Below, piece by piece: positions 1 to 63,683 of a stretch of DNA of 63,683 bases. The DNA comes from a virus. The translations under genes and the position numbers were made by a program. The first letter of the stretch is position 1. Each line of letters starts with the position of its first letter. Below the pieces are notes generated by a model that saw only the letters and a program-made list of their open reading frames with translations, was not told the origin of the DNA and made no database searches. The stretch spans positions 1 through 63,683 of IMG/VR virus record IMGVR_UViG_3300021420_000031, one strand, 5' to 3'.

Positions 1-92
1 CCCCCGACGCCCACGTCGCCGCCGCCGCCCACGCCGCCGCCCCCGCCGCCGACGCCGCCCCCGCCGCCCCCGCCGCCGACGCCGACGCCGCC
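1..92. repeat. GC-rich triplet repeat at left window edge
   Basis: Low-complexity run of CCG, CCC, GCC and ACG triplets. Read on the minus strand in the frame of the flanking gene it is GCG-type codons (Ala with scattered Gly, Ser, Trp, Thr). The right edge of the window ends in the same kind of repeat. The copy number cannot be trusted, because assemblies usually break in such repeats. Confidence 0.85.
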
Positions 93-538
93 TCCGTACC
101 GCTCAGAATAGCAGCCTTACATTGTTCGCAAGCCGCCTCAACCTGTGGCCAGTAAGGTTTACCGGCGTAGAGGGGGCGAGCCGATGCAACCGCGTCGTCA
201 ATCGTAAAAATGAGGGACTTGTTTAACACGGTGCGCCATTGCGGTTCCGTTAACGCACCCCAGCGCCGCACCGCCGCACCGTAGCGGCGGGCGATCGGAT
301 AAATGGCATCTTCCGCCAATCCATCGAACAGCGTGATGGTCAGTTCCGCCAGCCAGAGGGGCATCAGTTCGGCATTACAATCCGACGCCGATTTGACCCC
401 GGGACCGATCGAGCCGAGCAAGCAGGCGACCTCCCGCCCGTCTGATCCTCGGCTATGCCATTGATGCTGCGCCAAAGTCTCGGCGTCGCACGCGGCGAGG
501 ATCGCCGCAGACGCGGATTCGTTCGTGATGGTCATCAT
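1..538 (-). CDS. Alanine-rich-tailed phage protein, N-terminal part (continues at the other window end)
   Basis: The gene starts at an ATG (538) behind a good ribosome site (AAGGAG) and reads leftward through base 1. The first about 155 residues are a normal globular sequence with Trp and Cys residues (for example EACEQCKAAILSG near the end). It then enters an Ala/Ser/Gly/Trp-rich repeat. The repeat resumes at 63683 and ends in AYLRLFDFLLGCIEQELN and a stop. Joining base 1 directly to base 63683 leaves the frame off by one base, so repeat units or bases are probably missing. Phage proteins with Ala/Trp-rich tails ending in a Y-LFD-like motif are known to me only as hypothetical. Last gene before the wrap in the leftward early operon. 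Confidence 0.75.
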   Translation of the reverse strand, partial: MMTITNESASAAILAACDAETLAQHQWHSRGSDGREVACLLGSIGPGVKSASDCNAELMPLWLAELTITLFDGLAEDAIYPIARRYGAAVRRWGALTEPQWRTVLNKSLIFTIDDAVASARPLYAGKPYWPQVEAACEQCKAAILSGTEAASASAAGAAGAASAAGAAAWAAAATWASG

Positions 539-558
539 TTCAACTCCTTGCTGATGGG

Positions 559-813
559 TTACGCGATGCTTGCGAGCGCGCTGAACAGCACATCAAACCC
601 CGTTTCCGATAAGGGCAGCGGCACCTTGCCTAGTGCGAAGCAAAGCATCTCTGGCACGACACTAGGCGGCGTGGTATTGCGCGGATCGTAGTGAATCCAT
701 CCCATGCTCTTGATGTATCCGATCACTTGTGGGACACCAAGCCGAGATGCCTCATAATTCGCCGCGCGGATGCAATCGGCGGCACTTTCATGGATTATGT
801 GATAGGTCGTCAT
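559..813 (-). CDS. Hypothetical phage protein, 84 aa
   Basis: Starts at an ATG that overlaps the stop of the upstream 52-aa gene (ATGA overlap) and ends 20 bases before the alanine-rich gene. The protein begins MTTYHIIHESAADCIRAANY and has no motif I recognise. Tight coupling to both neighbours supports it as a real member of the early leftward operon. The ribosome site of the next gene overlaps its 3' end region. Confidence 0.65.
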   Translation of the reverse strand: MTTYHIIHESAADCIRAANYEASRLGVPQVIGYIKSMGWIHYDPRNTTPPSVVPEMLCFALGKVPLPLSETGFDVLFSALASIA

Positions 814-968
814 CGTAAATATCCACTTGTATCAATTGCTTTCTGCGCCAGCGCTTTGTTGCCGAAGTATCCGACAAGCTCGCCGTCATGGCGTCTGATG
901 CGCCAAGTATCTCCGATTTTCTCGGGTTTTGAGAGTTTCCAAGTTTGCGTTGGTTTGTAGGTTGCCAT
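810..968 (-). CDS. Small hypothetical protein, 52 aa
   Basis: A strong ribosome site (GCAGGAGGAATCGGAA) precedes the ATG at 968, and the stop overlaps the next start by the ATGA arrangement. The sequence (KIGDTWRIRRHDGELVGYFG) looks like a small beta-rich domain of the kind found as short phage early proteins. Function unknown. It is shorter than most automatic cut-offs, but the ribosome site and translational coupling make it convincing. Confidence 0.7.
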   Translation of the reverse strand: MATYKPTQTWKLSKPEKIGDTWRIRRHDGELVGYFGNKALAQKAIDTSGYLR

Positions 969-1058
969 TTCCGATTCCTCCTGCGGCGGCCGTCAGGCCG
1001 GGTTCACTTCTGCGTACTGAATGCGATTGATTTCGCCTTCGCGCTATCGTCGGCGCCG

Positions 1059-1466
1059 TCATTCCCGCTCCGTCTCGAATAGCAGCGCCTGATAAAGCTC
1101 AGCGCCAAGGAAGTTTTCGAGCTTCATAGCCTGCTTGCGGCAAGCTTCGTAAATCCGCTCCGCCTTGCGGCTGTCGGTGTCATAGCCGTACTCGCCGCAC
1201 CAATCCTCGAAATGTCGGGCATTGTCGATACCGGCCGCATCGCTCGCCAAACAATCGAGCACATCAACCGCCTTCGGCTCGCCGGCAATTGCCGGACCTT
1301 GCGAAAAATAGGTGCTCATTTGCTTCCGGCCGCGGCGAAAGGTGCAACGAAAATGGCTTGTCCCGCGCGCCCAATCCTTCGGGTCGATGTTGGGGTTGGT
1401 GTCAGCCCAATCGCACGACATCCGAATGTTGCTGCGATTGACGAATTGATTGATGGTCTGAGTCAT
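1059..1466 (-). CDS. Conserved-type phage early protein, 135 aa
   Basis: Starts behind CAGCAAGGAGGAACCG. The C-terminal half has the pattern NARHFEDWCGEYGYDTDSRK followed by AERIYEAC, which I associate with small uncharacterised proteins of tailed phages. No catalytic signature is visible. It shares an almost identical 15-base leader with two neighbouring genes (1523-1669 and the gene starting at 538), so these may be co-regulated at translation. About 90 non-coding bases separate it from the next gene. Confidence 0.8.
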   Translation of the reverse strand: MTQTINQFVNRSNIRMSCDWADTNPNIDPKDWARGTSHFRCTFRRGRKQMSTYFSQGPAIAGEPKAVDVLDCLASDAAGIDNARHFEDWCGEYGYDTDSRKAERIYEACRKQAMKLENFLGAELYQALLFETERE

Positions 1467-1522
1467 CGGTTCCTCCTTGCTGACGGGTTAGGCTGCTCCA
1501 AGGCCAGGGGGTGCAAGCCAGG

Positions 1523-1669
1523 CTAGTGCATACGCGCGGTGCGATAAGCACGCTTGCGTTGTGCGCGGCGCCAGTTACGTTCATAAGCGATCAACGTGGC
1601 AATGCTCAAAGGGAGGCATGCGCCGAGAAGAATGATGTAGATCATGGCGTGCGCTGGCAGGTTCGTCAT
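1523..1669 (-). CDS. Small single-pass membrane protein, 48 aa
   Basis: ATG at 1669 behind AAGGAGATCGAG. One hydrophobic segment (about residues 9-28, MIYIILLGACLPLSIATLIA) is followed by a strongly basic tail (NWRRAQRKRAYRTARMH), predicting an inner-membrane protein with the tail in the cytoplasm. It is the first gene after the strong leftward promoter at 1694-1722, so it should be among the earliest products. Small early membrane peptides often act on the host or in superinfection exclusion, but nothing here proves that. Confidence 0.75.
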   Translation of the reverse strand: MTNLPAHAMIYIILLGACLPLSIATLIAYERNWRRAQRKRAYRTARMH

Positions 1670-1693
1670 CTCGATCTCCTTGCTGATGGGAGG

Positions 1694-1722
1694 AATATAC
1701 GTCGATTGCCGTAGCCTGTCAA
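1694..1722 (-). promoter_or_regulatory. Strong sigma-70 promoter, leftward (early operon)
   Basis: On the minus strand: TTGACA (1722-1717), 17-base spacer, TATATT (1699-1694). This is nearly perfect consensus. It points into the 48-aa membrane protein gene at 1669 and so into the whole leftward early operon. The -10 box is embedded in one of the two inverted operator sites. Confidence 0.85.
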
Positions 1723-1746
1723 CAGCAAAAATGCAGATTGACGTAT
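1697..1746. promoter_or_regulatory. Pair of inverted operator-like sites in a divergent switch
   Basis: ATACGTCGAT at 1697-1706 and ATTGACGTAT at 1737-1746 are inverted copies matching at 9 of 10 positions. The first overlaps the -10 box of the leftward promoter and the second overlaps the -35 box of the rightward repressor promoter. This is the expected position for binding sites of the adjacent Cro/C1-type regulator. Confidence 0.7.
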
Positions 1747-1766
1747 TTTTATCGAGCGCCTATGTT
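1738..1766 (+). promoter_or_regulatory. Sigma-70 promoter of the repressor gene (leaderless transcript)
   Basis: TTGACG (1738-1743), 17-base spacer, TATGTT (1761-1766). Only six bases separate the -10 box from the ATG at 1773, so transcription should begin at or next to the start codon. The mRNA would be leaderless, as in lambda cI transcribed from PRM. Confidence 0.75.
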
Positions 1767-1772
1767 ATCGGT

Positions 1773-1985
1773 ATGGACGAGAACGAGCTTTTGAGCAGCA
1801 ACCGTCGAGCCGCCGGCATCAAGCAGCGCGACCTGGCCGCGGCGATCGGGATCTCGCCGCAGTATCTCAGCGACTTAGAGAACGGGCGTCGCGAGGTTCC
1901 GGGGCCGCTGTTGGCGAAGCTGCCGCAGCCGATCCGCGCGCCGATCGTGCGCGCCAGGATCGCGGAGTTGGAAAAGCTGCTTTAG
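1773..1985 (+). CDS. Cro/C1-type helix-turn-helix repressor, 70 aa
   Basis: MDENELLSSNRRAAGIKQRD opens a classical XRE-family HTH: recognition-type segment LAAAIGISPQYLSDLENGRR (about residues 21-40), then a short C-terminal helix. The protein is only a DNA-binding domain, with no peptidase or oligomerisation domain. I chose ATG 1773 over upstream starts because the promoter -10 box ends at 1766 and all homology starts here. It faces the early operon across shared operators, so it probably represses that operon and perhaps itself. Role inferred from family and layout. Confidence 0.9.
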   Translation: MDENELLSSNRRAAGIKQRDLAAAIGISPQYLSDLENGRREVPGPLLAKLPQPIRAPIVRARIAELEKLL

Positions 1986-2521
1986 GGGTAATGCCGGCCA
2001 GCCGCCCGGGTTCGTTAGCTAATTAGATCAATACGTTATGTTGTTGCGGGCCGGTCGCTACCCCGGCTATTTGGGGGCCATCAGCAGTGAGCGCAGCCCC
2101 ATCCCCCTGATCGCCCCTTGCCTTCCGCAGTATGACCGGACTCTTTCGCCGTGCTCTCTATGGGGCGTCGACAGCTTCCAGGCGTTTGCCAGCACGAACG
2201 AACAAGTGACCCGACAGTAACCCCGGCCGACCTCACACTTGGGAGCGTGTCTTGCTTTCCACGCCGCCGCAACAGGCGCTTGCCTATCACGCGGAAACGC
2301 CGGCCACGAGGGCCGGCGCCAATCCGCAGGGAGGAACCTGAGATTTCGCTTGACGCCTAGGGGAAAGCGCCAGTAGCGTGCTGGTTGTTCACGTCAGCGG
2401 GCCGAAAAGTTTGTCAGTTCCCGATCAAAGTCAAGCAAAATCGCACTTCACACTCGTCAGCGATCAAGAATCCCTCTGGCTGATATTCGCCAAAGGACCG
2501 ACGCCACCCCACTCGCTGCAG
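1986..2521. other. Mostly non-coding stretch after the repressor gene
   Basis: No convincing gene. It contains an AT-rich patch near 2012-2040 with the palindrome TTAGCTAA and the hairpin at 2291-2327. Open frames exist on both strands, but none has a ribosome site or a recognisable product. Confidence 0.5.
2291..2327 (+). other. Two-tier RNA hairpin
   Basis: Perfect inner stem CGCCGGCC (2298-2305) and GGCCGGCG (2311-2318) around loop ACGAG, extended by an outer stem GCGGA (2291-2295) with TCCGC (2323-2327). No T-tract follows, so it is not a standard terminator. GAGGAACC follows directly. Could be an mRNA 5' structure or a rho-dependent element. Confidence 0.5.
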
Positions 2522-2836
2522 ATGTCCCGCTCTCGCTCTGGCCTTTGGTGGCGTAAGACCGCGACCGAGGCCGTAGCGATTGAAGTGGTCACGCGCCTTC
2601 GCACGGCCGGTCTTGATGCCTGGCACAAATACGAAGCCGACATGCCGGTCCGCGAAACCCGCGCTCAGAAGCGCGCCCGCGAGCAAAACTTCCGGGAACA
2701 CCAACGAGATTCCAAGCCGGCCCTCAAAGCGCCGGTAATTACGCTTGATCCGAACCGCGATCGCAGCTCGGGTCGGCGAACCTATGCTGAGTACCGCGAG
2801 ACAGATCTCGCGCCCAGACTAAATGTGGGAACCTAA
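2522..2836 (+). CDS. Doubtful hypothetical protein, 104 aa
   Basis: Open frame from an ATG at 2522 (the frame is open upstream to 2378). The sequence is basic (RAQKRAREQNFREHQRD) and includes TAEAVAIEVV-like helical text, but there is no ribosome site and no family I recognise. It may be a real accessory gene downstream of the repressor or a chance frame in GC-rich DNA. Kept because it is the best frame in an otherwise empty region. Confidence 0.3.
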   Translation: MSRSRSGLWWRKTATEAVAIEVVTRLRTAGLDAWHKYEADMPVRETRAQKRAREQNFREHQRDSKPALKAPVITLDPNRDRSSGRRTYAEYRETDLAPRLNVGT

Positions 2837-3383
2837 CAGGCTGTAACGGCCCGTGCTGCTAACCCCTCGTTGCCGTCGAGCGGCAGCGGGAATACCGCAA
2901 GCTCCATCCGTTTCTCGCCAGGCAATGGGGGAAACCTTATAGGATGGGGGTAAATCTAAACTTATGGGCGAAGCCCATGCTGCAAAGTCTGAGCGCAGCG
3001 AGGCCGCGTCAGCGGTGCGTCACTCTGTTGCGAAGCGTTTGCCGGCTGCCCAAAGCTATCCCGCCCCGCCAGCCATACCGCGATAGCCCTGAGGGTAAGA
3101 TGACCACTACGCCAGCGTCTCACCATGCCACCATCCCCTCACTGGGCGGCTGCCCGAAGGATCTTCCTTCCACACAGCAAAAACCCCGCGCTAGGCGGGG
3201 CTGATGCCGACTCGTGAATGAGACGCCTGACGAGTTAGAAATGGCCGCGCCATAGCACCCGACGGCAACCATCGGGAAGCGGTAGTTGGCAGCCGTTTCC
3301 CTCAAAGATCGCTTGCGTGCGCCACTCCGGCTGACCTGGAATACCGCACCAACCACCAAACCGAAGCCTGAACCTAATTCCCG
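2837..3383. other. Non-coding region with several short hairpins
   Basis: About 550 bases without a credible gene. Small perfect hairpins are present, for example ATGGGC-GAA-GCCCAT around 2965-2980 and a GCCG/CGGC pair near 2875. The leftward terminator at 3179-3201 lies in its right part. The left part could encode a structured RNA, but I recognise no known RNA family. Confidence 0.4.
3179..3201 (-). terminator. Rho-independent terminator, leftward
   Basis: On the minus strand: CCCCGC-CTAGC-GCGGGG followed by six T residues (plus-strand A at 3179-3184). It ends transcription of the leftward gene at 3384-3860. Confidence 0.85.
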
Positions 3384-3860
3384 TTACGTTCCTTCTTGAT
3401 GACCCTCAGCCTCCCGTAGCGCCCGACGCTCAGCCGCTAACCGGCGACGCTCATCAACCGGATAGCGCGCAAAATAAGGAACCTGGCGCTCAGCCTCCCT
3501 CTTCGCCGCGTAAATCTCCAAATCAGTCGCAAGCGCTTCCTCAACCGTAATCCGGTTCCGAATAAACCGAGCTAACCGCCGCGCACCCTCAGCCGTCATC
3601 CCAGTCTTGCGCCAACGCGAAAGCGTCGTGCGAGAAACAACGCCGCATAATACCTGTAATACAGCCATCTGCCCAGGGTACTCAGGTATCCGCCAAGGTC
3701 TGTACAATCGTAAAGCACGGTCAACATACGGAACGCTTGTGTCAACCCCGCGAACTAACGGCTCTACAGTCCGACGAGTAGCAGCGTCCGTGTTCTTTTG
3801 TCCCCAACGCTTGAGAACACGCCAGATTGTTGCGTCATCTAGTTGGTGTTTCTTGGCCAT
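3384..3860 (-). CDS. Putative DNA-binding protein of the regulatory region, 158 aa
   Basis: Isolated leftward gene with its own terminator. The N-terminal region (QLDDATIWRVLKRWGQKN) and the middle (LCGVVSRTTLSRWRKTG, about residues 75-91) both look like HTH recognition segments. The C-terminus is a long charged helix rich in Arg and Glu. ATG 3860 is preferred over GTG 3884 by start codon, though neither has a strong ribosome site. An inverted repeat (3904-3917) sits just upstream and may be its own operator. Position between the repressor switch and the late operon suggests a regulator. I recognise no family. Confidence 0.65.
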   Translation of the reverse strand: MAKKHQLDDATIWRVLKRWGQKNTDAATRRTVEPLVRGVDTSVPYVDRALRLYRPWRIPEYPGQMAVLQVLCGVVSRTTLSRWRKTGMTAEGARRLARFIRNRITVEEALATDLEIYAAKREAERQVPYFARYPVDERRRLAAERRALREAEGHQEGT

Positions 3861-3903
3861 CACTTTACCCCGTTTAGCTGTCACATCCTAACACCCAGCC
3901 AGG

Positions 3904-3917
3904 CACTACATCTAGTG
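3904..3917. promoter_or_regulatory. Small inverted repeat upstream of the 3384-3860 gene
   Basis: CACTA-CATC-TAGTG, a 14-base dyad about 45 bases before the ATG of the leftward DNA-binding-like gene. Position fits an operator; no clear promoter boxes were found around it. Confidence 0.4.
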
Positions 3918-4255
3918 TGCAACCGCCTGAAACCCTGGTACAACCGAGCTACGATTCAAAAGCGTGAACAATATCAATAACAACGAATGTCGCATAAGGT
4001 GCATTATGGAAAGTTGCGGCGCACAACGAACAGATGGTGGACACCAGCATGGGTTGTGGGAGTGTCGCGGCCGACCTCGCGATGGGACGGATCGCGGTGA
4101 TATTTTGTTACACCCCTGCCACATCGCCCCCGGAAAATAAATAGTGTTGACGGTTCCTGCGAGCGATGACAGATGTATTCGCATGGGAAGCGGCCGGGCG
4201 GTTTTAGGAGGTTTTGGGTGAGTGGGAATTATCCCTTTGACAGGTCGTGGGCGTG
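3918..4255. other. Gene-free region before the rightward late operon
   Basis: No convincing gene on either strand. An AT-richer patch lies near 3955-4010 and a TTGACG near 4146, but I found no matching -10 box. The promoter of the rightward operon is probably here and may not be of standard sigma-70 type. Confidence 0.45.
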
Positions 4256-4711
4256 ATGGGCGCCCCGCTGTCCCCTCTGGCTATCGTTGCATCCACTTTA
4301 GAGAGTGAATCTAGTGCAGATATGGTTTTGACAGCATTAGACAAATATGGGTGGATCTGTGTACCTAAAATACCAAATAATGAGATGTTAGATGCCGCGT
4401 ATTGGTGCGCCTACGAAGAAAATGCGGCCGGCGTATGGGAAGAAATGATTGCAGTGATTGCCAGTTCTTATCCTGTCAACAATGTGAACTCCGGTGGTTC
4501 GAAGGGTTATGGACTCGCACAGGGAGGGCATTTGATGGACCGTGTGGCTCTGGAGAACGATTTGGTGATACTGAGCGCATTAAGGGAGGTTCTGGAGATG
4601 GTTGTGCCTCGGGAGCGGCTTGTGGGTCGTGGGCTGATTGAGCAGCTAACGGCGCGGCTACAGGTGACGGCTGAGGCGTTGGCTGTGTGCTCGCCGGATC
4701 GGCCGGAATGA
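4256..4711 (+). CDS. Hypothetical protein, first gene of rightward operon, 151 aa
   Basis: Begins MGAPLSPLAIVASTLESESS (GTG 4247 and 4253 are alternative starts). The first third is notably AT-richer than the rest of the window. The C-terminal part is helical (LREVLEMVVPRERLVGRG). No known family is recognised. Its stop overlaps the next start (ATGA), so it heads a translationally coupled string of small genes that precedes the terminase. Confidence 0.65.
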   Translation: MGAPLSPLAIVASTLESESSADMVLTALDKYGWICVPKIPNNEMLDAAYWCAYEENAAGVWEEMIAVIASSYPVNNVNSGGSKGYGLAQGGHLMDRVALENDLVILSALREVLEMVVPRERLVGRGLIEQLTARLQVTAEALAVCSPDRPE

Positions 4712-4929
4712 TTGAGTCGCAGATTTTGTCGCCGAGCGGGCTGGTGAGGTTATCCTCGGCGGAGTGGTGTGCGCACAGCGGCTGGGCGCCGCCGCCGAAG
4801 TGGATCTACCGGCAGAGCGCGCGGGCAGGGGCGGAGCATCCTGAGCATGGGCAGCACGGCGGTCATGTGATTTCGATTGCGGCGACGAACATCGAGGCGG
4901 TTTCGGATCGGGTGGAGTTTTGCCTCTGA
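4708..4929 (+). CDS. Hypothetical protein, 73 aa
   Basis: ATG overlaps the previous stop (ATGA) and its own stop overlaps the next ATG (TGATG). The text SAEWCAHSGWAPPPKWIYRQ has no recognised motif. Supported by coupling on both sides. Confidence 0.6.
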   Translation: MIESQILSPSGLVRLSSAEWCAHSGWAPPPKWIYRQSARAGAEHPEHGQHGGHVISIAATNIEAVSDRVEFCL

Positions 4930-5135
4930 TGCTGGCTAGGGCCGATTCCGAGGATGTTGCGGCGGTGTGGGCTGCTTACGCGTGGGAGTTGGAGGCGGTG
5001 ATCTTGGAGCTAGCGGCGATCGGGCTACGGGCGGGTTTCGAGGAGGAACGGAATGTTCACCGACATCGGGTTGATACTGCTGAGTTGGGTTGTGCTGGCG
5101 TTTCTGGTGGCGGTCCCGGTTGTGCGGTGGATTAG
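4929..5135 (+). CDS. Hypothetical protein, 68 aa
   Basis: Coupled start (TGATG). The N-terminal half is an acidic helix (EDVAAVWAAYAWELEAVILE). The last third overlaps the small membrane protein gene at 5053 in another frame and has poor composition, so the true 3' end is uncertain. Confidence 0.4.
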   Translation: MLARADSEDVAAVWAAYAWELEAVILELAAIGLRAGFEEERNVHRHRVDTAELGCAGVSGGGPGCAVD

Positions 5136-5166
5136 CCGGCTGGACGAGGACGGGGAGCCGCGATGA
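5053..5166 (+). CDS. Small single-pass membrane protein, 37 aa
   Basis: Excellent ribosome site (AGGAGGAACGGA) before the ATG. One hydrophobic helix (IGLILLSWVVLAFLVAVPVV) is followed by a short charged tail. The stop overlaps the next ATG. Function unknown. Confidence 0.7.
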   Translation: MFTDIGLILLSWVVLAFLVAVPVVRWISRLDEDGEPR

Positions 5167-5483
5167 GCTCGCTTCCGGACGAGGCGTTTTTCGCTGATCA
5201 CTCCGATCGGAACTTCCGCATTCGCTTACCGGCGGCTGGCGAGTACGCTAACGAGTTCCGGTCTCTGGGGCCGCATGAGGAAGGTCGGCGCCGGGTTATC
5301 GTTTCGCGGGTACCGTTCGGGATTGCGTCGATGTCAGGGATCACACTGATGCCTATCCCGTTTCTGGCGTTTGCGGACGAAGAGATCGCTGACCGGGATG
5401 ACGTACTATCGCCGATCTTTCGTGGCATCCTGGAGAAGGCTGGTGCTGACATTGGTATTCTCGGGCCGGCAAGGGGGTGGTGA
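5163..5483 (+). CDS. Hypothetical protein, 106 aa
   Basis: Start overlaps the stop of the membrane peptide (ATGA). The protein is mixed alpha/beta (VIVSRVPFGIASMSGITLMP) with an acidic C-terminal helix; no family recognised. Coupled downstream by TGATG. Confidence 0.65.
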   Translation: MSSLPDEAFFADHSDRNFRIRLPAAGEYANEFRSLGPHEEGRRRVIVSRVPFGIASMSGITLMPIPFLAFADEEIADRDDVLSPIFRGILEKAGADIGILGPARGW

Positions 5484-5713
5484 TGTGGAGTTTTGCGACC
5501 AATCCGATGCTGACGGTGTCTGGTGGGCCGGTATTGCCGCCCAAACCGACGTGCCAGTGTCAGCATAACGGCGAACCGGCATCTCGGCCTCACGAGCATT
5601 CCGTCTATTGCGCATTTTACCGAGCGCATGGTCAGGCCCTCGGCTCGGTGTGTTTCGAGCCAGGAGATCCTGGGTATGATGAGGCGATGGCCCTCAAGCG
5701 GAAGGTTGGTTGA
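5483..5713 (+). CDS. Hypothetical protein with Cys/His cluster, 76 aa
   Basis: Coupled start and stop. Contains CQCQHNGE followed by HEHSVYCAFYRAHG, a spacing of Cys and His that could bind zinc. No known family recognised. Confidence 0.6.
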   Translation: MWSFATNPMLTVSGGPVLPPKPTCQCQHNGEPASRPHEHSVYCAFYRAHGQALGSVCFEPGDPGYDEAMALKRKVG

Positions 5714-6093
5714 TGCTGTTTTTCATGGTGTGTGCCGACGAGATCAAAGGGGCGGCGGAGTGTCTGTCGCGGGGCTGGACTCAGGTCGGGGTCGCGCGGT
5801 TCTTCACGTCTGATCGGGACGACGTGCGTCTAGTCCGCCGGTTCACCGACATGGCGTTGCTTCCTGGTGGGACGTGGCTGATGGCAGCGCGGGACTATGC
5901 TAGCAATCCAGAGCGCGAGCATTTCTATAAACTGATCGAGTTGGGAGCGGCAAAATGGGTGAATGGCGAGGAGCCGCGGGTGGAGACGGAAATCTTGACG
6001 TACGAGATACCGACACCGGCCCCGTTCAACCCGCCGCTAAGCCGGGACCGACTGAGTGGCGATCGCCGTGGTCAAGGACCGTCGCGTCGCTAG
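5713..6093 (+). CDS. Hypothetical protein, 126 aa
   Basis: ATG 5713 is coupled to the previous stop. The sequence (VGVARFFTSDRDDVRLVRRF) has no recognised domain. Its last 139 bases overlap the start of the next frame, so either this C-terminus or the next N-terminus is not real. Confidence 0.6.
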   Translation: MLFFMVCADEIKGAAECLSRGWTQVGVARFFTSDRDDVRLVRRFTDMALLPGGTWLMAARDYASNPEREHFYKLIELGAAKWVNGEEPRVETEILTYEIPTPAPFNPPLSRDRLSGDRRGQGPSRR

Positions 6094-6278
6094 GTCACGA
6101 TCCAGCGACTAACGAGCTGCATGTGGTTTGGTCGAACAATGGCCGCCGCAGTGTGTACGCTGGCGTCACCGCTGATCATGCGAACGAGATCATGAACGCG
6201 CCCTCGACCGGGGCTGCGCTGCATTCGCTGCGCCGCGCGCCCGATCTGCACCCGCATCGGTATCATGATCAGGGTTGA
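5955..6278 (+). CDS. KTSC-like domain protein, 107 aa
   Basis: The C-terminal about 55 residues (NNGRRSVYAGVTADHANEIM then STGAALHSLR) match the layout of the small KTSC domain: a beta hairpin ending in Y-x-G-V, then a helix with A-x-S-x-G. Such domains occur in many phage and bacterial proteins of unknown function. The exact start is unclear because the first 139 bases overlap the previous gene. Confidence 0.6.
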   Translation: MGEWRGAAGGDGNLDVRDTDTGPVQPAAKPGPTEWRSPWSRTVASLGHDPATNELHVVWSNNGRRSVYAGVTADHANEIMNAPSTGAALHSLRRAPDLHPHRYHDQG

Positions 6279-6283
6279 GTTTA

Positions 6284-6616
6284 ATGGGAAGGCACCAACG
6301 AAACGACCATTCCACCGCCGCGGGATATGAACTTCCTTGGCTCAGGCTCCAAGCTGGGTGCGGTTATGTGGCATGGCAGGGCGATTGGGTGCCTATCTGT
6401 CTTAGGGTCGGTCCCGATCAGTACGTTCCTATTGCCAGGATTTCCGCCGAACAGATGTCGGAGATCCGGGCCAAAGAAGACTCATCTATTGCTGGCCCGA
6501 TTTTAGGGCTGCCGACGATGGCGGCGTTGGTAGGGGATCGCTTAGAGTTTTACCCCACTCCTGTTAAGGCGTACGATATCGTGCAACTGCCGACCAAGAG
6601 TCTTGTGGATGCCTGA
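6284..6616 (+). CDS. Hypothetical protein, 110 aa
   Basis: ATG 6284 with a weak ribosome site; a TTG nine bases earlier is an alternative. Beta-rich text (GYVAWQGDWVPICLRVGPDQ) with no recognised domain. Overlaps the next gene by eight bases. Confidence 0.6.
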   Translation: MGRHQRNDHSTAAGYELPWLRLQAGCGYVAWQGDWVPICLRVGPDQYVPIARISAEQMSEIRAKEDSSIAGPILGLPTMAALVGDRLEFYPTPVKAYDIVQLPTKSLVDA

Positions 6617-6848
6617 TCTCGCCGACGCCTTCACCCGCATGGCCGCGCGCATCCGGGCGATTCAGCCGGAGGACTTCAACGGTGCGCTGGTCTTGGTGGC
6701 CCCGGACGGGACCGAAATAACCTTGATGATGCAGGGCACCCGCGACGAGGTGGTGTTCTGGTCGACGGCCAAGAGCAAGATCGAGATCGCGGCAACTGAC
6801 TTTGCGCAGCGCGCCAGCGCGCCGGTGTTCGGTCAGTACGGGCGTTGA
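6609..6848 (+). CDS. Hypothetical protein, 79 aa
   Basis: Begins MPDLADAFTRMAARIRAIQP and continues with a small beta sheet (GALVLVAPDGTEITLMMQGT). Lies immediately before the large terminase gene, the place where small terminase subunits are often found, but no HTH or oligomerisation helix supports that role. Confidence 0.6.
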   Translation: MPDLADAFTRMAARIRAIQPEDFNGALVLVAPDGTEITLMMQGTRDEVVFWSTAKSKIEIAATDFAQRASAPVFGQYGR

Positions 6849-6879
6849 TTAAAACGCTCATCGCTCGTAAATAGCGGGC

Positions 6880-8868
6880 GTGCTATCGAAAAGAGTCCTC
6901 ACCCCATCTCGCCCCGGCGTTGCGTCGCGCCGCAAGATCCGCGCACCAGAGCCCGATCCTGAGCTAAATCTAGGCTGGAATCCTCAGAAAGTCGCCGCGT
7001 TCGAGAAGGCGTTCTGGGAATTTGCCAGCCATGTCCGAATCAATTCCAAGGAAAAGGGCGGCAATTACCCGATTATCCGCGGCCTCTACGAGGGGCAGAA
7101 GCGCTTCATCCGGGCATTGTTTAATGGCCTGGCTGAAGATAAGCATGTCATCAAGTGCCTCAAGAGCCGGCAGCTCGGCATGTCGACGATCGTTGAGCTG
7201 TTCACGGTGTTCTGGCTTGGCATCCATGATGGCATGCTTGGTGGTTTGGTCTTTGACACCGGGCCGCACACTGCCGGCGCGCGCAACCGCATCAAAAACT
7301 TAATCGACAACCTTCCCGCCAACTACAAATTTCCCAAGGTTGTTGCCAATAATCGAGATGGGCTTAGCCTGTCAAATCAGTCTAGATTGATATTCATGTC
7401 GGCTGGCGTTCGAGAGACATCAAGTTCCGGTACACTTGGACGATCGGAAGGTCTTAACTTCCTGTGGGGATCGGAAATCTGTAGCTGGGTTAACACTGAA
7501 GGCATTACCGCTCTCAAGAACTCTCTCTCGGACAATTATCCAGATCGCCTTTACATCTGGGAGTCGACGGCGCGCGGCTTTAATTCCTGGCACGACATCT
7601 GGATGGAGGCCAAGGGCAACGAGATCGAGGAAGTCGCCTACTTCGCCGGCTGGTGGTCGAAGGATGACCAGCGCATCCTGCGGGGGACGCCACAGTGGAA
7701 GGTTTATGGGATCGAGCCGCCGAGTGAAGCCGAACTGCGGCGGATGCGCCACGTCAAGGAACTCTACGACTTCGAGATCGATCAGGAGCAGCTAGCCTGG
7801 TATCGCCGCTATATAGACCCGTCGCGTGATCGGGACGATGACGAACCCGAGGACGGCTACGCGATCCAGGATCAGCCCTGGGTCGAAGACGATGCTTTCC
7901 AGCAGTCCGGCTCCCCGTTTTTCCGCGCCGATAAGCTCACGGTCGCGAGCCAAGCGTCCAAGAGCATTAAATACAAGCCATATCGGTTTTGGCCGGGCGA
8001 TTCGATCATTAGTTGCGACATTCAGCCGTCCAGAACCTGGAAAGAGGTCGAACTCAAAGTCTGGGAAGAGCCGGTTTCCGAGGGCTGCTACGTCGTCGCG
8101 GGTGACCCAGCCTACGGTCGTAACGAGTTCAACAACAATTCATGCGCTCAAGTGCTGCGCTGCTACGCCGACGCCGTCGAGCAGGTGGCGGAATATACGT
8201 CGGCGATCATCGAACCTCAGCAATTCGCGTGGCTGCTGTGGACTTTGGTGGGGTGGTACGGCTCCGCGCACCAGAGCCAAGTAATGACAACCTGCGAATT
8301 GAACGGCTCCGGCGAGGAGGTTTTGAGGCAATACAATATTACGAGAGCCTTGCTGCGTGATGGCTACCTGCGAACCGCAGCCAGGGAAGCCGGTATCAAT
8401 AACATCTTCCACAACGGCAAGATGTACGTCTACAGTCGAAGCGACAGCATTAGCACTGGACATAACTTCTGGTGGAAGACCAGCTCTCAGCTTAAAGTCC
8501 AGATGATGGACGGTCTACGCGGGTACTTTCACAACGATGTCGTGACGATCAGATCGTACGACGCCCTGGAGGAGATGAAGACGATTGCCCGTGAGGGCGA
8601 CAAGATCGCGGCGCCTTCCGGCAAGCGCGACGATCGCAATTCCGGCTTGGCCTTTGGGGTTCGCGCTTGGGAGGAGCATCTTCGCCGCCATCTGGCTAGG
8701 GCCAACCGCACCCGCGAGGCTGATCGTATCCGACGGGCCGGCTCAGCCGTCGATGTGATGGCGCTGTTCCAGAAGAACTTGCTTGAGGACATGTTCAAGC
8801 GTAAGGCGGCAGGCCGGCAGGCGGCTCGGATCGCGTCGATGCAACGGCCAGGCTTCAGGATGAGGTAG
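6880..8868 (+). CDS. terL: Terminase large subunit (packaging ATPase and nuclease), 662 aa
   Basis: DNA packaging motor. The ATPase part has the deviant Walker A KSRQLGMST (residues 95-103), Walker B LNFLWGSE (192-199) and the coupling motif IWESTARGF (227-235). The nuclease part starts with VVAGDPAYG (405-413), whose Asp is the first metal ligand of the RNase H-like fold. Length is in the upper normal range. The start is GTG 6880 without a clear ribosome site. A separate small subunit was not identified. Followed within two bases by the next gene. Confidence 0.95.
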   Translation: MLSKRVLTPSRPGVASRRKIRAPEPDPELNLGWNPQKVAAFEKAFWEFASHVRINSKEKGGNYPIIRGLYEGQKRFIRALFNGLAEDKHVIKCLKSRQLGMSTIVELFTVFWLGIHDGMLGGLVFDTGPHTAGARNRIKNLIDNLPANYKFPKVVANNRDGLSLSNQSRLIFMSAGVRETSSSGTLGRSEGLNFLWGSEICSWVNTEGITALKNSLSDNYPDRLYIWESTARGFNSWHDIWMEAKGNEIEEVAYFAGWWSKDDQRILRGTPQWKVYGIEPPSEAELRRMRHVKELYDFEIDQEQLAWYRRYIDPSRDRDDDEPEDGYAIQDQPWVEDDAFQQSGSPFFRADKLTVASQASKSIKYKPYRFWPGDSIISCDIQPSRTWKEVELKVWEEPVSEGCYVVAGDPAYGRNEFNNNSCAQVLRCYADAVEQVAEYTSAIIEPQQFAWLLWTLVGWYGSAHQSQVMTTCELNGSGEEVLRQYNITRALLRDGYLRTAAREAGINNIFHNGKMYVYSRSDSISTGHNFWWKTSSQLKVQMMDGLRGYFHNDVVTIRSYDALEEMKTIAREGDKIAAPSGKRDDRNSGLAFGVRAWEEHLRRHLARANRTREADRIRRAGSAVDVMALFQKNLLEDMFKRKAAGRQAARIASMQRPGFRMR

Positions 8869-8870
8869 GC

Positions 8871-9449
8871 ATGCCAAGGTTCTCCTACACCGCCGCCGCA
8901 AGCGCGGCGAAGTCGCGGTATCAGCACTATCACTGCTCGGCTTGCGACGGGATCTTCAAATTCTTCCATGCAAGTTCCGATTCGCCGCCGCCTGATTGCT
9001 GCCAACTTTGCGGCGCGGTGCTGGACGAGGAAGCCGAGCCGGTCTTCGTCCCGAAGGCTCCAGGTATCCGCAAGAACCTGATCGTCATGTCGGAGAACAA
9101 AGTCTATCGCCAGATGGAGGCGTCGTCGATCCAGCGGGCGAAGGAGGCAGCCGATGTTGCCGGGGTATCTGAAGCCGAGATGTCACACATCAAGATCACC
9201 AACATGCGTGAGGCCGGAGAGATGCGAGAGGGCGATACCGCCGCGATCATGCCAGCGACCAACACCGTCGCCCAGGTCATGCAGCAGCATCCAAACATGA
9301 CGGGGTTCAACACCCAGCAGCCAGGGTCTCAATATGCTCTCGGCCGTCCCGACGCCGGGGCGCACGCGCTCACCAACATCGTGAAGCCGAACCATGCCGC
9401 CGTCGCTGGACGGCTGACGGCGAACGGACAGATAAGGCCGCGTCAGTGA
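8871..9449 (+). CDS. Zinc-ribbon-containing head-module protein, 192 aa
   Basis: The N-terminus has a zinc ribbon: HYHCSACDGIFKFFH, then CCQLCG. The rest is helical and ends in a flexible Gln/Gly-rich tail. It sits between terminase and portal and its stop overlaps the portal GTG start. The place suggests a role in packaging or head assembly, but I recognise no family. Confidence 0.7.
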   Translation: MPRFSYTAAASAAKSRYQHYHCSACDGIFKFFHASSDSPPPDCCQLCGAVLDEEAEPVFVPKAPGIRKNLIVMSENKVYRQMEASSIQRAKEAADVAGVSEAEMSHIKITNMREAGEMREGDTAAIMPATNTVAQVMQQHPNMTGFNTQQPGSQYALGRPDAGAHALTNIVKPNHAAVAGRLTANGQIRPRQ

Positions 9450-11182
9450 TCATCCCTCGCTCACAAAGGGCGAGAAACAAGCTCGCCGAGATGATCGTCG
9501 TCAAATGCCATTCCTCGCGCGGTCATCGCGAATCGGCATATCGTATCTACGGGCAATGGATCGAGCGCGGTTGGGCGTCAGACGACGGCGCTGGTGGCTT
9601 GGCCCTCGCCAACCTGCTTTACAGCCATACCGACCGCTTGGCGGCCCACCTCTACAGCCCGATCGAGCTATTGTTTGCAATATCGTTCGAGGAGCGCCTT
9701 AAAAAGGATTGGCTGGAGCGCGGTCAGGTCGGCGGACGAGCTATTACCGACGAGTGGGTGTCGAACGACATTGACCTGTTGTTCGGGGCCGGGGTGAAGC
9801 CGGCGGTTGACTATGGTGCCTGTATTCTCAAGCAACTCGTCGGCCAGCGTCCTGATGATAATGGCCATCTGCAATTCGAGTACCACGGAGCCCGGCTCGT
9901 GATGCCGCAAATGTTTGGCGTCATGAACGAAACGATCAACGATCTCGACAAGCAGGAAGCCTTCGTCGAGACGATGATGCTGAACGAATGGGAGGTATGG
10001 CGGCGTATCAGGCACCTCCCGGACGCTGAAAAGCTCATGAAGCGCATCAAGTCCAATTCGGAAAAGCAGTCAGGGGTATCGCCGCCGACTTCGTTCATGC
10101 ACCAAGTTCTGTCGACGGCGGTTTTAGAGTTGTCTCCCGCCGCCGCCGGCCAGCCGCGCCCTGGTGGATGGGTGCAAACCGGAGGGGGCAATAACTATCC
10201 GAACGCCGGCCCTCAAGTCGACCTGGACCTCTACCCCGTCGAGGAAATCACCGTGTGGGACGACGATTCCGGTGATTGGACGACGCTGGTTTGGATGCAG
10301 CCCGATATCCTGATCTCGCCGCTCAGCCGCCCGATCAACATGTGCGTTCCAGGGCATCACCCCTATACCCTGATCCAAGCTAATTTCGAGCCTGGCTATT
10401 TCTGGGGCCGCTCCGAAGTGGCCGACCTGATGCAGCTCCAGGCGTGGCTGACCACACATTTGTCCGACATCAACAAGATCATGGGCCAGCAATTCGACAA
10501 GTTTATCGCCTACTCCGGGGCCGACGGGATCAACGCCGAGGAATACGCGATGCAGAAGGCGCAGGGCTTCGTCAACCTCGGTGCTGGCGGCAATGCGGTC
10601 GACCTGACCGCGCGGATGCCGGAAAACGCCTTGCCGCTGATCCGGGAGATCATTTCCTTGATGGAGCGGGTGTCGGGCTTTCCGCCGATCATGTCCGGCG
10701 CCGGAGAATCTGGTGTGCGGTCGGATGTGCACGCCAACACGCTGATGAAAACCGGCTCCCCCCGGCTGCGTGACCGGTCACTGCTGATCGAGCGGCAATG
10801 TGCTAAGGCCGGCGCGCTGACGTTGGCGGTCCTGGCCGCCAAGGGGACTACGGTCTACTGGACTGACGCAAACGACGAGTTGACCGACTTCACCTTGGCC
10901 CAAATGGTCGAGATGAACGCCCGAGTTTCGGTCGATTCGCACTCATCATCGCCGATTTATCACGACGACCATTTGCAGCTAGTGGCGTTCCTGCTGAAGT
11001 CGGGCGCGCTCGACCCGATCTCGGCTCTGGAGATGGTCAACATCCCGAATCGGGATCTGGTGATTGCTCGCGCCAAGGAGCGGATGGCGCAGCAACAGGC
11101 GCAATTACAGAAGTTGGAGCAGGAAGACCCTGAGGCTTACGCGAAAGTTATTCGTGGGACGGGTCACAAGCGGGCGGCATGA
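9446..11182 (+). CDS. Portal protein, 578 aa
   Basis: Dodecameric portal through which DNA enters and leaves the head. Its size and place after the terminase fit, as does the central region with a long helix and the text MERVSGFPPIMSGAGESGVR followed by HANTLMKTGSPRLRDRSL, typical of podovirus-like portals. The C-terminus is a coiled coil rich in Gln (AKERMAQQQAQLQKLEQE). It starts at GTG 9446 overlapping the previous stop. A leftward HTH gene follows it, interrupting the head operon. Confidence 0.9.
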   Translation: MIIPRSQRARNKLAEMIVVKCHSSRGHRESAYRIYGQWIERGWASDDGAGGLALANLLYSHTDRLAAHLYSPIELLFAISFEERLKKDWLERGQVGGRAITDEWVSNDIDLLFGAGVKPAVDYGACILKQLVGQRPDDNGHLQFEYHGARLVMPQMFGVMNETINDLDKQEAFVETMMLNEWEVWRRIRHLPDAEKLMKRIKSNSEKQSGVSPPTSFMHQVLSTAVLELSPAAAGQPRPGGWVQTGGGNNYPNAGPQVDLDLYPVEEITVWDDDSGDWTTLVWMQPDILISPLSRPINMCVPGHHPYTLIQANFEPGYFWGRSEVADLMQLQAWLTTHLSDINKIMGQQFDKFIAYSGADGINAEEYAMQKAQGFVNLGAGGNAVDLTARMPENALPLIREIISLMERVSGFPPIMSGAGESGVRSDVHANTLMKTGSPRLRDRSLLIERQCAKAGALTLAVLAAKGTTVYWTDANDELTDFTLAQMVEMNARVSVDSHSSSPIYHDDHLQLVAFLLKSGALDPISALEMVNIPNRDLVIARAKERMAQQQAQLQKLEQEDPEAYAKVIRGTGHKRAA

Positions 11183-11245
11183 GTTCTTTTTCGTACTCAA
11201 TGTCGTCTAGTATTTTGGAGAATACTTCCGTAGCGGAGGAACGGG

Positions 11246-11479
11246 TCAGCCCCATTTCGTCTGCTCCAGCCATTCGTTAACCTCGTGACGGTAGTAAATA
11301 TTCCGACCGACTAGCCGGCGGTAGGGTGGTCCGACTTTGGCCTTGCGCCATTCGTTTAGAGTCCACTCCGTGACATGCAACTCGGTGGCGAGCTGTTTCG
11401 GTGTCACGAATTCGATCTGTTGGACCTTTGCTTCTCCCATGCGATCCACATAAAGCATCCGCCGGCTTTCATCAACCAT
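11246..11479 (-). CDS. Excisionase-type (HTH_17) winged helix protein, 77 aa, antisense in head module
   Basis: FVTPKQLATELHVTEWTLNE then VGPPYRRLVGRNIYYRHEVN and WLEQT is the textbook MerR/Xis-like HTH_17 layout, found in phage excisionases and regulators. Start ATG 11479 has GGAGCAAG upstream. It lies on the minus strand between the rightward portal and scaffold-region genes, so it must have its own promoter. Its transcript would run antisense into the portal gene. No integrase is present, which argues for a regulatory rather than an excision role. Confidence 0.85.
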   Translation of the reverse strand: MVDESRRMLYVDRMGEAKVQQIEFVTPKQLATELHVTEWTLNEWRKAKVGPPYRRLVGRNIYYRHEVNEWLEQTKWG

Positions 11480-11585
11480 CTTGCTCCAAAAGTCTCGCGG
11501 GTCTCTTGGATTGCCGTCCGGGCTCGTCTCGCAACCGCCTAGCGGGGGCTCCCGGCAGTGTGCAACTGAGAGATGGAGCATTGCA

Positions 11586-11642
11586 ATGCTTACCTTCGAA
11601 AAGCGCGAACGGCGTATGCGTCGCAGCCACAAGCGCCGCTAA
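11586..11642 (+). CDS. Possible tiny basic leader peptide, 18 aa
   Basis: MLTFEKRERRMRRSHKRR, ending directly before the ATG of the next gene. The ribosome site is weak (ATGGAGCATTGCA). Nine or more residues are basic. Could be a translational coupler for the next gene or chance. Confidence 0.3.
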   Translation: MLTFEKRERRMRRSHKRR

Positions 11643-12077
11643 ATGCCTGACATGCCGATAGCCCCAGGGGCGCCTTCTCCTGGCGGTTCGCCATCACCAG
11701 CCGCGCCAGCTCAAGCCACAGGTTCGAGTCCCGCGCAGATGCCGGTGGCAAATCGCGGGAATGAGGAGATGGCCCTGCTGGCCATCGGCATGCACGCTCA
11801 TCAGATTTCCCAACTGGTCACCAAGCTCCCATTCGGGTCGGATCAGCAACGGGACATTTCCGACGCGGTTAACAAGATCGCGAAACACGCCAAGCCCCAG
11901 GACGCGCCGTCTGGCGTCCAGAAGACTCAGGCCGACGCCATGCAGCTTGCCGCGCGACAAAACGCGATGCGGCTGCAAGCGATGCGGCAGCAGCAGATGC
12001 AGGGCGCGGCCGGGGCCGCCGGAGCACAAGGCGCACCTGCGGGAACTGCCGGCGGCACGCCCGCAATGGCCGCGTAA
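11643..12077 (+). CDS. Pro/Gln-rich head-module protein, 144 aa
   Basis: Pro/Ser/Ala-rich N-terminus (about residues 1-35), a helical middle (MALLAIGMHAHQISQLVTKL) and a Gln/Met/Ala-rich coiled C-terminus. Low-complexity helical proteins here are often minor head or scaffold-associated proteins. No recognised family. Confidence 0.7.
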   Translation: MPDMPIAPGAPSPGGSPSPAAPAQATGSSPAQMPVANRGNEEMALLAIGMHAHQISQLVTKLPFGSDQQRDISDAVNKIAKHAKPQDAPSGVQKTQADAMQLAARQNAMRLQAMRQQQMQGAAGAAGAQGAPAGTAGGTPAMAA

Positions 12078-12093
12078 CCTCACGGAGATCGTT

Positions 12094-12264
12094 ATGAATA
12101 TTTTCCAAGACACCACCCAGCGGATGCCCAAGTCGGACTCGCAGATCAAGAAGATCGACTTCACGCAGTCGCAAATCGGCGGCCGAACCGACCACATCCC
12201 GACGCCCAACAAAGAGGGCGACATGGCGATCCGCCACGTCCCGAATGCGGGCACCACGAGGTAG
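12094..12264 (+). CDS. Small head-module protein, 56 aa
   Basis: CACGGAGATCGTT supplies the ribosome site before the ATG. Hydrophilic sequence (SQIKKIDFTQSQIGGRTDHI) lying between two head genes; no known fold. Its compact place in the assembly operon and good coding character support it. Confidence 0.7.
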   Translation: MNIFQDTTQRMPKSDSQIKKIDFTQSQIGGRTDHIPTPNKEGDMAIRHVPNAGTTR

Positions 12265-12271
12265 ATAGGCC

Positions 12272-12841
12272 ATGGTTGAGATCGACGAGGCTCAACTTGC
12301 CAGCTATCGGCAGCTTGCCGGGTTTGTCCAGACCGCTCTGAATAACCCGAAGACGCGCCGCAAAATTCTTGAGGCCGACAAAGCTCTCAACCCTGACAAG
12401 GCCATTCCAGAACTCGATGCTGCCGATCCACTCCACGAGGAGTTGAAGGCGCTTCGCGAGGACATGCAGAAGGACCGCGACGAGCGCGCCAAACGGGAAG
12501 CCGAAGAGGCCGACAAGAAGACCAAGGCAGATTGGGACCACCAGTGGTCGCGCGGCCAGCAAAAATTGCGAGACCTTCGGGTATCCGATGAGGCGATCAG
12601 CGAAATCGAGAAGCTGATGGGCGATCGGAATATCGTCGATCACGAGGCCGGGCTCGCGCTGTTCGAAAAAATGCACCCGACACCGCCGCCGGTCATGAAC
12701 GGCTCGTCACGCTTCGGCTGGTTCGACGGCGCCGAGAAAGACGCGCCCGACACTAAGTTGCTCCTCGATCAGCAATACGACGAATTCCTGGGTCAGGCGA
12801 TCGACAAAGCCCGCGCCGATTTCCGCGCTACCGGGCAGTAA
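12272..12841 (+). CDS. Putative capsid scaffolding protein, 189 aa
   Basis: Almost entirely charged helix: DKALNPDKAIPELDAADPLH, then a Glu/Lys/Arg coiled coil (RDERAKREAEEADKKTKADW). It sits directly upstream of the presumed major capsid gene. High charge, helicity and position are the usual marks of scaffold proteins, which guide procapsid assembly and leave before DNA packaging. Not proven by a specific motif. Confidence 0.75.
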   Translation: MVEIDEAQLASYRQLAGFVQTALNNPKTRRKILEADKALNPDKAIPELDAADPLHEELKALREDMQKDRDERAKREAEEADKKTKADWDHQWSRGQQKLRDLRVSDEAISEIEKLMGDRNIVDHEAGLALFEKMHPTPPPVMNGSSRFGWFDGAEKDAPDTKLLLDQQYDEFLGQAIDKARADFRATGQ

Positions 12842-12856
12842 AAGGAATCATAGGCT

Positions 12857-13912
12857 ATGCCGCTTCCCGGCCAGGGTGTCGTCCCTACAGGTAACTTGTA
12901 CTTGGAACTGACTTCCGTAGTCAGGCGCGCATTCGTCCCAGTCCTATTTGTCCAGCTATATTATGCGGCCCCGTCGCTGTTCTTCTTCATGGGCGGTGCG
13001 GAGAAAGCTGCGGGCGGCTTGAGCCAGGTGACGATCCCGATCCAGGGCCAGTCGATGGTCCAGGGCCAATTCACCGGCCCGGCTGGCGGGTTCAATGCGC
13101 CGCAGATCATTCCGGCGATCCAGAACGCGCAGTTCCCGTTGGTCTACTGGGTGGTCCCGGTTCCGCTGTACTTCGGCGAGCGTGTGTTGCAAGCGACCGA
13201 TACGGTGATCTCGACCGTCAAGGCTCGCATGAACGACGTGTGGAACGTCACGGTTCAGAACATCGCCCGGCTGATGTTTCTGAACAACAACACGCAGACG
13301 AATACGCTGCTGCCCAACAGCATGATTGACGCCTTTGACGATGGCACGAATGTCGCGGTTTACGGCGGCATTAACCGCCTCGCACCAGGAAATCAGTCGT
13401 GGAAGGGACAGTATTACGTAGCCGCCACCGGTGCGGGTTTACCCGGAACCGCCGGCTATACCCGCACGACGATGTCGAACCAGATCCTTCAATCGACCGA
13501 CAAGGCTGGCGGTGAACCGCCAACATTCGGTTTGATGAACCCCGGCGATCTGGCGACGCTGAATGCCGATTTCATCGGGATCGAACAGCAGTTCGTCAGG
13601 CCCGGCAACGAATACTCGATGGGGACTGCGGTGCGGTCCTCATTCCCGAACCTCAACGTCTCGGGGGTTCCTATCTTCGCCGACCACTTCTGCCCGCAGG
13701 GCACGGTGCTGTTCCCGAACAGCAAGTACACAAAAATGTACATGTCCGAGGATGCGGCGTTCGACTTCTCCGGCTTTTACCCGCTGATCCCGCTCGGCCA
13801 GATGGGACAGCAAGGTGTTGTGGTCCTTGGCTACAATCAGATTACAAGTAAATGTGTCTCGAACTCAATCGTTACGGGTGTCGGGAACCCTGCCTTCAGC
13901 AATCCGATTTGA
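12857..13912 (+). CDS. Major capsid protein, 351 aa
   Basis: Assigned by position (after the scaffold), size and composition. It is a soluble beta-rich protein with hydrophobic N-terminal segments (LFVQLYYAAPSLFFFMG), a long helix in the first half (VISTVKARMNDVWNVTVQNI) and repeated Gly/Asn loops. The coat would be HK97-like by family expectation, but I did not identify a diagnostic motif. Ribosome site AAAGGAATCATAGGCT is spaced slightly long from the ATG. Confidence 0.85.
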   Translation: MPLPGQGVVPTGNLYLELTSVVRRAFVPVLFVQLYYAAPSLFFFMGGAEKAAGGLSQVTIPIQGQSMVQGQFTGPAGGFNAPQIIPAIQNAQFPLVYWVVPVPLYFGERVLQATDTVISTVKARMNDVWNVTVQNIARLMFLNNNTQTNTLLPNSMIDAFDDGTNVAVYGGINRLAPGNQSWKGQYYVAATGAGLPGTAGYTRTTMSNQILQSTDKAGGEPPTFGLMNPGDLATLNADFIGIEQQFVRPGNEYSMGTAVRSSFPNLNVSGVPIFADHFCPQGTVLFPNSKYTKMYMSEDAAFDFSGFYPLIPLGQMGQQGVVVLGYNQITSKCVSNSIVTGVGNPAFSNPI

Positions 13913-13932
13913 TGAGCGGGAGTTAGCTCACA

Positions 13933-14790
13933 ATGCCTCAGAGTGACATTGGCGTCGGGCCATTTCCCGCTCCGCAATTTACCTATCCTCTTGAGTATAG
14001 CGGCGTCCCAAATACAGTAGGGACCAATAAGATTTCCTTATCGCCGGCGATGGCGTGGTACATCCCGCGCGGAAAATATCAGCTTTCCGTCACAGGGACA
14101 GTGTCGGCGTTGCAGTGGTACGATCCGATACGTCAGGAGTGGGTCAATCTGCTTGGCCCCGGAGCCGCTTGGCAGACCGAATATTTTAGCGACGGCACCA
14201 ACTTCCGCGTCGTAAACCTGTCAGACAGTTGGTACACGGGTATCGTTACCACGCCGGGCACCGGCTATGTCCAGGGTTCGACCACGGTTACGGCCGGCAC
14301 GGGAAATTCGACGTGGCAGCCGATCGTCGGCGGCGCACTCGGAACGTTCACGACCAACAGCGGTACGGGGTTCTTCGCCGGTACCGGCTTCACCAAGCCG
14401 CCGATCGTCGTCATTGCCGCTCCTCCGGCCCCCGGCATCGCCGCCACGGCGACTGCCGCTCTTTCATCCGGGGCGGTTGGGACCGTGACGATCAGAACGG
14501 CCGGTGCCGGTTATACGTCGATTCCGCCTGTCTATTTGTTCCCCGACCAGACCGATCCGGCGTGGCTGTCTGGTGCCGCAAATCTTTGGTCTCCGAATCC
14601 GGGCCTTGTCACGGTGGCCCTGACAGGTGCCGGGACTATCACTGGGTTGCTGCTCGTCAACGCCGGGCAGCTTCTGACCACGGCGCCCACGTTGACTGTC
14701 GCTGGCGTCGGCAGCTCGGCGGTCGTGACAACCAGTCCGGCGACGGTGGTTGCGGCTGCGAACGACGTTCTGACTATCATGCCCTGCTGA
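13933..14790 (+). CDS. Structural protein with GxGYTxxP beta modules, 285 aa
   Basis: The N-terminal about 95 residues (YSGVPNTVGTNKISLSPAMA) form one domain. The rest contains at least two Gly-rich beta modules with the signature GAGYTSIPPVYLF and similar (near residues 118-215). The same module occurs in the adaptor paralogue at 18255 and several times in the tail protein at 19175. Position after the capsid suggests a head decoration or head-completion protein. Confidence 0.7.
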   Translation: MPQSDIGVGPFPAPQFTYPLEYSGVPNTVGTNKISLSPAMAWYIPRGKYQLSVTGTVSALQWYDPIRQEWVNLLGPGAAWQTEYFSDGTNFRVVNLSDSWYTGIVTTPGTGYVQGSTTVTAGTGNSTWQPIVGGALGTFTTNSGTGFFAGTGFTKPPIVVIAAPPAPGIAATATAALSSGAVGTVTIRTAGAGYTSIPPVYLFPDQTDPAWLSGAANLWSPNPGLVTVALTGAGTITGLLLVNAGQLLTTAPTLTVAGVGSSAVVTTSPATVVAAANDVLTIMPC

Positions 14791-14841
14791 TCGGCTTCTA
14801 GCGGGGGGATCGCCCCGCCGGACGACCACGGAGGCGAGATC

Positions 14842-15546
14842 ATGCTGACGGCATACCAGACAGCAGTCCAGCAATTGATCCAACTGGTCCCGTCCGGCCT
14901 AATACCGACGCCGACGCTGACCAGCTACATCAATACCGCCAGGATGCAATTGGCAGCCGACGCTGAGTGTATCCGTGGCCAAACGTTTTTACAGTTCGTA
15001 ATTGGCACGCAAACATATTCGTTTTTGTCATTAAATTTCCCGGCGGGCGTGGCTAACGTAATCGCCGTCCGAGATGGATTTGTAGTTGGCTCCGCGAATC
15101 CTTTAGAGTTCCGGTCATGGGAATGGTTCGCTGCATATTATTTGACGACCACAGTGCCGGGAACGCCTTCGATCGTGGCCCAACAAGGACAGGGTGCCTT
15201 AGGGACGTTGTTTTTCTATCCTACGCCCGACGTAACCGCTACGGCGATCTTTGATGTCGTTTATCTGCCGGTCGTCTTGGTCGACGACACGACTCCCGAG
15301 GTCATCCCGGCCTTGTGGACGGACGCTGTGCCGTTCTATGCAGCGTGGCTCGCAATGATGCAGCTTCAGCGTCAGGCTGACGCACACATTATGCTGACCC
15401 GCTATCAGGAATTAGCGCTTCGGGGCCGGCAAGAAGCGACCCCGACGGTGCTGCCGGACAACATGCCGGGCGGGCCAGGGGCGCGCGTTGCGACGCTTAA
15501 GACGACGCTGACGGCGACGCCGCAGCAACCCGGCGGGGGGCGTTGA
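14842..15546 (+). CDS. Head-tail adaptor-like protein, paralogue 1 of 5, 234 aa
   Basis: Starts MLTAYQTAVQQLIQLVPSG with GGAGGCGAGATC upstream. Shares four landmarks with its neighbours: a helix ending ARMQLAADAECIRG, a QQGQGALGTLFFYPTPD strand pair, PALWTDAVPFYAAW, and a Pro-rich tail. The helical start and WTDAVP-type helix are reminiscent of small podovirus connector proteins that sit under the portal. This copy is the most divergent of the first four. Stop overlaps the next ATG. Confidence 0.75.
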   Translation: MLTAYQTAVQQLIQLVPSGLIPTPTLTSYINTARMQLAADAECIRGQTFLQFVIGTQTYSFLSLNFPAGVANVIAVRDGFVVGSANPLEFRSWEWFAAYYLTTTVPGTPSIVAQQGQGALGTLFFYPTPDVTATAIFDVVYLPVVLVDDTTPEVIPALWTDAVPFYAAWLAMMQLQRQADAHIMLTRYQELALRGRQEATPTVLPDNMPGGPGARVATLKTTLTATPQQPGGGR

Positions 15547-16241
15547 TGCTGATCTCTTATCAGCAAACCACTCGTCGTCTCATGCTGAATGATCAAACGT
15601 TCGCGAAGGTAAATGACTTTGATCTAAAAGATTGGATCAACGTAGCGCGGAATCAGGTCGCTGGTGAAACCGAGTGTTGCCGTGCGCAGGTGCCTTTAAC
15701 GCTGGTTCCGAGTCAGCAAGTTTATGCATTCTCCACGATTGCTATGCCTAGCGCATCGTATCAAGGCGTTATAGCCGTTCGTCTTGGATTTATTGGTAGT
15801 ACACGGCTAGATTTTCGATCGTTCGAATGGTTCTCTGAATTTTATTGGGAATCCGGTGCAGTTGGGCAGCCTGTACGAATGGCCCAACAGGGCCAGGGGA
15901 CGCTTGGGTCTCTATATTTTGACCCCGTGCCGAACGCATCATTCCTTGTGTCGCTAGATACGGCGACCTTACCCGCCCCTCTCGTGGATGTCACGAGTGA
16001 TGAAATAATTCCGGCGATCTGGACCGACGCCGTTCCCTATTTTGCCGCCTATATGGGGTTTCTCCAGCAAGGAGATAAAGCGGCGGCCGATGACATGTTT
16101 GCCCGCTATACGGCATTCGTTGGGCGCGGGCGCACTGCGGCGACGCCGTCGGTCCTGCCGGATTACCAGCCTGACGGCGCGGCGGCAAAACAGAGCATGC
16201 CGCCCGCTAGGCAACAGGTTTCCCAGGCAAGGCCGGCGTGA
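15546..16241 (+). CDS. Head-tail adaptor-like protein, paralogue 2 of 5, 231 aa
   Basis: Coupled start (TGATG). Very close to paralogue 3: MLNDQTFAKVNDFDLKDWIN then VARNQVAGETECCRAQ, AQQGQGTLGSLYFDPVPN and IWTDAVPYFAAYMGFLQQGD. Tandem duplication with 2-base couplings between copies shows these are meant to be made in similar amounts. Role inferred from position between capsid and tail genes. Confidence 0.75.
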   Translation: MLISYQQTTRRLMLNDQTFAKVNDFDLKDWINVARNQVAGETECCRAQVPLTLVPSQQVYAFSTIAMPSASYQGVIAVRLGFIGSTRLDFRSFEWFSEFYWESGAVGQPVRMAQQGQGTLGSLYFDPVPNASFLVSLDTATLPAPLVDVTSDEIIPAIWTDAVPYFAAYMGFLQQGDKAAADDMFARYTAFVGRGRTAATPSVLPDYQPDGAAAKQSMPPARQQVSQARPA

Positions 16242-16918
16242 TGCTGACCGCCTACACACAGACCGTCGTGCGGCTGATGCTGAACGATCAATCGTTCAAC
16301 AAGGTCAATACCTACGATCTTCATGATTGGATCAACGTAGCGCGGAATCAAGTCGCCGGAGAAAGCGAGTGCGTCAGGGCTCAGGCGTCTTTAGCTACGA
16401 CATCTGGCGGACAAGTGTACCCGTTTTCAGCCCTAGCCATAACTGGTCAGGGATACCAGCAGGTCATCGCGGTCAGGATGGCGTTTATCGGGTCGGAAAT
16501 GTTGGATTTTCGCCCGTTCGAATGGTTTGCGGCCTTTTATTGGAATTCCGGGAGCTCGGGATCTCCGCTGCGAATGGCTCAGCAAGGCCAAGGCGCCGAT
16601 GGGACGCTGTACTTCGACCCGGTTCCGAACGCCGTTTTCGCGATTTCTCTGGATGTTGCCGCCCTTCCGATCCCGCTGGTTGACGACGCGACGCCAGAGG
16701 TCATTCCGCCGCTGTGGACCGACGCCATTTCCTATTACGCTTCCTACATGGGATTCCTTCAGCAAGGGGACGCCGGAGCCGCTGATGGCATGTTCTCGCG
16801 GTATCAGGCGTTTATGGCTCGGGCCCGGGCGGCAAGCACTTCGCCTGTCCTCCCCATAACCCAGCCGACTGACCAGCGGAAGCCGGCGCCTCCGACTGAC
16901 GTTCGTGGGACGGCGTAA
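16241..16918 (+). CDS. Head-tail adaptor-like protein, paralogue 3 of 5, 225 aa
   Basis: Same architecture as paralogue 2 with DLHDWINVARNQVAGESECV, QQGQGADGTLYFDPVPNAVF and LWTDAISYYASYMGFLQQGD. Even nucleotide identity is visible in the WINVARNQV stretch, so the duplication of copies 2 and 3 is the most recent. Coupled to both neighbours. Confidence 0.75.
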   Translation: MLTAYTQTVVRLMLNDQSFNKVNTYDLHDWINVARNQVAGESECVRAQASLATTSGGQVYPFSALAITGQGYQQVIAVRMAFIGSEMLDFRPFEWFAAFYWNSGSSGSPLRMAQQGQGADGTLYFDPVPNAVFAISLDVAALPIPLVDDATPEVIPPLWTDAISYYASYMGFLQQGDAGAADGMFSRYQAFMARARAASTSPVLPITQPTDQRKPAPPTDVRGTA

Positions 16919-17628
16919 TGCTGACAGCCTACCTACAGACAGTCAGAAGGATAATGCTGAACGATCAGCGATTCGAGAGAGTAAACAACTTCGATCTCGT
17001 TGATTGGGTCAACATCGCGCGCGGACAGGTAGCTGCTGAGAGCGAGTGTATCCGCGTCTATTCGACGCTGGCGGTCGACGACACGGCGCAGCAGTACCCA
17101 TTTTCGGCGGTCGTCTTCCCGGCGGGTACGGCTGGGGTCGCTGTCGTTCAGGCTGTCCGGGACATTACGTGGAAAATTGCGGGGGGGCGGAAGAAGGTCT
17201 ACTCGCGAGAGTGGGAATGGTTCAACCGATACGTCCTATCGACCCCAGTTCCGGTTGCAGGCTCGCCAAAACATTGGGCTCAGTACGGACAGGGCACGCA
17301 AGGCACACTCTTCCTTAACCTTCTCGACACATCGTACAGCCTGTTTCTCGATACCGTCTGTCTGCCGTCACCGCTGAAATCCGATGCGGACCCGGAGGCA
17401 TTGCCTGGTCTGTGGACGGATGCGGTGCCCTATTTCGCGGCTTACATGGGATTCTTGCAGCAGGGCGATAACGAGCGCTCGGACAGCATGATGAAACTCT
17501 ACGGCGTATTCATGCAGCGAGCGCGAGACGGGGCGACTCCGAGTGAGCTTCCACATCAATTCGCGGGCGTCCCAGATCCTACGGTCGGCAACAAGCTCGG
17601 CATTCAGCAAAGAAGGACGGCGGCATGA
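16918..17628 (+). CDS. Head-tail adaptor-like protein, paralogue 4 of 5, 236 aa
   Basis: Has the same start (MLTAYLQTVRRIMLNDQRFE), DWVNIARGQVAAESECIR and LWTDAVPYFAAYMGFLQQGD. It differs in the middle, with a basic loop (WKIAGGRKKVYSREWEWF) and loss of the YFDPVPN strand. Start overlaps the previous stop; its own stop overlaps the exported-protein gene at 17625. Confidence 0.75.
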   Translation: MLTAYLQTVRRIMLNDQRFERVNNFDLVDWVNIARGQVAAESECIRVYSTLAVDDTAQQYPFSAVVFPAGTAGVAVVQAVRDITWKIAGGRKKVYSREWEWFNRYVLSTPVPVAGSPKHWAQYGQGTQGTLFLNLLDTSYSLFLDTVCLPSPLKSDADPEALPGLWTDAVPYFAAYMGFLQQGDNERSDSMMKLYGVFMQRARDGATPSELPHQFAGVPDPTVGNKLGIQQRRTAA

Positions 17629-18248
17629 AGTATTTTAAGACTTACCTGTTTGTCGCCGCCGGGCTGGTTGCCGCCGGGACCGTATACGCCCAGACGATAT
17701 ACCAGACCAAGACCTCCCTTGATGGAACGGAATATCTTCCGGTCGCAGTTTCGGGTGGGACGCCGGTCAAAGGCTTGTACGCAACGACAGCCCAGATCAA
17801 AACCTATGTTGGCTCAGCCGCGAGCGGCCTTTCGGGCATGACGCTCGGGCAAGTTCCGATCGCCGCAACCGCTTCCACGGTTACGTCGAGCAAGCCAACC
17901 GGTACGACCGGCAACAGCACGATCATCCAAACGGGTTCTGGCGGAACGGTAGATCCAACGATTTTGCCGGCGGCCTCATCGGGAACTTCGGGGGCAGCCC
18001 GTGGCGACGGAACCACGATTACGACAGGAGCTGGCGGTGTGCTGACGGCGACCGGCGTCACTCCGGCGCTAACTATCCCGACAAGTTCGATCGCGACCCT
18101 TGGGACGACGTGTACGTCGGGACAGACCGGACTCGTGTATCTCGTGACAGATGCGGCGGCCGTTCCGGTCTACAACGCAATTGTAGCTGGCTCGGGGACG
18201 ACCGTGTTGCTCGCCCTTTGTAACGGGACGAACTGGGTCAACCATTAA
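17625..18248 (+). CDS. Exported Thr/Gly-rich protein inside the adaptor cluster, 207 aa
   Basis: A clear Sec signal peptide (MKYFKTYLFVAAGLVAAGTV, cleavage after YAQ) is followed by a repetitive Thr/Ser/Gly protein with fibre-like text (GLYATTAQIKTYVG, then GDGTTITTGAGGVLTATG) and a C-terminal globular part with two Cys (TCTSGQTGLVYLVTDAAAV). It is coupled to adaptor paralogue 4 by ATGA and seven bases from paralogue 5. A signal peptide on a gene within the virion connector region is unusual and links it to the exported set at 29-44 kb. Confidence 0.75.
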   Translation: MKYFKTYLFVAAGLVAAGTVYAQTIYQTKTSLDGTEYLPVAVSGGTPVKGLYATTAQIKTYVGSAASGLSGMTLGQVPIAATASTVTSSKPTGTTGNSTIIQTGSGGTVDPTILPAASSGTSGAARGDGTTITTGAGGVLTATGVTPALTIPTSSIATLGTTCTSGQTGLVYLVTDAAAVPVYNAIVAGSGTTVLLALCNGTNWVNH

Positions 18249-18254
18249 AAGCCA

Positions 18255-19175
18255 ATGCTTTACGATTATCTAAAACAGACTGAGGGGTTCTTGCGGGACC
18301 GTAGCCAGCGGCTCCTCAACACCGAAGATCTCGTGGCGTACATCAATCGCGCTCGTCGCGATCTCGCGCTCCGTACGCAGTCGATCCGCCGTCTGCCACC
18401 GGTGTCTGGGCAAATCGTGAAAATTCAGGTGACTGCTCCCGGCTCCGGGTACACCGCGCCGCAAGTCACGATCTCGGGGCCTGACTTTCCTTCGGGCGCC
18501 ATCCCGTTTCCGGGCGGCGCTCAGGCGATTGCTGTCGCGCAGCAAATTGGGGGCCAGATCAGCGATGTCAGTCCGTCGTTCGGCGGTTATGGGTATTTTC
18601 AGCCGACCGCGACCATAAGCGATCCGACCGGCTCTGGCGCAACCCTGTCGTGCCAAGTGTCGCCGATCCTGACCGTCAATCCGTTTCAGGAAATCTACAA
18701 TTTCTCTGACTTCCCGCTCGACGAGTTCCCCGGCGTAAAGTCAGTATTCTCGATCTTCTCCGGGTCGATCATCTTTAATAACTTCCGGTATATGCTACTG
18801 AATTACCCTTGGACACAGTATCAGGCGCTGTTACGGAGCTACCCGCAACAATACTACTATGTTCCGACGGTCATGAGTCAGTACGGCCAGGGAATTTCTG
18901 GCTCGATGTATCTATACCCGCTTCCAAATGCCCTTTATCAGTGGGAAGCGGATTGCTTGTGCTTGCCGTCTGACCTTGAGGATGACGAGGATTTTGAGGC
19001 TCTCCCCGACCCGTGGACGGACGCTGTTCCGTACTTCGCCGCGCACATGAGCTATCTGGAGCTGCAAAACTTCAATATGGCGCGAGGTATGCTAGAGCTG
19101 TACCAGCAGATGACGAGCAGGTACAGCTCTGGGGCGAGACCGAGACTTCTAGTAAATCCCTATGGGCGCAGTTAA
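18255..19175 (+). CDS. Head-tail adaptor-like protein, paralogue 5 of 5 with inserted module, 306 aa
   Basis: N-terminus (LLNTEDLVAYINRARRDLAL) and C-terminus (YGQGISGSMYLYPLPNALYQ, then PWTDAVPYFAAHMSYLELQN) match the other four copies. Between them, about residues 55-135, lies an insert carrying the GSGYTAPQVTISG beta module also found in the genes at 13933 and 19175. The longest of the set; the insert suggests it forms the contact to the tail protein that follows. Stop overlaps the next ATG (TAATG). Confidence 0.75.
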   Translation: MLYDYLKQTEGFLRDRSQRLLNTEDLVAYINRARRDLALRTQSIRRLPPVSGQIVKIQVTAPGSGYTAPQVTISGPDFPSGAIPFPGGAQAIAVAQQIGGQISDVSPSFGGYGYFQPTATISDPTGSGATLSCQVSPILTVNPFQEIYNFSDFPLDEFPGVKSVFSIFSGSIIFNNFRYMLLNYPWTQYQALLRSYPQQYYYVPTVMSQYGQGISGSMYLYPLPNALYQWEADCLCLPSDLEDDEDFEALPDPWTDAVPYFAAHMSYLELQNFNMARGMLELYQQMTSRYSSGARPRLLVNPYGRS

Positions 19176-21427
19176 TGTCTGAGCGGGGCGGTCTGCCGGG
19201 TGCGGCGCAGCCAGTACCAGGTCTCCCAAATAGCTTCCTGCCGATTACGATCGAGGGGTTTTCCGGCCTCAACACCAAGCAGGATCGGCCGGCGATCAAG
19301 GACAGCGAGCTGTCCTGGTGCGACGGCTGGATGCCTATAGCGCCAAACATGCTTAAGGTTCTGCCGGGGACGGGGCCGATCTTCTATACGTCGGGTACGC
19401 CGGGCGACATCGTGTGGTTCGGCTTCGGCAATGTGGGCGTTCAGTCGTACCTGTTTGTGCTGCATACTGACGGGTCGATGACTGCGGTTACGGTCTTTGC
19501 TGGCGTCGCGACCCAGATCATGCCGCCGGGGACGATCACAAATCCGACATCCATTCTAGGCTTCTCGCAGTGGGGCAGCCTCTACATTATTTTCTCTAAA
19601 GACCAGACCAACGGCTATTGGCTTTGGGACGGCTCAAGTCTTTTTACGTCCGGCACGGCTGGACCGATCGTCGATATTCTGGACGGTGGGTCTGGGTATA
19701 CGTCGGTTCCGGGCGTGAGTGCGATAGGTGGCTCGGGAAGCGGCATCGTTTTGACCGCACAGATCGATAATGGGGCGGTTTCTCTAGTCACCGTCAACAA
19801 TCCGGGCTCGGGCTATCAGGTCGACGACCGGCTCGTTGTAATCTTTGCTGGCGGCAACGGGACCACTACACCGATCGGGACAGCCAACATCAGTGACGGG
19901 GTTATCACAAGCACGTTTTTGCAATCCGGGGGATCGGGATACCAAAGCTCTGGCGGCGTTCAGACCCCACCGACCGTCGTTATCACCGACGGCACCGGCA
20001 GCGGCGCGTCTATCGTCGTCAACGGCATGGCCGGCGGCATCGTCACGTCGCTGCAAATCGTGTCGGGCGGCAGCAATTACTCGGCGCCGACGCTCGGTTT
20101 CACGGGAGGTGGCGGCTCTGGCGCCCAAGCGCTCGCTTTTGTCGATCAGGGGGTCATCACCAGCGTTACGATCACGACGCCGGGCTCGGGGCTTCAATCG
20201 ACGCCTACTGTAGAATTTGTCGGGGCTACGGGCGCCGGCGCCGCCGCAATAGCGACGATTGGAGCTGGCGGCGCGGTCACTCAGGTTCAGGTGCAGGCTG
20301 GGGGCAAGGGATACACGAACCCGACGTTAGTCGTGTTCTCGGGGGGTAATGGCCCAGCGGTGGCGACGTTGAACTTAATGCCGTTCGGAGTTTCCGGGAC
20401 AACGGCTGAAGTATATCAGGGGCATGTCTGGGTTGGTAATGGCGGTGCGGTCGCGTCATTCCCCCCCAGGGGGCGCGTAATCTTCTCGGCGGGCGGAGAT
20501 CCGTCAGACTTCGGGGATGACGGCGGCGCCTTCGTTGATACGAACTCGTTTGCCAGGGTTGGCTACTTTTCGCTGCACCAGACCAACGGATTTTTGTATC
20601 TAGTCGCCGATTCGTCACTCGATTACGTCTCTGGTGTCACGACGACTTCGACTTCGACAACAGCAACGACAACCTTCAACAATCAGAACGCTGACCCGCA
20701 GATCGGGTCGCCTTGGCCATCGAGTTCGACCGTTTACAGCCGGAATCTCGCGTTTGCCAATGTGATTGGCATTCACATCTCGCTCGGTGGTGCCGTTACG
20801 AAAGTGTCCTATCCACTAGATGGCATCTACTTTTCGACGGCGCTGTCCGAGCCTGATTATCCGTCTGCTGTCGCGCAGATTTTCGGTAATACCGTTTATA
20901 TGCTGTTGATCCCGATCGCAGACCCAATCCTGGGTATGACGGTTAATAAACTGCTTCTGTGGGACGGTAACAGCCCATCGAAGCCGTGGTTTACCTCGCA
21001 GCAGGATCGTAATCTGACCTATGTATCGACGTTCGTAGACTTTAACTCTGCCCCGCAGGCGTGGGGAACCGACGGGACTCATGTATTTTCTCTCTTTGAG
21101 CAACCGTCAGCGGGATTCACTAAGACGTTTCAATCAAAGTTGTTCTCAAACCCGGCGTACTGGATGACCAAGACCGCGAACGAGCTATTCGGCGTTATCG
21201 AGAACCAAGGGGCGCCGATGACGATTACGGTCGACAATGAGTTGGGCGTGGGCTCTGGAGGTGGCTCGGTCAGTGTCCTTGCGTCCTCGGATGAATTCAA
21301 CGTGTTTGGCCCCATCCCCTGCGGTCAGAATGGCAGCCTTATCGGTGTCACGGTTTCGACGACTGCCGGTGCGGCGACGGTGATGTCGCTGACGATCATC
21401 GAGCAAGAGGAGGCAACAAGGGTCTGA
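19175..21427 (+). CDS. Large tail (stabilisation or nozzle-type) protein with beta repeats, 750 aa
   Basis: ATG 19175 overlaps the previous stop, which decides the start over the open frame upstream. The N-terminal text (FSGLNTKQDRPAIKDSELSW then CDGWMPIAP) is typical of podovirus tail proteins that follow the adaptors. Residues about 165-420 hold five or so copies of a 40-50 residue module with signature GSGYTSVPGVSAIGG. The C-terminal third is beta-rich (DGIYFSTALSEPDYPSAVAQ). It probably builds the tail tube or nozzle. The module copies may be surface-exposed decoration. Confidence 0.8.
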   Translation: MSERGGLPGAAQPVPGLPNSFLPITIEGFSGLNTKQDRPAIKDSELSWCDGWMPIAPNMLKVLPGTGPIFYTSGTPGDIVWFGFGNVGVQSYLFVLHTDGSMTAVTVFAGVATQIMPPGTITNPTSILGFSQWGSLYIIFSKDQTNGYWLWDGSSLFTSGTAGPIVDILDGGSGYTSVPGVSAIGGSGSGIVLTAQIDNGAVSLVTVNNPGSGYQVDDRLVVIFAGGNGTTTPIGTANISDGVITSTFLQSGGSGYQSSGGVQTPPTVVITDGTGSGASIVVNGMAGGIVTSLQIVSGGSNYSAPTLGFTGGGGSGAQALAFVDQGVITSVTITTPGSGLQSTPTVEFVGATGAGAAAIATIGAGGAVTQVQVQAGGKGYTNPTLVVFSGGNGPAVATLNLMPFGVSGTTAEVYQGHVWVGNGGAVASFPPRGRVIFSAGGDPSDFGDDGGAFVDTNSFARVGYFSLHQTNGFLYLVADSSLDYVSGVTTTSTSTTATTTFNNQNADPQIGSPWPSSSTVYSRNLAFANVIGIHISLGGAVTKVSYPLDGIYFSTALSEPDYPSAVAQIFGNTVYMLLIPIADPILGMTVNKLLLWDGNSPSKPWFTSQQDRNLTYVSTFVDFNSAPQAWGTDGTHVFSLFEQPSAGFTKTFQSKLFSNPAYWMTKTANELFGVIENQGAPMTITVDNELGVGSGGGSVSVLASSDEFNVFGPIPCGQNGSLIGVTVSTTAGAATVMSLTIIEQEEATRV

Positions 21428-21783
21428 TGGCGATCGGTACGCTTTTCGCCTTGCCCGGCAGCGCCGAAGATTGGCTGCAATTCAGCTTCGCGAACGCCGA
21501 CTCGCATATCAAGATCGCGGCGGCCATTCAGAAAAAGTACGGGATGCTGATCCCGACCTATCCGCTAGATCCGATCCCGTGGGAAGATTTTCAGCGGCTG
21601 ATCGCCAACCCGGTCTGGCTCTACAACCACCAGAACTCGCACAACGCCCAGGACGGCATCCTCGGCATCCAGGGGGCTGACTACACGACAGGAGATTTGA
21701 GCCGCCGCGACGAACTCGACAATTTCATCCGGTTGCATGGAAACGAGCATTTGCTGGCCGAGACGATGTTGGGGGTAACATGA
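21427..21783 (+). CDS. Conserved-type tail-region protein, 118 aa
   Basis: Coupled start (TGATG). Soluble protein with text FSFANADSHIKIAAAIQKKY and HNAQDGILGIQGADY. Proteins of this size and content lie after the tail protein in several podovirus-like genomes; no function is known to me. Confidence 0.7.
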   Translation: MAIGTLFALPGSAEDWLQFSFANADSHIKIAAAIQKKYGMLIPTYPLDPIPWEDFQRLIANPVWLYNHQNSHNAQDGILGIQGADYTTGDLSRRDELDNFIRLHGNEHLLAETMLGVT

Positions 21784-22331
21784 TAGGCAGCAAGGTCCGT
21801 GTCACCCAAGTTTGGCAACCCACGAAAGCCCCGGCGCCGAATTGGGATTATGACCCGTGGGCTCCCAAGGGGCCGGCGCCGCCGCTTCCCGCAGTCGATT
21901 TTGGCGCGGTGGTGCGGCTGTCGGCACAAACGCTGCCCGGTTGGCGTGACCATCTGCTCAAGCGCATCCCCGAGGTGTGGCCGGCGATGACGGTGCAGCG
22001 TGCCGAGATGCGCGTTCGCGAATTCATGACCATGCCGGACTGCATGTTCGCCCACAACAACGAGGCGATCGGCCTCGCTAGGTCGGAATCAGACCCGATG
22101 GATGGAGCGGTCATCATCCGGCAGATATTCATGTTCTCGACAGCGAAGCGGCACCGGTCCTGGGCCGCGATGCTTCGCGTCTACCGCCACATCGAGGCAT
22201 GGGGCATAAATCTGCGGGCCGTACGCTACGAGCTGGAGGGTGGTTCCGACATGGACCGGGGTAACCTGGTTGATCGGTGCCGCGCGTATTACTATGACGG
22301 AGCGCACCGGGATTTGAGGCCAAAGAAATGA
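21780..22331 (+). CDS. GNAT-like virion-region protein 1, 183 aa
   Basis: The C-terminal about 110 residues look like an acetyltransferase fold: a strand-helix pattern around FAHNNEAIGLARSES, then VIIRQIFMFSTAKRHRSWAA and LRVYRHIEAWGINLRAVRYE. GNAT-fold proteins occur in podovirus structural modules (T7 gp13 is one). The acetyl-CoA loop is not clean, so a structural rather than enzymatic role is more likely. Coupled to the next, also GNAT-like, gene. Confidence 0.55.
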   Translation: MIGSKVRVTQVWQPTKAPAPNWDYDPWAPKGPAPPLPAVDFGAVVRLSAQTLPGWRDHLLKRIPEVWPAMTVQRAEMRVREFMTMPDCMFAHNNEAIGLARSESDPMDGAVIIRQIFMFSTAKRHRSWAAMLRVYRHIEAWGINLRAVRYELEGGSDMDRGNLVDRCRAYYYDGAHRDLRPKK

Positions 22332-23065
22332 TCATCGAACGGGTCACGTCGGCCAACCGGATCAACGCGATCCTGAACCACCCGGCTGTCCGACCGGACG
22401 TGGCGGATATAGCCGCTGGCGTGATCGATATGTCAGAGAAGATCGTCGGGACCGAGAATGTTTGTCTCATCGGTGAGTACGGGGCGTTTTTCTGCTTCAA
22501 GTTCTTTACTGGCACGTACGAGGTCCACACGCAAATCCTGCCGGAGGGACGCGGCGTATGGGCGAAGCAGTTCGCCGTGGCCGGCGCTCATTACATGTTC
22601 ACCGCGACCGATTGCGTCGAGATCCTGACCCGTGTCCCCGAGGGCCATGTGGCGGCAGCCGTGCTGACCCGATCAATGGGGTTCCGGGTGCAGTTCTCGA
22701 CGCCACCTGAATGTCTATTTCGGGGGAGGCGGGTGCCGTGCACGATCTACGCGCTTACCATCCAGGATTGGGCGATGTCCGTGTCAGACGAGGACGGTGC
22801 CATGTTTCATGAATGGCTAAACCGCCAAGTCACCGCCGGTAAACCGCACGATTCAGACCCCGATCACAATCGCATCGTCTCGATCGCGCTCGATATGATC
22901 AAGGCCGGGCAGGTCGGTAAAGGCGTGATTTGGTTCAACAGATGGGCGGCCGCGTGCCGCCACGAGGGCATTATCCTAATCGGGTTGGACCCGCCGCGTG
23001 TGCGATTTGATGCCGGGATGCTGGTGTTCGAGAACGAACAGATCAGGTTCGAGCCGTGTCATTGA
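22328..23065 (+). CDS. GNAT-like virion-region protein 2, 245 aa
   Basis: Residues about 30-140 have a GNAT-like order: AFFCFKFFTGTYEVHTQILP, GRGVWAKQFAVAGAHYMFTA, then RVPEGHVAAAVLTRSMGFRV. The last is the usual strand-helix end of the fold (side-by-side with MGF). A C-terminal extra domain of about 90 residues follows. Probably a minor virion or assembly protein by position. Its 3' end overlaps the antisense lipoprotein gene by seven bases. Confidence 0.6.
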   Translation: MIIERVTSANRINAILNHPAVRPDVADIAAGVIDMSEKIVGTENVCLIGEYGAFFCFKFFTGTYEVHTQILPEGRGVWAKQFAVAGAHYMFTATDCVEILTRVPEGHVAAAVLTRSMGFRVQFSTPPECLFRGRRVPCTIYALTIQDWAMSVSDEDGAMFHEWLNRQVTAGKPHDSDPDHNRIVSIALDMIKAGQVGKGVIWFNRWAAACRHEGIILIGLDPPRVRFDAGMLVFENEQIRFEPCH

Positions 23066-23304
23066 AGCTGTGCGTACCCGCGAGTTCGCATGCAGCGGTC
23101 AAAAATCTGCTGTCGCTCAGGTGCCGCGGCGAGCCCGCCAACCAGTCCAAAAGCGTCGGCGACTCTCGTCTCGTTCATCATCGCGTACGCGCAGGCGCGC
23201 TTGGCCTCGCGTACGTCGCCGAGTGTCGGAGTGCCAGCAACAGGGAAATACGGGGCAGCGCAGCCCGAGAGCAGCAACAGCGCGGCGACAGCGGCCTTTT
23301 TCAT
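23059..23304 (-). CDS. Lipoprotein on the opposite strand of the tail module, 81 aa
   Basis: MKKAAVAALLLLSGCAAPYF is a perfect lipoprotein signal with lipobox LSGC. The mature part holds Cys residues in CAYAMMNETR and FDRCMRTRGYAQ; such small lipoproteins with a C-M-x-x-R-G-Y end are found in phages and bacteria with unknown role. It converges with the rightward virion gene at 22328 and shares the intergenic space with 23358. Possible roles are outer-membrane receptor masking or lysis, but this is inference. Confidence 0.75.
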   Translation of the reverse strand: MKKAAVAALLLLSGCAAPYFPVAGTPTLGDVREAKRACAYAMMNETRVADAFGLVGGLAAAPERQQIFDRCMRTRGYAQLQ

Positions 23305-23357
23305 CCGTCGCATATGTGCTGCCGGATGCGGCCGGTCAATCCCGCGCGGAAGGAAGT

Positions 23358-24731
23358 ATGATGATAGGCCGTGCCGAAAGGTGGGCGCACGAAGGGAATT
23401 TCTGCTCGTTTGGCCTCGTGTCCGCCCCACTTGCTGCATTCCTTGCTACTGACGTAGGACTCGGGGCAGGGTTGGCTGGCGGGATAGCGACTGGTTTAAC
23501 GGGAGCCGCTGTCGGCGCCGCCGGCGGTGCTGGATTGGCGGGGATCGAAGGCAAACCTCTCGGCAAGGGTGCCGAATTCGGAGCAATCACAGGTGGAGTC
23601 GCCGGTGGCTTGGGTTCGGCGCTAGGCACCGCTGGCGAGGCCGCTGGCCTTCCGGCCGGGGTGGCTGATGTCGCTGGCCCAGTTGTCGCCGGTGTTGGCG
23701 GTGGTCTTGCTGGGGGAGCGGCTACCGGGCAACCGCTTCTTACGAGCGCCTTGGAGGGCGGGGCGACGGGGTTAGTTGCTGGGGTGGCTGGCGCTGGGTC
23801 TCCTGCGACGCCCGCGCCGGGGGCATCGTCCGTACCAGCAACCGGCGTCGCCGGGGCCGGTACTTCCGCAGCTAGCGCTGCGCTTCCTGGCGGCGGAGTT
23901 CCTGTTTCCGGTGATTTTCTCAACCCCTCGGCGACACTCCCTGCGGGAGCCGGCGGATCATACTTCCAGGGCAGCAGCTTAACGACCAATACTGGCGGTC
24001 TGTATAGCTCCGCGCCGCTCAGCGAGACGGTCGGAGCGACCGTCCCTAGCGGCACACCGGGAGGCACGGCCCCGCTCGGATCGACATTGCCGAGTTCTGG
24101 GATCGGTGGGTCTGGAACCGATCCCGCCGCCTCTGGGCTGGGGGCCTTTGATGTTTCGGGGAACTCGGTCCCCGTTGGGAGCCCGGCGACTACTGATTCT
24201 GCGGGCGGCACAACGGGAACTGGCGGCACTAGGTTGGACTCCATCATCAGTAAGCTGACTAGCAACCCCGGCGTCCTGGTTGGTGCCGGCGCTCTAGGTC
24301 TCGATGCGCTCAAGCAGGGTCAGCCGCTCCCCGACGCGACGCAACTCAACAAGATCGGCGCTCAGACACAGGCCGAAGGGAATCAGCTTGCCTCTTACCT
24401 GTCTACGGGAACGCTACCGCCGGGGGCTCAGGAATCCGTTAATTTGGCGACGACCGCAGCGAAGGCGCAGGTCAGATCGACGGCGGCGCAACTGGGTCTG
24501 AGCGGTTCGACGTGGGAGGCCGACCGCATGAGCCAGATCGATCAGGCGGCGTCGGCGCAAGGCGAGCAAATCGCCCAGCAATTGCTAACGCAGGGAGCCA
24601 ACTACACCGGCATCTCAACGGGGGTGTTTGAGAACCTTATGAAATCTACGTTGACGCAAGACGAGGACTTCCAGAAAGCATTGGCGACGTTTTCTGCGGG
24701 CCTCGCTGGAGCCAGAACCGGAACTAGTTGA
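23358..24731 (+). CDS. Internal virion (ejection-type) protein, Gly/Ala-rich, 457 aa
   Basis: ATG 23358 follows GGAAGGAAGT. Residues about 25-130 are a long Gly/Ala/Val hydrophobic run (TGLTGAAVGAAGGAGLAGIE), then Pro/Ser/Gly-rich linker, then an alpha-helical C-terminus (KAQVRSTAAQLGLSGSTWEA). This fits internal core or ejection proteins that enter the host membrane with the DNA. Coupled to the lysozyme-bearing protein downstream. Confidence 0.75.
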   Translation: MMIGRAERWAHEGNFCSFGLVSAPLAAFLATDVGLGAGLAGGIATGLTGAAVGAAGGAGLAGIEGKPLGKGAEFGAITGGVAGGLGSALGTAGEAAGLPAGVADVAGPVVAGVGGGLAGGAATGQPLLTSALEGGATGLVAGVAGAGSPATPAPGASSVPATGVAGAGTSAASAALPGGGVPVSGDFLNPSATLPAGAGGSYFQGSSLTTNTGGLYSSAPLSETVGATVPSGTPGGTAPLGSTLPSSGIGGSGTDPAASGLGAFDVSGNSVPVGSPATTDSAGGTTGTGGTRLDSIISKLTSNPGVLVGAGALGLDALKQGQPLPDATQLNKIGAQTQAEGNQLASYLSTGTLPPGAQESVNLATTAAKAQVRSTAAQLGLSGSTWEADRMSQIDQAASAQGEQIAQQLLTQGANYTGISTGVFENLMKSTLTQDEDFQKALATFSAGLAGARTGTS

Positions 24732-26782
24732 TGCCAGATGCTGCAACCATACCGCCTGATCAGCTTCAGTATGTCCCTGGCGTAACCGTACAGCAGCCTC
24801 CGCCGCTCGGGCCGATAAGGTCCGTCACCGTTCCGAGCCCTGCGCCGCCGCCTTCTCCTCCGTCCCAAGCCGCCGCGCCACAGCCTCCTGCTCCCCAGAG
24901 GGACGATACCGGCGGGCGGATACCGCCGGAACAGATCGCCGAGTATTTCGTCGGTAAGGGCCTGACCACTGCGCAAGCGAAAGGAATGACCCGCGCCTTT
25001 ATGGAAGAGAGCGGCGGCGATCCTGACGCTTTCGATCCGGCGGGCGGTGGACGGGGAGCAGCGGGGATCGCGCAGTGGCGTGCTGCCAGGCAGCAACGGC
25101 TGATCGCGCAATACGGCCCCCGACCGACTGCTCGGCAGCAGCTCGACTTCGCATGGCAGGAGCTGAATTCGACCGAAAAGCCGGCATTTGATGCTGTGCG
25201 GCAAGCCTCGACGGAAAGTTCCGCTTACGATGCGTTCCGTTCGAAGTTTGAGCGGCCCGGCCCGCCAGCCGGCGAGTTGAGGGCCGGGGCCACGCCGGGG
25301 TTCCAGGAATTCATCAAGCGCAATGACGCTACCCAGAAGCAGGAGAGTGATGCGCTGCATGCGCTGATGGCTGAAGCCGATAAGGCCACGCCGGGGTCTC
25401 AGGAACGCCAGCAGGCGATGCAGCAGGCGATGGAGCATTCCGAGCGCCTGGCCAGGACATTCGAGGATATCGCCTCGCATCCGCCGACCGAGAAACCTTC
25501 GGACGAGATCCAAAGGTTTGGCTCGCTGGCCACGGTGATCGCGTTGTTCGGCGGTCTGTTGTCGAAGCGCCCGCTGACGGCGGCGCTCGGCGCGGCTGGC
25601 TCGGCGATGGAGGCGATGAATACCAACAATCACGAGCAATTCGAGCGGTCGTACAAGCAGTGGCATGATCAGACCTCGCTCGTGAGTCAGGCCCTGTCGT
25701 TTCAGAACCAAGAGATTAACCAAATCATCGCGAACGAACGGCTGACCGAAAGCGAGCGGCAAGAAAAGCTGAGCAACGTATTTCGGCTGTACGGGATGCA
25801 GCATCAGCTCGACCAGGCCGCGCTCGGGAATTGGGTCCAGGTCTATCAGATGACGAATGCGCTGCAAAAGGCGCAGGTCGACATGCAAAAGTCCCTGGCC
25901 CAGATCGGCTACTATAACGCCCGCGCCGGTGCGGCGGGAGGTGCTAGCGGCGGCAAGCTGGACACGGGCACCCTGAGCCAGATGGCCGATCAGTACATTG
26001 CGGGTGACAAGTCGGTTATTCAGGGCCTCGGTTATGGCAATGCCGGCGCAAGCAATCGCGCCGCGCTCCGTACGGCAATCTCACAAAAGGAGATGGATCG
26101 GGCTACGGCCGAGTTTCAGCAGTCGCACGGCGGCAGGCTGCCCACGGATGCCGAGAAAGAGGTCTTGTCACAAGACATCGGACGCCGGCTGGCCGTGGGC
26201 ATTGCAGAATATGGCGGATTGCAGCAAGCCGAGCGCACCGGATTCGGGCGCGTCGCGCAACTTACGATCGGCGCGCAGGAAGCGAAGCAATTCACGCCGC
26301 TCGCGCTGAAAGCATCTGAGAGCGTTGACCGAACGAATTACCCGAACTTCAACAAGCTCCAACTCGCGGTGATGGAAGGGACCGGCAACGAGGACGTGAT
26401 CAACTTCCTTGAGGCCAATGTCGCCTTGATCGACGCCTATGCCCAGGTGATCGGCCGTGGCAATTCTCAATTGACGGATGCCGCTCGGACACAGGCGACC
26501 AACCTGCTCAACACGAATTGGAGCAAAGGGCAGTATGCGACCGGTGTGGCGGCAATCAACCGAGAGATCGACGCGGCCCTGAAGGCTCCCCAGGAGATGC
26601 TGCAAACGTTCCGGCAGGGGTTTGCCGGGGGAGAGCACGGGGGCCTGCCTAATTTGTCGGGTGGGTCGAGCGGTTCTGCCCGGCCTGCGTGGGCAACGCA
26701 GTCCGCAACCGGGCCGCAGGGCGAGAAAATCTATACCGACGGGACCGCATGGTTCCATGCCGATCATACGCCGGTTCAGTGA
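24731..26782 (+). CDS. Internal virion protein with phage tail lysozyme domain, 683 aa
   Basis: After a Pro-rich N-terminus, residues about 66-175 form a tail-lysozyme domain: EQIAEYFVGKGLTTAQAKGM, TRAFMEESGGDPDAF with Glu93/Glu94 as likely catalytic acids, and AAGIAQWRAARQQRLIAQYG. The rest is long helix with coiled-coil character. Such proteins open the peptidoglycan when DNA is ejected. Start ATG 24731 is coupled by TGATG. It forms an operon block with 23358 and 26782. Confidence 0.85.
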   Translation: MPDAATIPPDQLQYVPGVTVQQPPPLGPIRSVTVPSPAPPPSPPSQAAAPQPPAPQRDDTGGRIPPEQIAEYFVGKGLTTAQAKGMTRAFMEESGGDPDAFDPAGGGRGAAGIAQWRAARQQRLIAQYGPRPTARQQLDFAWQELNSTEKPAFDAVRQASTESSAYDAFRSKFERPGPPAGELRAGATPGFQEFIKRNDATQKQESDALHALMAEADKATPGSQERQQAMQQAMEHSERLARTFEDIASHPPTEKPSDEIQRFGSLATVIALFGGLLSKRPLTAALGAAGSAMEAMNTNNHEQFERSYKQWHDQTSLVSQALSFQNQEINQIIANERLTESERQEKLSNVFRLYGMQHQLDQAALGNWVQVYQMTNALQKAQVDMQKSLAQIGYYNARAGAAGGASGGKLDTGTLSQMADQYIAGDKSVIQGLGYGNAGASNRAALRTAISQKEMDRATAEFQQSHGGRLPTDAEKEVLSQDIGRRLAVGIAEYGGLQQAERTGFGRVAQLTIGAQEAKQFTPLALKASESVDRTNYPNFNKLQLAVMEGTGNEDVINFLEANVALIDAYAQVIGRGNSQLTDAARTQATNLLNTNWSKGQYATGVAAINREIDAALKAPQEMLQTFRQGFAGGEHGGLPNLSGGSSGSARPAWATQSATGPQGEKIYTDGTAWFHADHTPVQ

Positions 26783-28344
26783 TGGCTGATCTGCCGCCGC
26801 TACCATCGGGGTTTAAGCTGGACAGTGAATCGGCTTCTGCTGGACCGGCTGCGCCGCCCTCTGGCTTCAAATTAGACGCGTCTCCATCGTCGCGTCCTGC
26901 TCCAGCAGAGCCACCATCCACTACGGCTGGCGGATTGTCCGCATCCTTTACTAGGGGTCTGGCTCCGATCGCTGCCGGAGCAGCTGTCGGCGGCGTGTTA
27001 GGTGGCCCGCCTGGCGCGGCGGCTGGTGCCGGGGCGGCTGGCCTGACCGAGCTTGCGACGGCAATCTACAAGCCGATCGCGAAGCAGATGGGGTGGCCCG
27101 ATGTCGCGTCTCCGCAAGAGATGACCGACAAGGTGTTAGATGCCGTAGGATTGAAACGCCCCAGCACAACGCCCGAACGTCTTGCTGAGACTGCTGGTGG
27201 AGTTTTGCCGTTTGGTATTACGGCCGGTGGGCTGGGCGAGGCTGTGGCTGCTAACGACGCAGGAAAGATCGACCGGTTTATAAAGTCGAATTACGACCGA
27301 GCAATCAAGCCAAGCGTGGCAGGCAAGGCCACGGCCGCCCAGCTTACGAATTACAATCAGAGCGCACGTAGCGCGATTGATTCCATTGTGGCCAACAAGC
27401 CGTCATTACGGTTCGCGGGCATCGAGGGCGAGACTACGGGCGAACTCCCGAAGACCATCGAACAATTCCGCGATGCGATTGAGCAGACCAAGCAATCTAT
27501 CTTCGAACAATATGATGCGATGGCGCGATCGGCCGGTCAGGCAGGCGCTCGGGTCGATCTTCGTCCTACGGCAGCCGAGTTACAGAAGATTGCGGCCGAC
27601 CCGGTCGTCAAGGATCTGCACCCGGAATTGGCGTCCTACGCTGAGGCGTCCGCCCAAAGACTTGCGACCAGAGGGGCATATTCGACGGTCGATGCTCAGC
27701 GCGCCGTGCAGAATCTCAATCAGTCCCTCAAGGCGTTCTATAACAATCCGACCTATGAGACCGCGTCAAGGGCAGGGGTTGACGCGATGGTCGCCAATCA
27801 GCTCAGGGGCGGCTTGGACAAGGCGATCGCGAGCGCTTCGGCACCAGGATATCAGGCGCTAAAGAACCAATACGGTGCGCTAAAGTCTATCGAAAAGGAT
27901 GTCGTGCATCGCGCGATCGTTGAAGGCCGCAAGAACCTTGGTGGCGGTCTGATGGGCAATATCGGCGATGTGGTGTCGGCCGATGAGGTGATCCGCAGTC
28001 TCCTGACCCTCAACCCGGCCGCCGGTGCACGCGGCGCGGCTCTCAAGGGCTTCACAACATTCGTGAAGCGCCTGCGTGACCCAAACCGGGCGGTGGAGAA
28101 GTTGTTCGGCGCCGCCGAGAAGCAGCAGACCGCTCGCGAGACGGCGCGCGAAGAGTTGCCGACATACCAAGAAACTCCGCCATTGGCACTGCCGCCGCCA
28201 ACGGTTATGGGGCCGGCTCAGCCGTGGACTCAGGTCGGGGAAGGGTTAATCCCTGGCGGTGGACCAAACTTCGCTATGCAGCATCCGACTCTTCCGCAGG
28301 CGGTGACTGATCCTTACGCCGCGCAACTCGGATGGCAACCATGA
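26782..28344 (+). CDS. Internal virion (ejection-type) protein, 520 aa
   Basis: Two copies of LPSGFKLDSES-like text at the N-terminus (PPSGFKLDA repeats), then a Gly/Ala hydrophobic segment (about residues 65-95) and a long helical body (RFIKSNYDRAIKPSVAGKAT; YGALKSIEKDVVHRAIVEGR). Same overall plan as 23358. Probably part of the ejected core with the lysozyme protein. Coupled on both sides. Confidence 0.75.
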   Translation: MADLPPLPSGFKLDSESASAGPAAPPSGFKLDASPSSRPAPAEPPSTTAGGLSASFTRGLAPIAAGAAVGGVLGGPPGAAAGAGAAGLTELATAIYKPIAKQMGWPDVASPQEMTDKVLDAVGLKRPSTTPERLAETAGGVLPFGITAGGLGEAVAANDAGKIDRFIKSNYDRAIKPSVAGKATAAQLTNYNQSARSAIDSIVANKPSLRFAGIEGETTGELPKTIEQFRDAIEQTKQSIFEQYDAMARSAGQAGARVDLRPTAAELQKIAADPVVKDLHPELASYAEASAQRLATRGAYSTVDAQRAVQNLNQSLKAFYNNPTYETASRAGVDAMVANQLRGGLDKAIASASAPGYQALKNQYGALKSIEKDVVHRAIVEGRKNLGGGLMGNIGDVVSADEVIRSLLTLNPAAGARGAALKGFTTFVKRLRDPNRAVEKLFGAAEKQQTARETAREELPTYQETPPLALPPPTVMGPAQPWTQVGEGLIPGGGPNFAMQHPTLPQAVTDPYAAQLGWQP

Positions 28345-28577
28345 GTCGCCCGAAGACGATCGGTAAGCAGTTGGAGGATCTTGCGCGCGACATTCTGGGG
28401 ATGGCCGCGCTCTCGGAGACCCCGTTATCCGACAAATTAGAAGCGTTCAAGATCGTCACGACCTATCACATCGGCGTAATCAAAACGGCGAAGAACCTGC
28501 CGCCAGACGAGCCGGAGGGCGGATCGTTCGATCGGCTACGGACGGGCCTTCGGGCCGTAGGAGATAAAGATGCGTAG
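28341..28577 (+). CDS. Hypothetical small protein, 78 aa
   Basis: ATG 28341 overlaps the previous stop. Helical acidic protein (KQLEDLARDILGMAALSETP). Position just before a holin-like gene. Function unknown. Confidence 0.7.
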   Translation: MSRPKTIGKQLEDLARDILGMAALSETPLSDKLEAFKIVTTYHIGVIKTAKNLPPDEPEGGSFDRLRTGLRAVGDKDA

Positions 28578-28881
28578 TGCGCGGCTTACGCCGGTTGAAG
28601 TTGGTGACGAGAATCTGATCGGGCAAGAGCCCGAGCCTCCGGTATCGCCGCCGACAAATCACGCGGCGAATGTGCTGACCAGTCTGCTCTTTGCCAGCAT
28701 GCGGGCGTTGTCGCAGCGGGCGGTCATCGCTCTTAGCAACCTGTTCATGGCGGCGTCGGCCGCTTCAGCTTGGTGGCTTTGGTACGTGACCATGCCGGCC
28801 CCGACGGTCCCGCAACTGGTCGGCCTGACCCTGTACGCGGGGTTCATCCTTGCGCTCAACTTTATGCTTCGGAGGAAGTGA
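28570..28881 (+). CDS. Two-pass membrane protein, possible holin, 103 aa
   Basis: GGAGATAAAG precedes the ATG. Cytoplasmic acidic N-terminus, then two hydrophobic helices (IALSNLFMAASAASAWWLWY and LVGLTLYAGFILALNFMLRR) and a basic end. Size and topology suit a class II type holin, but there is a second two-pass candidate at 47150, and this one lies far from the endolysin. Confidence 0.65.
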   Translation: MRSARLTPVEVGDENLIGQEPEPPVSPPTNHAANVLTSLLFASMRALSQRAVIALSNLFMAASAASAWWLWYVTMPAPTVPQLVGLTLYAGFILALNFMLRRK

Positions 28882-29033
28882 TGCCTGGTGGGCGCTTCTC
28901 TTCCAAAGAGGACCGGCAAGCCTCGCATGTAGCGGCCTCGGAACGCGCTCGCGGCAAGTCGGCTAGAGAGGCCAAGCGGATTGGGTATGCCACGGTAAAT
29001 GCGCGCAAAGGCAAACGGAGTACTCGGAAATGA
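28881..29033 (+). CDS. Small strongly basic protein, 50 aa
   Basis: MPGGRFSSKEDRQASHVAAS followed by Arg/Lys-rich sequence to the end (ARKGKRSTRK). Coupled start (TGATG). About a third of the residues are basic, so nucleic-acid binding or DNA condensation in the head is plausible. No family recognised. Confidence 0.65.
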   Translation: MPGGRFSSKEDRQASHVAASERARGKSAREAKRIGYATVNARKGKRSTRK

Positions 29034-29161
29034 CCAAGTCTGACCGCAAGAGCCGGCAGGTCGGCCAGAAACGCGTCACCGAGATTGGCAAGCGGGCGCT
29101 TGAGAGCCACGGCTGGAAACGAGCCGGTGGCCGTTCGAAGCGGAAGACTGCGAGACGCTGA
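29030..29161 (+). CDS. Small strongly basic protein, 43 aa
   Basis: MTKSDRKSRQVGQKRVTEIG, then an Arg/Lys-rich tail. Start overlaps the previous stop by four bases and its stop directly abuts the next ATG. Like its neighbour it is probably nucleic-acid binding. Too short for most gene callers but fully coupled. Confidence 0.6.
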   Translation: MTKSDRKSRQVGQKRVTEIGKRALESHGWKRAGGRSKRKTARR

Positions 29162-29767
29162 ATGTTGCTGTTCGCTCGCATAGGCATTCTAGTTGCCGCC
29201 TGTTTGGTTTACGCGCCGACGGTGCGAGCGCAGAGCTATCCGGTCTATCAAACCGGGATAACCAGTCGTGGTCACATGACGATGTGGACCGATAACGCCC
29301 ACGTCGGGGATGCCGGCGGCGCCCTAAACGGCAAGATACAGGTGCTCGGGGTCACCCCATTGCACCCTAACCAGCCCGTCGCACCGTTCTGCATCAACGA
29401 CACGTTCATTTCCAATCCGGCGGGCTATCGCGAGATTTGCATCCGTTCAGACGCGCTCGACGGCGGCGGGGAACTCACCTATGCCGCATTCGGCGGAGCG
29501 GCGGACCTTCCATTCACCATGCAGTCGGCGAACAAGCTCGTGGTGACTTCGGGCAATCAGCAAGTCGCGATGCAGAACCTGCCGCAGACTGTCGCCGGCG
29601 ATGTCCCGGTGTGCATCAATCCGGTCACTGGGCAGTTGTTTCAAGCATCCAACGTGGACCGCACGATCCTGCTGACCGATGACGCCAACTCCAAATATCT
29701 GACCGACGATTCAGGGTCGACATACCTGACCGCCACCATCCCTGCCGGGAGCTGTATCCAGCAATGA
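29162..29767 (+). CDS. Exported adhesin-like protein A, 201 aa (paralogue of 31557)
   Basis: Sec signal peptide MLLFARIGILVAACLVYAPT with cleavage after VRA-Q. The mature protein shares a domain with the gene at 31557: YPVYQTGITSRGH, HVGDAGG, APFCINDTFISNPAGY and a small beta region. It ends in short repeats (ILLTDDANSKYLTDDSGSTY). First gene of the exported cluster; its start abuts the basic protein stop. Probably a surface or receptor-binding component. Confidence 0.75.
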   Translation: MLLFARIGILVAACLVYAPTVRAQSYPVYQTGITSRGHMTMWTDNAHVGDAGGALNGKIQVLGVTPLHPNQPVAPFCINDTFISNPAGYREICIRSDALDGGGELTYAAFGGAADLPFTMQSANKLVVTSGNQQVAMQNLPQTVAGDVPVCINPVTGQLFQASNVDRTILLTDDANSKYLTDDSGSTYLTATIPAGSCIQQ

Positions 29768-31185
29768 TCCGATATGTTTTGGCGGCGGTTTGTTTCCTTT
29801 GGGGCGCATCGGCGGCGATCGCGCAATGCCCCGGTTCTGCGTCTCCGTGCGAGCCGTACTCGACCTTCGTCAATTCGGTCTTGCAGGCTACTACGACCAA
29901 CACAACCGACCGCTCGGCTTATGTGCATGGCGCGACAACCCAGTATGTCCCCCCAGGTCCACCGTTCAACCTTACGATCAATGCCGCCGCCGGCGCTCCG
30001 ACCGTCATCGCCAACACGCCGCTCAATGGCGCCTATATTTCCAGCGGCGGTTCAAATGTTGTGTGGTGTCCAGCATTCAATTTTGGGTGTCCGGTCCCAG
30101 GAGATCCGGCCACAATAACTGCCCAATATGCTTCTGTAGTAACGACGCACGGTGCTGCGAATTACCAAGAAAATGGCGTCATGAATGTTATGTTCGACGT
30201 TACTGGACAGATAAATTTGTGGCAGGCATCCACTTCTTATTCTGCTGGAGCATATGTTAGCGGGACTGGATATAACGTCTATGTAGAGACAGTTGCGTCC
30301 TGCACCTCTGGCAGTTCCGACCCTAGTGGAACCGGAAACGGCATCGTGGATGGCTCGTGTCTGTGGAATTATGAGGGCCCATCGCAATCGACGGCCAAAC
30401 AATCGGCGGGCTTCAGCATTTTGCCGGGGCCGGGCGGAGGGCCGGCGTGGGGTGCCGCCATTGCCAACTATATCCAGGCCGGATGGAACAGCGAGGGCGC
30501 ATTCGGTGTCGAGATTGATCTAACGAATGGCACGACTATCGATCCCACGGTCGGGTCGATCCACACTATGGACACGCTTTACCTTGGGGGTGTCACCGGA
30601 ACGAATCCGATTACGACATTAATTTACGCGAGCCCAAGTCCGAATGGAACAGTCTTTGGGTCACATAATGGCTTATGGATTAATGGACCATATGCCGTCA
30701 AAGACTACGATATATACCTTACGACTCAACATTCTTCTATCGGGATTTATACCGCTGGTAATTTCGGACAATCCGTGGTTAATGATGGCTCTACTGCGCC
30801 GACGTGGGCCGATATTACGGGAACATATCCTACATCGATGATGTATTTATTCCCAACTAGCACCCCGGCTGATATTACGATGGCTGGTCCTGGCGCTCAA
30901 ACGGGGCTATATGCTCCAGGACACTTCTCGCTCTCCGTTATAGCAGACGATGTAGCTACGACAGCAGAAACCGGAGAGGATTGGGCGGGAACTTATAGCA
31001 CCGCCGTCATTTACATGGGAGTTGCATCGGCACCAAATATGATTATAGCGCCGAACTTCTTCCTCTCGAATGTTGGCAAAGTAACCGCTGCGAGTTACGC
31101 CGCTGGTGCGTCCAATGGTGTAAGCTGTTCAGGCTCTCCGAGCGGCTCATTCGCGAGCGTCAACGGGATCGTCACTCATTGTTGA
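29764..31185 (+). CDS. Exported beta-rich adhesin-like protein, 473 aa
   Basis: Signal peptide MIRYVLAAVCFLWGASAAIA-Q. The mature part is Thr/Gly/Asn-rich and beta-strand-like throughout, with text such as GNGIVDGSCLWNYEGPSQST and IYLTTQHSSIGIYTAGNFGQ that resembles phage spike or fibre domains. Codon use is more AT-rich than its neighbours in several stretches, suggesting recent acquisition. No catalytic motif seen. Confidence 0.7.
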   Translation: MIRYVLAAVCFLWGASAAIAQCPGSASPCEPYSTFVNSVLQATTTNTTDRSAYVHGATTQYVPPGPPFNLTINAAAGAPTVIANTPLNGAYISSGGSNVVWCPAFNFGCPVPGDPATITAQYASVVTTHGAANYQENGVMNVMFDVTGQINLWQASTSYSAGAYVSGTGYNVYVETVASCTSGSSDPSGTGNGIVDGSCLWNYEGPSQSTAKQSAGFSILPGPGGGPAWGAAIANYIQAGWNSEGAFGVEIDLTNGTTIDPTVGSIHTMDTLYLGGVTGTNPITTLIYASPSPNGTVFGSHNGLWINGPYAVKDYDIYLTTQHSSIGIYTAGNFGQSVVNDGSTAPTWADITGTYPTSMMYLFPTSTPADITMAGPGAQTGLYAPGHFSLSVIADDVATTAETGEDWAGTYSTAVIYMGVASAPNMIIAPNFFLSNVGKVTAASYAAGASNGVSCSGSPSGSFASVNGIVTHC

Positions 31186-31195
31186 GGTAATCGTC

Positions 31196-31537
31196 ATGCG
31201 CTTCTTCATGCCGCCATTTTTTGTTGTGGCATTGCTCTCTGTTGCGGCACTCGGGCAATCTATATCTGCGCCCCCCAAGCAGCTACGGCCACCTCCGCCG
31301 CCCCCAACTCTGGAGAAGCCGAAGGAACCCCTGCCGATACCGCCTTCCCATGCCTCGGCAGCGCAACCGGCCATGTCGCCGTCGGCGCAAGCCGCCATGA
31401 CGAATGCGGCGATGGCGGGAATGCGGTCGGAGGGACAGGCTCTCGCGACAAGCACCATCGAGCTTGCCGCCAAGAATGACTGGTGGGCGAAGTGCGTGAC
31501 TGAACCGAAATGCGTTTCGTGGGTGAATCAGAAATAA
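31196..31537 (+). CDS. Exported proline-rich protein, 113 aa
   Basis: Signal peptide MRFFMPPFFVVALLSVAALG-Q, then a Pro/Lys/Glu-rich linker (LRPPPPPPTLEKPKEPLPIP) like those that span the periplasm in TonB-type proteins, an Ala/Met-rich helix and a C-terminal CVTEPKCVSWV with two Cys. Could be an exported linker or periplasmic partner of the neighbouring adhesins. Confidence 0.65.
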   Translation: MRFFMPPFFVVALLSVAALGQSISAPPKQLRPPPPPPTLEKPKEPLPIPPSHASAAQPAMSPSAQAAMTNAAMAGMRSEGQALATSTIELAAKNDWWAKCVTEPKCVSWVNQK

Positions 31538-31556
31538 CTGACGTCGGCAAGAAAAA

Positions 31557-32138
31557 ATGATCGTGTCTCGTCTGATAGTAGCCCTGTTCCTAGTGATCGT
31601 AGCGCCAACGCTGGCGGCTGCGCAGCAGAACCAGCCTGTCTATCAGAGCGGATCGATTGCACGCGGGCGAGCAGGATACTGGATCAACAATGGCGTCATC
31701 GGCGATGCGGGACCGGCTAACGCCGGGAACATCACCGAACTCGGCCTCACGAACACCGGAACGCCGTTCTGCATCAACGATCAGTTGACGACGAACCCGA
31801 CCGGCTATCATCAGTTTTGTTTGGGCGCGCTCGCGCTCGGTGGCGGCCTAATGAACTATGGGGCATATAACGGCGCCACGCCGCTGCCATTCACCGTAAG
31901 CACGGGCGGCCCGCTGATCTTCAATTCGGCGATCAACGACATAGAGGCGAAGAACCTGCCGCTTGGGCTCGGCGGCGCGGTGCAGCTTTGTATCAGTCCG
32001 ACGACCGGGGTGCTCTCCATTGCGACGGGCGGCGCGGTGTGCGGAGGGAACACGCCGCCACCGCAGTATGTCCTGCTCCAAGGCGGGGCCGGATACATTC
32101 TCCTCCAGGGTGGAGCAGGAAGGATTCTCCTACAATGA
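31557..32138 (+). CDS. Exported adhesin-like protein B, 193 aa (paralogue of 29162)
   Basis: Signal peptide MIVSRLIVALFLVIVAPTLA, cleavage at AAAQ. Shares with 29162 the strings QPVYQSGSIARGR, VIGDAGPANAG and TPFCINDQLTTNPTGYHQFC. It ends in a ten-residue repeat (YVLLQGGAGYILLQGGAGRI). Stop overlaps the start of the tail fibre gene, so the two are probably made together. Confidence 0.75.
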   Translation: MIVSRLIVALFLVIVAPTLAAAQQNQPVYQSGSIARGRAGYWINNGVIGDAGPANAGNITELGLTNTGTPFCINDQLTTNPTGYHQFCLGALALGGGLMNYGAYNGATPLPFTVSTGGPLIFNSAINDIEAKNLPLGLGGAVQLCISPTTGVLSIATGGAVCGGNTPPPQYVLLQGGAGYILLQGGAGRILLQ

Positions 32139-35100
32139 AGCGCTTTATCGCCTTTCTGCTCGCCATGTGGCCGGCGCTCGCTCTGGCCGATGCCACGGTG
32201 CCGTCCTTGGCTCCAGCCACCTCGCTGTTCGGGGCATCGACCTATCTTGCGCAAACCGGGGCAGCGAACAACCAGCTCGGCTTCCTGACCTCGACTTTCT
32301 GTCTCAACTCGGGCGCTTTGACGATTTGCCCCTCCGCGATCTCGGGGTCGATGCTCGGCCCTGGCGCGGCATTAAGCAACATCGGCGCTGGCTCTATTTC
32401 GTCGTCCTATCTGGCCCCGACCGGGGTAACGCCGGGATCATACACCAATCTCAACGCAACGATCGGCGCTGACGGGCGGATCACGGGAGCGTCGAATGGT
32501 TCCGGTGGCGGTGGTGGCGGGACGCCGGGAGGCTCAAACGGGCAGGTCCAGTATAACAACTCCGGCGCGTTCGGAGGCTTCACTTTCAGCGGCGGCGTCA
32601 CGGTAAATCCTTCGACCGGCGTTGCCGTGCTGGGCAATCCTGGGCCGTCAACCCTTGGCGGCATCGAAAGTGTTGCGCAAGTCGGGGGAGAGTTCGTTCA
32701 ATACATTGATACGTCAGGCGTGCCACACCTCGCGACGCCATCAGGCGGAGGGAATGTCACTGGCCCTGGATCGTCGGTAAACAACGATCTCGCGTGCTTC
32801 AATGGGACGAGCGGCACGCTGTTGGCGGACTGCGGCATCCTCTCGACGAATGTCGTAACTCCGACAAGCACCAACACGCTGACTAACAAGTCGATATCGG
32901 CTCCTGAAGTCAATTCGGGCAACTTAGCCGCCGCTCAAATGTCGGCCAACCTGTCGGCAGCGATTGATGCGGCAGTTGGCTCGACGCAAGGCGATATCGC
33001 CTATCGCAACGCAACCGTATGGACAGTTCTGCCGCCCGGCACGACTGGCCAATTCCTAGAGACGCAGGGCGCGTCAGCTAACCCCTTGTGGGGAACGCCA
33101 TCGGGCAGCGGCAACATGACCGGCTCCGGGGCCGCCACGACGGGCGATGTCATCTGCGGCAACAACACCAGTACGCCCCTCAACACCGCCGTCGACTGCG
33201 GCTTCGCACCGAACGCGGTCGATGATCCGACGACAACAGGGATCTTCACCGCAGCGCAATGGAATAACGGCGATGAGCTCGTCGTTACGACGGCCTCGCA
33301 AACGCTTACAGCTCCGGCAAGTTCTACGCTTGCCAGGAACGGCAACGTCTTCATCCATTCGATCGCCGCTTCGACGCTCGCGGCAAATGCCGCCGACACG
33401 ATCACCTATTGGAACGGCTCGGCCGTAACCACAACGAGCACCGGCGGCTCGATTTCGCTTGGGGCTGGTGCGCTGGTTCAAGTGACTTCAAAGGTGTCCG
33501 GCAACCTTAAGGTGGCGGGTAACATCACTGGTGGCGGGTCATCAGCCTTCAGCGCGCTAACCGGCAGCACGAACACCACAGCGGCGATGGTTGTGGGGTC
33601 GGGCGCGACGCTAGGTTTTTCAGGTTCAGGGACGATCGCCGCGACCTCTGCCCCGGTATCGGGGCTCACCGGCGTCGGAACCGGGGTTCTGACCGCGCTC
33701 GGCGTAAATGTGGGAAGCGCTGGCGCGTTCGTCGTAAATGGCGGCGCGCTAGGGACACCCTCATCCGGGACGCTGACGAACGCGACTGGTTTGCCGGCCG
33801 CTTCGGTGCTGGCGGGTGCGCTCGCAAACGGCATGACCGGCACGACGCAAACGGTTGGAGACAATACGACCAAACTCGCGACCGACGCATTCGTCATCGC
33901 CAATACTGGTGGGGCAGTTAGCATTACCTCACTGACTCCAAATCTAGTTCTGTCTCCAAGCACTATCACCGGCACTGGTACTATTGCATCCACTTCCCCC
34001 ACGACCGACCAATCCGGCGGAAGCACAGCCATTGTCACTGGATACAATACCGAACTAGTCTATGTGGGCGGAGGGTTCACTTACACGCTCGCCCAAGCCG
34101 GAACCACAGGATTCACTTCCGGTTGGGGAACCTGTCTACTCAACACCGCCGCCTCAGGTAATGCCACCATCACTGCCACAACCTCGACCTTCAAGGGCGC
34201 GAGCAATACCACGAGCCTAACCCTTGCACCGGGCGATTGGTCCTGCCCGACCAGCGATGGGACGAATTATGCCACAGCTGTAGGGCACTATGCTGGAGGT
34301 GGTGGCTCGGTCTCGGTGACGGCAGGGACGCCAAATATAGTCATCACCCCTTCACCCGGCACTGGAACTTTTACTGTCGGCGCCACTGCCGCCGCGTCCG
34401 CACATAGTGGTAATGCCTCAACCTACACCTATCAGTCGAGCGACATCGCCACCACAGTCAATCGTGGCTATACCGGGGGGGCAATGGCCGACACATTGCC
34501 GAATGTCTCGGCATCCGGGTTCGGAGCCGGGGCCTCGCTTTCTGTCTGCAATATCAGCGCCAGCCAGAACGATGTGATCACCGTGAACGCGCCCAGCACG
34601 ATAGGCGGGGCGTCATCGGTGACTGTGGGACCAAATACCTGCATGGCGATCGCCGATACCGACGGGACCAACTATACTGTCCCCGCCGCTGCTCCGACCA
34701 TTTCGGGACTGGTTAACGGACAGTTGGCTATTGCTAGCGGCACGGCTTCGCTAGGTTCTAGCGTGGCCTACAGCAATTCCGGTACGGCCAGCGATGTCGT
34801 ACAAGCGACCAGTGGGGGCGTCATCGTCAATTCACTGATCAATTTCAGCCAGGAGAAATCGGCTGGCTGGCCGGCTGGCGTGAACCCCAACAACATCGTC
34901 GTTTTCACCGCCGCTCAGGCCGAAACAGTTACCGCTATCGTTGGTCGCAATGAAGTGACCGTCGGCGCGACAGCTACGCTCACCGTAAACAAGGCCCCGA
35001 GCGGCACGCCGTGTGCATCCGGGACGGCGATCTCATCCTCGTTCAATGCAAACACAAGCGCCACAACGAACCAGAGCATCATATCCGGGACACCGACTCT

Positions 35101-35200
35101 CGCGGCCGGTGACTCGGTTTGCTTCCAGACTACCGGCGGATCGAACTGGGGATCGGGAACGGGAATTGGCACGATCACAATTTCGGTTAAGCCGTCATGA
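32135..35200 (+). CDS. Tail fibre protein with N-terminal signal peptide, 1021 aa
   Basis: MKRFIAFLLAMWPALALADA is a classical signal peptide. It is followed by repeats that mark phage fibres: GSNGQVQYNNSGAFGG, LGTPSSGTLTNATGLPAAS and TTKLATDAFVIAN. The C-terminal 150 residues (QEKSAGWPAGVNPNNIVVFT) form a probable receptor-binding head. Start chosen at ATG 32135 (coupled by ATGA), because only this gives the leader. A real fibre sequence behind a cleavable leader is the strongest sign that the exported cluster is tail-related. Confidence 0.85.
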   Translation: MKRFIAFLLAMWPALALADATVPSLAPATSLFGASTYLAQTGAANNQLGFLTSTFCLNSGALTICPSAISGSMLGPGAALSNIGAGSISSSYLAPTGVTPGSYTNLNATIGADGRITGASNGSGGGGGGTPGGSNGQVQYNNSGAFGGFTFSGGVTVNPSTGVAVLGNPGPSTLGGIESVAQVGGEFVQYIDTSGVPHLATPSGGGNVTGPGSSVNNDLACFNGTSGTLLADCGILSTNVVTPTSTNTLTNKSISAPEVNSGNLAAAQMSANLSAAIDAAVGSTQGDIAYRNATVWTVLPPGTTGQFLETQGASANPLWGTPSGSGNMTGSGAATTGDVICGNNTSTPLNTAVDCGFAPNAVDDPTTTGIFTAAQWNNGDELVVTTASQTLTAPASSTLARNGNVFIHSIAASTLAANAADTITYWNGSAVTTTSTGGSISLGAGALVQVTSKVSGNLKVAGNITGGGSSAFSALTGSTNTTAAMVVGSGATLGFSGSGTIAATSAPVSGLTGVGTGVLTALGVNVGSAGAFVVNGGALGTPSSGTLTNATGLPAASVLAGALANGMTGTTQTVGDNTTKLATDAFVIANTGGAVSITSLTPNLVLSPSTITGTGTIASTSPTTDQSGGSTAIVTGYNTELVYVGGGFTYTLAQAGTTGFTSGWGTCLLNTAASGNATITATTSTFKGASNTTSLTLAPGDWSCPTSDGTNYATAVGHYAGGGGSVSVTAGTPNIVITPSPGTGTFTVGATAAASAHSGNASTYTYQSSDIATTVNRGYTGGAMADTLPNVSASGFGAGASLSVCNISASQNDVITVNAPSTIGGASSVTVGPNTCMAIADTDGTNYTVPAAAPTISGLVNGQLAIASGTASLGSSVAYSNSGTASDVVQATSGGVIVNSLINFSQEKSAGWPAGVNPNNIVVFTAAQAETVTAIVGRNEVTVGATATLTVNKAPSGTPCASGTAISSSFNANTSATTNQSIISGTPTLAAGDSVCFQTTGGSNWGSGTGIGTITISVKPS

Positions 35201-35349
35201 TGCGAGCATGGATGTTGATCGCGATCTCGCTCGCCTCGCTTGCCTGCGGCGGCTGGCTCATCGGGGCCGGTAGCAATGCAGTGCCCCCCACCACGGCAGT
35301 TCACGGAATTATTTTGCAGCGGATCGTGCTCGCGGGAGTGAAATTATGA
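35197..35349 (+). CDS. Small exported or membrane peptide, 50 aa
   Basis: MMRAWMLIAISLASLACGGW: a hydrophobic leader ending in LASLAC-G, which could be a lipobox, then 25 more residues. It overlaps both neighbours by four bases, so translation is coupled. Function unknown; perhaps an assembly or membrane-tether factor for the flanking exported proteins. Confidence 0.6.
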   Translation: MMRAWMLIAISLASLACGGWLIGAGSNAVPPTTAVHGIILQRIVLAGVKL

Positions 35350-36734
35350 GGAAAATCCTTCTAGCCTCGGCGGCGCTTGTTCTGAGTGCGACCGGCGCGC
35401 TTGCGGCGGGGACATGGCTCGGTGCCGATATTCAGGATACGGGTGCGGTCAACGAGGAAATCGCCAACGCATCGTCAACCGGCACGACGCTGAATACCCT
35501 GTCCAAGTATGTCAACGGGCAAGCGGTAATCCTAGCGACCTCGGATCTCAATCTGGCCCGAGGCGTGTGCATGTCCGGATGCGGCACGACCGGAACAGCG
35601 GTGATTGCATACTCCGGCAATGCCCAGCTGCTGATCGACGCCGCACATACGCCGACTGCTGGGCATTTCGTCACGATTTCATCGACCAATGCCGGGTACG
35701 GCAGCGATACCGGGGCCGCCACCTGCCCGACCGGGGCCAGCCAAGTTGTCGGGATCGTGCAAAGTAATGTCTCGGGCAGCATCTACAATGTCAAGCTGGG
35801 GACATTCGGTTGCACCGCGTCACTGTCGGCTGGGCAATCGTCCATCACCGAATACATCTCGCACGGCACCAGCACTTACACCGCCCCGACGAACGCGACG
35901 ATCTTCCATGTGATCGTTTGTGGCGCGGCGGGCGGTGGTTCATCGGGTGTCCCCCAGGCGTCCGGTACAAGTGCTAACGGTGGCAGCGGCGGAGGCACGG
36001 GCTCATGCGTGGAATCGTACCTGACGGCCGCACAAATGGGCGCGACGGCTACTGTTGTTGCCGGTCAGGGAGGCGCCGGCGGGGGCACCTCGACGACGTT
36101 GAATGTCGGTAACAATGGCAGTGACGGAACTAACACGACTCTCACCCCCAGCGGCTCTGGCCCAGTCTTGACCGGATATCATGGTGGTGGCGGCGGCACA
36201 GCAACGACTGGGAAAGGCGCTAGTTGTGCGGGTGCAGCAACGGGCACCACGGCACCAACTACTACCTGTGTTGGTGCTGCGGCGAACGCTTTTGGATATC
36301 CAAATTTTGCCGGGACAAATGGTTTTGGCGGGTCAACGACCGCAGGAACAGGGGCAACTACAGTAAGTGTGAATTTTGCTGGCGCTAGTGCCAGTTCCGG
36401 TGGCGGCATCAGCACGTCAACCGCCTCGGCAGGAGGTGCCGGTGTGGCAACATTAGCCGAGAACTCTGTCCCCGCTGGCGGAACGTCAGGCACTACGACA
36501 GGTGGAACCGGTGGGAATGGCGTAAGCCCATCGACCTGGATTCCGTGGCTGGGTGGTGGGTCCTCAGCGGGCGGCGGCGGTTCTTGCAATAGCAATCCAT
36601 GCACCGGCGGCCCCGCCGGCACCGGTGCGCTGCTGGCAGGCGGTTCTGGCGGCGGGGCATCGGTCGGCACCTCTGGTTCCGGCGCGGGTGCGGCCGGTGG
36701 TGACGGTGCTGTATGGATCGAAGCGAAGTTCTAA
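35346..36734 (+). CDS. Exported glycine-rich adhesin-like protein, 462 aa
   Basis: Signal peptide MRKILLASAALVLSATGALA. Residues about 20-160 form a Thr/Ala-rich domain. From YTAPTNATIFHVIVCGAAGG (about residue 178) on, the protein is a glycine-rich domain with GGGG clusters ending in DGAVWIEAKF, like the glycine-rich receptor-binding domains of tail adhesins. No enzyme motif. Confidence 0.75.
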   Translation: MRKILLASAALVLSATGALAAGTWLGADIQDTGAVNEEIANASSTGTTLNTLSKYVNGQAVILATSDLNLARGVCMSGCGTTGTAVIAYSGNAQLLIDAAHTPTAGHFVTISSTNAGYGSDTGAATCPTGASQVVGIVQSNVSGSIYNVKLGTFGCTASLSAGQSSITEYISHGTSTYTAPTNATIFHVIVCGAAGGGSSGVPQASGTSANGGSGGGTGSCVESYLTAAQMGATATVVAGQGGAGGGTSTTLNVGNNGSDGTNTTLTPSGSGPVLTGYHGGGGGTATTGKGASCAGAATGTTAPTTTCVGAAANAFGYPNFAGTNGFGGSTTAGTGATTVSVNFAGASASSGGGISTSTASAGGAGVATLAENSVPAGGTSGTTTGGTGGNGVSPSTWIPWLGGGSSAGGGGSCNSNPCTGGPAGTGALLAGGSGGGASVGTSGSGAGAAGGDGAVWIEAKF

Positions 36735-36735
36735 C

Positions 36736-37512
36736 ATGCGTCTCGCTGGACTAGTTTTCGGCCTATTGTTGGCGAGCCTTCCTGCGCTTGCCCAGGTCAC
36801 TAACGGCAGCGCGGCGGGATACAGCATTCCCGCCGCGAGTTGTTCGGGTGGGGTGTGCTCTTCGGCCTCAATATCCTGGCGGCAACCTACCTGCGCCAAT
36901 ACTGGCAGTGGAGCTAACGGCGGGATTTGGCCGGGCATTGGCGGTATCTCCCCAGACACGACACTGATCCAAATCGGCGTTCGGTGTGTTACGAGCCAGT
37001 TCGTCGCGACGACTTATGCTCCCTTTTATCAGCTGGTTCCGGCGGCAGCAGTAAACATATCTCAAACGGTGTCGCCGGGCGATATTATGATCGCCTCGGT
37101 GGTATGCCTGACAAGCTGCACGACACCGAATGTATCTCAGACATGGACACTCACGCTCCAAGATGTTACCCAAAATTGGACCTACACAAATACGCCGGTC
37201 ACATATACGTCGTCGCTCGCCACCGCCGATTATTTCGTGGAGGCTCCGACGATCCTTGGCATTCAGCCGATGGCGAATGTCGGGAGCGTGGCTTTCGTGT
37301 CCGCTAAGGTGAATGGTAGCCCGGCAACCTTCACAACCGGGGAGCAGTTCATCATGAACAACACCAACGGCCAGACGGTCAATCCCTCCGCTCCATCCGG
37401 GAGCGCATTCAATGCCTGTTGGGGCCAGCCAAGTGCAACCTACACTACCTGCACCGCTGCCGGTACTCTTGCAGTGGCTAAGGGGACGGGTGCATGGCTG
37501 GTGGGGCGCTAA
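36736..37512 (+). CDS. Exported glutamic endopeptidase-like protein (peptidase family G1), 258 aa
   Basis: Signal peptide MRLAGLVFGLLLASLPALA-Q. The mature protein follows the eqolisin fold order: WPGIGG (residues 65-70), LIQIGVR with Gln79, YAPFYQLVP (94-102), VSPGDIMIASV (112-122) and ADYFVEAP with Glu169. In scytalidoglutamic peptidase the dyad is Gln53 in ILQTGF and Glu136 in AEFIIE, so both catalytic residues are conserved at similar spacing. One conserved Asp of the WVGIDG loop is Gly here. Family members are acid proteases, known mainly from fungi and also found in bacteria. Activity is inferred. It lies between a glycine-rich adhesin and a glycosidase-like gene. Confidence 0.8.
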   Translation: MRLAGLVFGLLLASLPALAQVTNGSAAGYSIPAASCSGGVCSSASISWRQPTCANTGSGANGGIWPGIGGISPDTTLIQIGVRCVTSQFVATTYAPFYQLVPAAAVNISQTVSPGDIMIASVVCLTSCTTPNVSQTWTLTLQDVTQNWTYTNTPVTYTSSLATADYFVEAPTILGIQPMANVGSVAFVSAKVNGSPATFTTGEQFIMNNTNGQTVNPSAPSGSAFNACWGQPSATYTTCTAAGTLAVAKGTGAWLVGR

Positions 37513-37516
37513 TAAT

Positions 37517-39661
37517 ATGATTGGTCGAAGATTAATACCGGCTGCACTACTGATATTGGCTCTGTGCGGCTTCCTTGGCTTCCACGGTGGTATTGGCACC
37601 ACAACCGGCGCCTGCGACACGATTACGGGAGGATGCCCAGCCGCACACAGCATGTCGCAAAAGCTTGTGTCGTCGTATTCCGGCAATGCCTTCGAGCTGA
37701 TCAACCCGACCCCGGCTTGGACCGGGACAGGCTCGATCTCCGGGACGACCCTAACCGTGGCCAGCACCGCGACAGGGACGATGGCCAACGGCCTCGCCCT
37801 CTCGGCCGCAGGATCGGGTGTGACCCCGGGAGTGGTTCCCGTTACCTACACCTCGGGATGCTCTGGCTCGACTTGCACCGTGAGCCAGTCACAGACCGCG
37901 GCATCGGTCACGAGCGCCTACTCGGTACTCGATGTTGGCTTCCTCGGCAGCGGCGCCTGGAACGAGAGTACCTGGCAATCCTTCTGCTATGGCGTTACCT
38001 GCCTAGTCGAGAAGATCTTCAACCAAGGTTCGGGTGGCACCGCCAACGATCTAATCGCGTCGCAGATCACTGGCGGCGCGGCCAACATGCTCAATTGCAC
38101 CGCGAGCATCGTGGTTTGCGCGCCGCTGTTCGTCATTGACACAGCGACCGACACGCCGATGGCAATCACGACAGCTTCAATTATGGGCCTGTTCGGCGAT
38201 GCTTATGTCGGCCACAGCTCTTCTGGCTTCCCGGCGGCCGGAGCGAATGCTTCGGTCATGTTCTCGGGGCTCAACATTTACGCCTCGAATTGCTGTGGTG
38301 GACTCTACGGCTTCACCGAGAACAATCCGGCGTCGATCATCGCTGGCGGCATGCTAGCGGTCGGGTTTGCCAACGGCACCGGCTCGGGAGGTGCGGTCAA
38401 CTGTCAAGCCGCTAACCTCATCTGCTTCTTAGCTGACACCGAGACCGGCGGCGATCCGATCGCGGGGCCGTGGCAGGTCTACGACAGCGCCGCCGAGCAG
38501 CGTGGTATTTGGGAAATAAACTATACGAGCGGCACCAACACCGCGTCTGGTTCCTATGCCGATACCCAGCTTTACAGCGTCTCGCCTCCTAATTCCACCG
38601 CATCGACCCGCCAGACATGGCTCCGCATAGGGGCTGGCGGCGACCGGTCTTGGCTCCCAGAGGCATTCAGCGACGGCTTGATTACAGCCGATGTGACCAC
38701 CACGCCGCACACGGCGGCCTATAACGCCATGTCCAGCTTCTACTCGGGGCGATCAGCGTCGGCTTGCCGAGGGCCGCTCGATTTTACTTGGTACATGCCG
38801 ACTTCGGGCGTCGGTGCGGCGGGAAGCGGACTCGCAACCTCACTGTTCACCATCGGCGACGGCATGGGCGCATGGGGCACTCGACCGCTCAGTGCTTGGT
38901 ACACGGGTCCGATCATAACCCTTCAAAACAGCGCTGGCTCCGGCAGCATCCAGACATTCTCGGCGGTCGGCTGCGATCTCGACCCGGCGGTGACATCGTT
39001 TTGCGCGAGCGGCTGCCTGGTCAATACGCTCTACAGCCAGGCATGGGACACCGCCGGCACGACGCACGGCAACGTCCGAAACACTGGCTACGACATGAGC
39101 GCATCAGGCTCGACCCGGCCGTCCCTGACCCTGGCGTCGCTCGGCGGCCAGCCGACGATCCATTTCAGCGGCGCACAGGAACTGTGCACGCCGACGCTCG
39201 GCACTGCGGGACAGGTGCGCGGCACCTATCCGGCGGAGCTTGCCGTGGTCGCCCGGCGCACCAGCGGCTCGGCGTTGAGCGCCGTGTGGTCGACTAGCTC
39301 GATCGACCCAGGCATCGGCTTCGACACCGCAAACAACGCTTTCTTCTGGTGGGGAATTCAGCAGGACGAGGCAGCGAACGACAATCTGTGGCATAGCCTG
39401 ATCATACACGCGATCGGAGCCACCGGCGGCACGGCTTATGTCGACGGCTCGGCGAACTCGGTATCGTTCACGACCGGCGCTGATCCATTCCCGGCCAATT
39501 ACTGCATCGGCGGCCGTCCCGGCGGCACCAGCGAGTTGACCGGCGATGTCGCTGAAGTCGTCTTGACCTATAACGCCCTCTTCAATGGCTCAGTGGCCAA
39601 CAACGCCGCCTCGATCCTATCGAATGATCAAACATTTTACGGCGTAACTTTCCCGCATTAA
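37517..39661 (+). CDS. Exported GH54-like alpha-L-arabinofuranosidase with ConA-like C-terminus, 714 aa
   Basis: Hydrophobic leader MIGRRLIPAALLILALCGFL. Residues 31-66 and 140-410 match the GH54 catalytic domain: AAHSMSQKLVSSYSGNAFEL, FC-x4-C (157, 162), vicinal Cys259-Cys260 in NCCGG, DTE with Glu309 (nucleophile position) and IGAGGD with Asp376 (acid/base position). The spacing resembles fungal AkaB (Cys176-Cys177, Glu221, Asp297). A GSISGTTLTV module (about 70-135) is inserted. A second, shorter GH54-like start (SFCASGCLVNTLYSQ) leads into a ConA/LamG-like domain (about 560-714). Predicted to trim arabinose-containing glycans outside the cytoplasm. Confidence 0.8.
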   Translation: MIGRRLIPAALLILALCGFLGFHGGIGTTTGACDTITGGCPAAHSMSQKLVSSYSGNAFELINPTPAWTGTGSISGTTLTVASTATGTMANGLALSAAGSGVTPGVVPVTYTSGCSGSTCTVSQSQTAASVTSAYSVLDVGFLGSGAWNESTWQSFCYGVTCLVEKIFNQGSGGTANDLIASQITGGAANMLNCTASIVVCAPLFVIDTATDTPMAITTASIMGLFGDAYVGHSSSGFPAAGANASVMFSGLNIYASNCCGGLYGFTENNPASIIAGGMLAVGFANGTGSGGAVNCQAANLICFLADTETGGDPIAGPWQVYDSAAEQRGIWEINYTSGTNTASGSYADTQLYSVSPPNSTASTRQTWLRIGAGGDRSWLPEAFSDGLITADVTTTPHTAAYNAMSSFYSGRSASACRGPLDFTWYMPTSGVGAAGSGLATSLFTIGDGMGAWGTRPLSAWYTGPIITLQNSAGSGSIQTFSAVGCDLDPAVTSFCASGCLVNTLYSQAWDTAGTTHGNVRNTGYDMSASGSTRPSLTLASLGGQPTIHFSGAQELCTPTLGTAGQVRGTYPAELAVVARRTSGSALSAVWSTSSIDPGIGFDTANNAFFWWGIQQDEAANDNLWHSLIIHAIGATGGTAYVDGSANSVSFTTGADPFPANYCIGGRPGGTSELTGDVAEVVLTYNALFNGSVANNAASILSNDQTFYGVTFPH

Positions 39662-39665
39662 GGCC

Positions 39666-42600
39666 ATGAGAAAGATCCTCGCGCTCGCCTTCACGCTGCT
39701 ACTGATCGGGATCATCCCGGCTGACGCGCTCCGCTTGCGCGGCGGCGGCGCACTGGTTTCTGGCGGCGGCCAAACAATCGCCAGCATCAGCCTGTCGAAC
39801 AGCAGCTTCACCGGCGGGTCGCCTTCCGGAACTGTAGTGGGTGCGATCAGCACCACGATGTCACCGGCTTCGCCCGCTTTCTCCGGCTCTTATTCGGTGA
39901 CGGGGACGAATGCGGCAAGTTTTCAGGTAGTCGGGAGTAACTTGGAGACCAACGGCGTCGTCGCGGCGGGCTCCTATTCGATCAACATTGTTGCTACCCA
40001 AGCGGGGATCTCCAACTCGCCATTCAGCAGCCCGAAGACGATCACCGGCAACGCCCAGACGATCGCTAGCGTCAACATCTCGAATACGACGTACACGCCG
40101 AACTCCGCGAATGCCGTGGTCGGCACGCTCACGGTCACGATGTCACCCTCGACCCCGGTATCGACAGCGGCACTGACTGTCACAGGCGCGAACTCGGGAG
40201 GCTTTCATCTCGTCGGGGCCGGCTGCGCAAACATCAGCACGGGGACCTGCACAGTCGAGACCAACTCGGGCGGCACGACGGGCTCGGGACCGTTCACCGA
40301 TGTTAATTTCGTCGCGACACAAGCGAGCGCATCGAACTCGCCGCAATCGATCTCGCCATCGCTCTCCGGCACGGGAGGAGCGGGAACCGTCGTCGATACG
40401 ATGACCTTCCCTAATATCGGTTCTGGGACGACGCCGGGCTCGGCAATTCCGAAACATGCGATGCTGAATGTGCCTCCTGGAGCTGTCCCAGCTGGCATGA
40501 TCGCGGTTCCAACAGTCGCGAGTTCCGCGATCCCCTATCAATACGATTGCGCCGCCGAGCCATCTACGACTGCTTTCACGGGGTCAATCGCGAGCGGCGT
40601 ACTAAGCGGCGCGACAGTGCCGCTGGTCATCGGCAGCACGGTCACCGGCGCTGGCGTCACCTCCGGGACCGTCATCAGCGCGATCGTTACCGCGGCCAGC
40701 AACACCTATACCGTGACACCATCGCAGACCGTCGCCAGCACGACCATCACCGCGACATTCGGCGGCTGCAATTTGTGGCCGGACGGCAGTTTGAAGAACG
40801 CCGCGATCTCGATGTTCCTGCCGACCCTGGCCTCTGCGGCAGCCGAGCAGGTAACCTGGACGACGACCTCCGGCAGTCTTGCCTCGGGCGGTCTCGGCGT
40901 GACCCCGACCACTGTCGCCGCCGCAAGCGACTATCGAGTTTACGCGACGAACGTCAACACGATATGGGTTAACAACATTCAGATGCCGACCGGTATCGCC
41001 CAGGTCGGGTGCGGGCCGACAGCGGGATCGCTTCCCTCGCCAGGCGGCTGCGTGATCCGCCTTCAGGCCGGCTCGGCCGGGACGCACTATGGCTATATCG
41101 GGAATAATTGTTCCACCAATCCGGCTGTAAATGGCATTCCACCCTGCATTACCGCGTCCGACAACACCGTGACCGTGGCCTCGACCACCGGGGCGCCTAC
41201 CGTGGTAACCTGCAATGTAACACCTTGCCCACTTGGCACGGTCTCAGGCGCGCTAGTCGTCGACACGACCACGCCGAGCAATATCCCAAACAACACCGTC
41301 ATTACTAGCTCGCCGGTCTTCAGCGGTGGTAATACATTCACACTGTCATCAAATGCAACCATCACTAATGGTGATACTCTCCGGCTTCTTTACCCGGTCA
41401 ATGGGTGCACCAACGCCGGCTTTTATTTTACGGCGTTGGATGGTACGACTTCGCTGCCAACCGGCGTCACCGTGCCATCTTATGGGACGGGTTCGGCCTG
41501 TGCGGTAACCGGCTCCGGTAACGAGAAGTTCTTCTTCAACGACTCTCTCAACCTCTATGGCTCAAATCAGCCGCCGACATGCGCGGCAGCGGGCGGATCG
41601 GCATCGTTTACCGGGTCTTACTCCTCCGGCACCCTGACCACGAGCGCGGTTACGGGTGCGCTCTCCAAGGGCCAAATCGTCTTCGACTCGGTTGGTGCCC
41701 ATGCGCTGGTGACGGCCGGTTCAGGATCGTCCTGGTCTGTCAATGCGGCTCTTACCAACGGCGCGATGACTGCCAGGGTGCCGGTCTGTATCTACGCCAA
41801 CGGCAATGGCAGCTCGACCTCTGGCATGTACGGGTTGCGGCTCTATGGACCGCTGGTCGATACTTCGACTGGCGCGCAAGACCCAAACTTCGAGAGGGTG
41901 TGGGGATATATAGAATATTGGGTAAACGGCAGCGCTCTAGTAACGACGCGCGCCATCGCGGGGATCGACAATTCGGTCTACTTGCCGTCAGGCACATCAA
42001 CCCAGGTGCAGTGGCCTTCAGAGACGATGGATCTGGACTTCACCAACGGCACGACGCCCGGTGGTGCGGGGGAGATTCGCGGTGCAGCGCAAGGCACCGG
42101 CATGTGGACCCACCTGACGACAGAAGCGCCAACGGTGTTCTATTCGGCAGATCCCGCACTTAGCGGCCCGATCGGGATCTCAGGGACCGCTGACTGGCTC
42201 GGCCCGACCTCGGGCACATTCAACCTCGCGAACAGCGAAGCTTGGAACTCGGTCCAGATGTCACGTACCGGGACAGACCTGACGTACTGGCACGGCAACC
42301 ACGCGCATCAGCCGTTGGCCCCCGCTGCTGGTGTAGCGCCGCTGGTTATAAACAGTTCAACAGTCGGCACTTACTATGGCCTCGCCACCTATCTCGGCTA
42401 CTACAAGCCCTATGACGCACCGTTCATGGATTCAAATTCCTCGACATCATGGAACAATGGTGGCGAGCATTTCTTCTTGTCGCCCGACAGCGCCCACGGC
42501 GCTTACCTCTATTACGCTTGGGCCGATGGCGCGAGCGACCTTGGAATGTCATGGCTACAACAACTCCGCATCTCGTCCCTGGAACTTCCGGGGCAAGCCG

Positions 42601-44411
42601 CAGGCATCCACGAAGACGTGACCGGCCACGCACTTAACCTCGATTATGTGTGGACTACCAAGCCGACAGCCCTTACCGATCCGGTGGAACTGTTCTCGCA
42701 TGTATTATGCAATAACGGGTTCGATCCGCAGACAACCATGTGCAACAACATCAACCAGAGCGGGCAGCGTAAGACGCAGACGCCGCCGAGCGGTACTGCG
42801 AATGACGCCTCGCACTGGCCGATCGGGAATGTCGGCTACATAACTTCTATTGAGGGTGAACGCTGGCAGGTCGATTTGCTGGCCCTAGAAGCTCAAGACG
42901 TTGAGCAGACTGAGTATGACGACTACAAGCGCGTCGCCAACCTTGCCGGAAGGAATTGGTATGGGCTGATGCAAGACTTCGTGGGCGAGAACCGCGTCAT
43001 GGGCTGGGCGCCCGCACAGGTCAGCGACGCGGTTCAGTACATGCCGGGTAGCGAGCCTGAAGCGCAATATCAGTTCCACACTATCGCCAATTGGTATGAC
43101 GCCCGCGCAGCTTGGTACACATATACGGGGACCTTCTCGTCCGGCGTCAATTATCCTTCGCCCACCGTATCAACTCTGACCGGGACCAAGCACTATGATT
43201 ACTCGGCTCAGGGAATAGGAACGCAGCCTTATGATTTGATCGATCAGCCGCAAGGCCAATCGAACATGAGCATCTCTGTGTTCGAGCAAGGCTACGAGGC
43301 TATGTCGATGGACAAGTCGGTGATGGAATTGGACCATTCCGTCCCGAGCGTCGATACCGTGGCGACCTATTTTATCGACAATATGATTGTAGCTAGCGAG
43401 GCCGAGAACTCTTGTATTTATAATTCGTTGTCGTACGCGCCCGGTGAGGGCGTCATGACTCCACAGTCGAATCAGCAGCAGACGCTCCCTGGCGCTAATG
43501 GCTTGAGCGCTGGTTGGGACGCGACCGATCTCAATAATCCCCAGGCGGGGAATATGTCCGTCCTCGGGGCTGCGACTCTGGAGCTTGAGGTTTATAACGG
43601 TTCGACGTTAGTCACGGCGGTTGCCGGCCCGGGCGGCGGTGATGGCCTGCCTGCCCAGAACCTCTCTGCGCAAATCACAACGACCGGGACTTCGCCGGCT
43701 GGGACAACGATTAACATCCCAGCCGGGAGCGCGGCTAATGCATTCCCCAAGGGGATCATCAACGATATAACCAACGGTACGGGACCGTTCTTCATTCAAT
43801 CGATTGCGTCGACGACGATCACCCTGATGTCGAGCACGCCGACGACGGGCATTGGGTCGGGAGATGTGCTCTATGTCTCGCGAGTGGACACCTACCCTGA
43901 TTACCCGATAAGTGCGGGTAATATCTATAAGTCTGGCAGTGTTGTGTTCTTTACCGCCGCCGATGGCCAGGAAGAGACCAACCAGGATATAGCGCCACAT
44001 GATTTCCCGGTGCCGACCACGCCACCCGGCGCCGTGCTTGAGGGCAAAGCCTATATCTGGTGCCAAGACCCATCGGGCGCTTGGGCCGGAACAATCAATC
44101 CATACGGCACAAATTGCGCCTCGCCAGCCCCGATCACCTTCGCCGGCAACAAGGCGTATAATGCGATGTGGATTGTCAATGACGTGTGTCCGGCTCGCTC
44201 GATAGGAACGTGGAATACCTATGGTGACTATCAGTCTCCGACATCGAGACTCGCTGAGTATTGGGCCACTATCGAGGGCCGGATCACAACGGTTGGGGCT
44301 AATACCGCTCGCACGGCGGCCGAGACCCAGATGTCACCGAGCATGACGCCGCTGAGCACGACATTCGGCGGCGGCAACAATCCGCGCTACAATTACGACA
44401 ATCACTACTGA
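39666..44411 (+). CDS. Giant exported multidomain protein, 1581 aa
   Basis: Signal peptide MRKILALAFTLLLIGIIPAD. Two Ig/cadherin-like repeats follow (about residues 35-125 and 130-230, each with TIASISLSNSSFT-like strands). Then come modules of the FTGSIASGVLSG type, interrupted at NLWPDGSLKNAAISMF. The C-terminal about 700 residues (from VWGYIEYWVNGSALVTTRAI) are rich in Trp, His and Asp (GEHFFLSPDSAHGAYLYYAW; EDVTGHALNLDYVW) and look like a large carbohydrate-active domain, but I cannot name the family. Likely the main surface or capsule-acting protein. No frame interruption. Confidence 0.75.
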   Translation: MRKILALAFTLLLIGIIPADALRLRGGGALVSGGGQTIASISLSNSSFTGGSPSGTVVGAISTTMSPASPAFSGSYSVTGTNAASFQVVGSNLETNGVVAAGSYSINIVATQAGISNSPFSSPKTITGNAQTIASVNISNTTYTPNSANAVVGTLTVTMSPSTPVSTAALTVTGANSGGFHLVGAGCANISTGTCTVETNSGGTTGSGPFTDVNFVATQASASNSPQSISPSLSGTGGAGTVVDTMTFPNIGSGTTPGSAIPKHAMLNVPPGAVPAGMIAVPTVASSAIPYQYDCAAEPSTTAFTGSIASGVLSGATVPLVIGSTVTGAGVTSGTVISAIVTAASNTYTVTPSQTVASTTITATFGGCNLWPDGSLKNAAISMFLPTLASAAAEQVTWTTTSGSLASGGLGVTPTTVAAASDYRVYATNVNTIWVNNIQMPTGIAQVGCGPTAGSLPSPGGCVIRLQAGSAGTHYGYIGNNCSTNPAVNGIPPCITASDNTVTVASTTGAPTVVTCNVTPCPLGTVSGALVVDTTTPSNIPNNTVITSSPVFSGGNTFTLSSNATITNGDTLRLLYPVNGCTNAGFYFTALDGTTSLPTGVTVPSYGTGSACAVTGSGNEKFFFNDSLNLYGSNQPPTCAAAGGSASFTGSYSSGTLTTSAVTGALSKGQIVFDSVGAHALVTAGSGSSWSVNAALTNGAMTARVPVCIYANGNGSSTSGMYGLRLYGPLVDTSTGAQDPNFERVWGYIEYWVNGSALVTTRAIAGIDNSVYLPSGTSTQVQWPSETMDLDFTNGTTPGGAGEIRGAAQGTGMWTHLTTEAPTVFYSADPALSGPIGISGTADWLGPTSGTFNLANSEAWNSVQMSRTGTDLTYWHGNHAHQPLAPAAGVAPLVINSSTVGTYYGLATYLGYYKPYDAPFMDSNSSTSWNNGGEHFFLSPDSAHGAYLYYAWADGASDLGMSWLQQLRISSLELPGQAAGIHEDVTGHALNLDYVWTTKPTALTDPVELFSHVLCNNGFDPQTTMCNNINQSGQRKTQTPPSGTANDASHWPIGNVGYITSIEGERWQVDLLALEAQDVEQTEYDDYKRVANLAGRNWYGLMQDFVGENRVMGWAPAQVSDAVQYMPGSEPEAQYQFHTIANWYDARAAWYTYTGTFSSGVNYPSPTVSTLTGTKHYDYSAQGIGTQPYDLIDQPQGQSNMSISVFEQGYEAMSMDKSVMELDHSVPSVDTVATYFIDNMIVASEAENSCIYNSLSYAPGEGVMTPQSNQQQTLPGANGLSAGWDATDLNNPQAGNMSVLGAATLELEVYNGSTLVTAVAGPGGGDGLPAQNLSAQITTTGTSPAGTTINIPAGSAANAFPKGIINDITNGTGPFFIQSIASTTITLMSSTPTTGIGSGDVLYVSRVDTYPDYPISAGNIYKSGSVVFFTAADGQEETNQDIAPHDFPVPTTPPGAVLEGKAYIWCQDPSGAWAGTINPYGTNCASPAPITFAGNKAYNAMWIVNDVCPARSIGTWNTYGDYQSPTSRLAEYWATIEGRITTVGANTARTAAETQMSPSMTPLSTTFGGGNNPRYNYDNHY

Positions 44412-44420
44412 GCTAACGCT

Positions 44421-44615
44421 ATGATCTACATATGGCTTATCATGGCGCTCGCGGTCGGGCCGAGCCACGGCCCGAATGCTCATCAGGAGTCAGGATTAGC
44501 CTATCCTGCCGGGGGGTATGAGTGGCGGGAGTTCTCATCGCCGGAGGAATGCAACCGCCATCGGCAGACCGATGCGCAGCAATGCGTGAAGGTCGCGGTC
44601 CGGTTGTCCCCCTGA
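44421..44615 (+). CDS. Small exported protein, 64 aa
   Basis: Hydrophobic leader MIYIWLIMALAVGPSHGPNA, then a short domain with two Cys (EECNRHRQTDAQQCVKVAV), which may form a disulphide. Last gene of the exported cluster, 48 bases before the lysin gene. Confidence 0.6.
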   Translation: MIYIWLIMALAVGPSHGPNAHQESGLAYPAGGYEWREFSSPEECNRHRQTDAQQCVKVAVRLSP

Positions 44616-44662
44616 TCTCGCAAGGGTTGCTATCGCGGCGTGTCTATCGTATGGGGGATGGT

Positions 44663-45310
44663 ATGAAAGTTGTCCCTGCACGTGCCGGTGCGGTCGGCTT
44701 CGACACGGATTCGCCGCTGACCGCATCGCTGTGCGAAAGCCTCATCGGCCAGGGATACGAATTCGCGATCCGGTATGTCAGCCATACCCAGCCGGAAGCC
44801 GGAGACCTGTCACCAGCCGAAGTCCAGGCGATCCTGGGTTCGGGGCTGGCGCTTATGGTTGTCGTGCATTCACCGGCTCCGGGTTGGGCACCACGCGGCG
44901 TCGCCGGGGCCGAGCACGCGACATGGGCAGTCAGCAACCTGGAAGGCGCCGGACTGCGCGCGGTCGGCGCGATGACGGTCTGGTGCGACCTCGAAGGCGT
45001 GCTGCCCGGCACGCCCGCCAGCGACATCATCGATTACGTCAACACCTGGACCGTGGGCATCAGGGCGGCAGGCTATCAGCCGGGCCTCTATGTAGGCTAT
45101 GACGCCTTCCTGACCGGCTCGCAGCTTTATGTAGATCTGTACCTGGCCCGGTATTGGAAGAGCGCCTCTGCCGTACCCACCCCGGCGCTGCGCGGGTTCT
45201 GCATGACACAGATGCTTGGTGCCGGGCCGATGGTCGCCGCGGTGCAAATCGACCGCGACGTGATCCAAGCCGATCGGCTCGGGGGGCTTCCGATGTGGCT
45301 GGTCGCGTGA
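44663..45310 (+). CDS. Endolysin-type glycoside hydrolase-like protein (DUF1906), 215 aa
   Basis: GFDTDSPLTASLCESLIGQG, AIRYV, LSPAEVQAILGSGLALMVVV, a TVWCDLEGVLPG Asp/Glu motif and AGYQPGLYVGYDAF follow the strand order of the DUF1906 (Rv2525c-like) TIM-barrel family, used as a cell wall hydrolase domain by some phages. ATG 44663 is preferred because GGGGATGGT precedes it. No signal peptide, so a holin would be needed. It starts the lysis region. Confidence 0.75.
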   Translation: MKVVPARAGAVGFDTDSPLTASLCESLIGQGYEFAIRYVSHTQPEAGDLSPAEVQAILGSGLALMVVVHSPAPGWAPRGVAGAEHATWAVSNLEGAGLRAVGAMTVWCDLEGVLPGTPASDIIDYVNTWTVGIRAAGYQPGLYVGYDAFLTGSQLYVDLYLARYWKSASAVPTPALRGFCMTQMLGAGPMVAAVQIDRDVIQADRLGGLPMWLVA

Positions 45311-45675
45311 GCGGCAAGTCCTGCCCGTGCGGGTACAAGCCGCGCAGCATCGAGGATCTCGGGAAACATCTCCGATGCGCCCATTCGATCAACAGGAAAC
45401 TCGCCCTGCTCATCGCACGGCAGGGATGTGACTGCTATTGGTGCCGGCTTCCGCTTTGGGTCTTCGCTACCAGATACAGTTCCCATCCGCTCCGGCCGAC
45501 GATAGAGCACCTGATCCCGAAATCGGCGGGTGGCGGCGGCGCTGATGAGGGGAATCTTCGGGCGGCGCACGCAATCTGCAACCATCTGAGGGGCAGCATG
45601 TCAGAGGCGGAATGGCGGGAGATTATCGCCGTAGCGATGGCTTCACTACCCGAGCAAGGCCGGCTTACCGCATGA
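45307..45675 (+). CDS. HNH endonuclease, 122 aa
   Basis: GTG start overlapping the lysin stop. Two Cys-rich zinc sites (SCPCGYK with CAH; CDCYWC) frame a beta-beta-alpha metal core: TIEHLIPKSAGGGGADEGNL and HAICNHLRG (His68, Asn83, His93). Free-standing HNH enzymes in phages act in packaging or as selfish nickases. Here it is embedded in the lysis operon with four-base couplings. Confidence 0.85.
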   Translation: MSGKSCPCGYKPRSIEDLGKHLRCAHSINRKLALLIARQGCDCYWCRLPLWVFATRYSSHPLRPTIEHLIPKSAGGGGADEGNLRAAHAICNHLRGSMSEAEWREIIAVAMASLPEQGRLTA

Positions 45676-45872
45676 GCCAGCTCGACTTGTTCGCGCCGCC
45701 GCAGTATATATGTCGCGGGTGGAAGCCGGACCCGATGTCGGCCGACGCCTATCAAGCCGAATGGGAACTGTTGAACCAGGGAACCACGGCACGCTCGGTA
45801 AGAGCGCCTCTGTTCCGTGGCACGATCGACCCCTGGCTGGGGTGGATAACCTGGATGGCAGCTAGACCATGA
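45672..45872 (+). CDS. Hypothetical protein, 66 aa
   Basis: Coupled start and stop (ATGA overlaps). MSQLDLFAPPQYICRGWKPD has no recognised motif; Trp-rich C-terminus (DPWLGWITWMAARP). Confidence 0.6.
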   Translation: MSQLDLFAPPQYICRGWKPDPMSADAYQAEWELLNQGTTARSVRAPLFRGTIDPWLGWITWMAARP

Positions 45873-45943
45873 CGTGGCTCTATCTAATCCCTGCCGCTGA
45901 GGCAGCATTGTGGCTATGGGCCGTCCTCGGCAGGCCAGTATGA
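45869..45943 (+). CDS. Tiny membrane peptide, 24 aa
   Basis: MTWLYLIPAAEAALWLWAVL plus four residues. One hydrophobic segment; overlaps both neighbours by four bases (ATGA each time). The perfect coupling is the main support. Confidence 0.5.
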   Translation: MTWLYLIPAAEAALWLWAVLGRPV

Positions 45944-46308
45944 GCCAAGTCGCTCGCGCACCGCTGGTGCTCGGCTTTGTAGTGCTGCTCTCCATCGCCG
46001 GATGCGTCAACAAGGCTCAGTTCGTCGCCGCGGACGCCGAGACCGCTGAGAGCGTGGCGCTCGCCGCGGGGCTGCCCACAGACGCGAATTGCTGGAGCGC
46101 CTATGCGGCCATCGCCGGGGTCTTAGGGCCACCAGCGCCCGCCCCTGCGCCGGTGGTAGGCATTCTGACGGTGGTCGAGACCAAGCGCGCGATCCAAGCG
46201 ACGATGGGCAGCCCGGCTTGCTTGCCGATAACTACGAGTTTGTTGGGAGAAGTGTTAAAATTTTCCTCCCCTCAAGGGGCCGGCTTAGCCACGCTGTTGG
46301 GGTTCTGA
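45940..46308 (+). CDS. Phage lipoprotein, 122 aa
   Basis: Signal with lipobox: LVLGFVVLLSIAGC. The mature part is Ala-rich with an APAPAP linker and two Cys in mid-protein. Could be an outer-membrane spanin subunit paired with the membrane coiled-coil protein at 46627, or an exclusion lipoprotein. Coupled to its neighbours. Confidence 0.75.
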   Translation: MSQVARAPLVLGFVVLLSIAGCVNKAQFVAADAETAESVALAAGLPTDANCWSAYAAIAGVLGPPAPAPAPVVGILTVVETKRAIQATMGSPACLPITTSLLGEVLKFSSPQGAGLATLLGF

Positions 46309-46553
46309 TGATAGACGAGCGGCACGAGTTCCCGACCGTCTCCGGCCATCCGACGCCGGATAGGTGCCTGCACTGTGGCGCGAAGCGGGGCACTGAGCAG
46401 ACCTGCGTGACGCGGCATTTGCCCCCGCCTCACCGTGGCATCCCGACATCGATGTTTGCGGGGCCGCAGGACAGCATCGGGGTTCGTGCCCGAGAGATCG
46501 CCGCACAAGAAGAGAGGCCGTCATGGCTACCGACGCCGAAGCCGGAAGCGTAA
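46308..46553 (+). CDS. Small zinc-knuckle protein, 81 aa
   Basis: Coupled start (TGATG). RCLHCGAKRG and later TCVTRHLPPPHRG give a C-x2-C...C-x3-H pattern that may bind zinc. No known family. Confidence 0.6.
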   Translation: MIDERHEFPTVSGHPTPDRCLHCGAKRGTEQTCVTRHLPPPHRGIPTSMFAGPQDSIGVRAREIAAQEERPSWLPTPKPEA

Positions 46554-46630
46554 TCGACTTCGCCGAGATCGCAGCCCATGCTGCCGCGCTCAAGCATTTC
46601 GTCTGGGTCGAAGGCGTGCCGGCAGGATGA
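46523..46630 (+). CDS. Small Ala-rich peptide, 35 aa
   Basis: MATDAEAGSVIDFAEIAAHA in a frame starting behind AGAGAGGCCGTC; overlaps the ends of both neighbours. Helical, no motif. Confidence 0.45.
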   Translation: MATDAEAGSVIDFAEIAAHAAALKHFVWVEGVPAG

Positions 46631-46992
46631 GCGGCGAGATTGTTCAATCCTGGCTGGGAACGTTCTTCCAAGCCGTAACCGCTGTCGGGGTTATGTATGC
46701 GATTTGGACCGGCGTGCAGGCCAAGCGTGCCGCCGTATGGGCCGCGCACCAGGCCGAAGATGCCGCTGTCGCTGCTGCCAAGCATGCAAACGAGAACGTT
46801 ACGGCGCTCGGTCAGGTCGCCGAGAATGTCCAAAAGATCGAAATCGCCACCAATTCGATGAAGGATGCGCTGATCCACACGACGGCCATCGCCTCCGATC
46901 TTGCTGGTGAGCGGCGTGGTATCGAGATAGGGCGTGCCGCCGCGGAGAAAGCGGCTGACGACTTGCGAAATGCTCCGCTAAAGGAGGACTGA
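46627..46992 (+). CDS. Membrane-anchored coiled-coil protein, 121 aa
   Basis: One N-terminal hydrophobic helix (FFQAVTAVGVMYAIWTGVQA), then a long Ala-rich coiled coil (AAKHANENVTALGQVAENVQ) with a charged end. Topology resembles inner-membrane spanins. The lipoprotein at 45940 is the possible partner. A second spanin-like pair exists at 48712-49316. Confidence 0.65.
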   Translation: MSGEIVQSWLGTFFQAVTAVGVMYAIWTGVQAKRAAVWAAHQAEDAAVAAAKHANENVTALGQVAENVQKIEIATNSMKDALIHTTAIASDLAGERRGIEIGRAAAEKAADDLRNAPLKED

Positions 46993-46995
46993 GCC

Positions 46996-47148
46996 GTGGA
47001 TTTGATCCTAGTCGTCATCGTGCTGCTGCTGATCTTTGGCGGGGGCTTCGGCTATTCCCGGTGGGGCTATGGCGGCGGCTTCGGAATCGGCGGCATCCTG
47101 CTGGTGATTCTCGTCATCTACCTGCTTCTCGGACACGGCAGGTTCTGA
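46996..47148 (+). CDS. DUF3309-like small membrane protein, 50 aa
   Basis: AAGGAGGACTGAGCC precedes GTG 46996. Two hydrophobic segments (LILVVIVLLLIFGGGF and ILLVILVIYLLLGHG) separated by a Gly-rich SRWGYGGGFGIGG turn, the layout of DUF3309 proteins common in alpha- and betaproteobacteria. Function of the family is unknown; its place in a lysis region is suggestive only. Confidence 0.7.
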   Translation: MDLILVVIVLLLIFGGGFGYSRWGYGGGFGIGGILLVILVIYLLLGHGRF

Positions 47149-47149
47149 C

Positions 47150-47410
47150 GTGGAGCAGAAAACCGTCACGCTCGGCGGCCAGATCGCCACATCGGCGCTC
47201 TCGCTGCTGATTTTCGCGGGCTGTCTGGTGGTGTCCTTCTATCTGAAGGATCAGCAGATGGAGTTACTGGTGGTCGGTGCTGCTATCGCGAACGCTACCA
47301 CGGTCGTCAACTACTGGCTCGGGTCTAGCAGCAGCTCCAAGGCCAAGGACGACACGATCGCGGCCACAGCAAACCGGCCTATCCTACCGGTTCCTCCGCC
47401 GCATTCCTGA
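47150..47410 (+). CDS. Two-pass membrane protein, holin candidate, 86 aa
   Basis: GTG start one base after the previous stop. Helices ATSALSLLIFAGCLVVSFYL and ELLVVGAAIANATTVVNYWL, short loop with charged KDQQM, hydrophilic Ser/Lys-rich tail. Holin-like size and topology; 1.8 kb downstream of the endolysin, so a better holin candidate than 28570. Confidence 0.7.
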   Translation: MEQKTVTLGGQIATSALSLLIFAGCLVVSFYLKDQQMELLVVGAAIANATTVVNYWLGSSSSSKAKDDTIAATANRPILPVPPPHS

Positions 47411-47460
47411 CCCCAAATCGTCACACCGCGAGAGCGGGCGATGTGGTACAAGGTCCGGGT

Positions 47461-47949
47461 ATGCGCTCCCGGCATCACCCGAGCATCAAATCGATCATCG
47501 TCACTCCGACGCCGCCCTTGCGAATCTCCGATAGGGCGAAACGAGGCACGGTAGTCGGCTTGATCTCGGTTCAAATGTCCGATGGGTCGCAGTTCAATGG
47601 TAAGATCACGATCTCCACACACCTGATCAGAGTGAGGAATCTTCTCATGAGCCAGCTAGTCCTCTCGCGTGCACTTACGCCGACCGATGATGGCGTACAG
47701 ACTTGGACGATTACTGCCACGACCGCCGATGGGCAGTTTTCTTCGCAACTCGTCATAACCGCGACGATCGCGCCGCCGGTTGCCGCCGAGGGACCGCCGG
47801 TCTTCTCGGGTTGGCCGACGGCAGTCTCACTTGCCGATAATGCCGCAGCCGGTTCGCTCGTCGCGAGCGGCAGCCTCCTCGATTCTGATGGCACTCCGTT
47901 CAACGGTACGGTCTCGGTCGGGAGCGCGCCGCTCACCTTCGTCGCCTAA
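47461..47949 (+). CDS. Ig-like/cadherin-like repeat protein, 162 aa
   Basis: Two related beta segments (ISVQMSDGSQFNGKITIST and SGSLLDSDGTPFNGTVSVGS) with the shared core DG-x-F-N-G. No signal peptide. Resembles small head-decoration or fibre Ig-like domains. Its transcript ends at the terminator directly downstream. Confidence 0.6.
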   Translation: MRSRHHPSIKSIIVTPTPPLRISDRAKRGTVVGLISVQMSDGSQFNGKITISTHLIRVRNLLMSQLVLSRALTPTDDGVQTWTITATTADGQFSSQLVITATIAPPVAAEGPPVFSGWPTAVSLADNAAAGSLVASGSLLDSDGTPFNGTVSVGSAPLTFVA

Positions 47950-47975
47950 CCAGGGTTTCCCCCGAAAGCGGCGTC

Positions 47976-48012
47976 AGCCGTTCCAGGCGTATACTTGGAA
48001 CGGCTTTTCTTT
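47976..48012 (+). terminator. Rho-independent terminator
   Basis: Perfect ten-base stem AGCCGTTCCA (47976-47985) with TGGAACGGCT (47996-48005), ten-base loop, then TTTCTTT. Ends the lysis-region transcript after 47949. Confidence 0.85.
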
Positions 48013-48026
48013 GGGGAATTATCAGG
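48013..48026. repeat. Intergenic direct repeat, copy 1
   Basis: GGGGAATTATCAGG, repeated exactly at 48670-48683. Both copies follow a hairpin that contains GCCGTTC, and together they flank the gene at 48116-48478. Confidence 0.75.
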
Positions 48027-48089
48027 TCGACGTAGCAATGTCGCGGCCATACCCTTGACCCGCATTGCGAACGCGACCGTGACGGTTCC

Positions 48090-48113
48090 CCTCTCTTCAA
48101 TTCAGGAGAGAGG
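48090..48113 (+). promoter_or_regulatory. Hairpin that hides a ribosome site
   Basis: CCTCTCT (48090-48096) pairs with AGAGAGG (48107-48113). The second arm is part of the ribosome site of ATG 48116, so translation of that gene may depend on opening the stem. Confidence 0.5.
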
Positions 48114-48115
48114 AT

Positions 48116-48478
48116 ATGGAAAAGGAAAGCGACGAGAGCAATTCAACCGACGAGATAGAGGTCACTCCAGCAATGGTGCGAGTGGGCGCGGAAACTATCT
48201 GCTGTCGGTGGTTGGATTTGCGCTCGAATCCGTCCGAGGTACTCTACGAAGCGGTCGCGCGCGAAGTCTTTCTTCACATGATGGCAGCGCGTCCGCGAGT
48301 CATTATCGGGGAGTGTCGCCCGGAATTACCGCCAGGATACATATGGCGGAATGAGGGTAGCTGGCTTCCTGTTGGCAGTAAGGACACCGCACCCGAAACG
48401 GGTCAGGCATCTTCTTCAACGAGAAGCCCCGCTGCCGTTCCCGCAGGTGAAAGGCCTGGCCGCAATTCGCTAGGATAA
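48116..48478 (+). CDS. Moron-like hypothetical protein, 120 aa
   Basis: Acidic N-terminus (MEKESDESNSTDEIEVTPAM), a small alpha/beta core (YEAVAREVFLHMMAARPRVI) and a Ser/Pro-rich tail. It is bounded by a terminator on the left and hairpins on the right, both next to the same 14-base repeat, so it behaves like an independently acquired single-gene unit. Function unknown. Confidence 0.7.
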   Translation: MEKESDESNSTDEIEVTPAMVRVGAETICCRWLDLRSNPSEVLYEAVAREVFLHMMAARPRVIIGECRPELPPGYIWRNEGSWLPVGSKDTAPETGQASSSTRSPAAVPAGERPGRNSLG

Positions 48479-48711
48479 ACGGGACGGCATTTCATTTTAG
48501 GCAAAGCTCCAATTGATGGGGAGCCGCCTTGACCGTCCTACGCCCTCAAGCTACCTTGGGGGTGTTCTGATCGAACGTCCCGCGCGGCTCCAACACCTGC
48601 GGGATTTGAACGGCGGAGGGACCAACCTCCGCCGTTCGTCACTCCTGCATTTACTCGTTTCGTTCCCGAGGGGAATTATCAGGACGCCGGATTGACGCCT
48701 GTGAGGGCATC
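48479..48711 (+). other. Intergenic region with two strong hairpins
   Basis: Hairpin 1: CCCTCAAG (48543-48550) with CTTGGGGG (48555-48562), one G-U pair. Hairpin 2: perfect 12-base stem GAACGGCGGAGG (48608-48619) with CCTCCGCCGTTC (48626-48637), loop of six. Neither has a clean T-tract. The second probably ends transcription of 48116-48478 or is a small structured RNA. Confidence 0.6.
48670..48683. repeat. Intergenic direct repeat, copy 2
   Basis: GGGGAATTATCAGG, identical to 48013-48026. Confidence 0.75.
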
Positions 48712-49089
48712 ATGACAAAAGCCCAATGTGAACCACTTCACACATGGCAGTGGCTGACGGATGTTAGGAGGATGGCGTTGACCAAGGAGCACTGGACGCA
48801 GGTCGGCATCCTGGCGGCCGTGTTCACGGCTTTCGTCATCCCGCTTGTCGTCGGGGCCATATGGATTACGGGGCTACACGAGCAGGATATGGCTCGGATC
48901 GAGATGGTCGAGCAGCGCGTCTCGGCGGTCGAGGCAGCCAATCTGGCGCTGAAGGAGCGATTCGGCGACTTCTATCACCAATCGATGGACTTCGAGCACG
49001 AGCAGCGGCAGAACACGACGACGTTGCTCAGCGATGTCGGCGACATCAAAGCGGCCGTCGCCGGGAAAGCCAATTTGCGGCAGCACTGA
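48712..49089 (+). CDS. Inner-membrane spanin-like protein, 125 aa
   Basis: An N-terminal cytoplasmic part, one hydrophobic helix (VGILAAVFTAFVIPLVVGAI) and a periplasmic coiled coil (RIEMVEQRVSAVEAANLALK) fit an i-spanin. The next frame, overlapping or abutting its 3' end, encodes a lipobox and Pro-rich segment as in Rz/Rz1 pairs. Spanins fuse inner and outer membranes at the last step of lysis. Confidence 0.7.
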   Translation: MTKAQCEPLHTWQWLTDVRRMALTKEHWTQVGILAAVFTAFVIPLVVGAIWITGLHEQDMARIEMVEQRVSAVEAANLALKERFGDFYHQSMDFEHEQRQNTTTLLSDVGDIKAAVAGKANLRQH

Positions 49090-49316
49090 TCGGCTTGGCT
49101 CTCTTGTTCGGCTGCGGGCCATCGCCGGTCGCCACCACGCCAGCTCCGGCCTCTGTCCATCCTCAGCCGGCAAAACCAAAGCCCAGAGCACACGGGTACG
49201 GGTATAAGGTGCCACCCCAGGAACCGGGGCCAGACGAGCTATCCTTGGAGGACAAACTCAACGCGCTGGAGGAACAGCTCCGGGCGAGGCAGGAGCTGCT
49301 GGGGCGGGAACCGTAA
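49086..49316 (+). CDS. Outer-membrane spanin-like lipoprotein, about 76 aa (start uncertain)
   Basis: LIGLALLFGCGPSPVATTPA carries a lipobox (LLFGC), followed by a Pro-rich stretch (ASVHPQPAKPKPRAHGYGYK) and a C-terminal coiled coil (LSLEDKLNALEEQLRARQEL). No ATG or GTG lies at a suitable place: only CTG 49086 or TTG 49095/49104. The real start may be a rare codon, or a frameshift from the upstream gene may be used. Last rightward gene before the convergent leftward operon. Confidence 0.6.
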   Translation: MIGLALLFGCGPSPVATTPAPASVHPQPAKPKPRAHGYGYKVPPQEPGPDELSLEDKLNALEEQLRARQELLGREP

Positions 49317-49487
49317 ACGGTACACACACATGGGGGAGAGGGTATACACGGTACAGACCGGAGCCGGCCGCTCACCAGCACAAGCGGCATCCGTAAAGAA
49401 ATCACGGCACGTGTGCGGCGGCGGAAGTGGGTGTGATAGCGGCAGCGTCGCGAGCGCCACGTACAGGGCTGCGGGGAGGAAGATCAT
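49239..49487 (-). CDS. Possible exported protein at the end of the leftward operon, 82 aa
   Basis: Starts by TGATG coupling to the membrane protein upstream and opens with a hydrophobic leader (MIFLPAALYVALATLPLS). The rest overlaps the spanin-like lipoprotein gene on the other strand and has odd composition, so only the 5' part may be meaningful. Confidence 0.35.
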   Translation of the reverse strand: MIFLPAALYVALATLPLSHPLPPPHTCRDFFTDAACAGERPAPVCTVYTLSPMCVYRLRFPPQQLLPRPELFLQRVEFVLQG

Positions 49488-49645
49488 CGGATTATCCAGA
49501 ATAGAACCGACCCGCTTATTCCAACAAGCACACTTCCTGCTACTCCGATGTCGCTAATTATCGGGTTATAGTCATGAATTATTAGCGCAGATGCCGCTCC
49601 AACACATCCTGCCATGATAGACCAGACCATAAGGAATATCCTCAT
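49484..49645 (-). CDS. Two-pass small membrane protein, 53 aa
   Basis: Start overlaps the stop of 49642-50148 (ATGA). Two hydrophobic stretches (IFLMVWSIMAGCVGAASALI and VAGSVLVGISGSVLFWIIR) joined by a short polar loop. Too short for most gene callers. Function unknown. Confidence 0.65.
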   Translation of the reverse strand: MRIFLMVWSIMAGCVGAASALIIHDYNPIISDIGVAGSVLVGISGSVLFWIIR

Positions 49646-50148
49646 TTCTCACCGCCAGCCGCAGGCTCGGCGAGGGCGCGGATCTGCTGCTCCATCATTT
49701 CACAGCACCCCGCCATCAACTCTGTGTCGAATACCGGATGATATTTGCTAGGATGTTCAGCTACGATCTTCGCGCATTCCTCAATCGCCTCGCACCGTCC
49801 TTTAGCTTCACCTTCTCGGAACAGGATGCCGTCGCGCTCTATCCGGTCTACATCGGACGCAGGCTCGGCGAGGGCGCGCTCCGTAAGTTTCCGGGCGCGT
49901 TCTAATTGGCTGCGATTCCAGCTCTTAAAAATAGGGCCGCTCATTTGCGTGTCATATTGTGCCGCATCTCGATACGCCTGTAATTCCTCGATCGCCTCGC
50001 GCCGGCCCTCCGCGCGAGCGGTTGCTATAACTTTGATGAGATCGTTAACATCAACCGAATCTAGGTCGGCGGCATCAAAGCCGTCCCCAAACCAGCGCAA
50101 TGCCCAGCTATGGGCCATCTCCCGGTCGCTCTCGCTTGGCTCACTCAT
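49642..50148 (-). CDS. Hypothetical early protein, 168 aa
   Basis: Ribosome site AAGGAGATCGCG before ATG 50148. Acidic, helical protein with two similar segments, RAEGRREAIEELQAY and GEAKGRCEAIEECAKIV, suggesting an internal repeat. No recognised domain. Overlaps the radical SAM gene by eight bases. Confidence 0.7.
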   Translation of the reverse strand: MSEPSESDREMAHSWALRWFGDGFDAADLDSVDVNDLIKVIATARAEGRREAIEELQAYRDAAQYDTQMSGPIFKSWNRSQLERARKLTERALAEPASDVDRIERDGILFREGEAKGRCEAIEECAKIVAEHPSKYHPVFDTELMAGCCEMMEQQIRALAEPAAGGEK

Positions 50149-50989
50149 CGCGATCTCCTTCCGGCTCCGACCGCACCGCATGGATGATCTTCGGTCGAGC
50201 CCATCGCCGCTGGAAAGACCGCCACTCTGGACCAGGCATATATCGCTGTCCGGCGGCCGTCTCAGGGCGCCATAGCATCGCCATCGGCGTGAATCCGATC
50301 GACACCATTTGGCGCAGCCTCACCTCGGCAGCTGCGAACGTATCCTTCGGATATCCGATCAGCACATAGCATCGCATCCGGTGCGACTCGCGCGTAAAGC
50401 CGGCGGCCAGCATCCGCCGAGCGGCACTCTCTAGCGTCTCAAACTCATCGCCAGGATCATAAGCCCAAAACATGCTTGGCCGCGGGGTGAGGCTGGCCAA
50501 GAGGTCGACTTGGTAGTCTTCCAGCGCGCGAGCCTCCAAGCCTCCGGTGAACGCTACGCGCCGGTTCTGCTGATGTAGCATCTTAAATACAGCCTCAACA
50601 TGAGGCCGGGGACAAGCGAGGAGATTGTCGTCGAGGATATTCCAGCCGGGATGTATCGGCAGCAGGTTCGGGGTGGGCCATTTCTTCCACACGCCGCAGA
50701 ACCAGCACGTCCGAGGGCAGCCGCGTGAAGTGATCGTGTAGCCGGGCTTAACATACCGGCCGGGAATAAATTCTAGGCTCGAATCCCCATAGGCGACGCC
50801 GCCGATCTTTACCGGAGCGACAAATCGCCATTCCTCAGCAAGTCTCTCGGCAACCGCCTTATCCCACGTGAAGCTGACCGAGATGTGGACTTCATCAGCC
50901 TCAGCAAATAGGTCAGGACTGCCGACATAGGCGAGGTTGTCGTCGGGCGTGGCCTTGGTACGTCTAGGAAATACGCGGATCAGGCGCAT
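50141..50989 (-). CDS. Radical SAM family protein, 282 aa
   Basis: ITSRGCPRTCWFCGVWKKW gives the C-x3-C-x2-C cluster (Cys91, Cys95, Cys98) that binds a 4Fe-4S centre and S-adenosylmethionine. Downstream strands (NILDDNLLAC; FTGGLEARAL; RCYVLIGYPKDT) follow the radical SAM TIM barrel. The N-terminal 80 residues look like a small domain rather than a full B12 domain. Substrate unknown: no queuosine-type base modification genes lie nearby. Might modify DNA, RNA or a host protein. Confidence 0.85.
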   Translation of the reverse strand: MRLIRVFPRRTKATPDDNLAYVGSPDLFAEADEVHISVSFTWDKAVAERLAEEWRFVAPVKIGGVAYGDSSLEFIPGRYVKPGYTITSRGCPRTCWFCGVWKKWPTPNLLPIHPGWNILDDNLLACPRPHVEAVFKMLHQQNRRVAFTGGLEARALEDYQVDLLASLTPRPSMFWAYDPGDEFETLESAARRMLAAGFTRESHRMRCYVLIGYPKDTFAAAEVRLRQMVSIGFTPMAMLWRPETAAGQRYMPGPEWRSFQRRWARPKIIHAVRSEPEGDRDE

Positions 50990-51176
50990 TTATTTCCGCC
51001 TCCGGCTGTGCCGATCCAGCCGCGTCACAGCACGACGCGATGCCGCCGATGCAGTCGGGGCAGGGTTGCCAAGTTTTCGGTATCTCGAAGAAACCCGGCG
51101 GCCCGGGTGGAGGCACTCGCAGCCGGGCTGCGTTTACCCACCAGCCCCCCCGATCGTTGCACGTCGGACAGATCAT
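50964..51176 (-). CDS. Small zinc-finger protein, 70 aa
   Basis: MICPTCNDRGGWW and later PCPDCIGG form two C-x2-C knuckles like those of DnaJ-type zinc domains, spaced by about 35 residues. Overlaps both neighbours slightly. Possible partner of the radical SAM protein or a degraded zinc domain. Confidence 0.6.
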   Translation of the reverse strand: MICPTCNDRGGWWVNAARLRVPPPGPPGFFEIPKTWQPCPDCIGGIASCCDAAGSAQPEAEINAPDPRIS

Positions 51177-51643
51177 CCCCCGGCCTTCCTATGTTCAGCC
51201 GTATGGCACGTAATGCACAGCCATTGCACATCTAACGGGTTATCGTAACCATTATGGTGATGCGCGTGTATTGCAGTAACGCCATTCTGTTGCTTAGGGT
51301 CTTGCGTCCCGCATTTACTACACACGGATGGGCGAATTAAGAGTCCTCGGCTGATGGCAGCTCTTACTTCTTGCATTGCTTTCACTTTCTGTGGGTATTT
51401 CTCTTTCCGTATCCTCGAATGACGCATTTCGTGTTCTTTTGAGACAGACAAATGTCTCCTACGTTTTATGTACCGCGATCGTCTTATTCGATATTCATCG
51501 GTCTGGCCAACTCGCTTCATCAGATCTCGGCCATAGGCTCGTTCGCAGTAGATGCAGGAGTTACGTGTTCTGCCGGTAACTTTATTTTCGATGTAAAATT
51601 CGCATAGAGGCCAGCATATGCCACATTTTATACATGTCTTCAT
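51173..51643 (-). CDS. HNH endonuclease with N-terminal zinc fingers, 156 aa
   Basis: MKTCIKCGICWPLCEFYIEN and NSCIYCERAYG are zinc knuckles. A basic helical linker follows (RRSRYIKRRRHLSVSKEHEM), then CSKCG and the HNH core AIHAHHHNGYDNPLDVQWLC plus TCHTAEH. The gene is clearly AT-richer than its neighbours, typical of mobile free-standing HNH genes in phages. It is coupled to the flanking genes, so it may have been inserted precisely. Confidence 0.85.
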   Translation of the reverse strand: MKTCIKCGICWPLCEFYIENKVTGRTRNSCIYCERAYGRDLMKRVGQTDEYRIRRSRYIKRRRHLSVSKEHEMRHSRIRKEKYPQKVKAMQEVRAAISRGLLIRPSVCSKCGTQDPKQQNGVTAIHAHHHNGYDNPLDVQWLCITCHTAEHRKAGG

Positions 51644-52035
51644 ATTCCAGATCTCGCTTTGGCGGCGGCGAAGGCCAGGACGGCGCGGACGACTTCGGGC
51701 CACCCCTCACAATGGGCTGATCCGAAATAGCAATCAGATGCTATTTTAGCGGCTTCGTCGAGCCACGGCGGATCGGCCCCGACCGGAGGAATTACAGCCG
51801 GGGCCGTCGCATTATGTCTCTCGGGTCCGCATCCTGGACTTTCTTCAATTCCCGAGTGATGTTTCTGATGTTGCATCACCTCCTTTCGCTGCTCGTCGAA
51901 CGCGCGGATAGCGTCGATCATCGCTAAAAAGCGCACGGCTATGCCGAATGCCGTTTCTCGATACGGTGGGGTATAGCATCCACAAGTCATCACCGCTTCG
52001 GTGAGCGCCTGCAGCCGCTCGTCACGGTCGGTCAT
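51640..52035 (-). CDS. Hypothetical early protein, 131 aa (paralogue of 52032-52319)
   Basis: C-terminus DPPWLDEAAKIASDCYFGSA then VVRAVLAFAAAKAR closely matches the next gene upstream (DPPWLGEAAIAG, CRAVLAFAAAQPR), and both begin MT-x-x-D-x-RL. Tandem duplication. The middle of this copy has a His-rich insert (MQHQKHHSGIE). Unknown function. Confidence 0.7.
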   Translation of the reverse strand: MTDRDERLQALTEAVMTCGCYTPPYRETAFGIAVRFLAMIDAIRAFDEQRKEVMQHQKHHSGIEESPGCGPERHNATAPAVIPPVGADPPWLDEAAKIASDCYFGSAHCEGWPEVVRAVLAFAAAKARSGI

Positions 52036-52319
52036 TTTACGCCCCGCGGCTGGGCGGCGGCGAAGGCCAGGACGGCGCGGCAGTAAGCCAATTCTCGGTC
52101 GTTATCTGCCGCCCTATTGTAAGCCGACATACCTGCGATGGCCGCCTCTCCGAGCCACGGCGGATCGACCGGACTCGCAGTCGGGGCCGACGCATCCTCG
52201 CTGGGGTCATGGACCGCACGCAAGGCGGCGGCTAGCGCGTGAAATTTGTCGGTAAACGCACCGCCTAACTCGTCGAGAGCCGACTTGATCGCCTCCAGCC
52301 GCGGGTCAGGGGCGGTCAT
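52032..52319 (-). CDS. Hypothetical early protein, 95 aa (paralogue of 51640-52035)
   Basis: ATG 52319 overlaps the previous stop (TAATG). Shares N- and C-terminal motifs with its downstream neighbour but lacks the His-rich middle. Amphipathic helices; no recognised family. Confidence 0.7.
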   Translation of the reverse strand: MTAPDPRLEAIKSALDELGGAFTDKFHALAAALRAVHDPSEDASAPTASPVDPPWLGEAAIAGMSAYNRAADNDRELAYCRAVLAFAAAQPRGVK

Positions 52320-52555
52320 TACGCACACCAGCGAGCGAAATCTAATTCGACTGTTTTTAATGCCTCAGTCGCGCACGCGGACGGATCAGCGCATTCCCTT
52401 TTGCTGATTGCCGCCAAAACTCGTTTATGAAGCTGATCTTCATAGAGATGGGCAACTTCATCATCACAAGCAGATTTAGCGATTTCGGTTACAGCAACGC
52501 GAACCCACTCTGGCGTTACTGGTGTAGTCATATCGATCTCGGGTCGAAAGCTCAT
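52319..52555 (-). CDS. Hypothetical early protein, 78 aa
   Basis: GGAGGGTGGG before ATG 52555 (52567 and 52531 are alternatives). Begins MSFRPEIDMTTPVTPEWVRV, then a helix with DDEVAHLYEDQLHKRVLAAI. Directly downstream of the RecT-like gene. No recognised domain. Confidence 0.65.
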   Translation of the reverse strand: MSFRPEIDMTTPVTPEWVRVAVTEIAKSACDDEVAHLYEDQLHKRVLAAISKRECADPSACATEALKTVELDFARWCA

Positions 52556-52577
52556 CCCACCCTCCATTTCAGCGCGG

Positions 52578-54077
52578 TCATTTCGCCTCCGCTTGCTGTG
52601 CGATCTCGCGGTATTGCGGGCGCATCGGGCGGGCGAGGTCGCGTTCCAGTTCGGTCAATCCGAGCCATGCCTTGTCGAGCGCCTTCTGTCCCTGCTGCGC
52701 GGCGGCAGTGAGCTTGCGGCCCAGCTCGCCCACGATATCGGTTGCGGGGCTTCCACCCGCTTCCACGGCGTTCGTCCGCGTCTGCCCGTCGCCTTCACCA
52801 CGGGCCCCGGAGCGGCGCCCTCCGCCGGGCGCAAGCCGGGCATGGGTCTCGCTGGAGCTTCCAGCCAGATCAGCGGCCTCGCTGTGGGCCTCCCTGGGTT
52901 TCGGCTCCGGGTCAGCGACCGCCGCCCGCTCGGGATTCTGTGTGGCAGCGTCAGCGGCCCGGCTTTTGCCGGAACCGCCTCGCGCACGCACCGCCTCTCC
53001 CCCGTCGGGCGGCGGATCGCCTATGTTCACGGCAGAAGCGAGCGTTTTGCCCGTCTTGGGATCGCGAAACGCTGCGGTGCCTGGAGGCATCGCCTCATCA
53101 ATTCTGATAGGGATGCCGGCATATTCGGGGGCGGCAGCGAGCACGCTTGGTAACGGCTTAACCTCATCAGCCGGGGGAGGTGCCGATTGCGGCTGATCGG
53201 TCACCTCCCGCCCGGCCTCCGGCGGACCACCCGCCTGAGCTTGTTCGTCAGCTTCCACGGCGCGATTCCGCAATGCCTGCGCCAGATCGCCAAGCTTCTC
53301 CTGATCGAATTTCGGCAATTTTTCCCACCATGACCAAAATGCCACAGAGCCGCGGTCGGCGAAGAATTTGGCGTCTTCAATCAATTCGGTCGGATATTCA
53401 ATCCAACTTCCCTGATCTCGTTCTGTCGCGGCGATTGGAACGTTTGTCTTGCGCCCGGCGCCTGGCTTGAAATCGTCGATCGTGGGACGGGGCGGCGTCA
53501 CGTCCTTTAGCGTGTCCTCGAGCTCGTCAGCGGTCGGCATCCCGAACATGACTTCGGGCGCATACAACCGGATCAGCCATGCTGCCGAACGCCACCGCAG
53601 CATCTGGCGCTGCATTCCGAGGGTCGCCCAACGCGCGTGAGTTTTCTTTTTGTTGCCGTCCTTGCGGTCAATGAATGTCGTCCAATCGCTGTCGACCGCC
53701 GTCTTCAGGTCGATCTCGATCTCCACTGGATCTTCGGTGGGATACTCGGTCAGCTTGGCGAAGCAAGTCTCGGACGGGTTAGCGTCTGTGCCGCCGGAGC
53801 GCCAGCGCAGCGGGCCAAGAAATTTGCCTGACGTGTTGGCGCGGGCAACCATGTATTGCGTGATCCAGCCGGCGCGACCATGCACGAAGAAGATATTTTG
53901 CATCACCATAAGCGGGTTTTCGCCCATCTGTTCGGCGAGCAGCAGCGCCACCGTGCAATTCGGCACGCTGTCTCGCATAGCATCAGGGACGAGTTCTGAT
54001 TTGCAGAACGCTCCGGCCATGCGCTGGATCATCGCCCAGCGGTCGGGGTTGATTTGAGCGAGTGCGGTTCCTGTCAT
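52578..54077 (-). CDS. RecT-like single-strand DNA annealing protein, 499 aa
   Basis: The N-terminal about 190 residues carry the annealing core: LLLAEQMGENPLMVMQNIFF, VHGRAGWITQYMVARANTSG, LGPLRW, then QRQMLRWRSAAWLIRLYAPE with VMFGMPTADELED. These are hallmarks of RecT/Bet-type proteins of alphaproteobacterial phages. The remaining 250 residues are acidic, Pro/Ala-rich and probably flexible. It promotes recombination and concatemer formation. No full partner exonuclease is present, but a short ORF upstream resembles the start of one. ATG 54077 follows GGAGAACGGCG. Confidence 0.85.
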   Translation of the reverse strand: MTGTALAQINPDRWAMIQRMAGAFCKSELVPDAMRDSVPNCTVALLLAEQMGENPLMVMQNIFFVHGRAGWITQYMVARANTSGKFLGPLRWRSGGTDANPSETCFAKLTEYPTEDPVEIEIDLKTAVDSDWTTFIDRKDGNKKKTHARWATLGMQRQMLRWRSAAWLIRLYAPEVMFGMPTADELEDTLKDVTPPRPTIDDFKPGAGRKTNVPIAATERDQGSWIEYPTELIEDAKFFADRGSVAFWSWWEKLPKFDQEKLGDLAQALRNRAVEADEQAQAGGPPEAGREVTDQPQSAPPPADEVKPLPSVLAAAPEYAGIPIRIDEAMPPGTAAFRDPKTGKTLASAVNIGDPPPDGGEAVRARGGSGKSRAADAATQNPERAAVADPEPKPREAHSEAADLAGSSSETHARLAPGGGRRSGARGEGDGQTRTNAVEAGGSPATDIVGELGRKLTAAAQQGQKALDKAWLGLTELERDLARPMRPQYREIAQQAEAK

Positions 54078-54238
54078 CGCCGTTCTCCGCACCACTTACA
54101 GACCTGATAAACCTGCATGAACATTGAACAGGCGTTCTCCCATTCATGACCTTGCTCTTCACACCGAGCCTGCATTGCGAGCTTTACATCGGGAAGATGC
54201 TGGATCTTCTCAAACTCGCGCCATTCATTTCGTTTCAT
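54074..54238 (-). CDS. Small Cys-containing protein, 54 aa
   Basis: Overlaps both neighbours (ATGA and CGATGA). MKRNEWREFEKIQHLPDVKL, helical, with C-terminal CKWCGERR that may be half a zinc site. Found only by coupling; unknown function. Confidence 0.65.
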   Translation of the reverse strand: MKRNEWREFEKIQHLPDVKLAMQARCEEQGHEWENACSMFMQVYQVCKWCGERR

Positions 54239-54642
54239 CCGAGTAATTCCCTGTTTTTAAGCACGGCGAGATTCACCGGCTTAGCGTGATAGGATTGCGG
54301 CTCGTAGCGCCGCGCCCAAGCACGGCGGGCGACGAGATAGGCGTGCTCGGCCACAGTCACAGCCCTCGCGCCCTGCCAGATAGCGATGATTAGCCGCCCG
54401 TCCTCGACGACGCGCTCGCCGACCTGGGCGCGCAGGGGGTACGGCGAGCGGTCGAGCAACGCGCAGCAGTCCTGTGGATCGAAATATTCCGAGTACGGAT
54501 CGCACTCCAGCCACGGGCACGGCAGGAAGATCAGCGCCGGCGTCCAGGGATGTCGGCGGCCCAAGCGGATCGCGAAGTGTCCAGGCGACGGGGCATCAAG
54601 GACCTCCCCGATCGCCGCCAGAGGGCATTCAGGAAGCGCCAT
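54235..54642 (-). CDS. Hypothetical early protein, 135 aa
   Basis: GGAGGTCGGGG precedes ATG 54642. Text WTPALIFLPCPWLECDPYSE and RRAWARRYEPQSYHAKPVNL; no recognised family. Located where the recombination exonuclease would be expected beside RecT, but no PD-(D/E)XK motif is seen. Confidence 0.65.
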   Translation of the reverse strand: MALPECPLAAIGEVLDAPSPGHFAIRLGRRHPWTPALIFLPCPWLECDPYSEYFDPQDCCALLDRSPYPLRAQVGERVVEDGRLIIAIWQGARAVTVAEHAYLVARRAWARRYEPQSYHAKPVNLAVLKNRELLG

Positions 54643-54706
54643 CCCCGACCTCCAGTGCATGGTATTCGGCGGCTGGCATGTCCGGGTAGAAGCCGGTCGC
54701 GGTCAT
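54629..54706 (-). pseudogene. Short ORF resembling the start of an exonuclease VIII-type protein, 25 aa
   Basis: MTATGFYPDMPAAEYHALEV plus five residues. The pattern G-x-Y-x-x-M-P-x-x-E-Y-H-A is the usual N-terminus of RecE/exonuclease VIII-like PD-(D/E)XK proteins that pair with RecT. Here it stops after 25 residues, overlapping the next gene. Either a truncated remnant or a retained micro-protein. ATG overlaps the stop of 54703-55119. Confidence 0.5.
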
Positions 54707-55119
54707 GGCGCGGCCTTCTGTGCGAGCGGCACAACATTGGGGTGTTTGGTCTTCATGTGCCGTTGCACATTCTCAAAACTGCGATTGCAGCAGGGGCAGA
54801 CGCCAGCGACAGCACGACGCCTCGCTTGAAGATATTTCTTTTCTGCGGTCGCGATCTTAGCGCGTGCATCGGCTAACTCGTCTTCGAGACGTGCGGCGTC
54901 TTGTTTCAAACGGTCTCGCTCTCGGCGCACTGCCTCATTTTCGGCTTTTTCAGTACCGGTTCTCCAGCCCCACTGATGTCCGCTGGGGCAATAATAGTAA
55001 CCTCCTAACCGGCGCAGGCTCTCATAAATGATTTGGGGTACTGTATGCCACACGGAGCACGTCTGACATTGCGTAAGGACATGCCGGTCGCCTTTTATTG
55101 TGATCGTCGAGTCAGCCAA
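54703..55119 (-). CDS. Zinc-finger coiled-coil protein, 138 aa
   Basis: N-terminal zinc site (QCQTCSVWH with later YYCPSGH), a central coiled coil (RRERDRLKQDAARLEDELAD) and a C-terminal C2H2-like finger (CPCCNRSFENVQRHMKTKHP). This two-finger layout occurs in small phage proteins of unknown role. Probably binds DNA or RNA. Next to the recombination genes. Confidence 0.75.
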   Translation of the reverse strand: MADSTITIKGDRHVLTQCQTCSVWHTVPQIIYESLRRLGGYYYCPSGHQWGWRTGTEKAENEAVRRERDRLKQDAARLEDELADARAKIATAEKKYLQARRRAVAGVCPCCNRSFENVQRHMKTKHPNVVPLAQKAAP

Positions 55120-55122
55120 ATC

Positions 55123-55515
55123 TCAGAACTCCACCTCAAAATCTGGCAGCGGCAACCAGCGGATATGCCAACCGGCGAACGCCTCAGCATCTCGCCAGAA
55201 GGCGCGCATCTCCTCGAAGGAGACAAACCCATCGAACCGGGCAAAGGCATTGAGATCATCAGGCCAGTCGATCGGCAGCAGGTGATTAAGCAAGAAGACA
55301 GAACGCTTATCGAAGGCGATTACGATCGGCTCGACCGCGAAGCAACGCCTGTCGCAGATCCGCCGGCAATATTTGGTCCGCATCCCGGTGAAGAGTTGCA
55401 GCATCTCGCCAGGGCGCGCGTGACCTCTCCCGCCTCGCGCCGCGCGGATTGTGCCACCCTTGGTGCCGTCCAGGATCGGCTCGGCAAAGCGAGCCTTAAA
55501 TGAGTAAGCGACCAT
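55123..55515 (-). CDS. ASCH-domain-like protein, 130 aa
   Basis: MVAYSFKARFAEPILDGTKG GTIR, then HARPGEMLQLFTGMRTKYC and a strand-rich middle match the ASCH fold (K-T-I-R plus G-x-x-L-x-L-F-T-G-M-R), a PUA-like RNA-binding domain frequent in phages. The C-terminal helix (DGFVSFEEMRAFWRDAEAFA) is typical too. ATG 55530 is an alternative start. Exact role unknown. Confidence 0.75.
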   Translation of the reverse strand: MVAYSFKARFAEPILDGTKGGTIRAARGGRGHARPGEMLQLFTGMRTKYCRRICDRRCFAVEPIVIAFDKRSVFLLNHLLPIDWPDDLNAFARFDGFVSFEEMRAFWRDAEAFAGWHIRWLPLPDFEVEF

Positions 55516-55522
55516 TACAGCA

Positions 55523-55795
55523 TCACCCATGTCCGGACCGCTCGTGTTGGGGCGCATCTTCCGGCAGACCCCATGTCGGCACTTGCCCTGTAGCAGCCTC
55601 GATTCCGATCGCCATCGTGTTGGCCATGAGGTCCATGAAGGCGCGCTTACGGTCCTGCCCTTCGGGGCCAGAGACAGCGCCGATGACGATAGAGCCGAGC
55701 AGGACTGCGCCGTCCATTGTGTTGGGCAACGCCGCGTAGGCATTCCAGAGCTCGCCCTCGTGGCGCAGGGCTAAGCGTATACCAAAATCGGCCAT
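55523..55795 (-). CDS. Hypothetical early protein, 90 aa
   Basis: MADFGIRLALRHEGELWNAY, a mostly helical protein with the pattern RKRAFMDLMANTMAIGIEAA. Typical of small phage early genes; no recognised function. Eight bases before the ASCH-like gene. Confidence 0.65.
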   Translation of the reverse strand: MADFGIRLALRHEGELWNAYAALPNTMDGAVLLGSIVIGAVSGPEGQDRKRAFMDLMANTMAIGIEAATGQVPTWGLPEDAPQHERSGHG

Positions 55796-55796
55796 C

Positions 55797-55895
55797 TCAG
55801 AACTCCATCAGCACGGCCCACAGGATGAGCCAGAACGCGGTGCACATCACCACGATCAGCGCGAGGGACAGCGGGAGCGGCAGGCGCTCGGTCAT
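55797..55895 (-). CDS. Tiny membrane peptide, 32 aa
   Basis: MTERLPLPLSLALIVVMCTA then FWLILWAVLMEF: one transmembrane helix. Start overlaps the stop of 55892-56149. Below usual length limits. Confidence 0.6.
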   Translation of the reverse strand: MTERLPLPLSLALIVVMCTAFWLILWAVLMEF

Positions 55896-56149
55896 CGCCT
55901 CAGCCACCCCTCGCGGGCATGCGCGCCATCCCATAGGATAACTCTCGACCCATCCTGCGGCGCGGTCACACCTAGCTCGGCATCGAGGTGATCCCGCAGC
56001 GCCGCCATCTCCTCGCGACTGCGGCGGATGCTGCACGGCGGCTGATCCATCGGCTGGTCACCGCCGACCCTGATGAAGGCGCCGCCGTCGTCGAGCCACA
56101 CGATGCTGATGTCGGCACCGGCAGGGTGGGTGGCGTAGAAGTCGGTCAT
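55892..56149 (-). CDS. Hypothetical early protein, 85 aa
   Basis: MTDFYATHPAGADISIVWLD, a small beta-alpha protein (GAFIRVGGDQPMDQPPCSIR; helix REEMAALRDHLDAELG). Coupled on both sides by ATGA. Unknown function. Confidence 0.65.
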   Translation of the reverse strand: MTDFYATHPAGADISIVWLDDGGAFIRVGGDQPMDQPPCSIRRSREEMAALRDHLDAELGVTAPQDGSRVILWDGAHAREGWLRR

Positions 56150-56529
56150 TCGCCGCGCGCCTTCGCCCGTGCCGCACGGGCTTCGGCGATGCGGTGGTTG
56201 TTCGTCAGCACGTCGCGCAGCACGGGCGTTAGGGCGGCGTGGTTGAGGATCAAATCGATTAGGCCGAGGAGAGCGCCGCAGCCGTTATCGAGGTCCGGCG
56301 CGGCGGCGATCAGCCGGGCGTTGGCTTTCGCGCGTTCAAGACCAGGTGCGGCTGGCGCATCCTGAGCACCATCATCACGACAACAGATCCACGCCACGTC
56401 CACAGTCAGGCGGTCATCGTCATCGTCCCGAGGAGAACGATCAGCCCTGATGTGCAGAGACCACAGATAATTTTTTTCGGCTTCGGCGGCTGACCGCCAC
56501 GGCCCCGGTGTCCACTTCGGTTCGGTCAT
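56146..56529 (-). CDS. WTPGPW/ANARLIAAAP-type phage protein, 127 aa
   Basis: Begins MTEPKWTPGPWRSAAEAEKN and contains ERAKANARLIAAAPDLDNGC. This combination marks a widespread family of phage early proteins with unknown function. Four-base overlap with the next gene. Confidence 0.75.
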   Translation of the reverse strand: MTEPKWTPGPWRSAAEAEKNYLWSLHIRADRSPRDDDDDRLTVDVAWICCRDDGAQDAPAAPGLERAKANARLIAAAPDLDNGCGALLGLIDLILNHAALTPVLRDVLTNNHRIAEARAARAKARGE

Positions 56530-56568
56530 GAATGCCCCTCCAAACGGCTCGGTCGCGGCACGAGGAAG

Positions 56569-56811
56569 CTATCGAAATACTCTTTCGCTTCGTGTGGTCC
56601 ATAACAGGTTTTTAGCGGACCGATTCCCGCCGGGCTGCCCGGATTGGGGAACCATCGACCGCGCCATTTCGCAATTCTTCCGCGGCGGACTTTCACGATC
56701 GAGCGCGGCCCGGTCAGCTTTTGTTAGAAATCCCGTATCGGCAATCACGCGGACCGTGGCTACGTAGAGCCAATCGCGCGTTGTGTATTTGTCCGCCCGC
56801 ATCGCCCGCAT
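56569..56811 (-). CDS. First gene after the second switch, hypothetical, 80 aa
   Basis: GGGAGGTCGCG sets the start at ATG 56811; upstream frame extension is ignored. MRAMRADKYTTRDWLYVATV then VIADTGFLTKADRAALDRES, basic C-terminus. It is transcribed from the leftward promoter at 56842-56870, divergent from the HTH gene, so it is the natural Cro or anti-repressor position, but it shows no clear HTH. Confidence 0.65.
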   Translation of the reverse strand: MRAMRADKYTTRDWLYVATVRVIADTGFLTKADRAALDRESPPRKNCEMARSMVPQSGQPGGNRSAKNLLWTTRSERVFR

Positions 56812-56841
56812 CGCGACCTCCCATCGGCTCAGTACGGGCAT

Positions 56842-56870
56842 AAGATATGGCGGCGTTCGTATCCCGTCAA
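56842..56870 (-). promoter_or_regulatory. Sigma-70 promoter, leftward, of the second switch
   Basis: Minus strand: TTGACG (56870-56865), 17-base spacer, TATCTT (56847-56842). Leads into the gene starting at 56811. Confidence 0.7.
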
Positions 56871-56881
56871 GATACATTGTC

Positions 56882-56912
56882 GCGTCCGGTTGCAATTTGT
56901 TTTGGCGGACGC
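56882..56912. promoter_or_regulatory. Inverted repeat, operator candidate of the second switch
   Basis: GCGTCCG (56882-56888) and CGGACGC (56906-56912) form a dyad with a 17-base centre. The right arm abuts the -10 box and the left arm lies just upstream of the -35 box of the rightward promoter. Confidence 0.6.
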
Positions 56913-56918
56913 TACATT
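56890..56918 (+). promoter_or_regulatory. Sigma-70 promoter of the second HTH gene (leaderless)
   Basis: TTGCAA (56890-56895), 17-base spacer, TACATT (56913-56918), then six bases to ATG 56925. The same distance as in the first switch, again predicting a leaderless mRNA. Confidence 0.7.
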
Positions 56919-56924
56919 CCGGCC

Positions 56925-57116
56925 ATGACGCTCAGCGAATGGATTGACCGCGAAGGTCTAACGAAATCCGCAGTGGCGGCGAGCCTTTGCATGACTCGCG
57001 GCGCACTATCCAATCTATGCAACGGGCGCTTCAAGCCGAGCCTCGAAACCGCCGTCGCAATTGAACGCTTGACCGACGGCAAGATACCGCCCAGCGCCTG
57101 GCTGACGGCGGCGTGA
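56925..57116 (+). CDS. Cro-like HTH regulator, 63 aa
   Basis: MTLSEWIDREGLTKSAVAAS then LCMTRGALSNLCNGRFKPSL and AIERLTDGKIPPSAW: an XRE-type HTH with the typical last helix of phage Cro-like proteins. Start set by the leaderless promoter geometry. Its stop overlaps the GTG of the RuvC-like gene, so both are one transcript. It faces the leftward early genes across a shared control region. Confidence 0.85.
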   Translation: MTLSEWIDREGLTKSAVAASLCMTRGALSNLCNGRFKPSLETAVAIERLTDGKIPPSAWLTAA

Positions 57117-57670
57117 GCGGGGGCATTCTCTGCCTCGATCTTGGCCGGCAGAGCGCGTTCGCTTACGGTGAACCCAGCCGTAAGCCGGTATGGGGCCACG
57201 TTACTCTAGGCGAGCCGCAAGCCTCGGGTGGTTGCGTTCTCGCCGAAGCCAGGAAATGGATCGAAGCTCTGTGCGACCGCTGGAAGCCGCTCTGGATCTG
57301 CCAGGAGGCGCCTTACGCGCAGCGGCCAGGTCAGAAGACCAGCGTGCCGTTCAATCCGAAAACCCAGGCGCGGCTACAGCGCTTCGCCGGCGTGGCCGAG
57401 AGCTTGGCGTATGAGAGAGGTCTGTCCTATCGTGAGCCGGAGATTCGCGATGTGGCCGGGCATTTCCTTGGCGCCGAGGGCCGGCGTATGCGCTCCGATA
57501 AGAAAAAGCGACAGACGGTCGTGATCTGCAAGCTGCACGGCTGGGAGCCGGTCACGGGCGATGAGGCTGACGCGCTCGCGCTGCTGTCTTATATGGAGTG
57601 GTCGCTGTCCCCCGGCCAGGCACGGCTCAGGGGCGAGGGCGTGCCGCTGTTTCTGGCGGCTCAGCGATAA
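57113..57670 (+). CDS. RuvC-like Holliday junction nuclease, 185 aa
   Basis: RNase H-fold acidic residues in the right order: ILCLDLG (Asp9), LWICQEAP (Glu65) and TGDEADALALLSY (Asp150, Asp153). Basic patch SDKKKRQTV before the last helix. Phage RuvC-like enzymes resolve branched DNA before packaging. GTG start overlaps the HTH gene stop. The 3' end overlaps the convergent gene 57627-58508 by 44 bases. Confidence 0.85.
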   Translation: MSGGILCLDLGRQSAFAYGEPSRKPVWGHVTLGEPQASGGCVLAEARKWIEALCDRWKPLWICQEAPYAQRPGQKTSVPFNPKTQARLQRFAGVAESLAYERGLSYREPEIRDVAGHFLGAEGRRMRSDKKKRQTVVICKLHGWEPVTGDEADALALLSYMEWSLSPGQARLRGEGVPLFLAAQR

Positions 57671-58508
57671 CAGGCAGTGACGCCGCACATTCCGAGAAAA
57701 TTTTCCGCAACTCGTGAATATCGATGTCTCGGTTAGTCACCATATCTCGCCCGATCCATTTGTACCAGCAGGCTCGAAAACCGCTTGGCTTATGCCAGAA
57801 ATTTGGCGGGTCGTAGTAATGGCGTTCATGGTCTAATGTCCACGGAACAAATTTAGCGAAAATTCTTCCGCTACCGTTATGGTAATCACATCCAAGACCC
57901 GCTTCTCTCGCGCCAGCGCAACTCAGTTCTGCGCCGCAATCGCAGTACCATTGGGAAAGAGTGGGCTTTATCCGGCGCTCGATATATAAGGCTTTAGTCA
58001 GCTTGGTGTGGGCGTTGGTACGAAGATCATGCGCTTTACACCACAGCTTATGCCTCTGTTCTCCTTCGGGAGTCCGAAGACCACTTGTGGTGATAAGTCC
58101 AAAGGGAGTGCGCTCAGTTGTAGGCGGAAATACCGTACCTTCGCTGTGAAGCGCCTTCTCAGTTAAATTATATCCAGATTGCTCATCATAATGCGCAAAG
58201 CGGCGCTGAAGCTCGTTCTGGAAACAAGCATTGTGATGCTTATCCATGCAGGCTTGGCATGTAGTCTCGTAAGCGCCGCAGCCGGTGCACCACGGGCACT
58301 CACCCTCTCTGCCGCACCAACAATACGGTTTCATGAAGAAAACATCGTTTTCCCAGTCAGCACCATAACCAAATTCGCCACCTAGAATACCACGGCTAAG
58401 CCGTGCCTGATCGATGGTGGCAATGGCCTCTGTTAGCGCAATTAAACCGAACTCCAACGGGTTAGTTTCATCCGCCTGTGCGGGAAGAATGATCTGTATT
58501 TCTTCCAT
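57627..58508 (-). CDS. Cys-rich protein of unknown function, 293 aa
   Basis: GGAGTTGAAAGGA precedes ATG 58508. Two Cys clusters: CWCGREGECPWCTGCGAYET with CQACMDKHH (about residues 60-90) and WYCDCGAELSCAGARE (about 195-210), probably zinc-binding. Many Trp, His and Tyr residues. The gene is AT-richer than the flanking early genes, suggesting recent transfer. I recognise no family. Confidence 0.75.
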   Translation of the reverse strand: MEEIQIILPAQADETNPLEFGLIALTEAIATIDQARLSRGILGGEFGYGADWENDVFFMKPYCWCGREGECPWCTGCGAYETTCQACMDKHHNACFQNELQRRFAHYDEQSGYNLTEKALHSEGTVFPPTTERTPFGLITTSGLRTPEGEQRHKLWCKAHDLRTNAHTKLTKALYIERRIKPTLSQWYCDCGAELSCAGAREAGLGCDYHNGSGRIFAKFVPWTLDHERHYYDPPNFWHKPSGFRACWYKWIGRDMVTNRDIDIHELRKIFSECAASLPVIAEPPETAARPRP

Positions 58509-58525
58509 TCCTTTCAACTCCTTCC

Positions 58526-58744
58526 TCAATAGATGTTCGATGGTGGAACCAGGCAGAGTGACTCTGCATGTTCGACGGAGCCGATCATGACAGCCTGCTC
58601 TCGCTCGCCACATGGGCTCGGGCGGTCGATCTGTACCGGATCACGGCTATTCCACAACTCGACGGTTACGGCGTCCTGGCGACCGAGCAGGTTGTGATCC
58701 ACCAGTTGCCCGTCTGTTAGGCTATCAATCCGGACGTAATACAT
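58526..58744 (-). CDS. Hypothetical early protein, 72 aa
   Basis: MYYVRIDSLTDGQLVDHNLL, small beta-rich protein; starts one base after the HicB-like stop. No recognised motif. Confidence 0.55.
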   Translation of the reverse strand: MYYVRIDSLTDGQLVDHNLLGRQDAVTVELWNSRDPVQIDRPSPCGEREQAVMIGSVEHAESLCLVPPSNIY

Positions 58745-58745
58745 C

Positions 58746-59003
58746 TCACGCCGCCGCTAGCGCCTTTCTGAGCGTTGCGGTAGGTCTAAGACGTGTGACT
58801 GTCCGGGTTTCTGGCTTGCTACGAGGCGGCGTTTCCCGTTGGGAATCCTTGGCACGCCTGTAGAAAGCCAACGCTGTTTCTACCGATTGTTCCACCTCCG
58901 CACGTGTTTGGGCCTCGAAACAAAAGAACGGGCTGGAGAGAGAAACCGCCACGTAGTTTCCGTTCTCCAAAACGCCGATTCGCACCCCGATTTCTGTCGC
59001 CAT
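58746..59003 (-). CDS. HicB-like protein, 85 aa
   Basis: MATEIGVRIGVLENGNYVAV, a strand pair ending in the glycine turn, then TRAEVEQSVETALAFYR, the helix that follows in the HicB antitoxin fold. No HicA toxin is next to it, so it is a solitary phage HicB-like protein and may neutralise a host toxin or act elsewhere. Basic C-terminal tail (RTVTRLRPTATLRKA). Confidence 0.65.
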   Translation of the reverse strand: MATEIGVRIGVLENGNYVAVSLSSPFFCFEAQTRAEVEQSVETALAFYRRAKDSQRETPPRSKPETRTVTRLRPTATLRKALAAA

Positions 59004-59021
59004 GATCCGATCCTCCTCCTT

Positions 59022-59243
59022 CTACTCCCCCCACCGAGCAGAGGCGGCTTTCCTCGCAATTTCCCGGCGCTGAACGCCAGTCAACTTCGCTGATCGCGCT
59101 TTCGCCCCAGCCTTCCCACTCCGTACCTTCCCAGAAGGTGCGGTCAGTTCCTCCTCAATTTCTCCCGTGGCGATCCGCGCCACCATTACCGCGCAGGCGA
59201 CGGTATCCGCCGGCCTGCGCTCTCCTCTTGGTCCCTTCGGCAC
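59022..59243 (-). CDS. Small basic protein of the MPKGPRGERRPAD type, 73 aa
   Basis: Starts at GTG 59243 and reads MPKGPRGERRPADTVACAVM then ARIATGEIEEEL, ending in the basic LTGVQRREIARKAASARW. This text is typical of a small family common in Hyphomicrobiales and their phages, with presumed RNA- or DNA-binding ends. It supports the host guess. Tandem 8-base repeats lie upstream. Confidence 0.7.
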   Translation of the reverse strand: MPKGPRGERRPADTVACAVMVARIATGEIEEELTAPSGKVRSGKAGAKARSAKLTGVQRREIARKAASARWGE

Positions 59244-59272
59244 ATCCTAACTCCCACCTTTTCCCGTCCAGA

Positions 59273-59288
59273 TATGAACATATGAACA
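59273..59288. repeat. Tandem 8-base repeat upstream of 59243
   Basis: TATGAACA twice in direct succession (59273-59280 and 59281-59288), about 30 bases before the GTG start. May be a protein-binding site. Confidence 0.6.
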
Positions 59289-59330
59289 CACGTTACCCTT
59301 GTCCGACAACACAAGGATATGGTCGTTCGA

Positions 59331-59507
59331 TCAAAGCCTTCGTTGCGGGGGTTGCGATGGCTCGATGCGATCGGCCATGCGCCGCAGTGCCTTCGTCAGC
59401 CAATCGCGGAGATGCCAAGACACCCCGCGTTTTAGCACACAGATAGCGTAAGCGTTCTCGTCCAGTGCGCCCTGCAAATAGGCTCGTGTCAGGCTTTCTC
59501 GTCTCAT
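59331..59507 (-). CDS. Hypothetical small protein, 58 aa
   Basis: ATG 59507 overlaps the helicase stop. MRRESLTRAYLQGALDENAY then LRDWLTKALRRMADRIEPSQ: amphipathic, basic helix at the end. Not reported by 60-residue cut-offs; coupling supports it. Confidence 0.65.
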   Translation of the reverse strand: MRRESLTRAYLQGALDENAYAICVLKRGVSWHLRDWLTKALRRMADRIEPSQPPQRRL

Positions 59508-60640
59508 GTCGCTGGCCTCAAAGTTGACGGCGATGCGTCTTTATCGACCACGACCTGCCCGCGGTGGATGAGCCGGTCGATCGAGGCTTCGAGGTCCGCT
59601 GGCGCGAGGTGCTGCCAGCTCGCCGACTTGCGCAACCGCGCGAACAGCGACTCGGCCTTGGTAGGATCGCTGAGCACGCGATGACCGCGCCCCAACTCGT
59701 ATTTCAACGCCGTCAGCACTCTCAGGTCCAGGTCGGCTTTCTCCGACGTGGACAGCGGGAACCGCTGCCGCAGGCTCGGTGGCGCATCGGCGAGTTCGAG
59801 CATGCCCTCGCGCCATTGCATGTGGATCGTCGGTTTGGGGCCGGGCAGGTTCGTGATGTGCGTGCGCAGTACCAGCTTGTCGGCATCCTCGCCGGTGTGT
59901 GCGTCATAGGTTTTCGGGCGCTCCAGCACGAGGATATGACGGATCGATTTCTCCCAGACCCAGCCGCTCACGGAGGACGTGCCGGCCTTATTAGGATGGT
60001 GCAGGAGGATGATCGCGAGGTTGCGCTCGGCCGCATAGCGCTTCAGCAAATGGCAGAACTCATAGGTATGCCGGCGATCCTCCCCATCGAGCAGCGTCGA
60101 GGCGTTATCGAGGATCAGTAGGCCACACCCGAAATCTGTGCAGTGTCCTACGCCCTCGGGGCCGGCGATCGAGCGCCAGAGATCCGTCGGCTGCCCTGGC
60201 TGCCCTGATGCGCACCGGAACAGTATTGGGTCGAAAGCCTGTCCGTCGTCTGGTTCGCCGGTCCAGGCCACTGCGCCCTCGTCGAGGTCGAGCGGGTCGA
60301 CGCCATACTCGGCGATCACCCGGTTAAAGCGTGCGTGCAGCTGGAATTCCTGATCCTCGCTGTAGATGGCATAAGACCGGGCATGCTGCTCGATCGGCTG
60401 CCCGAACCATTTCCCCGCCGGACTCCAGCTCGCCACCTGCAGCATTAACATCAGGAAGCTCTTGCCGACGCCTGGCGGTCCGGCGAGCATCGTCACAAAC
60501 CGTCGCGGGAACAGCCCCGGCACGATCCAATCGATCGCGGCCGGGTCCTTGCCGGCGAGGTCGCTCGCGTACGTTATCCGCCAAGGCGATGGTTCCGGTT
60601 CCGATCGCCGGAACTGTGGACGTATAACCGGGTCAGCCAT
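59504..60640 (-). CDS. RepA-like replicative helicase (AAA+/RecA-type ATPase), 378 aa
   Basis: Walker A GPPGVGKS (residues 54-61) and Walker B LLILDN (174-179), followed by a HLLKRYAAERNLAIILLHHP sensor strand. The order is that of plasmid RepA hexameric helicases and their phage relatives. The C-terminal 90 residues contain a helical domain (ALKYELGRGHRVL). Lies downstream of the primase, giving a phage-encoded primosome. No DNA polymerase is encoded, so host polymerase is presumed. Confidence 0.85.
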   Translation of the reverse strand: MADPVIRPQFRRSEPEPSPWRITYASDLAGKDPAAIDWIVPGLFPRRFVTMLAGPPGVGKSFLMLMLQVASWSPAGKWFGQPIEQHARSYAIYSEDQEFQLHARFNRVIAEYGVDPLDLDEGAVAWTGEPDDGQAFDPILFRCASGQPGQPTDLWRSIAGPEGVGHCTDFGCGLLILDNASTLLDGEDRRHTYEFCHLLKRYAAERNLAIILLHHPNKAGTSSVSGWVWEKSIRHILVLERPKTYDAHTGEDADKLVLRTHITNLPGPKPTIHMQWREGMLELADAPPSLRQRFPLSTSEKADLDLRVLTALKYELGRGHRVLSDPTKAESLFARLRKSASWQHLAPADLEASIDRLIHRGQVVVDKDASPSTLRPAT

Positions 60641-60643
60641 CGG

Positions 60644-60835
60644 CTAGGCCGACGGGTTAGATTTGCTCGTCGCTTCTCGATCTTCACGGCCAGCATCATA
60701 TCCGGCGTAATAATCGCCACGCTGGAATGAGTATTTGGTTTCGTCGGGAGCGATAGCGCGCAAGCCATCGATTGCGTCATGGTAACCTTGTTGCCAAAAC
60801 CAGTTATGCTCGTGATCGATCTCACGCCGCGCCAT
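60644..60835 (-). CDS. Small protein between primase and helicase, 63 aa
   Basis: Coupled start (TGATG). MARREIDHEHNWFWQQGYHD then YYAGYDAGREDREATSK; repeats of G-Y-x-D/A-G. Similar short GYDAG-type proteins occur next to phage replication genes. Role unknown. Confidence 0.65.
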   Translation of the reverse strand: MARREIDHEHNWFWQQGYHDAIDGLRAIAPDETKYSFQRGDYYAGYDAGREDREATSKSNPSA

Positions 60836-61866
60836 CACTTCCCCCTCCCCAAAAGCTGATCGTTGAAATCCCCGAAGCGCGGCTCGGGGAATACCGCCGA
60901 GCATAGACGCTCGGGTGAGTATGCCGCTATCGCGCGCTCGGCAGCCGCTTCGCCGGCCGCACCGCGATCCGCAAAAATCAGCACGCGCTCGACGCACGCC
61001 GGCAGGGCGATCGAGTGTAGCCGGCCGGAGCCGCAGGTTGCCCATACCGGTACACGGAACAGCGCCGCCGCAGCTAACGCGCTCTCGACGCCCTCGGCGA
61101 GCCCCAGGGTAGGACCAGCTGGCGCAAGCCGCACAGCACCGTTGCCGAGCCGGCCAATGGTTTTCTTGCGCGCCGCGATCCCGACCGCGCGGGCGTCCTG
61201 CGGGCCGGATTGACTGGCGTCGACGACATAGCGGCGCTCGCACCAGATGCGCTGCAACGCGGTGATTTGCCCGTCTGTGTCGGTTACGGCGGCAAGTATG
61301 GCGGGACGGTGCTGTGCCTTCCACCATTGTCCGTCAGGATCGCGCCACGTGCGCCAGGACGGCTCTACGATGGGCTTAACCTCGCCACATGGTTCCGAGT
61401 AGAGGACGCGGCTATGGCCTCTCAGCGCTGCCGGAAGCGCCCCCCGCCGCAGCAGTCCACGTGACTGTAGGTAAAACTCGGCGATCCGGGGTGCGTCGGC
61501 GCCCGCCCATAATTCGCCGACGTGCTTCGGTATGCCGGGCAAAGAACCGGCCGCGCGGCGAGCCGGCGGCCGGAGTCCGGGAGAAACGCTGTGACCAGCG
61601 GATGAAAGCTGCGCCACGGCCTGATGAAAATCAAGTCCTTTGGTGCGCCTTAGGTACTCGATGGCGTCGCCGGTCGCACCGCAGGCGTAGCAGCGGAAAC
61701 GCTGATCAGATGGTATAACGGCGAAACTCGGATGAGCGTCGGGCGAATGAAATGGGCAACTCCCGAGCCAATACTGCCCCACGCGCTTCAGCGACACGTC
61801 GCGCCCGATCAGTTCCCGCAGCGATACCCGCGACCGAATGGCGTCGATCTCCGTCGCGGGTATCAC
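60835..61866 (-). CDS. DNA primase with CHC2 zinc finger and Toprim domain, 343 aa
   Basis: Zinc finger CPFH...CYAC (Cys37, His40, Cys59, Cys62), then a basic linker and a Toprim region: LGLAEGVESALAAAALF (Glu258), VLIFADRGAAGEAAAERA (Asp300) and GDFNDQLL. The usual DxD motif reads Asp-Arg-Gly, so one metal ligand is missing or replaced. GTG 61866 is the coupled start. Makes primers for the helicase-driven fork. Confidence 0.85.
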   Translation of the reverse strand: MIPATEIDAIRSRVSLRELIGRDVSLKRVGQYWLGSCPFHSPDAHPSFAVIPSDQRFRCYACGATGDAIEYLRRTKGLDFHQAVAQLSSAGHSVSPGLRPPARRAAGSLPGIPKHVGELWAGADAPRIAEFYLQSRGLLRRGALPAALRGHSRVLYSEPCGEVKPIVEPSWRTWRDPDGQWWKAQHRPAILAAVTDTDGQITALQRIWCERRYVVDASQSGPQDARAVGIAARKKTIGRLGNGAVRLAPAGPTLGLAEGVESALAAAALFRVPVWATCGSGRLHSIALPACVERVLIFADRGAAGEAAAERAIAAYSPERLCSAVFPEPRFGDFNDQLLGRGK

Positions 61867-62198
61867 ACGTCGGCCTTCCGCTTGTCGAATACGCGTCCCC
61901 GATGCGTGGCGCACCAGCTTCCGCCGGGTTGCGCGACGCGCGCGCCGCAGTACGACCATTCGCCGCCGCACACGTCGCCGGTGATCCAGCGGCAGCCGCC
62001 AGTATTTACGTTGGGCAGCCGATCATAAATCGTCGGCGGTTCTGGCGTGTTTCGCATGCGGAATCCTTGGCGATAGAGTCGCCCGATGACGGCGTTTCGG
62101 GTGCAGCCTAGCCGTCGCCCGATCTCGCGTGTCAAGAGTCCCATACCGGCCAACTCGACGACGATCTCAGCGCGCTCGGGTGTCCAGAAGCTGATCAT
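61863..62198 (-). CDS. gcrA: GcrA family cell-cycle regulator, 111 aa
   Basis: N-terminal DNA-binding domain FWTPERAEIVVELAGMGLLT then REIGRRLGCTRNAVIGRLYR, and a C-terminal Cys/His domain CRWITGDVCG, WSYCGARV, WCATHRGRVF (Cys69, Cys77, Cys84, Cys96, His99). Both halves of GcrA are complete. In Caulobacter GcrA binds sigma-70 RNA polymerase and activates promoters with methylated GANTC sites. A phage copy could redirect host cell-cycle transcription or activate late phage promoters. Coupled to the primase downstream. Confidence 0.9.
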   Translation of the reverse strand: MISFWTPERAEIVVELAGMGLLTREIGRRLGCTRNAVIGRLYRQGFRMRNTPEPPTIYDRLPNVNTGGCRWITGDVCGGEWSYCGARVAQPGGSWCATHRGRVFDKRKADV

Positions 62199-62476
62199 CG
62201 GAGCAGCTCCCCCGACAGCACTGCGCGCACCCGATCGGCTTGCGGACTCTGCTCGGGGACTTGCCCGCTTGCGAATAGTGTCAGATATCGCTCGCTGACT
62301 CCGGCCGCGACGGCGATCTCCGAGCGGCTCATCTTACTCAGCCGGATCAGCCGCCGATCGTAGGACAGCGGGATTATCGGCTCGCCAGCATTGATCGCGG
62401 CGAGGTCGTCGAGAAATGCCTTGCCGAGTCCGCGCCACGGCTCCTCGAACTCACGATCCCAATCTATCGCGCTCAA
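62195..62476 (-). CDS. HTH-containing early protein, 93 aa (start unusual)
   Basis: KMSRSEIAVAAGVSERYLTL then FASGQVPEQSPQADRV is an HTH of Cro type near the C-terminus. The N-terminus (SAIDWDREFEEPWRGLGKAF) has no ATG or GTG. TTG 62476 overlaps the previous stop, while the GGAGG site is better placed for an ATA codon 12 bases further on. Probably a regulator. Confidence 0.65.
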   Translation of the reverse strand: MSAIDWDREFEEPWRGLGKAFLDDLAAINAGEPIIPLSYDRRLIRLSKMSRSEIAVAAGVSERYLTLFASGQVPEQSPQADRVRAVLSGELLR

Positions 62477-62571
62477 CCTCCGTACGCCCGGATCAGCGCG
62501 CCGACGAGCAACGCGCTCGCCGCCAGCAGCGCCCAATCGACGCCGATCTTCAGATTCACCGCCGCTTTCAT
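62473..62571 (-). CDS. Tiny membrane peptide, 32 aa
   Basis: MKAAVNLKIGVDWALLAASA then LLVGALIRAYGG: one transmembrane helix. Coupled at both ends (CGATGA and GTTGA). Function unknown. Confidence 0.6.
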   Translation of the reverse strand: MKAAVNLKIGVDWALLAASALLVGALIRAYGG

Positions 62572-63044
62572 CGTATCTTCCTCCAGTCTCCACGGAACTT
62601 CGCCTGCCAGGCCTCGATCGCTTCCCGTGTGCCGACCTTGCAGGCGAGACGGCATGCCCTGATCTCGATCTGATCTTTGATCCTCGCCTCAGCGATCAGC
62701 TGCGGCCATAAGTTTAGGGCCGACTGCCGCCCGCCGAGGCAGAGCGGGATGCGGTCATCCAACTCGTAGGGGCTACGGGGCACGTCGACGCCGCCGTACC
62801 GCTCTAAGATGATTTCCCGCAGCTCACCATAGACCGCCGGCCCTTGCGTCTCGTAGACGCGCTGGGAGCGGCTGTAGCCGGGGTGGCAGATCACCGCCGG
62901 ATCGCTGGTCGCGACATCGCCGGGGGTCAGGCGGCCGTCGGGCACCGCCATCGGCGGATCTGCCGCCCAAGTGAACCACGCCGCGACCCCCGCCGCGATC
63001 AGCGCGACGGGAGCCGCAGAGGCTAGCGGCCAGCGGTGGGTCAT
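62568..63044 (-). CDS. Membrane-anchored HNH-family relative with altered catalytic His, 158 aa
   Basis: N-terminal transmembrane helix (PVALIAAGVAAWFTWAA). The domain TPGDVATSDPAVICHPGYSR, YELDDRIPLCLGGRQSALNL and WPQLIAEARIKDQIE matches a family whose usual motif is Y-E-L-D-H-x-I-P-L. Here His is replaced by Asp, which should weaken or change nuclease activity. As in relatives, conserved Cys pairs frame the core. Perhaps a periplasmic binding or exclusion protein. Confidence 0.7.
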   Translation of the reverse strand: MTHRWPLASAAPVALIAAGVAAWFTWAADPPMAVPDGRLTPGDVATSDPAVICHPGYSRSQRVYETQGPAVYGELREIILERYGGVDVPRSPYELDDRIPLCLGGRQSALNLWPQLIAEARIKDQIEIRACRLACKVGTREAIEAWQAKFRGDWRKIR

Positions 63045-63538
63045 TGGAAACATTCCGCATTCGCAATATTGCCCATTGACGAGTAAGTCATCCCCCAAGC
63101 CTGGCTACCATGCCCGTCTGCGTCGTCGCAGCCTACGGCGAGGGGATGCGTGTCCTGCCACGTCTTCCATTCCTCTTTTGACGACTTTTCAGGGGGGCAA
63201 ATTGGGTGTGTGCGCTTGTACCTCTCGTCTGCGGCCTTTTGTTCCTCTGGCGTTGCCGGCAAACCTAGGGCGCGAGCCCACATGAACTCACACTGCGAAC
63301 GCGTCAGGTCTAGCACGCGACCCTCGGCACTCGACGATAAACTCACATGACCGTCGAGGGTTGTTGTCATCAAGTGCCAGGGCCGCTCGCCCGCCATCCC
63401 GGCGCCGGTAATGCCGAGGATTGCGACGGATGTGTACGCGAAAAGGTGTGCCCAGAGGCGGGACGCCTGCTTGGCCTTACATTCGGGCCATTCGTGCCAG
63501 TTTCCACAGACCTCGCAAAGGATTTCCTTGGTTTCCAT
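63041..63538 (-). CDS. Zinc-knuckle membrane protein, 165 aa
   Basis: METKEILCEVCGNWHEWPEC is a cytoplasmic zinc-like head, then one hydrophobic helix (LWAHLFAYTSVAILGITGAG) and a periplasmic part with Cys residues (ICPPEKSSKEEWKTWQDTHP; GCDDADGHG). Downstream of the alanine-rich gene in the same operon. No recognised family. Confidence 0.7.
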   Translation of the reverse strand: METKEILCEVCGNWHEWPECKAKQASRLWAHLFAYTSVAILGITGAGMAGERPWHLMTTTLDGHVSLSSSAEGRVLDLTRSQCEFMWARALGLPATPEEQKAADERYKRTHPICPPEKSSKEEWKTWQDTHPLAVGCDDADGHGSQAWGMTYSSMGNIANAECFQ

Positions 63539-63565
63539 CTCTCCCTCCGACTCCTCACCGAGCGC

Positions 63566-63683
63566 TCAATTCAGTTCCTGTTCGATGCAGCCGAGCAGGA
63601 AGTCGAATAGCCGCAGATAGGCCTCCGCCCACACCGCCGCCCCCGCCGCCGCCTCCGCCGCCTCCGCCGCCGCCCACGCCGCC
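63566..63683 (-). CDS. Alanine-rich-tailed phage protein, C-terminal part (continues from bases 538-1)
   Basis: Enters at the right window edge in GCG codons (Ala/Glu/Trp-rich) and ends AYLRLFDFLLGCIEQELN then TGA. It follows the same strand and repeat type as the gene cut at base 1; the two halves together make a protein of about 218 residues plus missing repeat units. The next gene starts 28 bases downstream. Confidence 0.7.
   Translation of the reverse strand, partial: AAWAAAEAAEAAAGAAVWAEAYLRLFDFLLGCIEQELN
63613..63683. repeat. GC-rich triplet repeat at right window edge
   Basis: CCG, GCC, CTC and CAC triplets matching the type of repeat at 1-92. Supports a circular map closed through this repeat. 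Confidence 0.8.

What the first reader, a model, noticed from the sequence alone, without database searches (positions are those of the whole stretch)
29162..44615. A run of about ten consecutive phage genes with Sec signal peptides
Seen: genes starting at 29162, 29764, 31196, 31557, 32135, 35197, 35346, 36736, 37517, 39666 and 44421 all begin with a basic n-region, a hydrophobic core and mostly an A-x-A cleavage site. Known: virion fibre and spike proteins normally fold in the cytoplasm and lack leaders. Inference: this phage exports a set of adhesins and hydrolases, either released before lysis to alter the host or neighbour surface, or joined to the virion outside the cytoplasm. I know of no described system like this.
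Basis: partly seen in the sequence, partly recalled or inferred. Interest (0 to 1): 0.88.

Follow-up and report, generated by a model that had tools for sequence, protein, structure and literature searches.

The report
Phage tail-spike genes with export signals
A whole branch of uncultured tailed phages writes an export tag onto nearly all of its spike and fibre proteins, and their cysteine counts suggest the proteins really are exported and disulfide-bonded outside the cytoplasm, although tail spikes are thought to be made and attached inside the cell.

Summary
Confirmed. The window (an IMG/VR phage record) has one tightly packed operon, 29162-44411, of nine solid genes with signal-peptidase-I-type leaders. 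Two listed ORFs (35197, 44421) are doubtful; one leadered gene was missed (17625). It is not chance: 11/11 listed starts score as leaders against 3/51 other genes (p=7e-10). It is not local: on an MCP tree, leadered genes occur in 27 of 29 genomes of one clade and 0 of 7 of its sister group. A nested pair has no leaders but keeps the same N-terminal docking motif. Independent evidence for real export: mature cysteine counts are even in 82/86 leadered proteins (p=3e-20) against 113/203 leaderless ones. Relatives tie the array to tail spikes: conserved N-terminal modules with swapped C-termini, pectin-lyase matches, two leadered proteins ending in the Peptidase_S74 spike chaperone, and the motif on leaderless spikes. 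Precedents exist: Burkholderia phages Bcep781/Bcep1 (GenBank note 'possible signal peptide domain') and a mis-started Shewanella phage spike. Best reading: spikes are exported by Sec, oxidised and folded in the periplasm, and meet virions at lysis. Export is well supported; virion docking is inferred; free secreted enzymes remain a real rival.

The parts
17625..18248 (+).
   Evidence: A leadered gene sits at the same place in G001 and two large ones near it in G041
29162..29767 (+). Leadered 201-aa protein with docking module A (QxG...GH...W...DAG); 4 mature Cys
   Evidence: 39% identical to 31557 over 160 aa
29764..31185 (+). Leadered 473-aa protein; start overlaps the previous stop; 8 mature Cys
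   Evidence: fold prediction failed (pLDDT 33)
31196..31537 (+). Leadered 113-aa proline-rich protein; weaker cleavage site; 2 Cys
31557..32138 (+). Leadered 193-aa protein, module A plus short C-terminal LLQGGAG repeats; 4 mature Cys
32135..35200 (+). Leadered 1021-aa fibre-like repeat protein; 12 mature Cys
   Evidence: local homology to G001 28508
35197..35349 (+). 50-aa ORF, leader or membrane peptide only; doubtful gene
35346..36734 (+). Leadered 462-aa glycine-rich fibre-like protein; 10 mature Cys
   Evidence: phrog_754 minor tail, 5e-4; Gly_rich_2, below cut-off
36736..37512 (+). Leadered 258-aa Peptidase_A4 (eqolisin, glutamic peptidase) family protein; 8 mature Cys
   Evidence: (Pfam 9.5e-12, above cut-off)
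37517..39661 (+). 714-aa protein with hydrophobic leader, no clear AxA site; 18 Cys after the leader
39666..44411 (+). Leadered 1581-aa protein, variable relative of G001 36803 (25-34% identity); 20 mature Cys
44421..44615 (+). 64-aa ORF with a leader-like start; doubtful gene
24728..26782 (+). Leaderless tape-measure/ejection-type protein, 0 Cys (anchor and control gene)
   Evidence: phrog_9570, 1.1e-19
28570..28881 (+). 103-aa gene whose homologue marks the upstream end of the array in many relatives
44522..45310 (+). Rv2525c-type glycoside-hydrolase-like protein, probable lysin, leaderless; true start probably 44663; downstream border
   Evidence: (3.1e-17)

Best explanation
The operon is the phage's host-recognition cassette (tail spikes, fibres and associated hydrolases), and its products are made as preproteins. 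Host SecYEG carries them across the inner membrane, signal peptidase I removes the leader, and they fold, form disulfides and oligomerise in the oxidising periplasm. Virions assemble in the cytoplasm without them. At lysis the two pools mix and the spikes dock on the particles through conserved N-terminal modules (for example QxGxxTPGHxxxW). Shown by sequence: the leaders, their conservation, the even-cysteine signature, and the modular spike-like architecture in relatives. Inferred: cleavage, location, trimerisation, and docking after lysis.
For: Leaders. Clade-wide presence with swapped proteins. Even cysteines 82/86 against 113/203 (Fisher p=9e-13); even-cysteine preference as a mark of exported disulfide proteins: PMC7678975. 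Spike identity in relatives: conserved N-terminus plus variable C-terminus; Peptidase_S74 at the C-terminus of leadered L101:5564-6541 and L258:12699-16040; phrog tail-fibre/pectin-lyase matches. The same docking motif stands leaderless on spikes of the nested pair G039/G040 and on L142 and L152. In the window the motif occurs only on leadered genes, and I found no leaderless fibre. Cultured precedents.
Against: No virion proteomics or N-terminal sequencing was found for any of these phages. Array proteins carry several different N-terminal modules, and many have no recognisable spike domain; the window's own have almost no database match. Up to ten spikes on one particle is many. Some relatives (G008, G012, G031) also have ordinary leaderless fibres, so the array need not be the only receptor-binding set. 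A few leaderless spikes (L142, L152) are also cysteine-rich with even counts.
Confidence: 0.47

Rival explanations
1. The proteins are exported but are not virion parts. They are adhesins, peptidases and polysaccharide-degrading enzymes sent to the periplasm or outside before or at lysis, to loosen the matrix, clear decoy receptors or modify the host surface.
For: Same export evidence. An eqolisin-family peptidase and lyase-like proteins are in the arrays. Some relatives keep separate leaderless tail fibres (G008, G012, G031).
Against: The docking motif and S74 chaperone belong to particle-bound spikes; leaderless spikes of close relatives carry the same motif; Naesvirus phages have one leadered tail fibre next to baseplate genes and no other annotated fibre nearby. 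Crossing the outer membrane before lysis would need a further route.
Confidence: 0.33
2. The exported proteins stay on the infected cell's envelope and block superinfection or mask receptors, as lipoprotein and OMP-type exclusion proteins do.
For: Relatives also encode leadered OMP-like proteins beginning ADMPVKAP.
Against: The array is large, hypervariable and in an operon just downstream of late tail genes; most members are repetitive fibre-like proteins rather than outer-membrane barrels.
Confidence: 0.08
3. The N-termini are hydrophobic helices used inside the virion (anchor or oligomerisation) and are neither exported nor cleaved.
For: Some members (37517, 31196) lack a good cleavage site.
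Against: Predicted cleavage sites are followed by Q or A in 67 of 95 leadered proteins, and the even-cysteine signature is confined to leadered proteins. A set of leaderless fibres that are also exposed after lysis shows only 9/15 even (hand-listed set).
Confidence: 0.05
4. Gene-start artefacts or chance hydrophobic N-termini.
For: About 3% of spurious ORFs and 10% of shuffled N-termini pass the same filter.
Against: Fisher p=7e-10 in the window; recurrence in 27 genomes of the clade.
Confidence: 0.01

Closest known systems
Naesvirus tail fibres (Burkholderia phages Bcep781 gp49, Bcep43 gp48, Bcep1 gp51, BcepNY3 tail spike)
   Same: A phage tail fibre/spike with a textbook cleavable leader and even mature Cys (14 in Bcep781, 4 in Bcep1); N-terminus with leader kept while the C-terminus differs; GenBank note 'possible signal peptide domain' (Bcep781, Bcep1)
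   Different: One leadered gene, not an array; different tail and genome type; no proven homology to the window's proteins (the G001 spike matches the family profile phrog_33320 at 5e-11)
Shewanella phage vB_Sb_QDWS spike (OK094664, CDS 23 read from its upstream start)
   Same: Leader MIKKILLTALLVPAMALA|QT, 8 mature Cys, spike-like C-terminal part
   Different: Single gene; deposited start is about 270 codons too late, so the leader is not annotated
Ordinary tail spikes/fibres with N-terminal docking and C-terminal beta-helix or S74 chaperone (for example BcepMigl gp58)
   Same: Modular layout, pectin-lyase-like domain, position in the late tail region
   Different: No leader; usually cysteine-poor
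SAR endolysins and Rz1-type lipoproteins
   Same: Phage proteins that use host Sec
   Different: Uncleaved anchor or lipobox and lysis function; array proteins have neither
Pantoea WceF, a secreted bacterial enzyme with a phage tailspike fold (PMC7949094)
   Same: A tailspike fold outside a phage particle; found by a search for papers that also mention signal peptide and secreted (abstract only, not read in full)
   Different: Bacterial, not phage-encoded

Membership tests
Sec / signal peptidase I secreted proteins | Basic n-region, hydrophobic core, small residues at -3/-1 | tested here: met
   37517 and 31196 weaker
Sec / signal peptidase I secreted proteins | Even-cysteine signature of oxidative folding outside the cytoplasm | tested here: met
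   82/86 even against 113/203; window 11/11
Sec / signal peptidase I secreted proteins | Leader removed in the cell | not testable with these tools
   Needs N-terminal mass spectrometry
Phage tail spikes/fibres | Conserved N-terminal module with variable C-terminus | tested here: met
Phage tail spikes/fibres | Spike-type domain (beta-helix/pectin lyase or S74 chaperone) | tested here: inconclusive
   Met in relatives; not found in the window's own proteins
Phage tail spikes/fibres | Present on the virion | not testable with these tools
   No virion data
Naesvirus-type leadered tail fibre | Leader on the tail fibre | tested here: met
Naesvirus-type leadered tail fibre | Sequence homology to phrog_33320 | tested here: inconclusive
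   G001 spike only; no window protein hit
SAR endolysin | Uncleaved anchor plus muralytic domain | tested here: not met
   Cleavage sites present and no lysozyme domain in array members
Peptidase_A4 (eqolisin) | Profile match above the curated cut-off | tested here: met
   36736-37512, 45.2 bits against cut-off 22.3
Peptidase_A4 (eqolisin) | Catalytic Gln/Glu pair | not tested
   No solved-structure sequence match to align

The most novel reading that the evidence does not exclude
A tailed phage clade assembles its virion from two compartments: capsid and tail in the cytoplasm, and an array of disulfide-bonded spikes matured in the periplasm that join the particle only at or after lysis.
Probability: 0.45. 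Interest if true: 0.9.

Novelty: new variant of a known kind. Interest (0 to 1): 0.78.

Why it matters
Textbook tail assembly is cytoplasmic, and receptor-binding proteins are assumed to lack leaders. A clade in which the receptor-binding cassette is fixed as a set of Sec preproteins would mean that the last assembly step happens outside the cytoplasm, that host range depends on the host's Sec, Dsb and signal peptidase, and that spike stability can be gained by disulfides. It would also allow mixed particles when co-infected neighbours lyse together. It can be tested directly in cultured phages that already carry single leadered spikes, and it warns that gene callers may cut such leaders off, as in Shewanella phage QDWS.

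Tried and rejected
Artefact of start choice: rejected by controls and by stop-start overlaps. Host DNA misassembled into the contig: rejected, because array and phage genes are linked in many independent contigs. SAR endolysins or lipoproteins: rejected for array members. Cysteine enrichment alone: weakened, because leaderless spikes L142 and L152 are also cysteine-rich, so I rely on parity. Host by genome scan: the docking module gave no match in genome contigs; the MCP gave three short metagenome-bin contigs assigned to unrelated phyla (Acetobacteraceae, Patescibacteria, Verrucomicrobia), so the host is unknown. Direct viral-contig searches with 37517 and 39666 found no relatives. Structure of 29764 failed. 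Fold search of the 162-aa leaderless docking protein gave no significant PDB match (best E 0.015; a weak resemblance to a cyanophage Pam1 capsid chain, 7eel_H, and the KHP40 cement protein) and only uncharacterised phage proteins in BFVD. No sequence match in solved structures for four array-related or neighbouring proteins. No RNA families or tRNAs in the window.

Full report
What was checked. The window is a 63,683-bp linear IMG/VR virus record. Upstream of the region lie TerL (6880), the portal-like gene (9446), MCP (12857), tail genes and a tape-measure-type protein (24728).

Leaders. All eleven listed starts carry leader-like N-termini. SignalP was not available, so I scored a von Heijne prokaryotic matrix, recalled from memory, together with h-region and charge filters, and relied on internal controls: 11/11 listed genes, 3/51 other genes, 10/291 spurious ORFs, 176/1800 shuffled N-termini. 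Seven leaders have a clear site, typically ALA|Q; 31196 and 37517 have a weaker site; 35197 and 44421 are too short or unusual to rely on. A twelfth, 17625, lies within the tail genes.

Not one phage but a clade. The nearest relative, G001 (TerL 83%, MCP 96%, TMP 77% identical), has an equivalent array whose proteins are mostly unrelated or only 25-51% identical locally, yet it is leadered. More distant 57-66 kb relatives, and some shorter contigs, show the same pattern at the same place. On an MCP tree of 36 genomes, leadered genes are present in 27 of 29 members of a clade with full support and absent from the seven genomes of the sister group; the two exceptions, G039 and G040, form one nested pair of about 36 kb. 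Those two keep the docking motif (for example QTGPITPGHVAIWTAPGVVQDGG) directly behind the start codon with no leader, and two of their three complete motif proteins have no cysteine, the third 8 in 1465 residues. The sister group has ordinary leaderless fibres behind the baseplate gene. Thus leaders stay while the proteins are exchanged, and where leaders are missing the docking motif stays.

Independent evidence for export. Exported proteins of bacteria with Dsb systems tend to have even cysteine numbers (PMC7678975, citing Dutton 2008). In non-redundant sets from this clade, 82 of 86 leadered mature proteins with at least two Cys have an even number (binomial p=3e-20); leaderless proteins of the same contigs show 113 of 203 (Fisher p=9e-13). 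Two of the odd leadered ones (G013 5596, G014 49302) are probably falsely called leaders on metabolic enzymes, and two others (L139 894, L248 16473) have twin-arginine-like leaders (by eye). All eleven leadered window proteins counted are even. A hand-listed set of leaderless fibres gives 9 of 15 (p=6e-4 against the leadered set). Cysteine density is 1.80% in leadered window proteins and 0.60% in upstream virion genes, but this is weaker evidence because two leaderless spikes, L142 and L152, are also cysteine-rich.

What the proteins are. The window's own proteins match almost nothing: a minor-tail-like glycine-rich protein (35346), a Peptidase_A4 protein (36736) and weak hits. Relatives are clearer. 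Two leadered proteins end in the Peptidase_S74 spike chaperone, several match pectin-lyase or tail-fibre PHROGs, and N-terminal modules are conserved while C-termini are swapped. Module A (QxGxxTPGHxxxWxTxGVIxDGG) occurs on leadered spikes, on leaderless spikes, and on a leaderless 162-aa protein just upstream of the leadered spike in many genomes. In the window module A is only on 29162 and 31557, and I found no leaderless fibre.

Precedents. Burkholderia phages Bcep781 and Bcep1 carry one leadered tail fibre each, and GenBank notes 'possible tail fiber; possible signal peptide domain'; the Bcep43 and BcepNY3 fibres share that N-terminus. In Shewanella phage vB_Sb_QDWS the deposited CDS starts about 270 codons late; from the upstream ATG it reads as a 687-aa protein with a strong leader and 8 mature Cys. 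In contrast BcepMigl gp58, which shares the pectin-lyase part, is leaderless. Ten literature searches of the held open-access library found no description of exported tail spikes; the main paper on the Bcep781 group was not held.

Judgement. Export by Sec is, in my view, about 0.9 likely. That the exported proteins are virion spikes joining the particle outside the cytoplasm is the best-supported reading (0.47) but rests on architecture and motif sharing. Free secreted enzymes are the main rival (0.33).

Noticed in passing
window 36736-37512: A Peptidase_A4 (eqolisin, glutamic peptidase) family protein encoded by a phage and carrying a leader; I know of no characterised phage member.
   Followed up: partly
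L261 (OK094664) 2964-5033: Shewanella phage vB_Sb_QDWS CDS 23 is annotated about 270 codons too short; the upstream start gives a signal peptide. Leadered spikes may be widely missed by annotation.
   Followed up: yes
L139:894-2642 and L253 (reverse complement) 6502-8253; L248:16473-17210: A few array proteins have twin-arginine-like leaders (ISRRRLL, LPRRKFL); two of them have odd cysteine counts, as would fit Tat export of pre-folded proteins.
   Followed up: no
L111:15472-16194, L108:14604-15314, L095:3221-3889, L252, L258: Relatives encode leadered OMP-like proteins starting ADMPVKAP, reminiscent of outer-membrane proteins of Hyphomicrobiales; possible host hint or exclusion factor.
   Followed up: no
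G008, G009, G012, G033, G035 contigs, upstream of TerL: Several relatives carry a set of sugar-metabolism-like genes (epimerase- and transferase-like N-termini) that the window seems to lack; possible envelope or glycan modification.
   Followed up: no
window 24728-28344 and homologues: The large tape-measure/ejection-type proteins contain no cysteine at all in almost every genome of the clade, a sharp contrast with the array.
   Followed up: partly
window 1-95 and 63605-63683: Both contig ends are (CCG)n-like low-complexity sequence without an exact terminal repeat; the record probably ends at repeats rather than at true genome ends.
   Followed up: partly
L141:3516-4004 and homologues (alignment A8): A leaderless 162-aa beta-rich protein with the docking motif sits directly upstream of leadered spikes; predicted at pLDDT 78, with only a weak resemblance to phage cement proteins.
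   Followed up: partly
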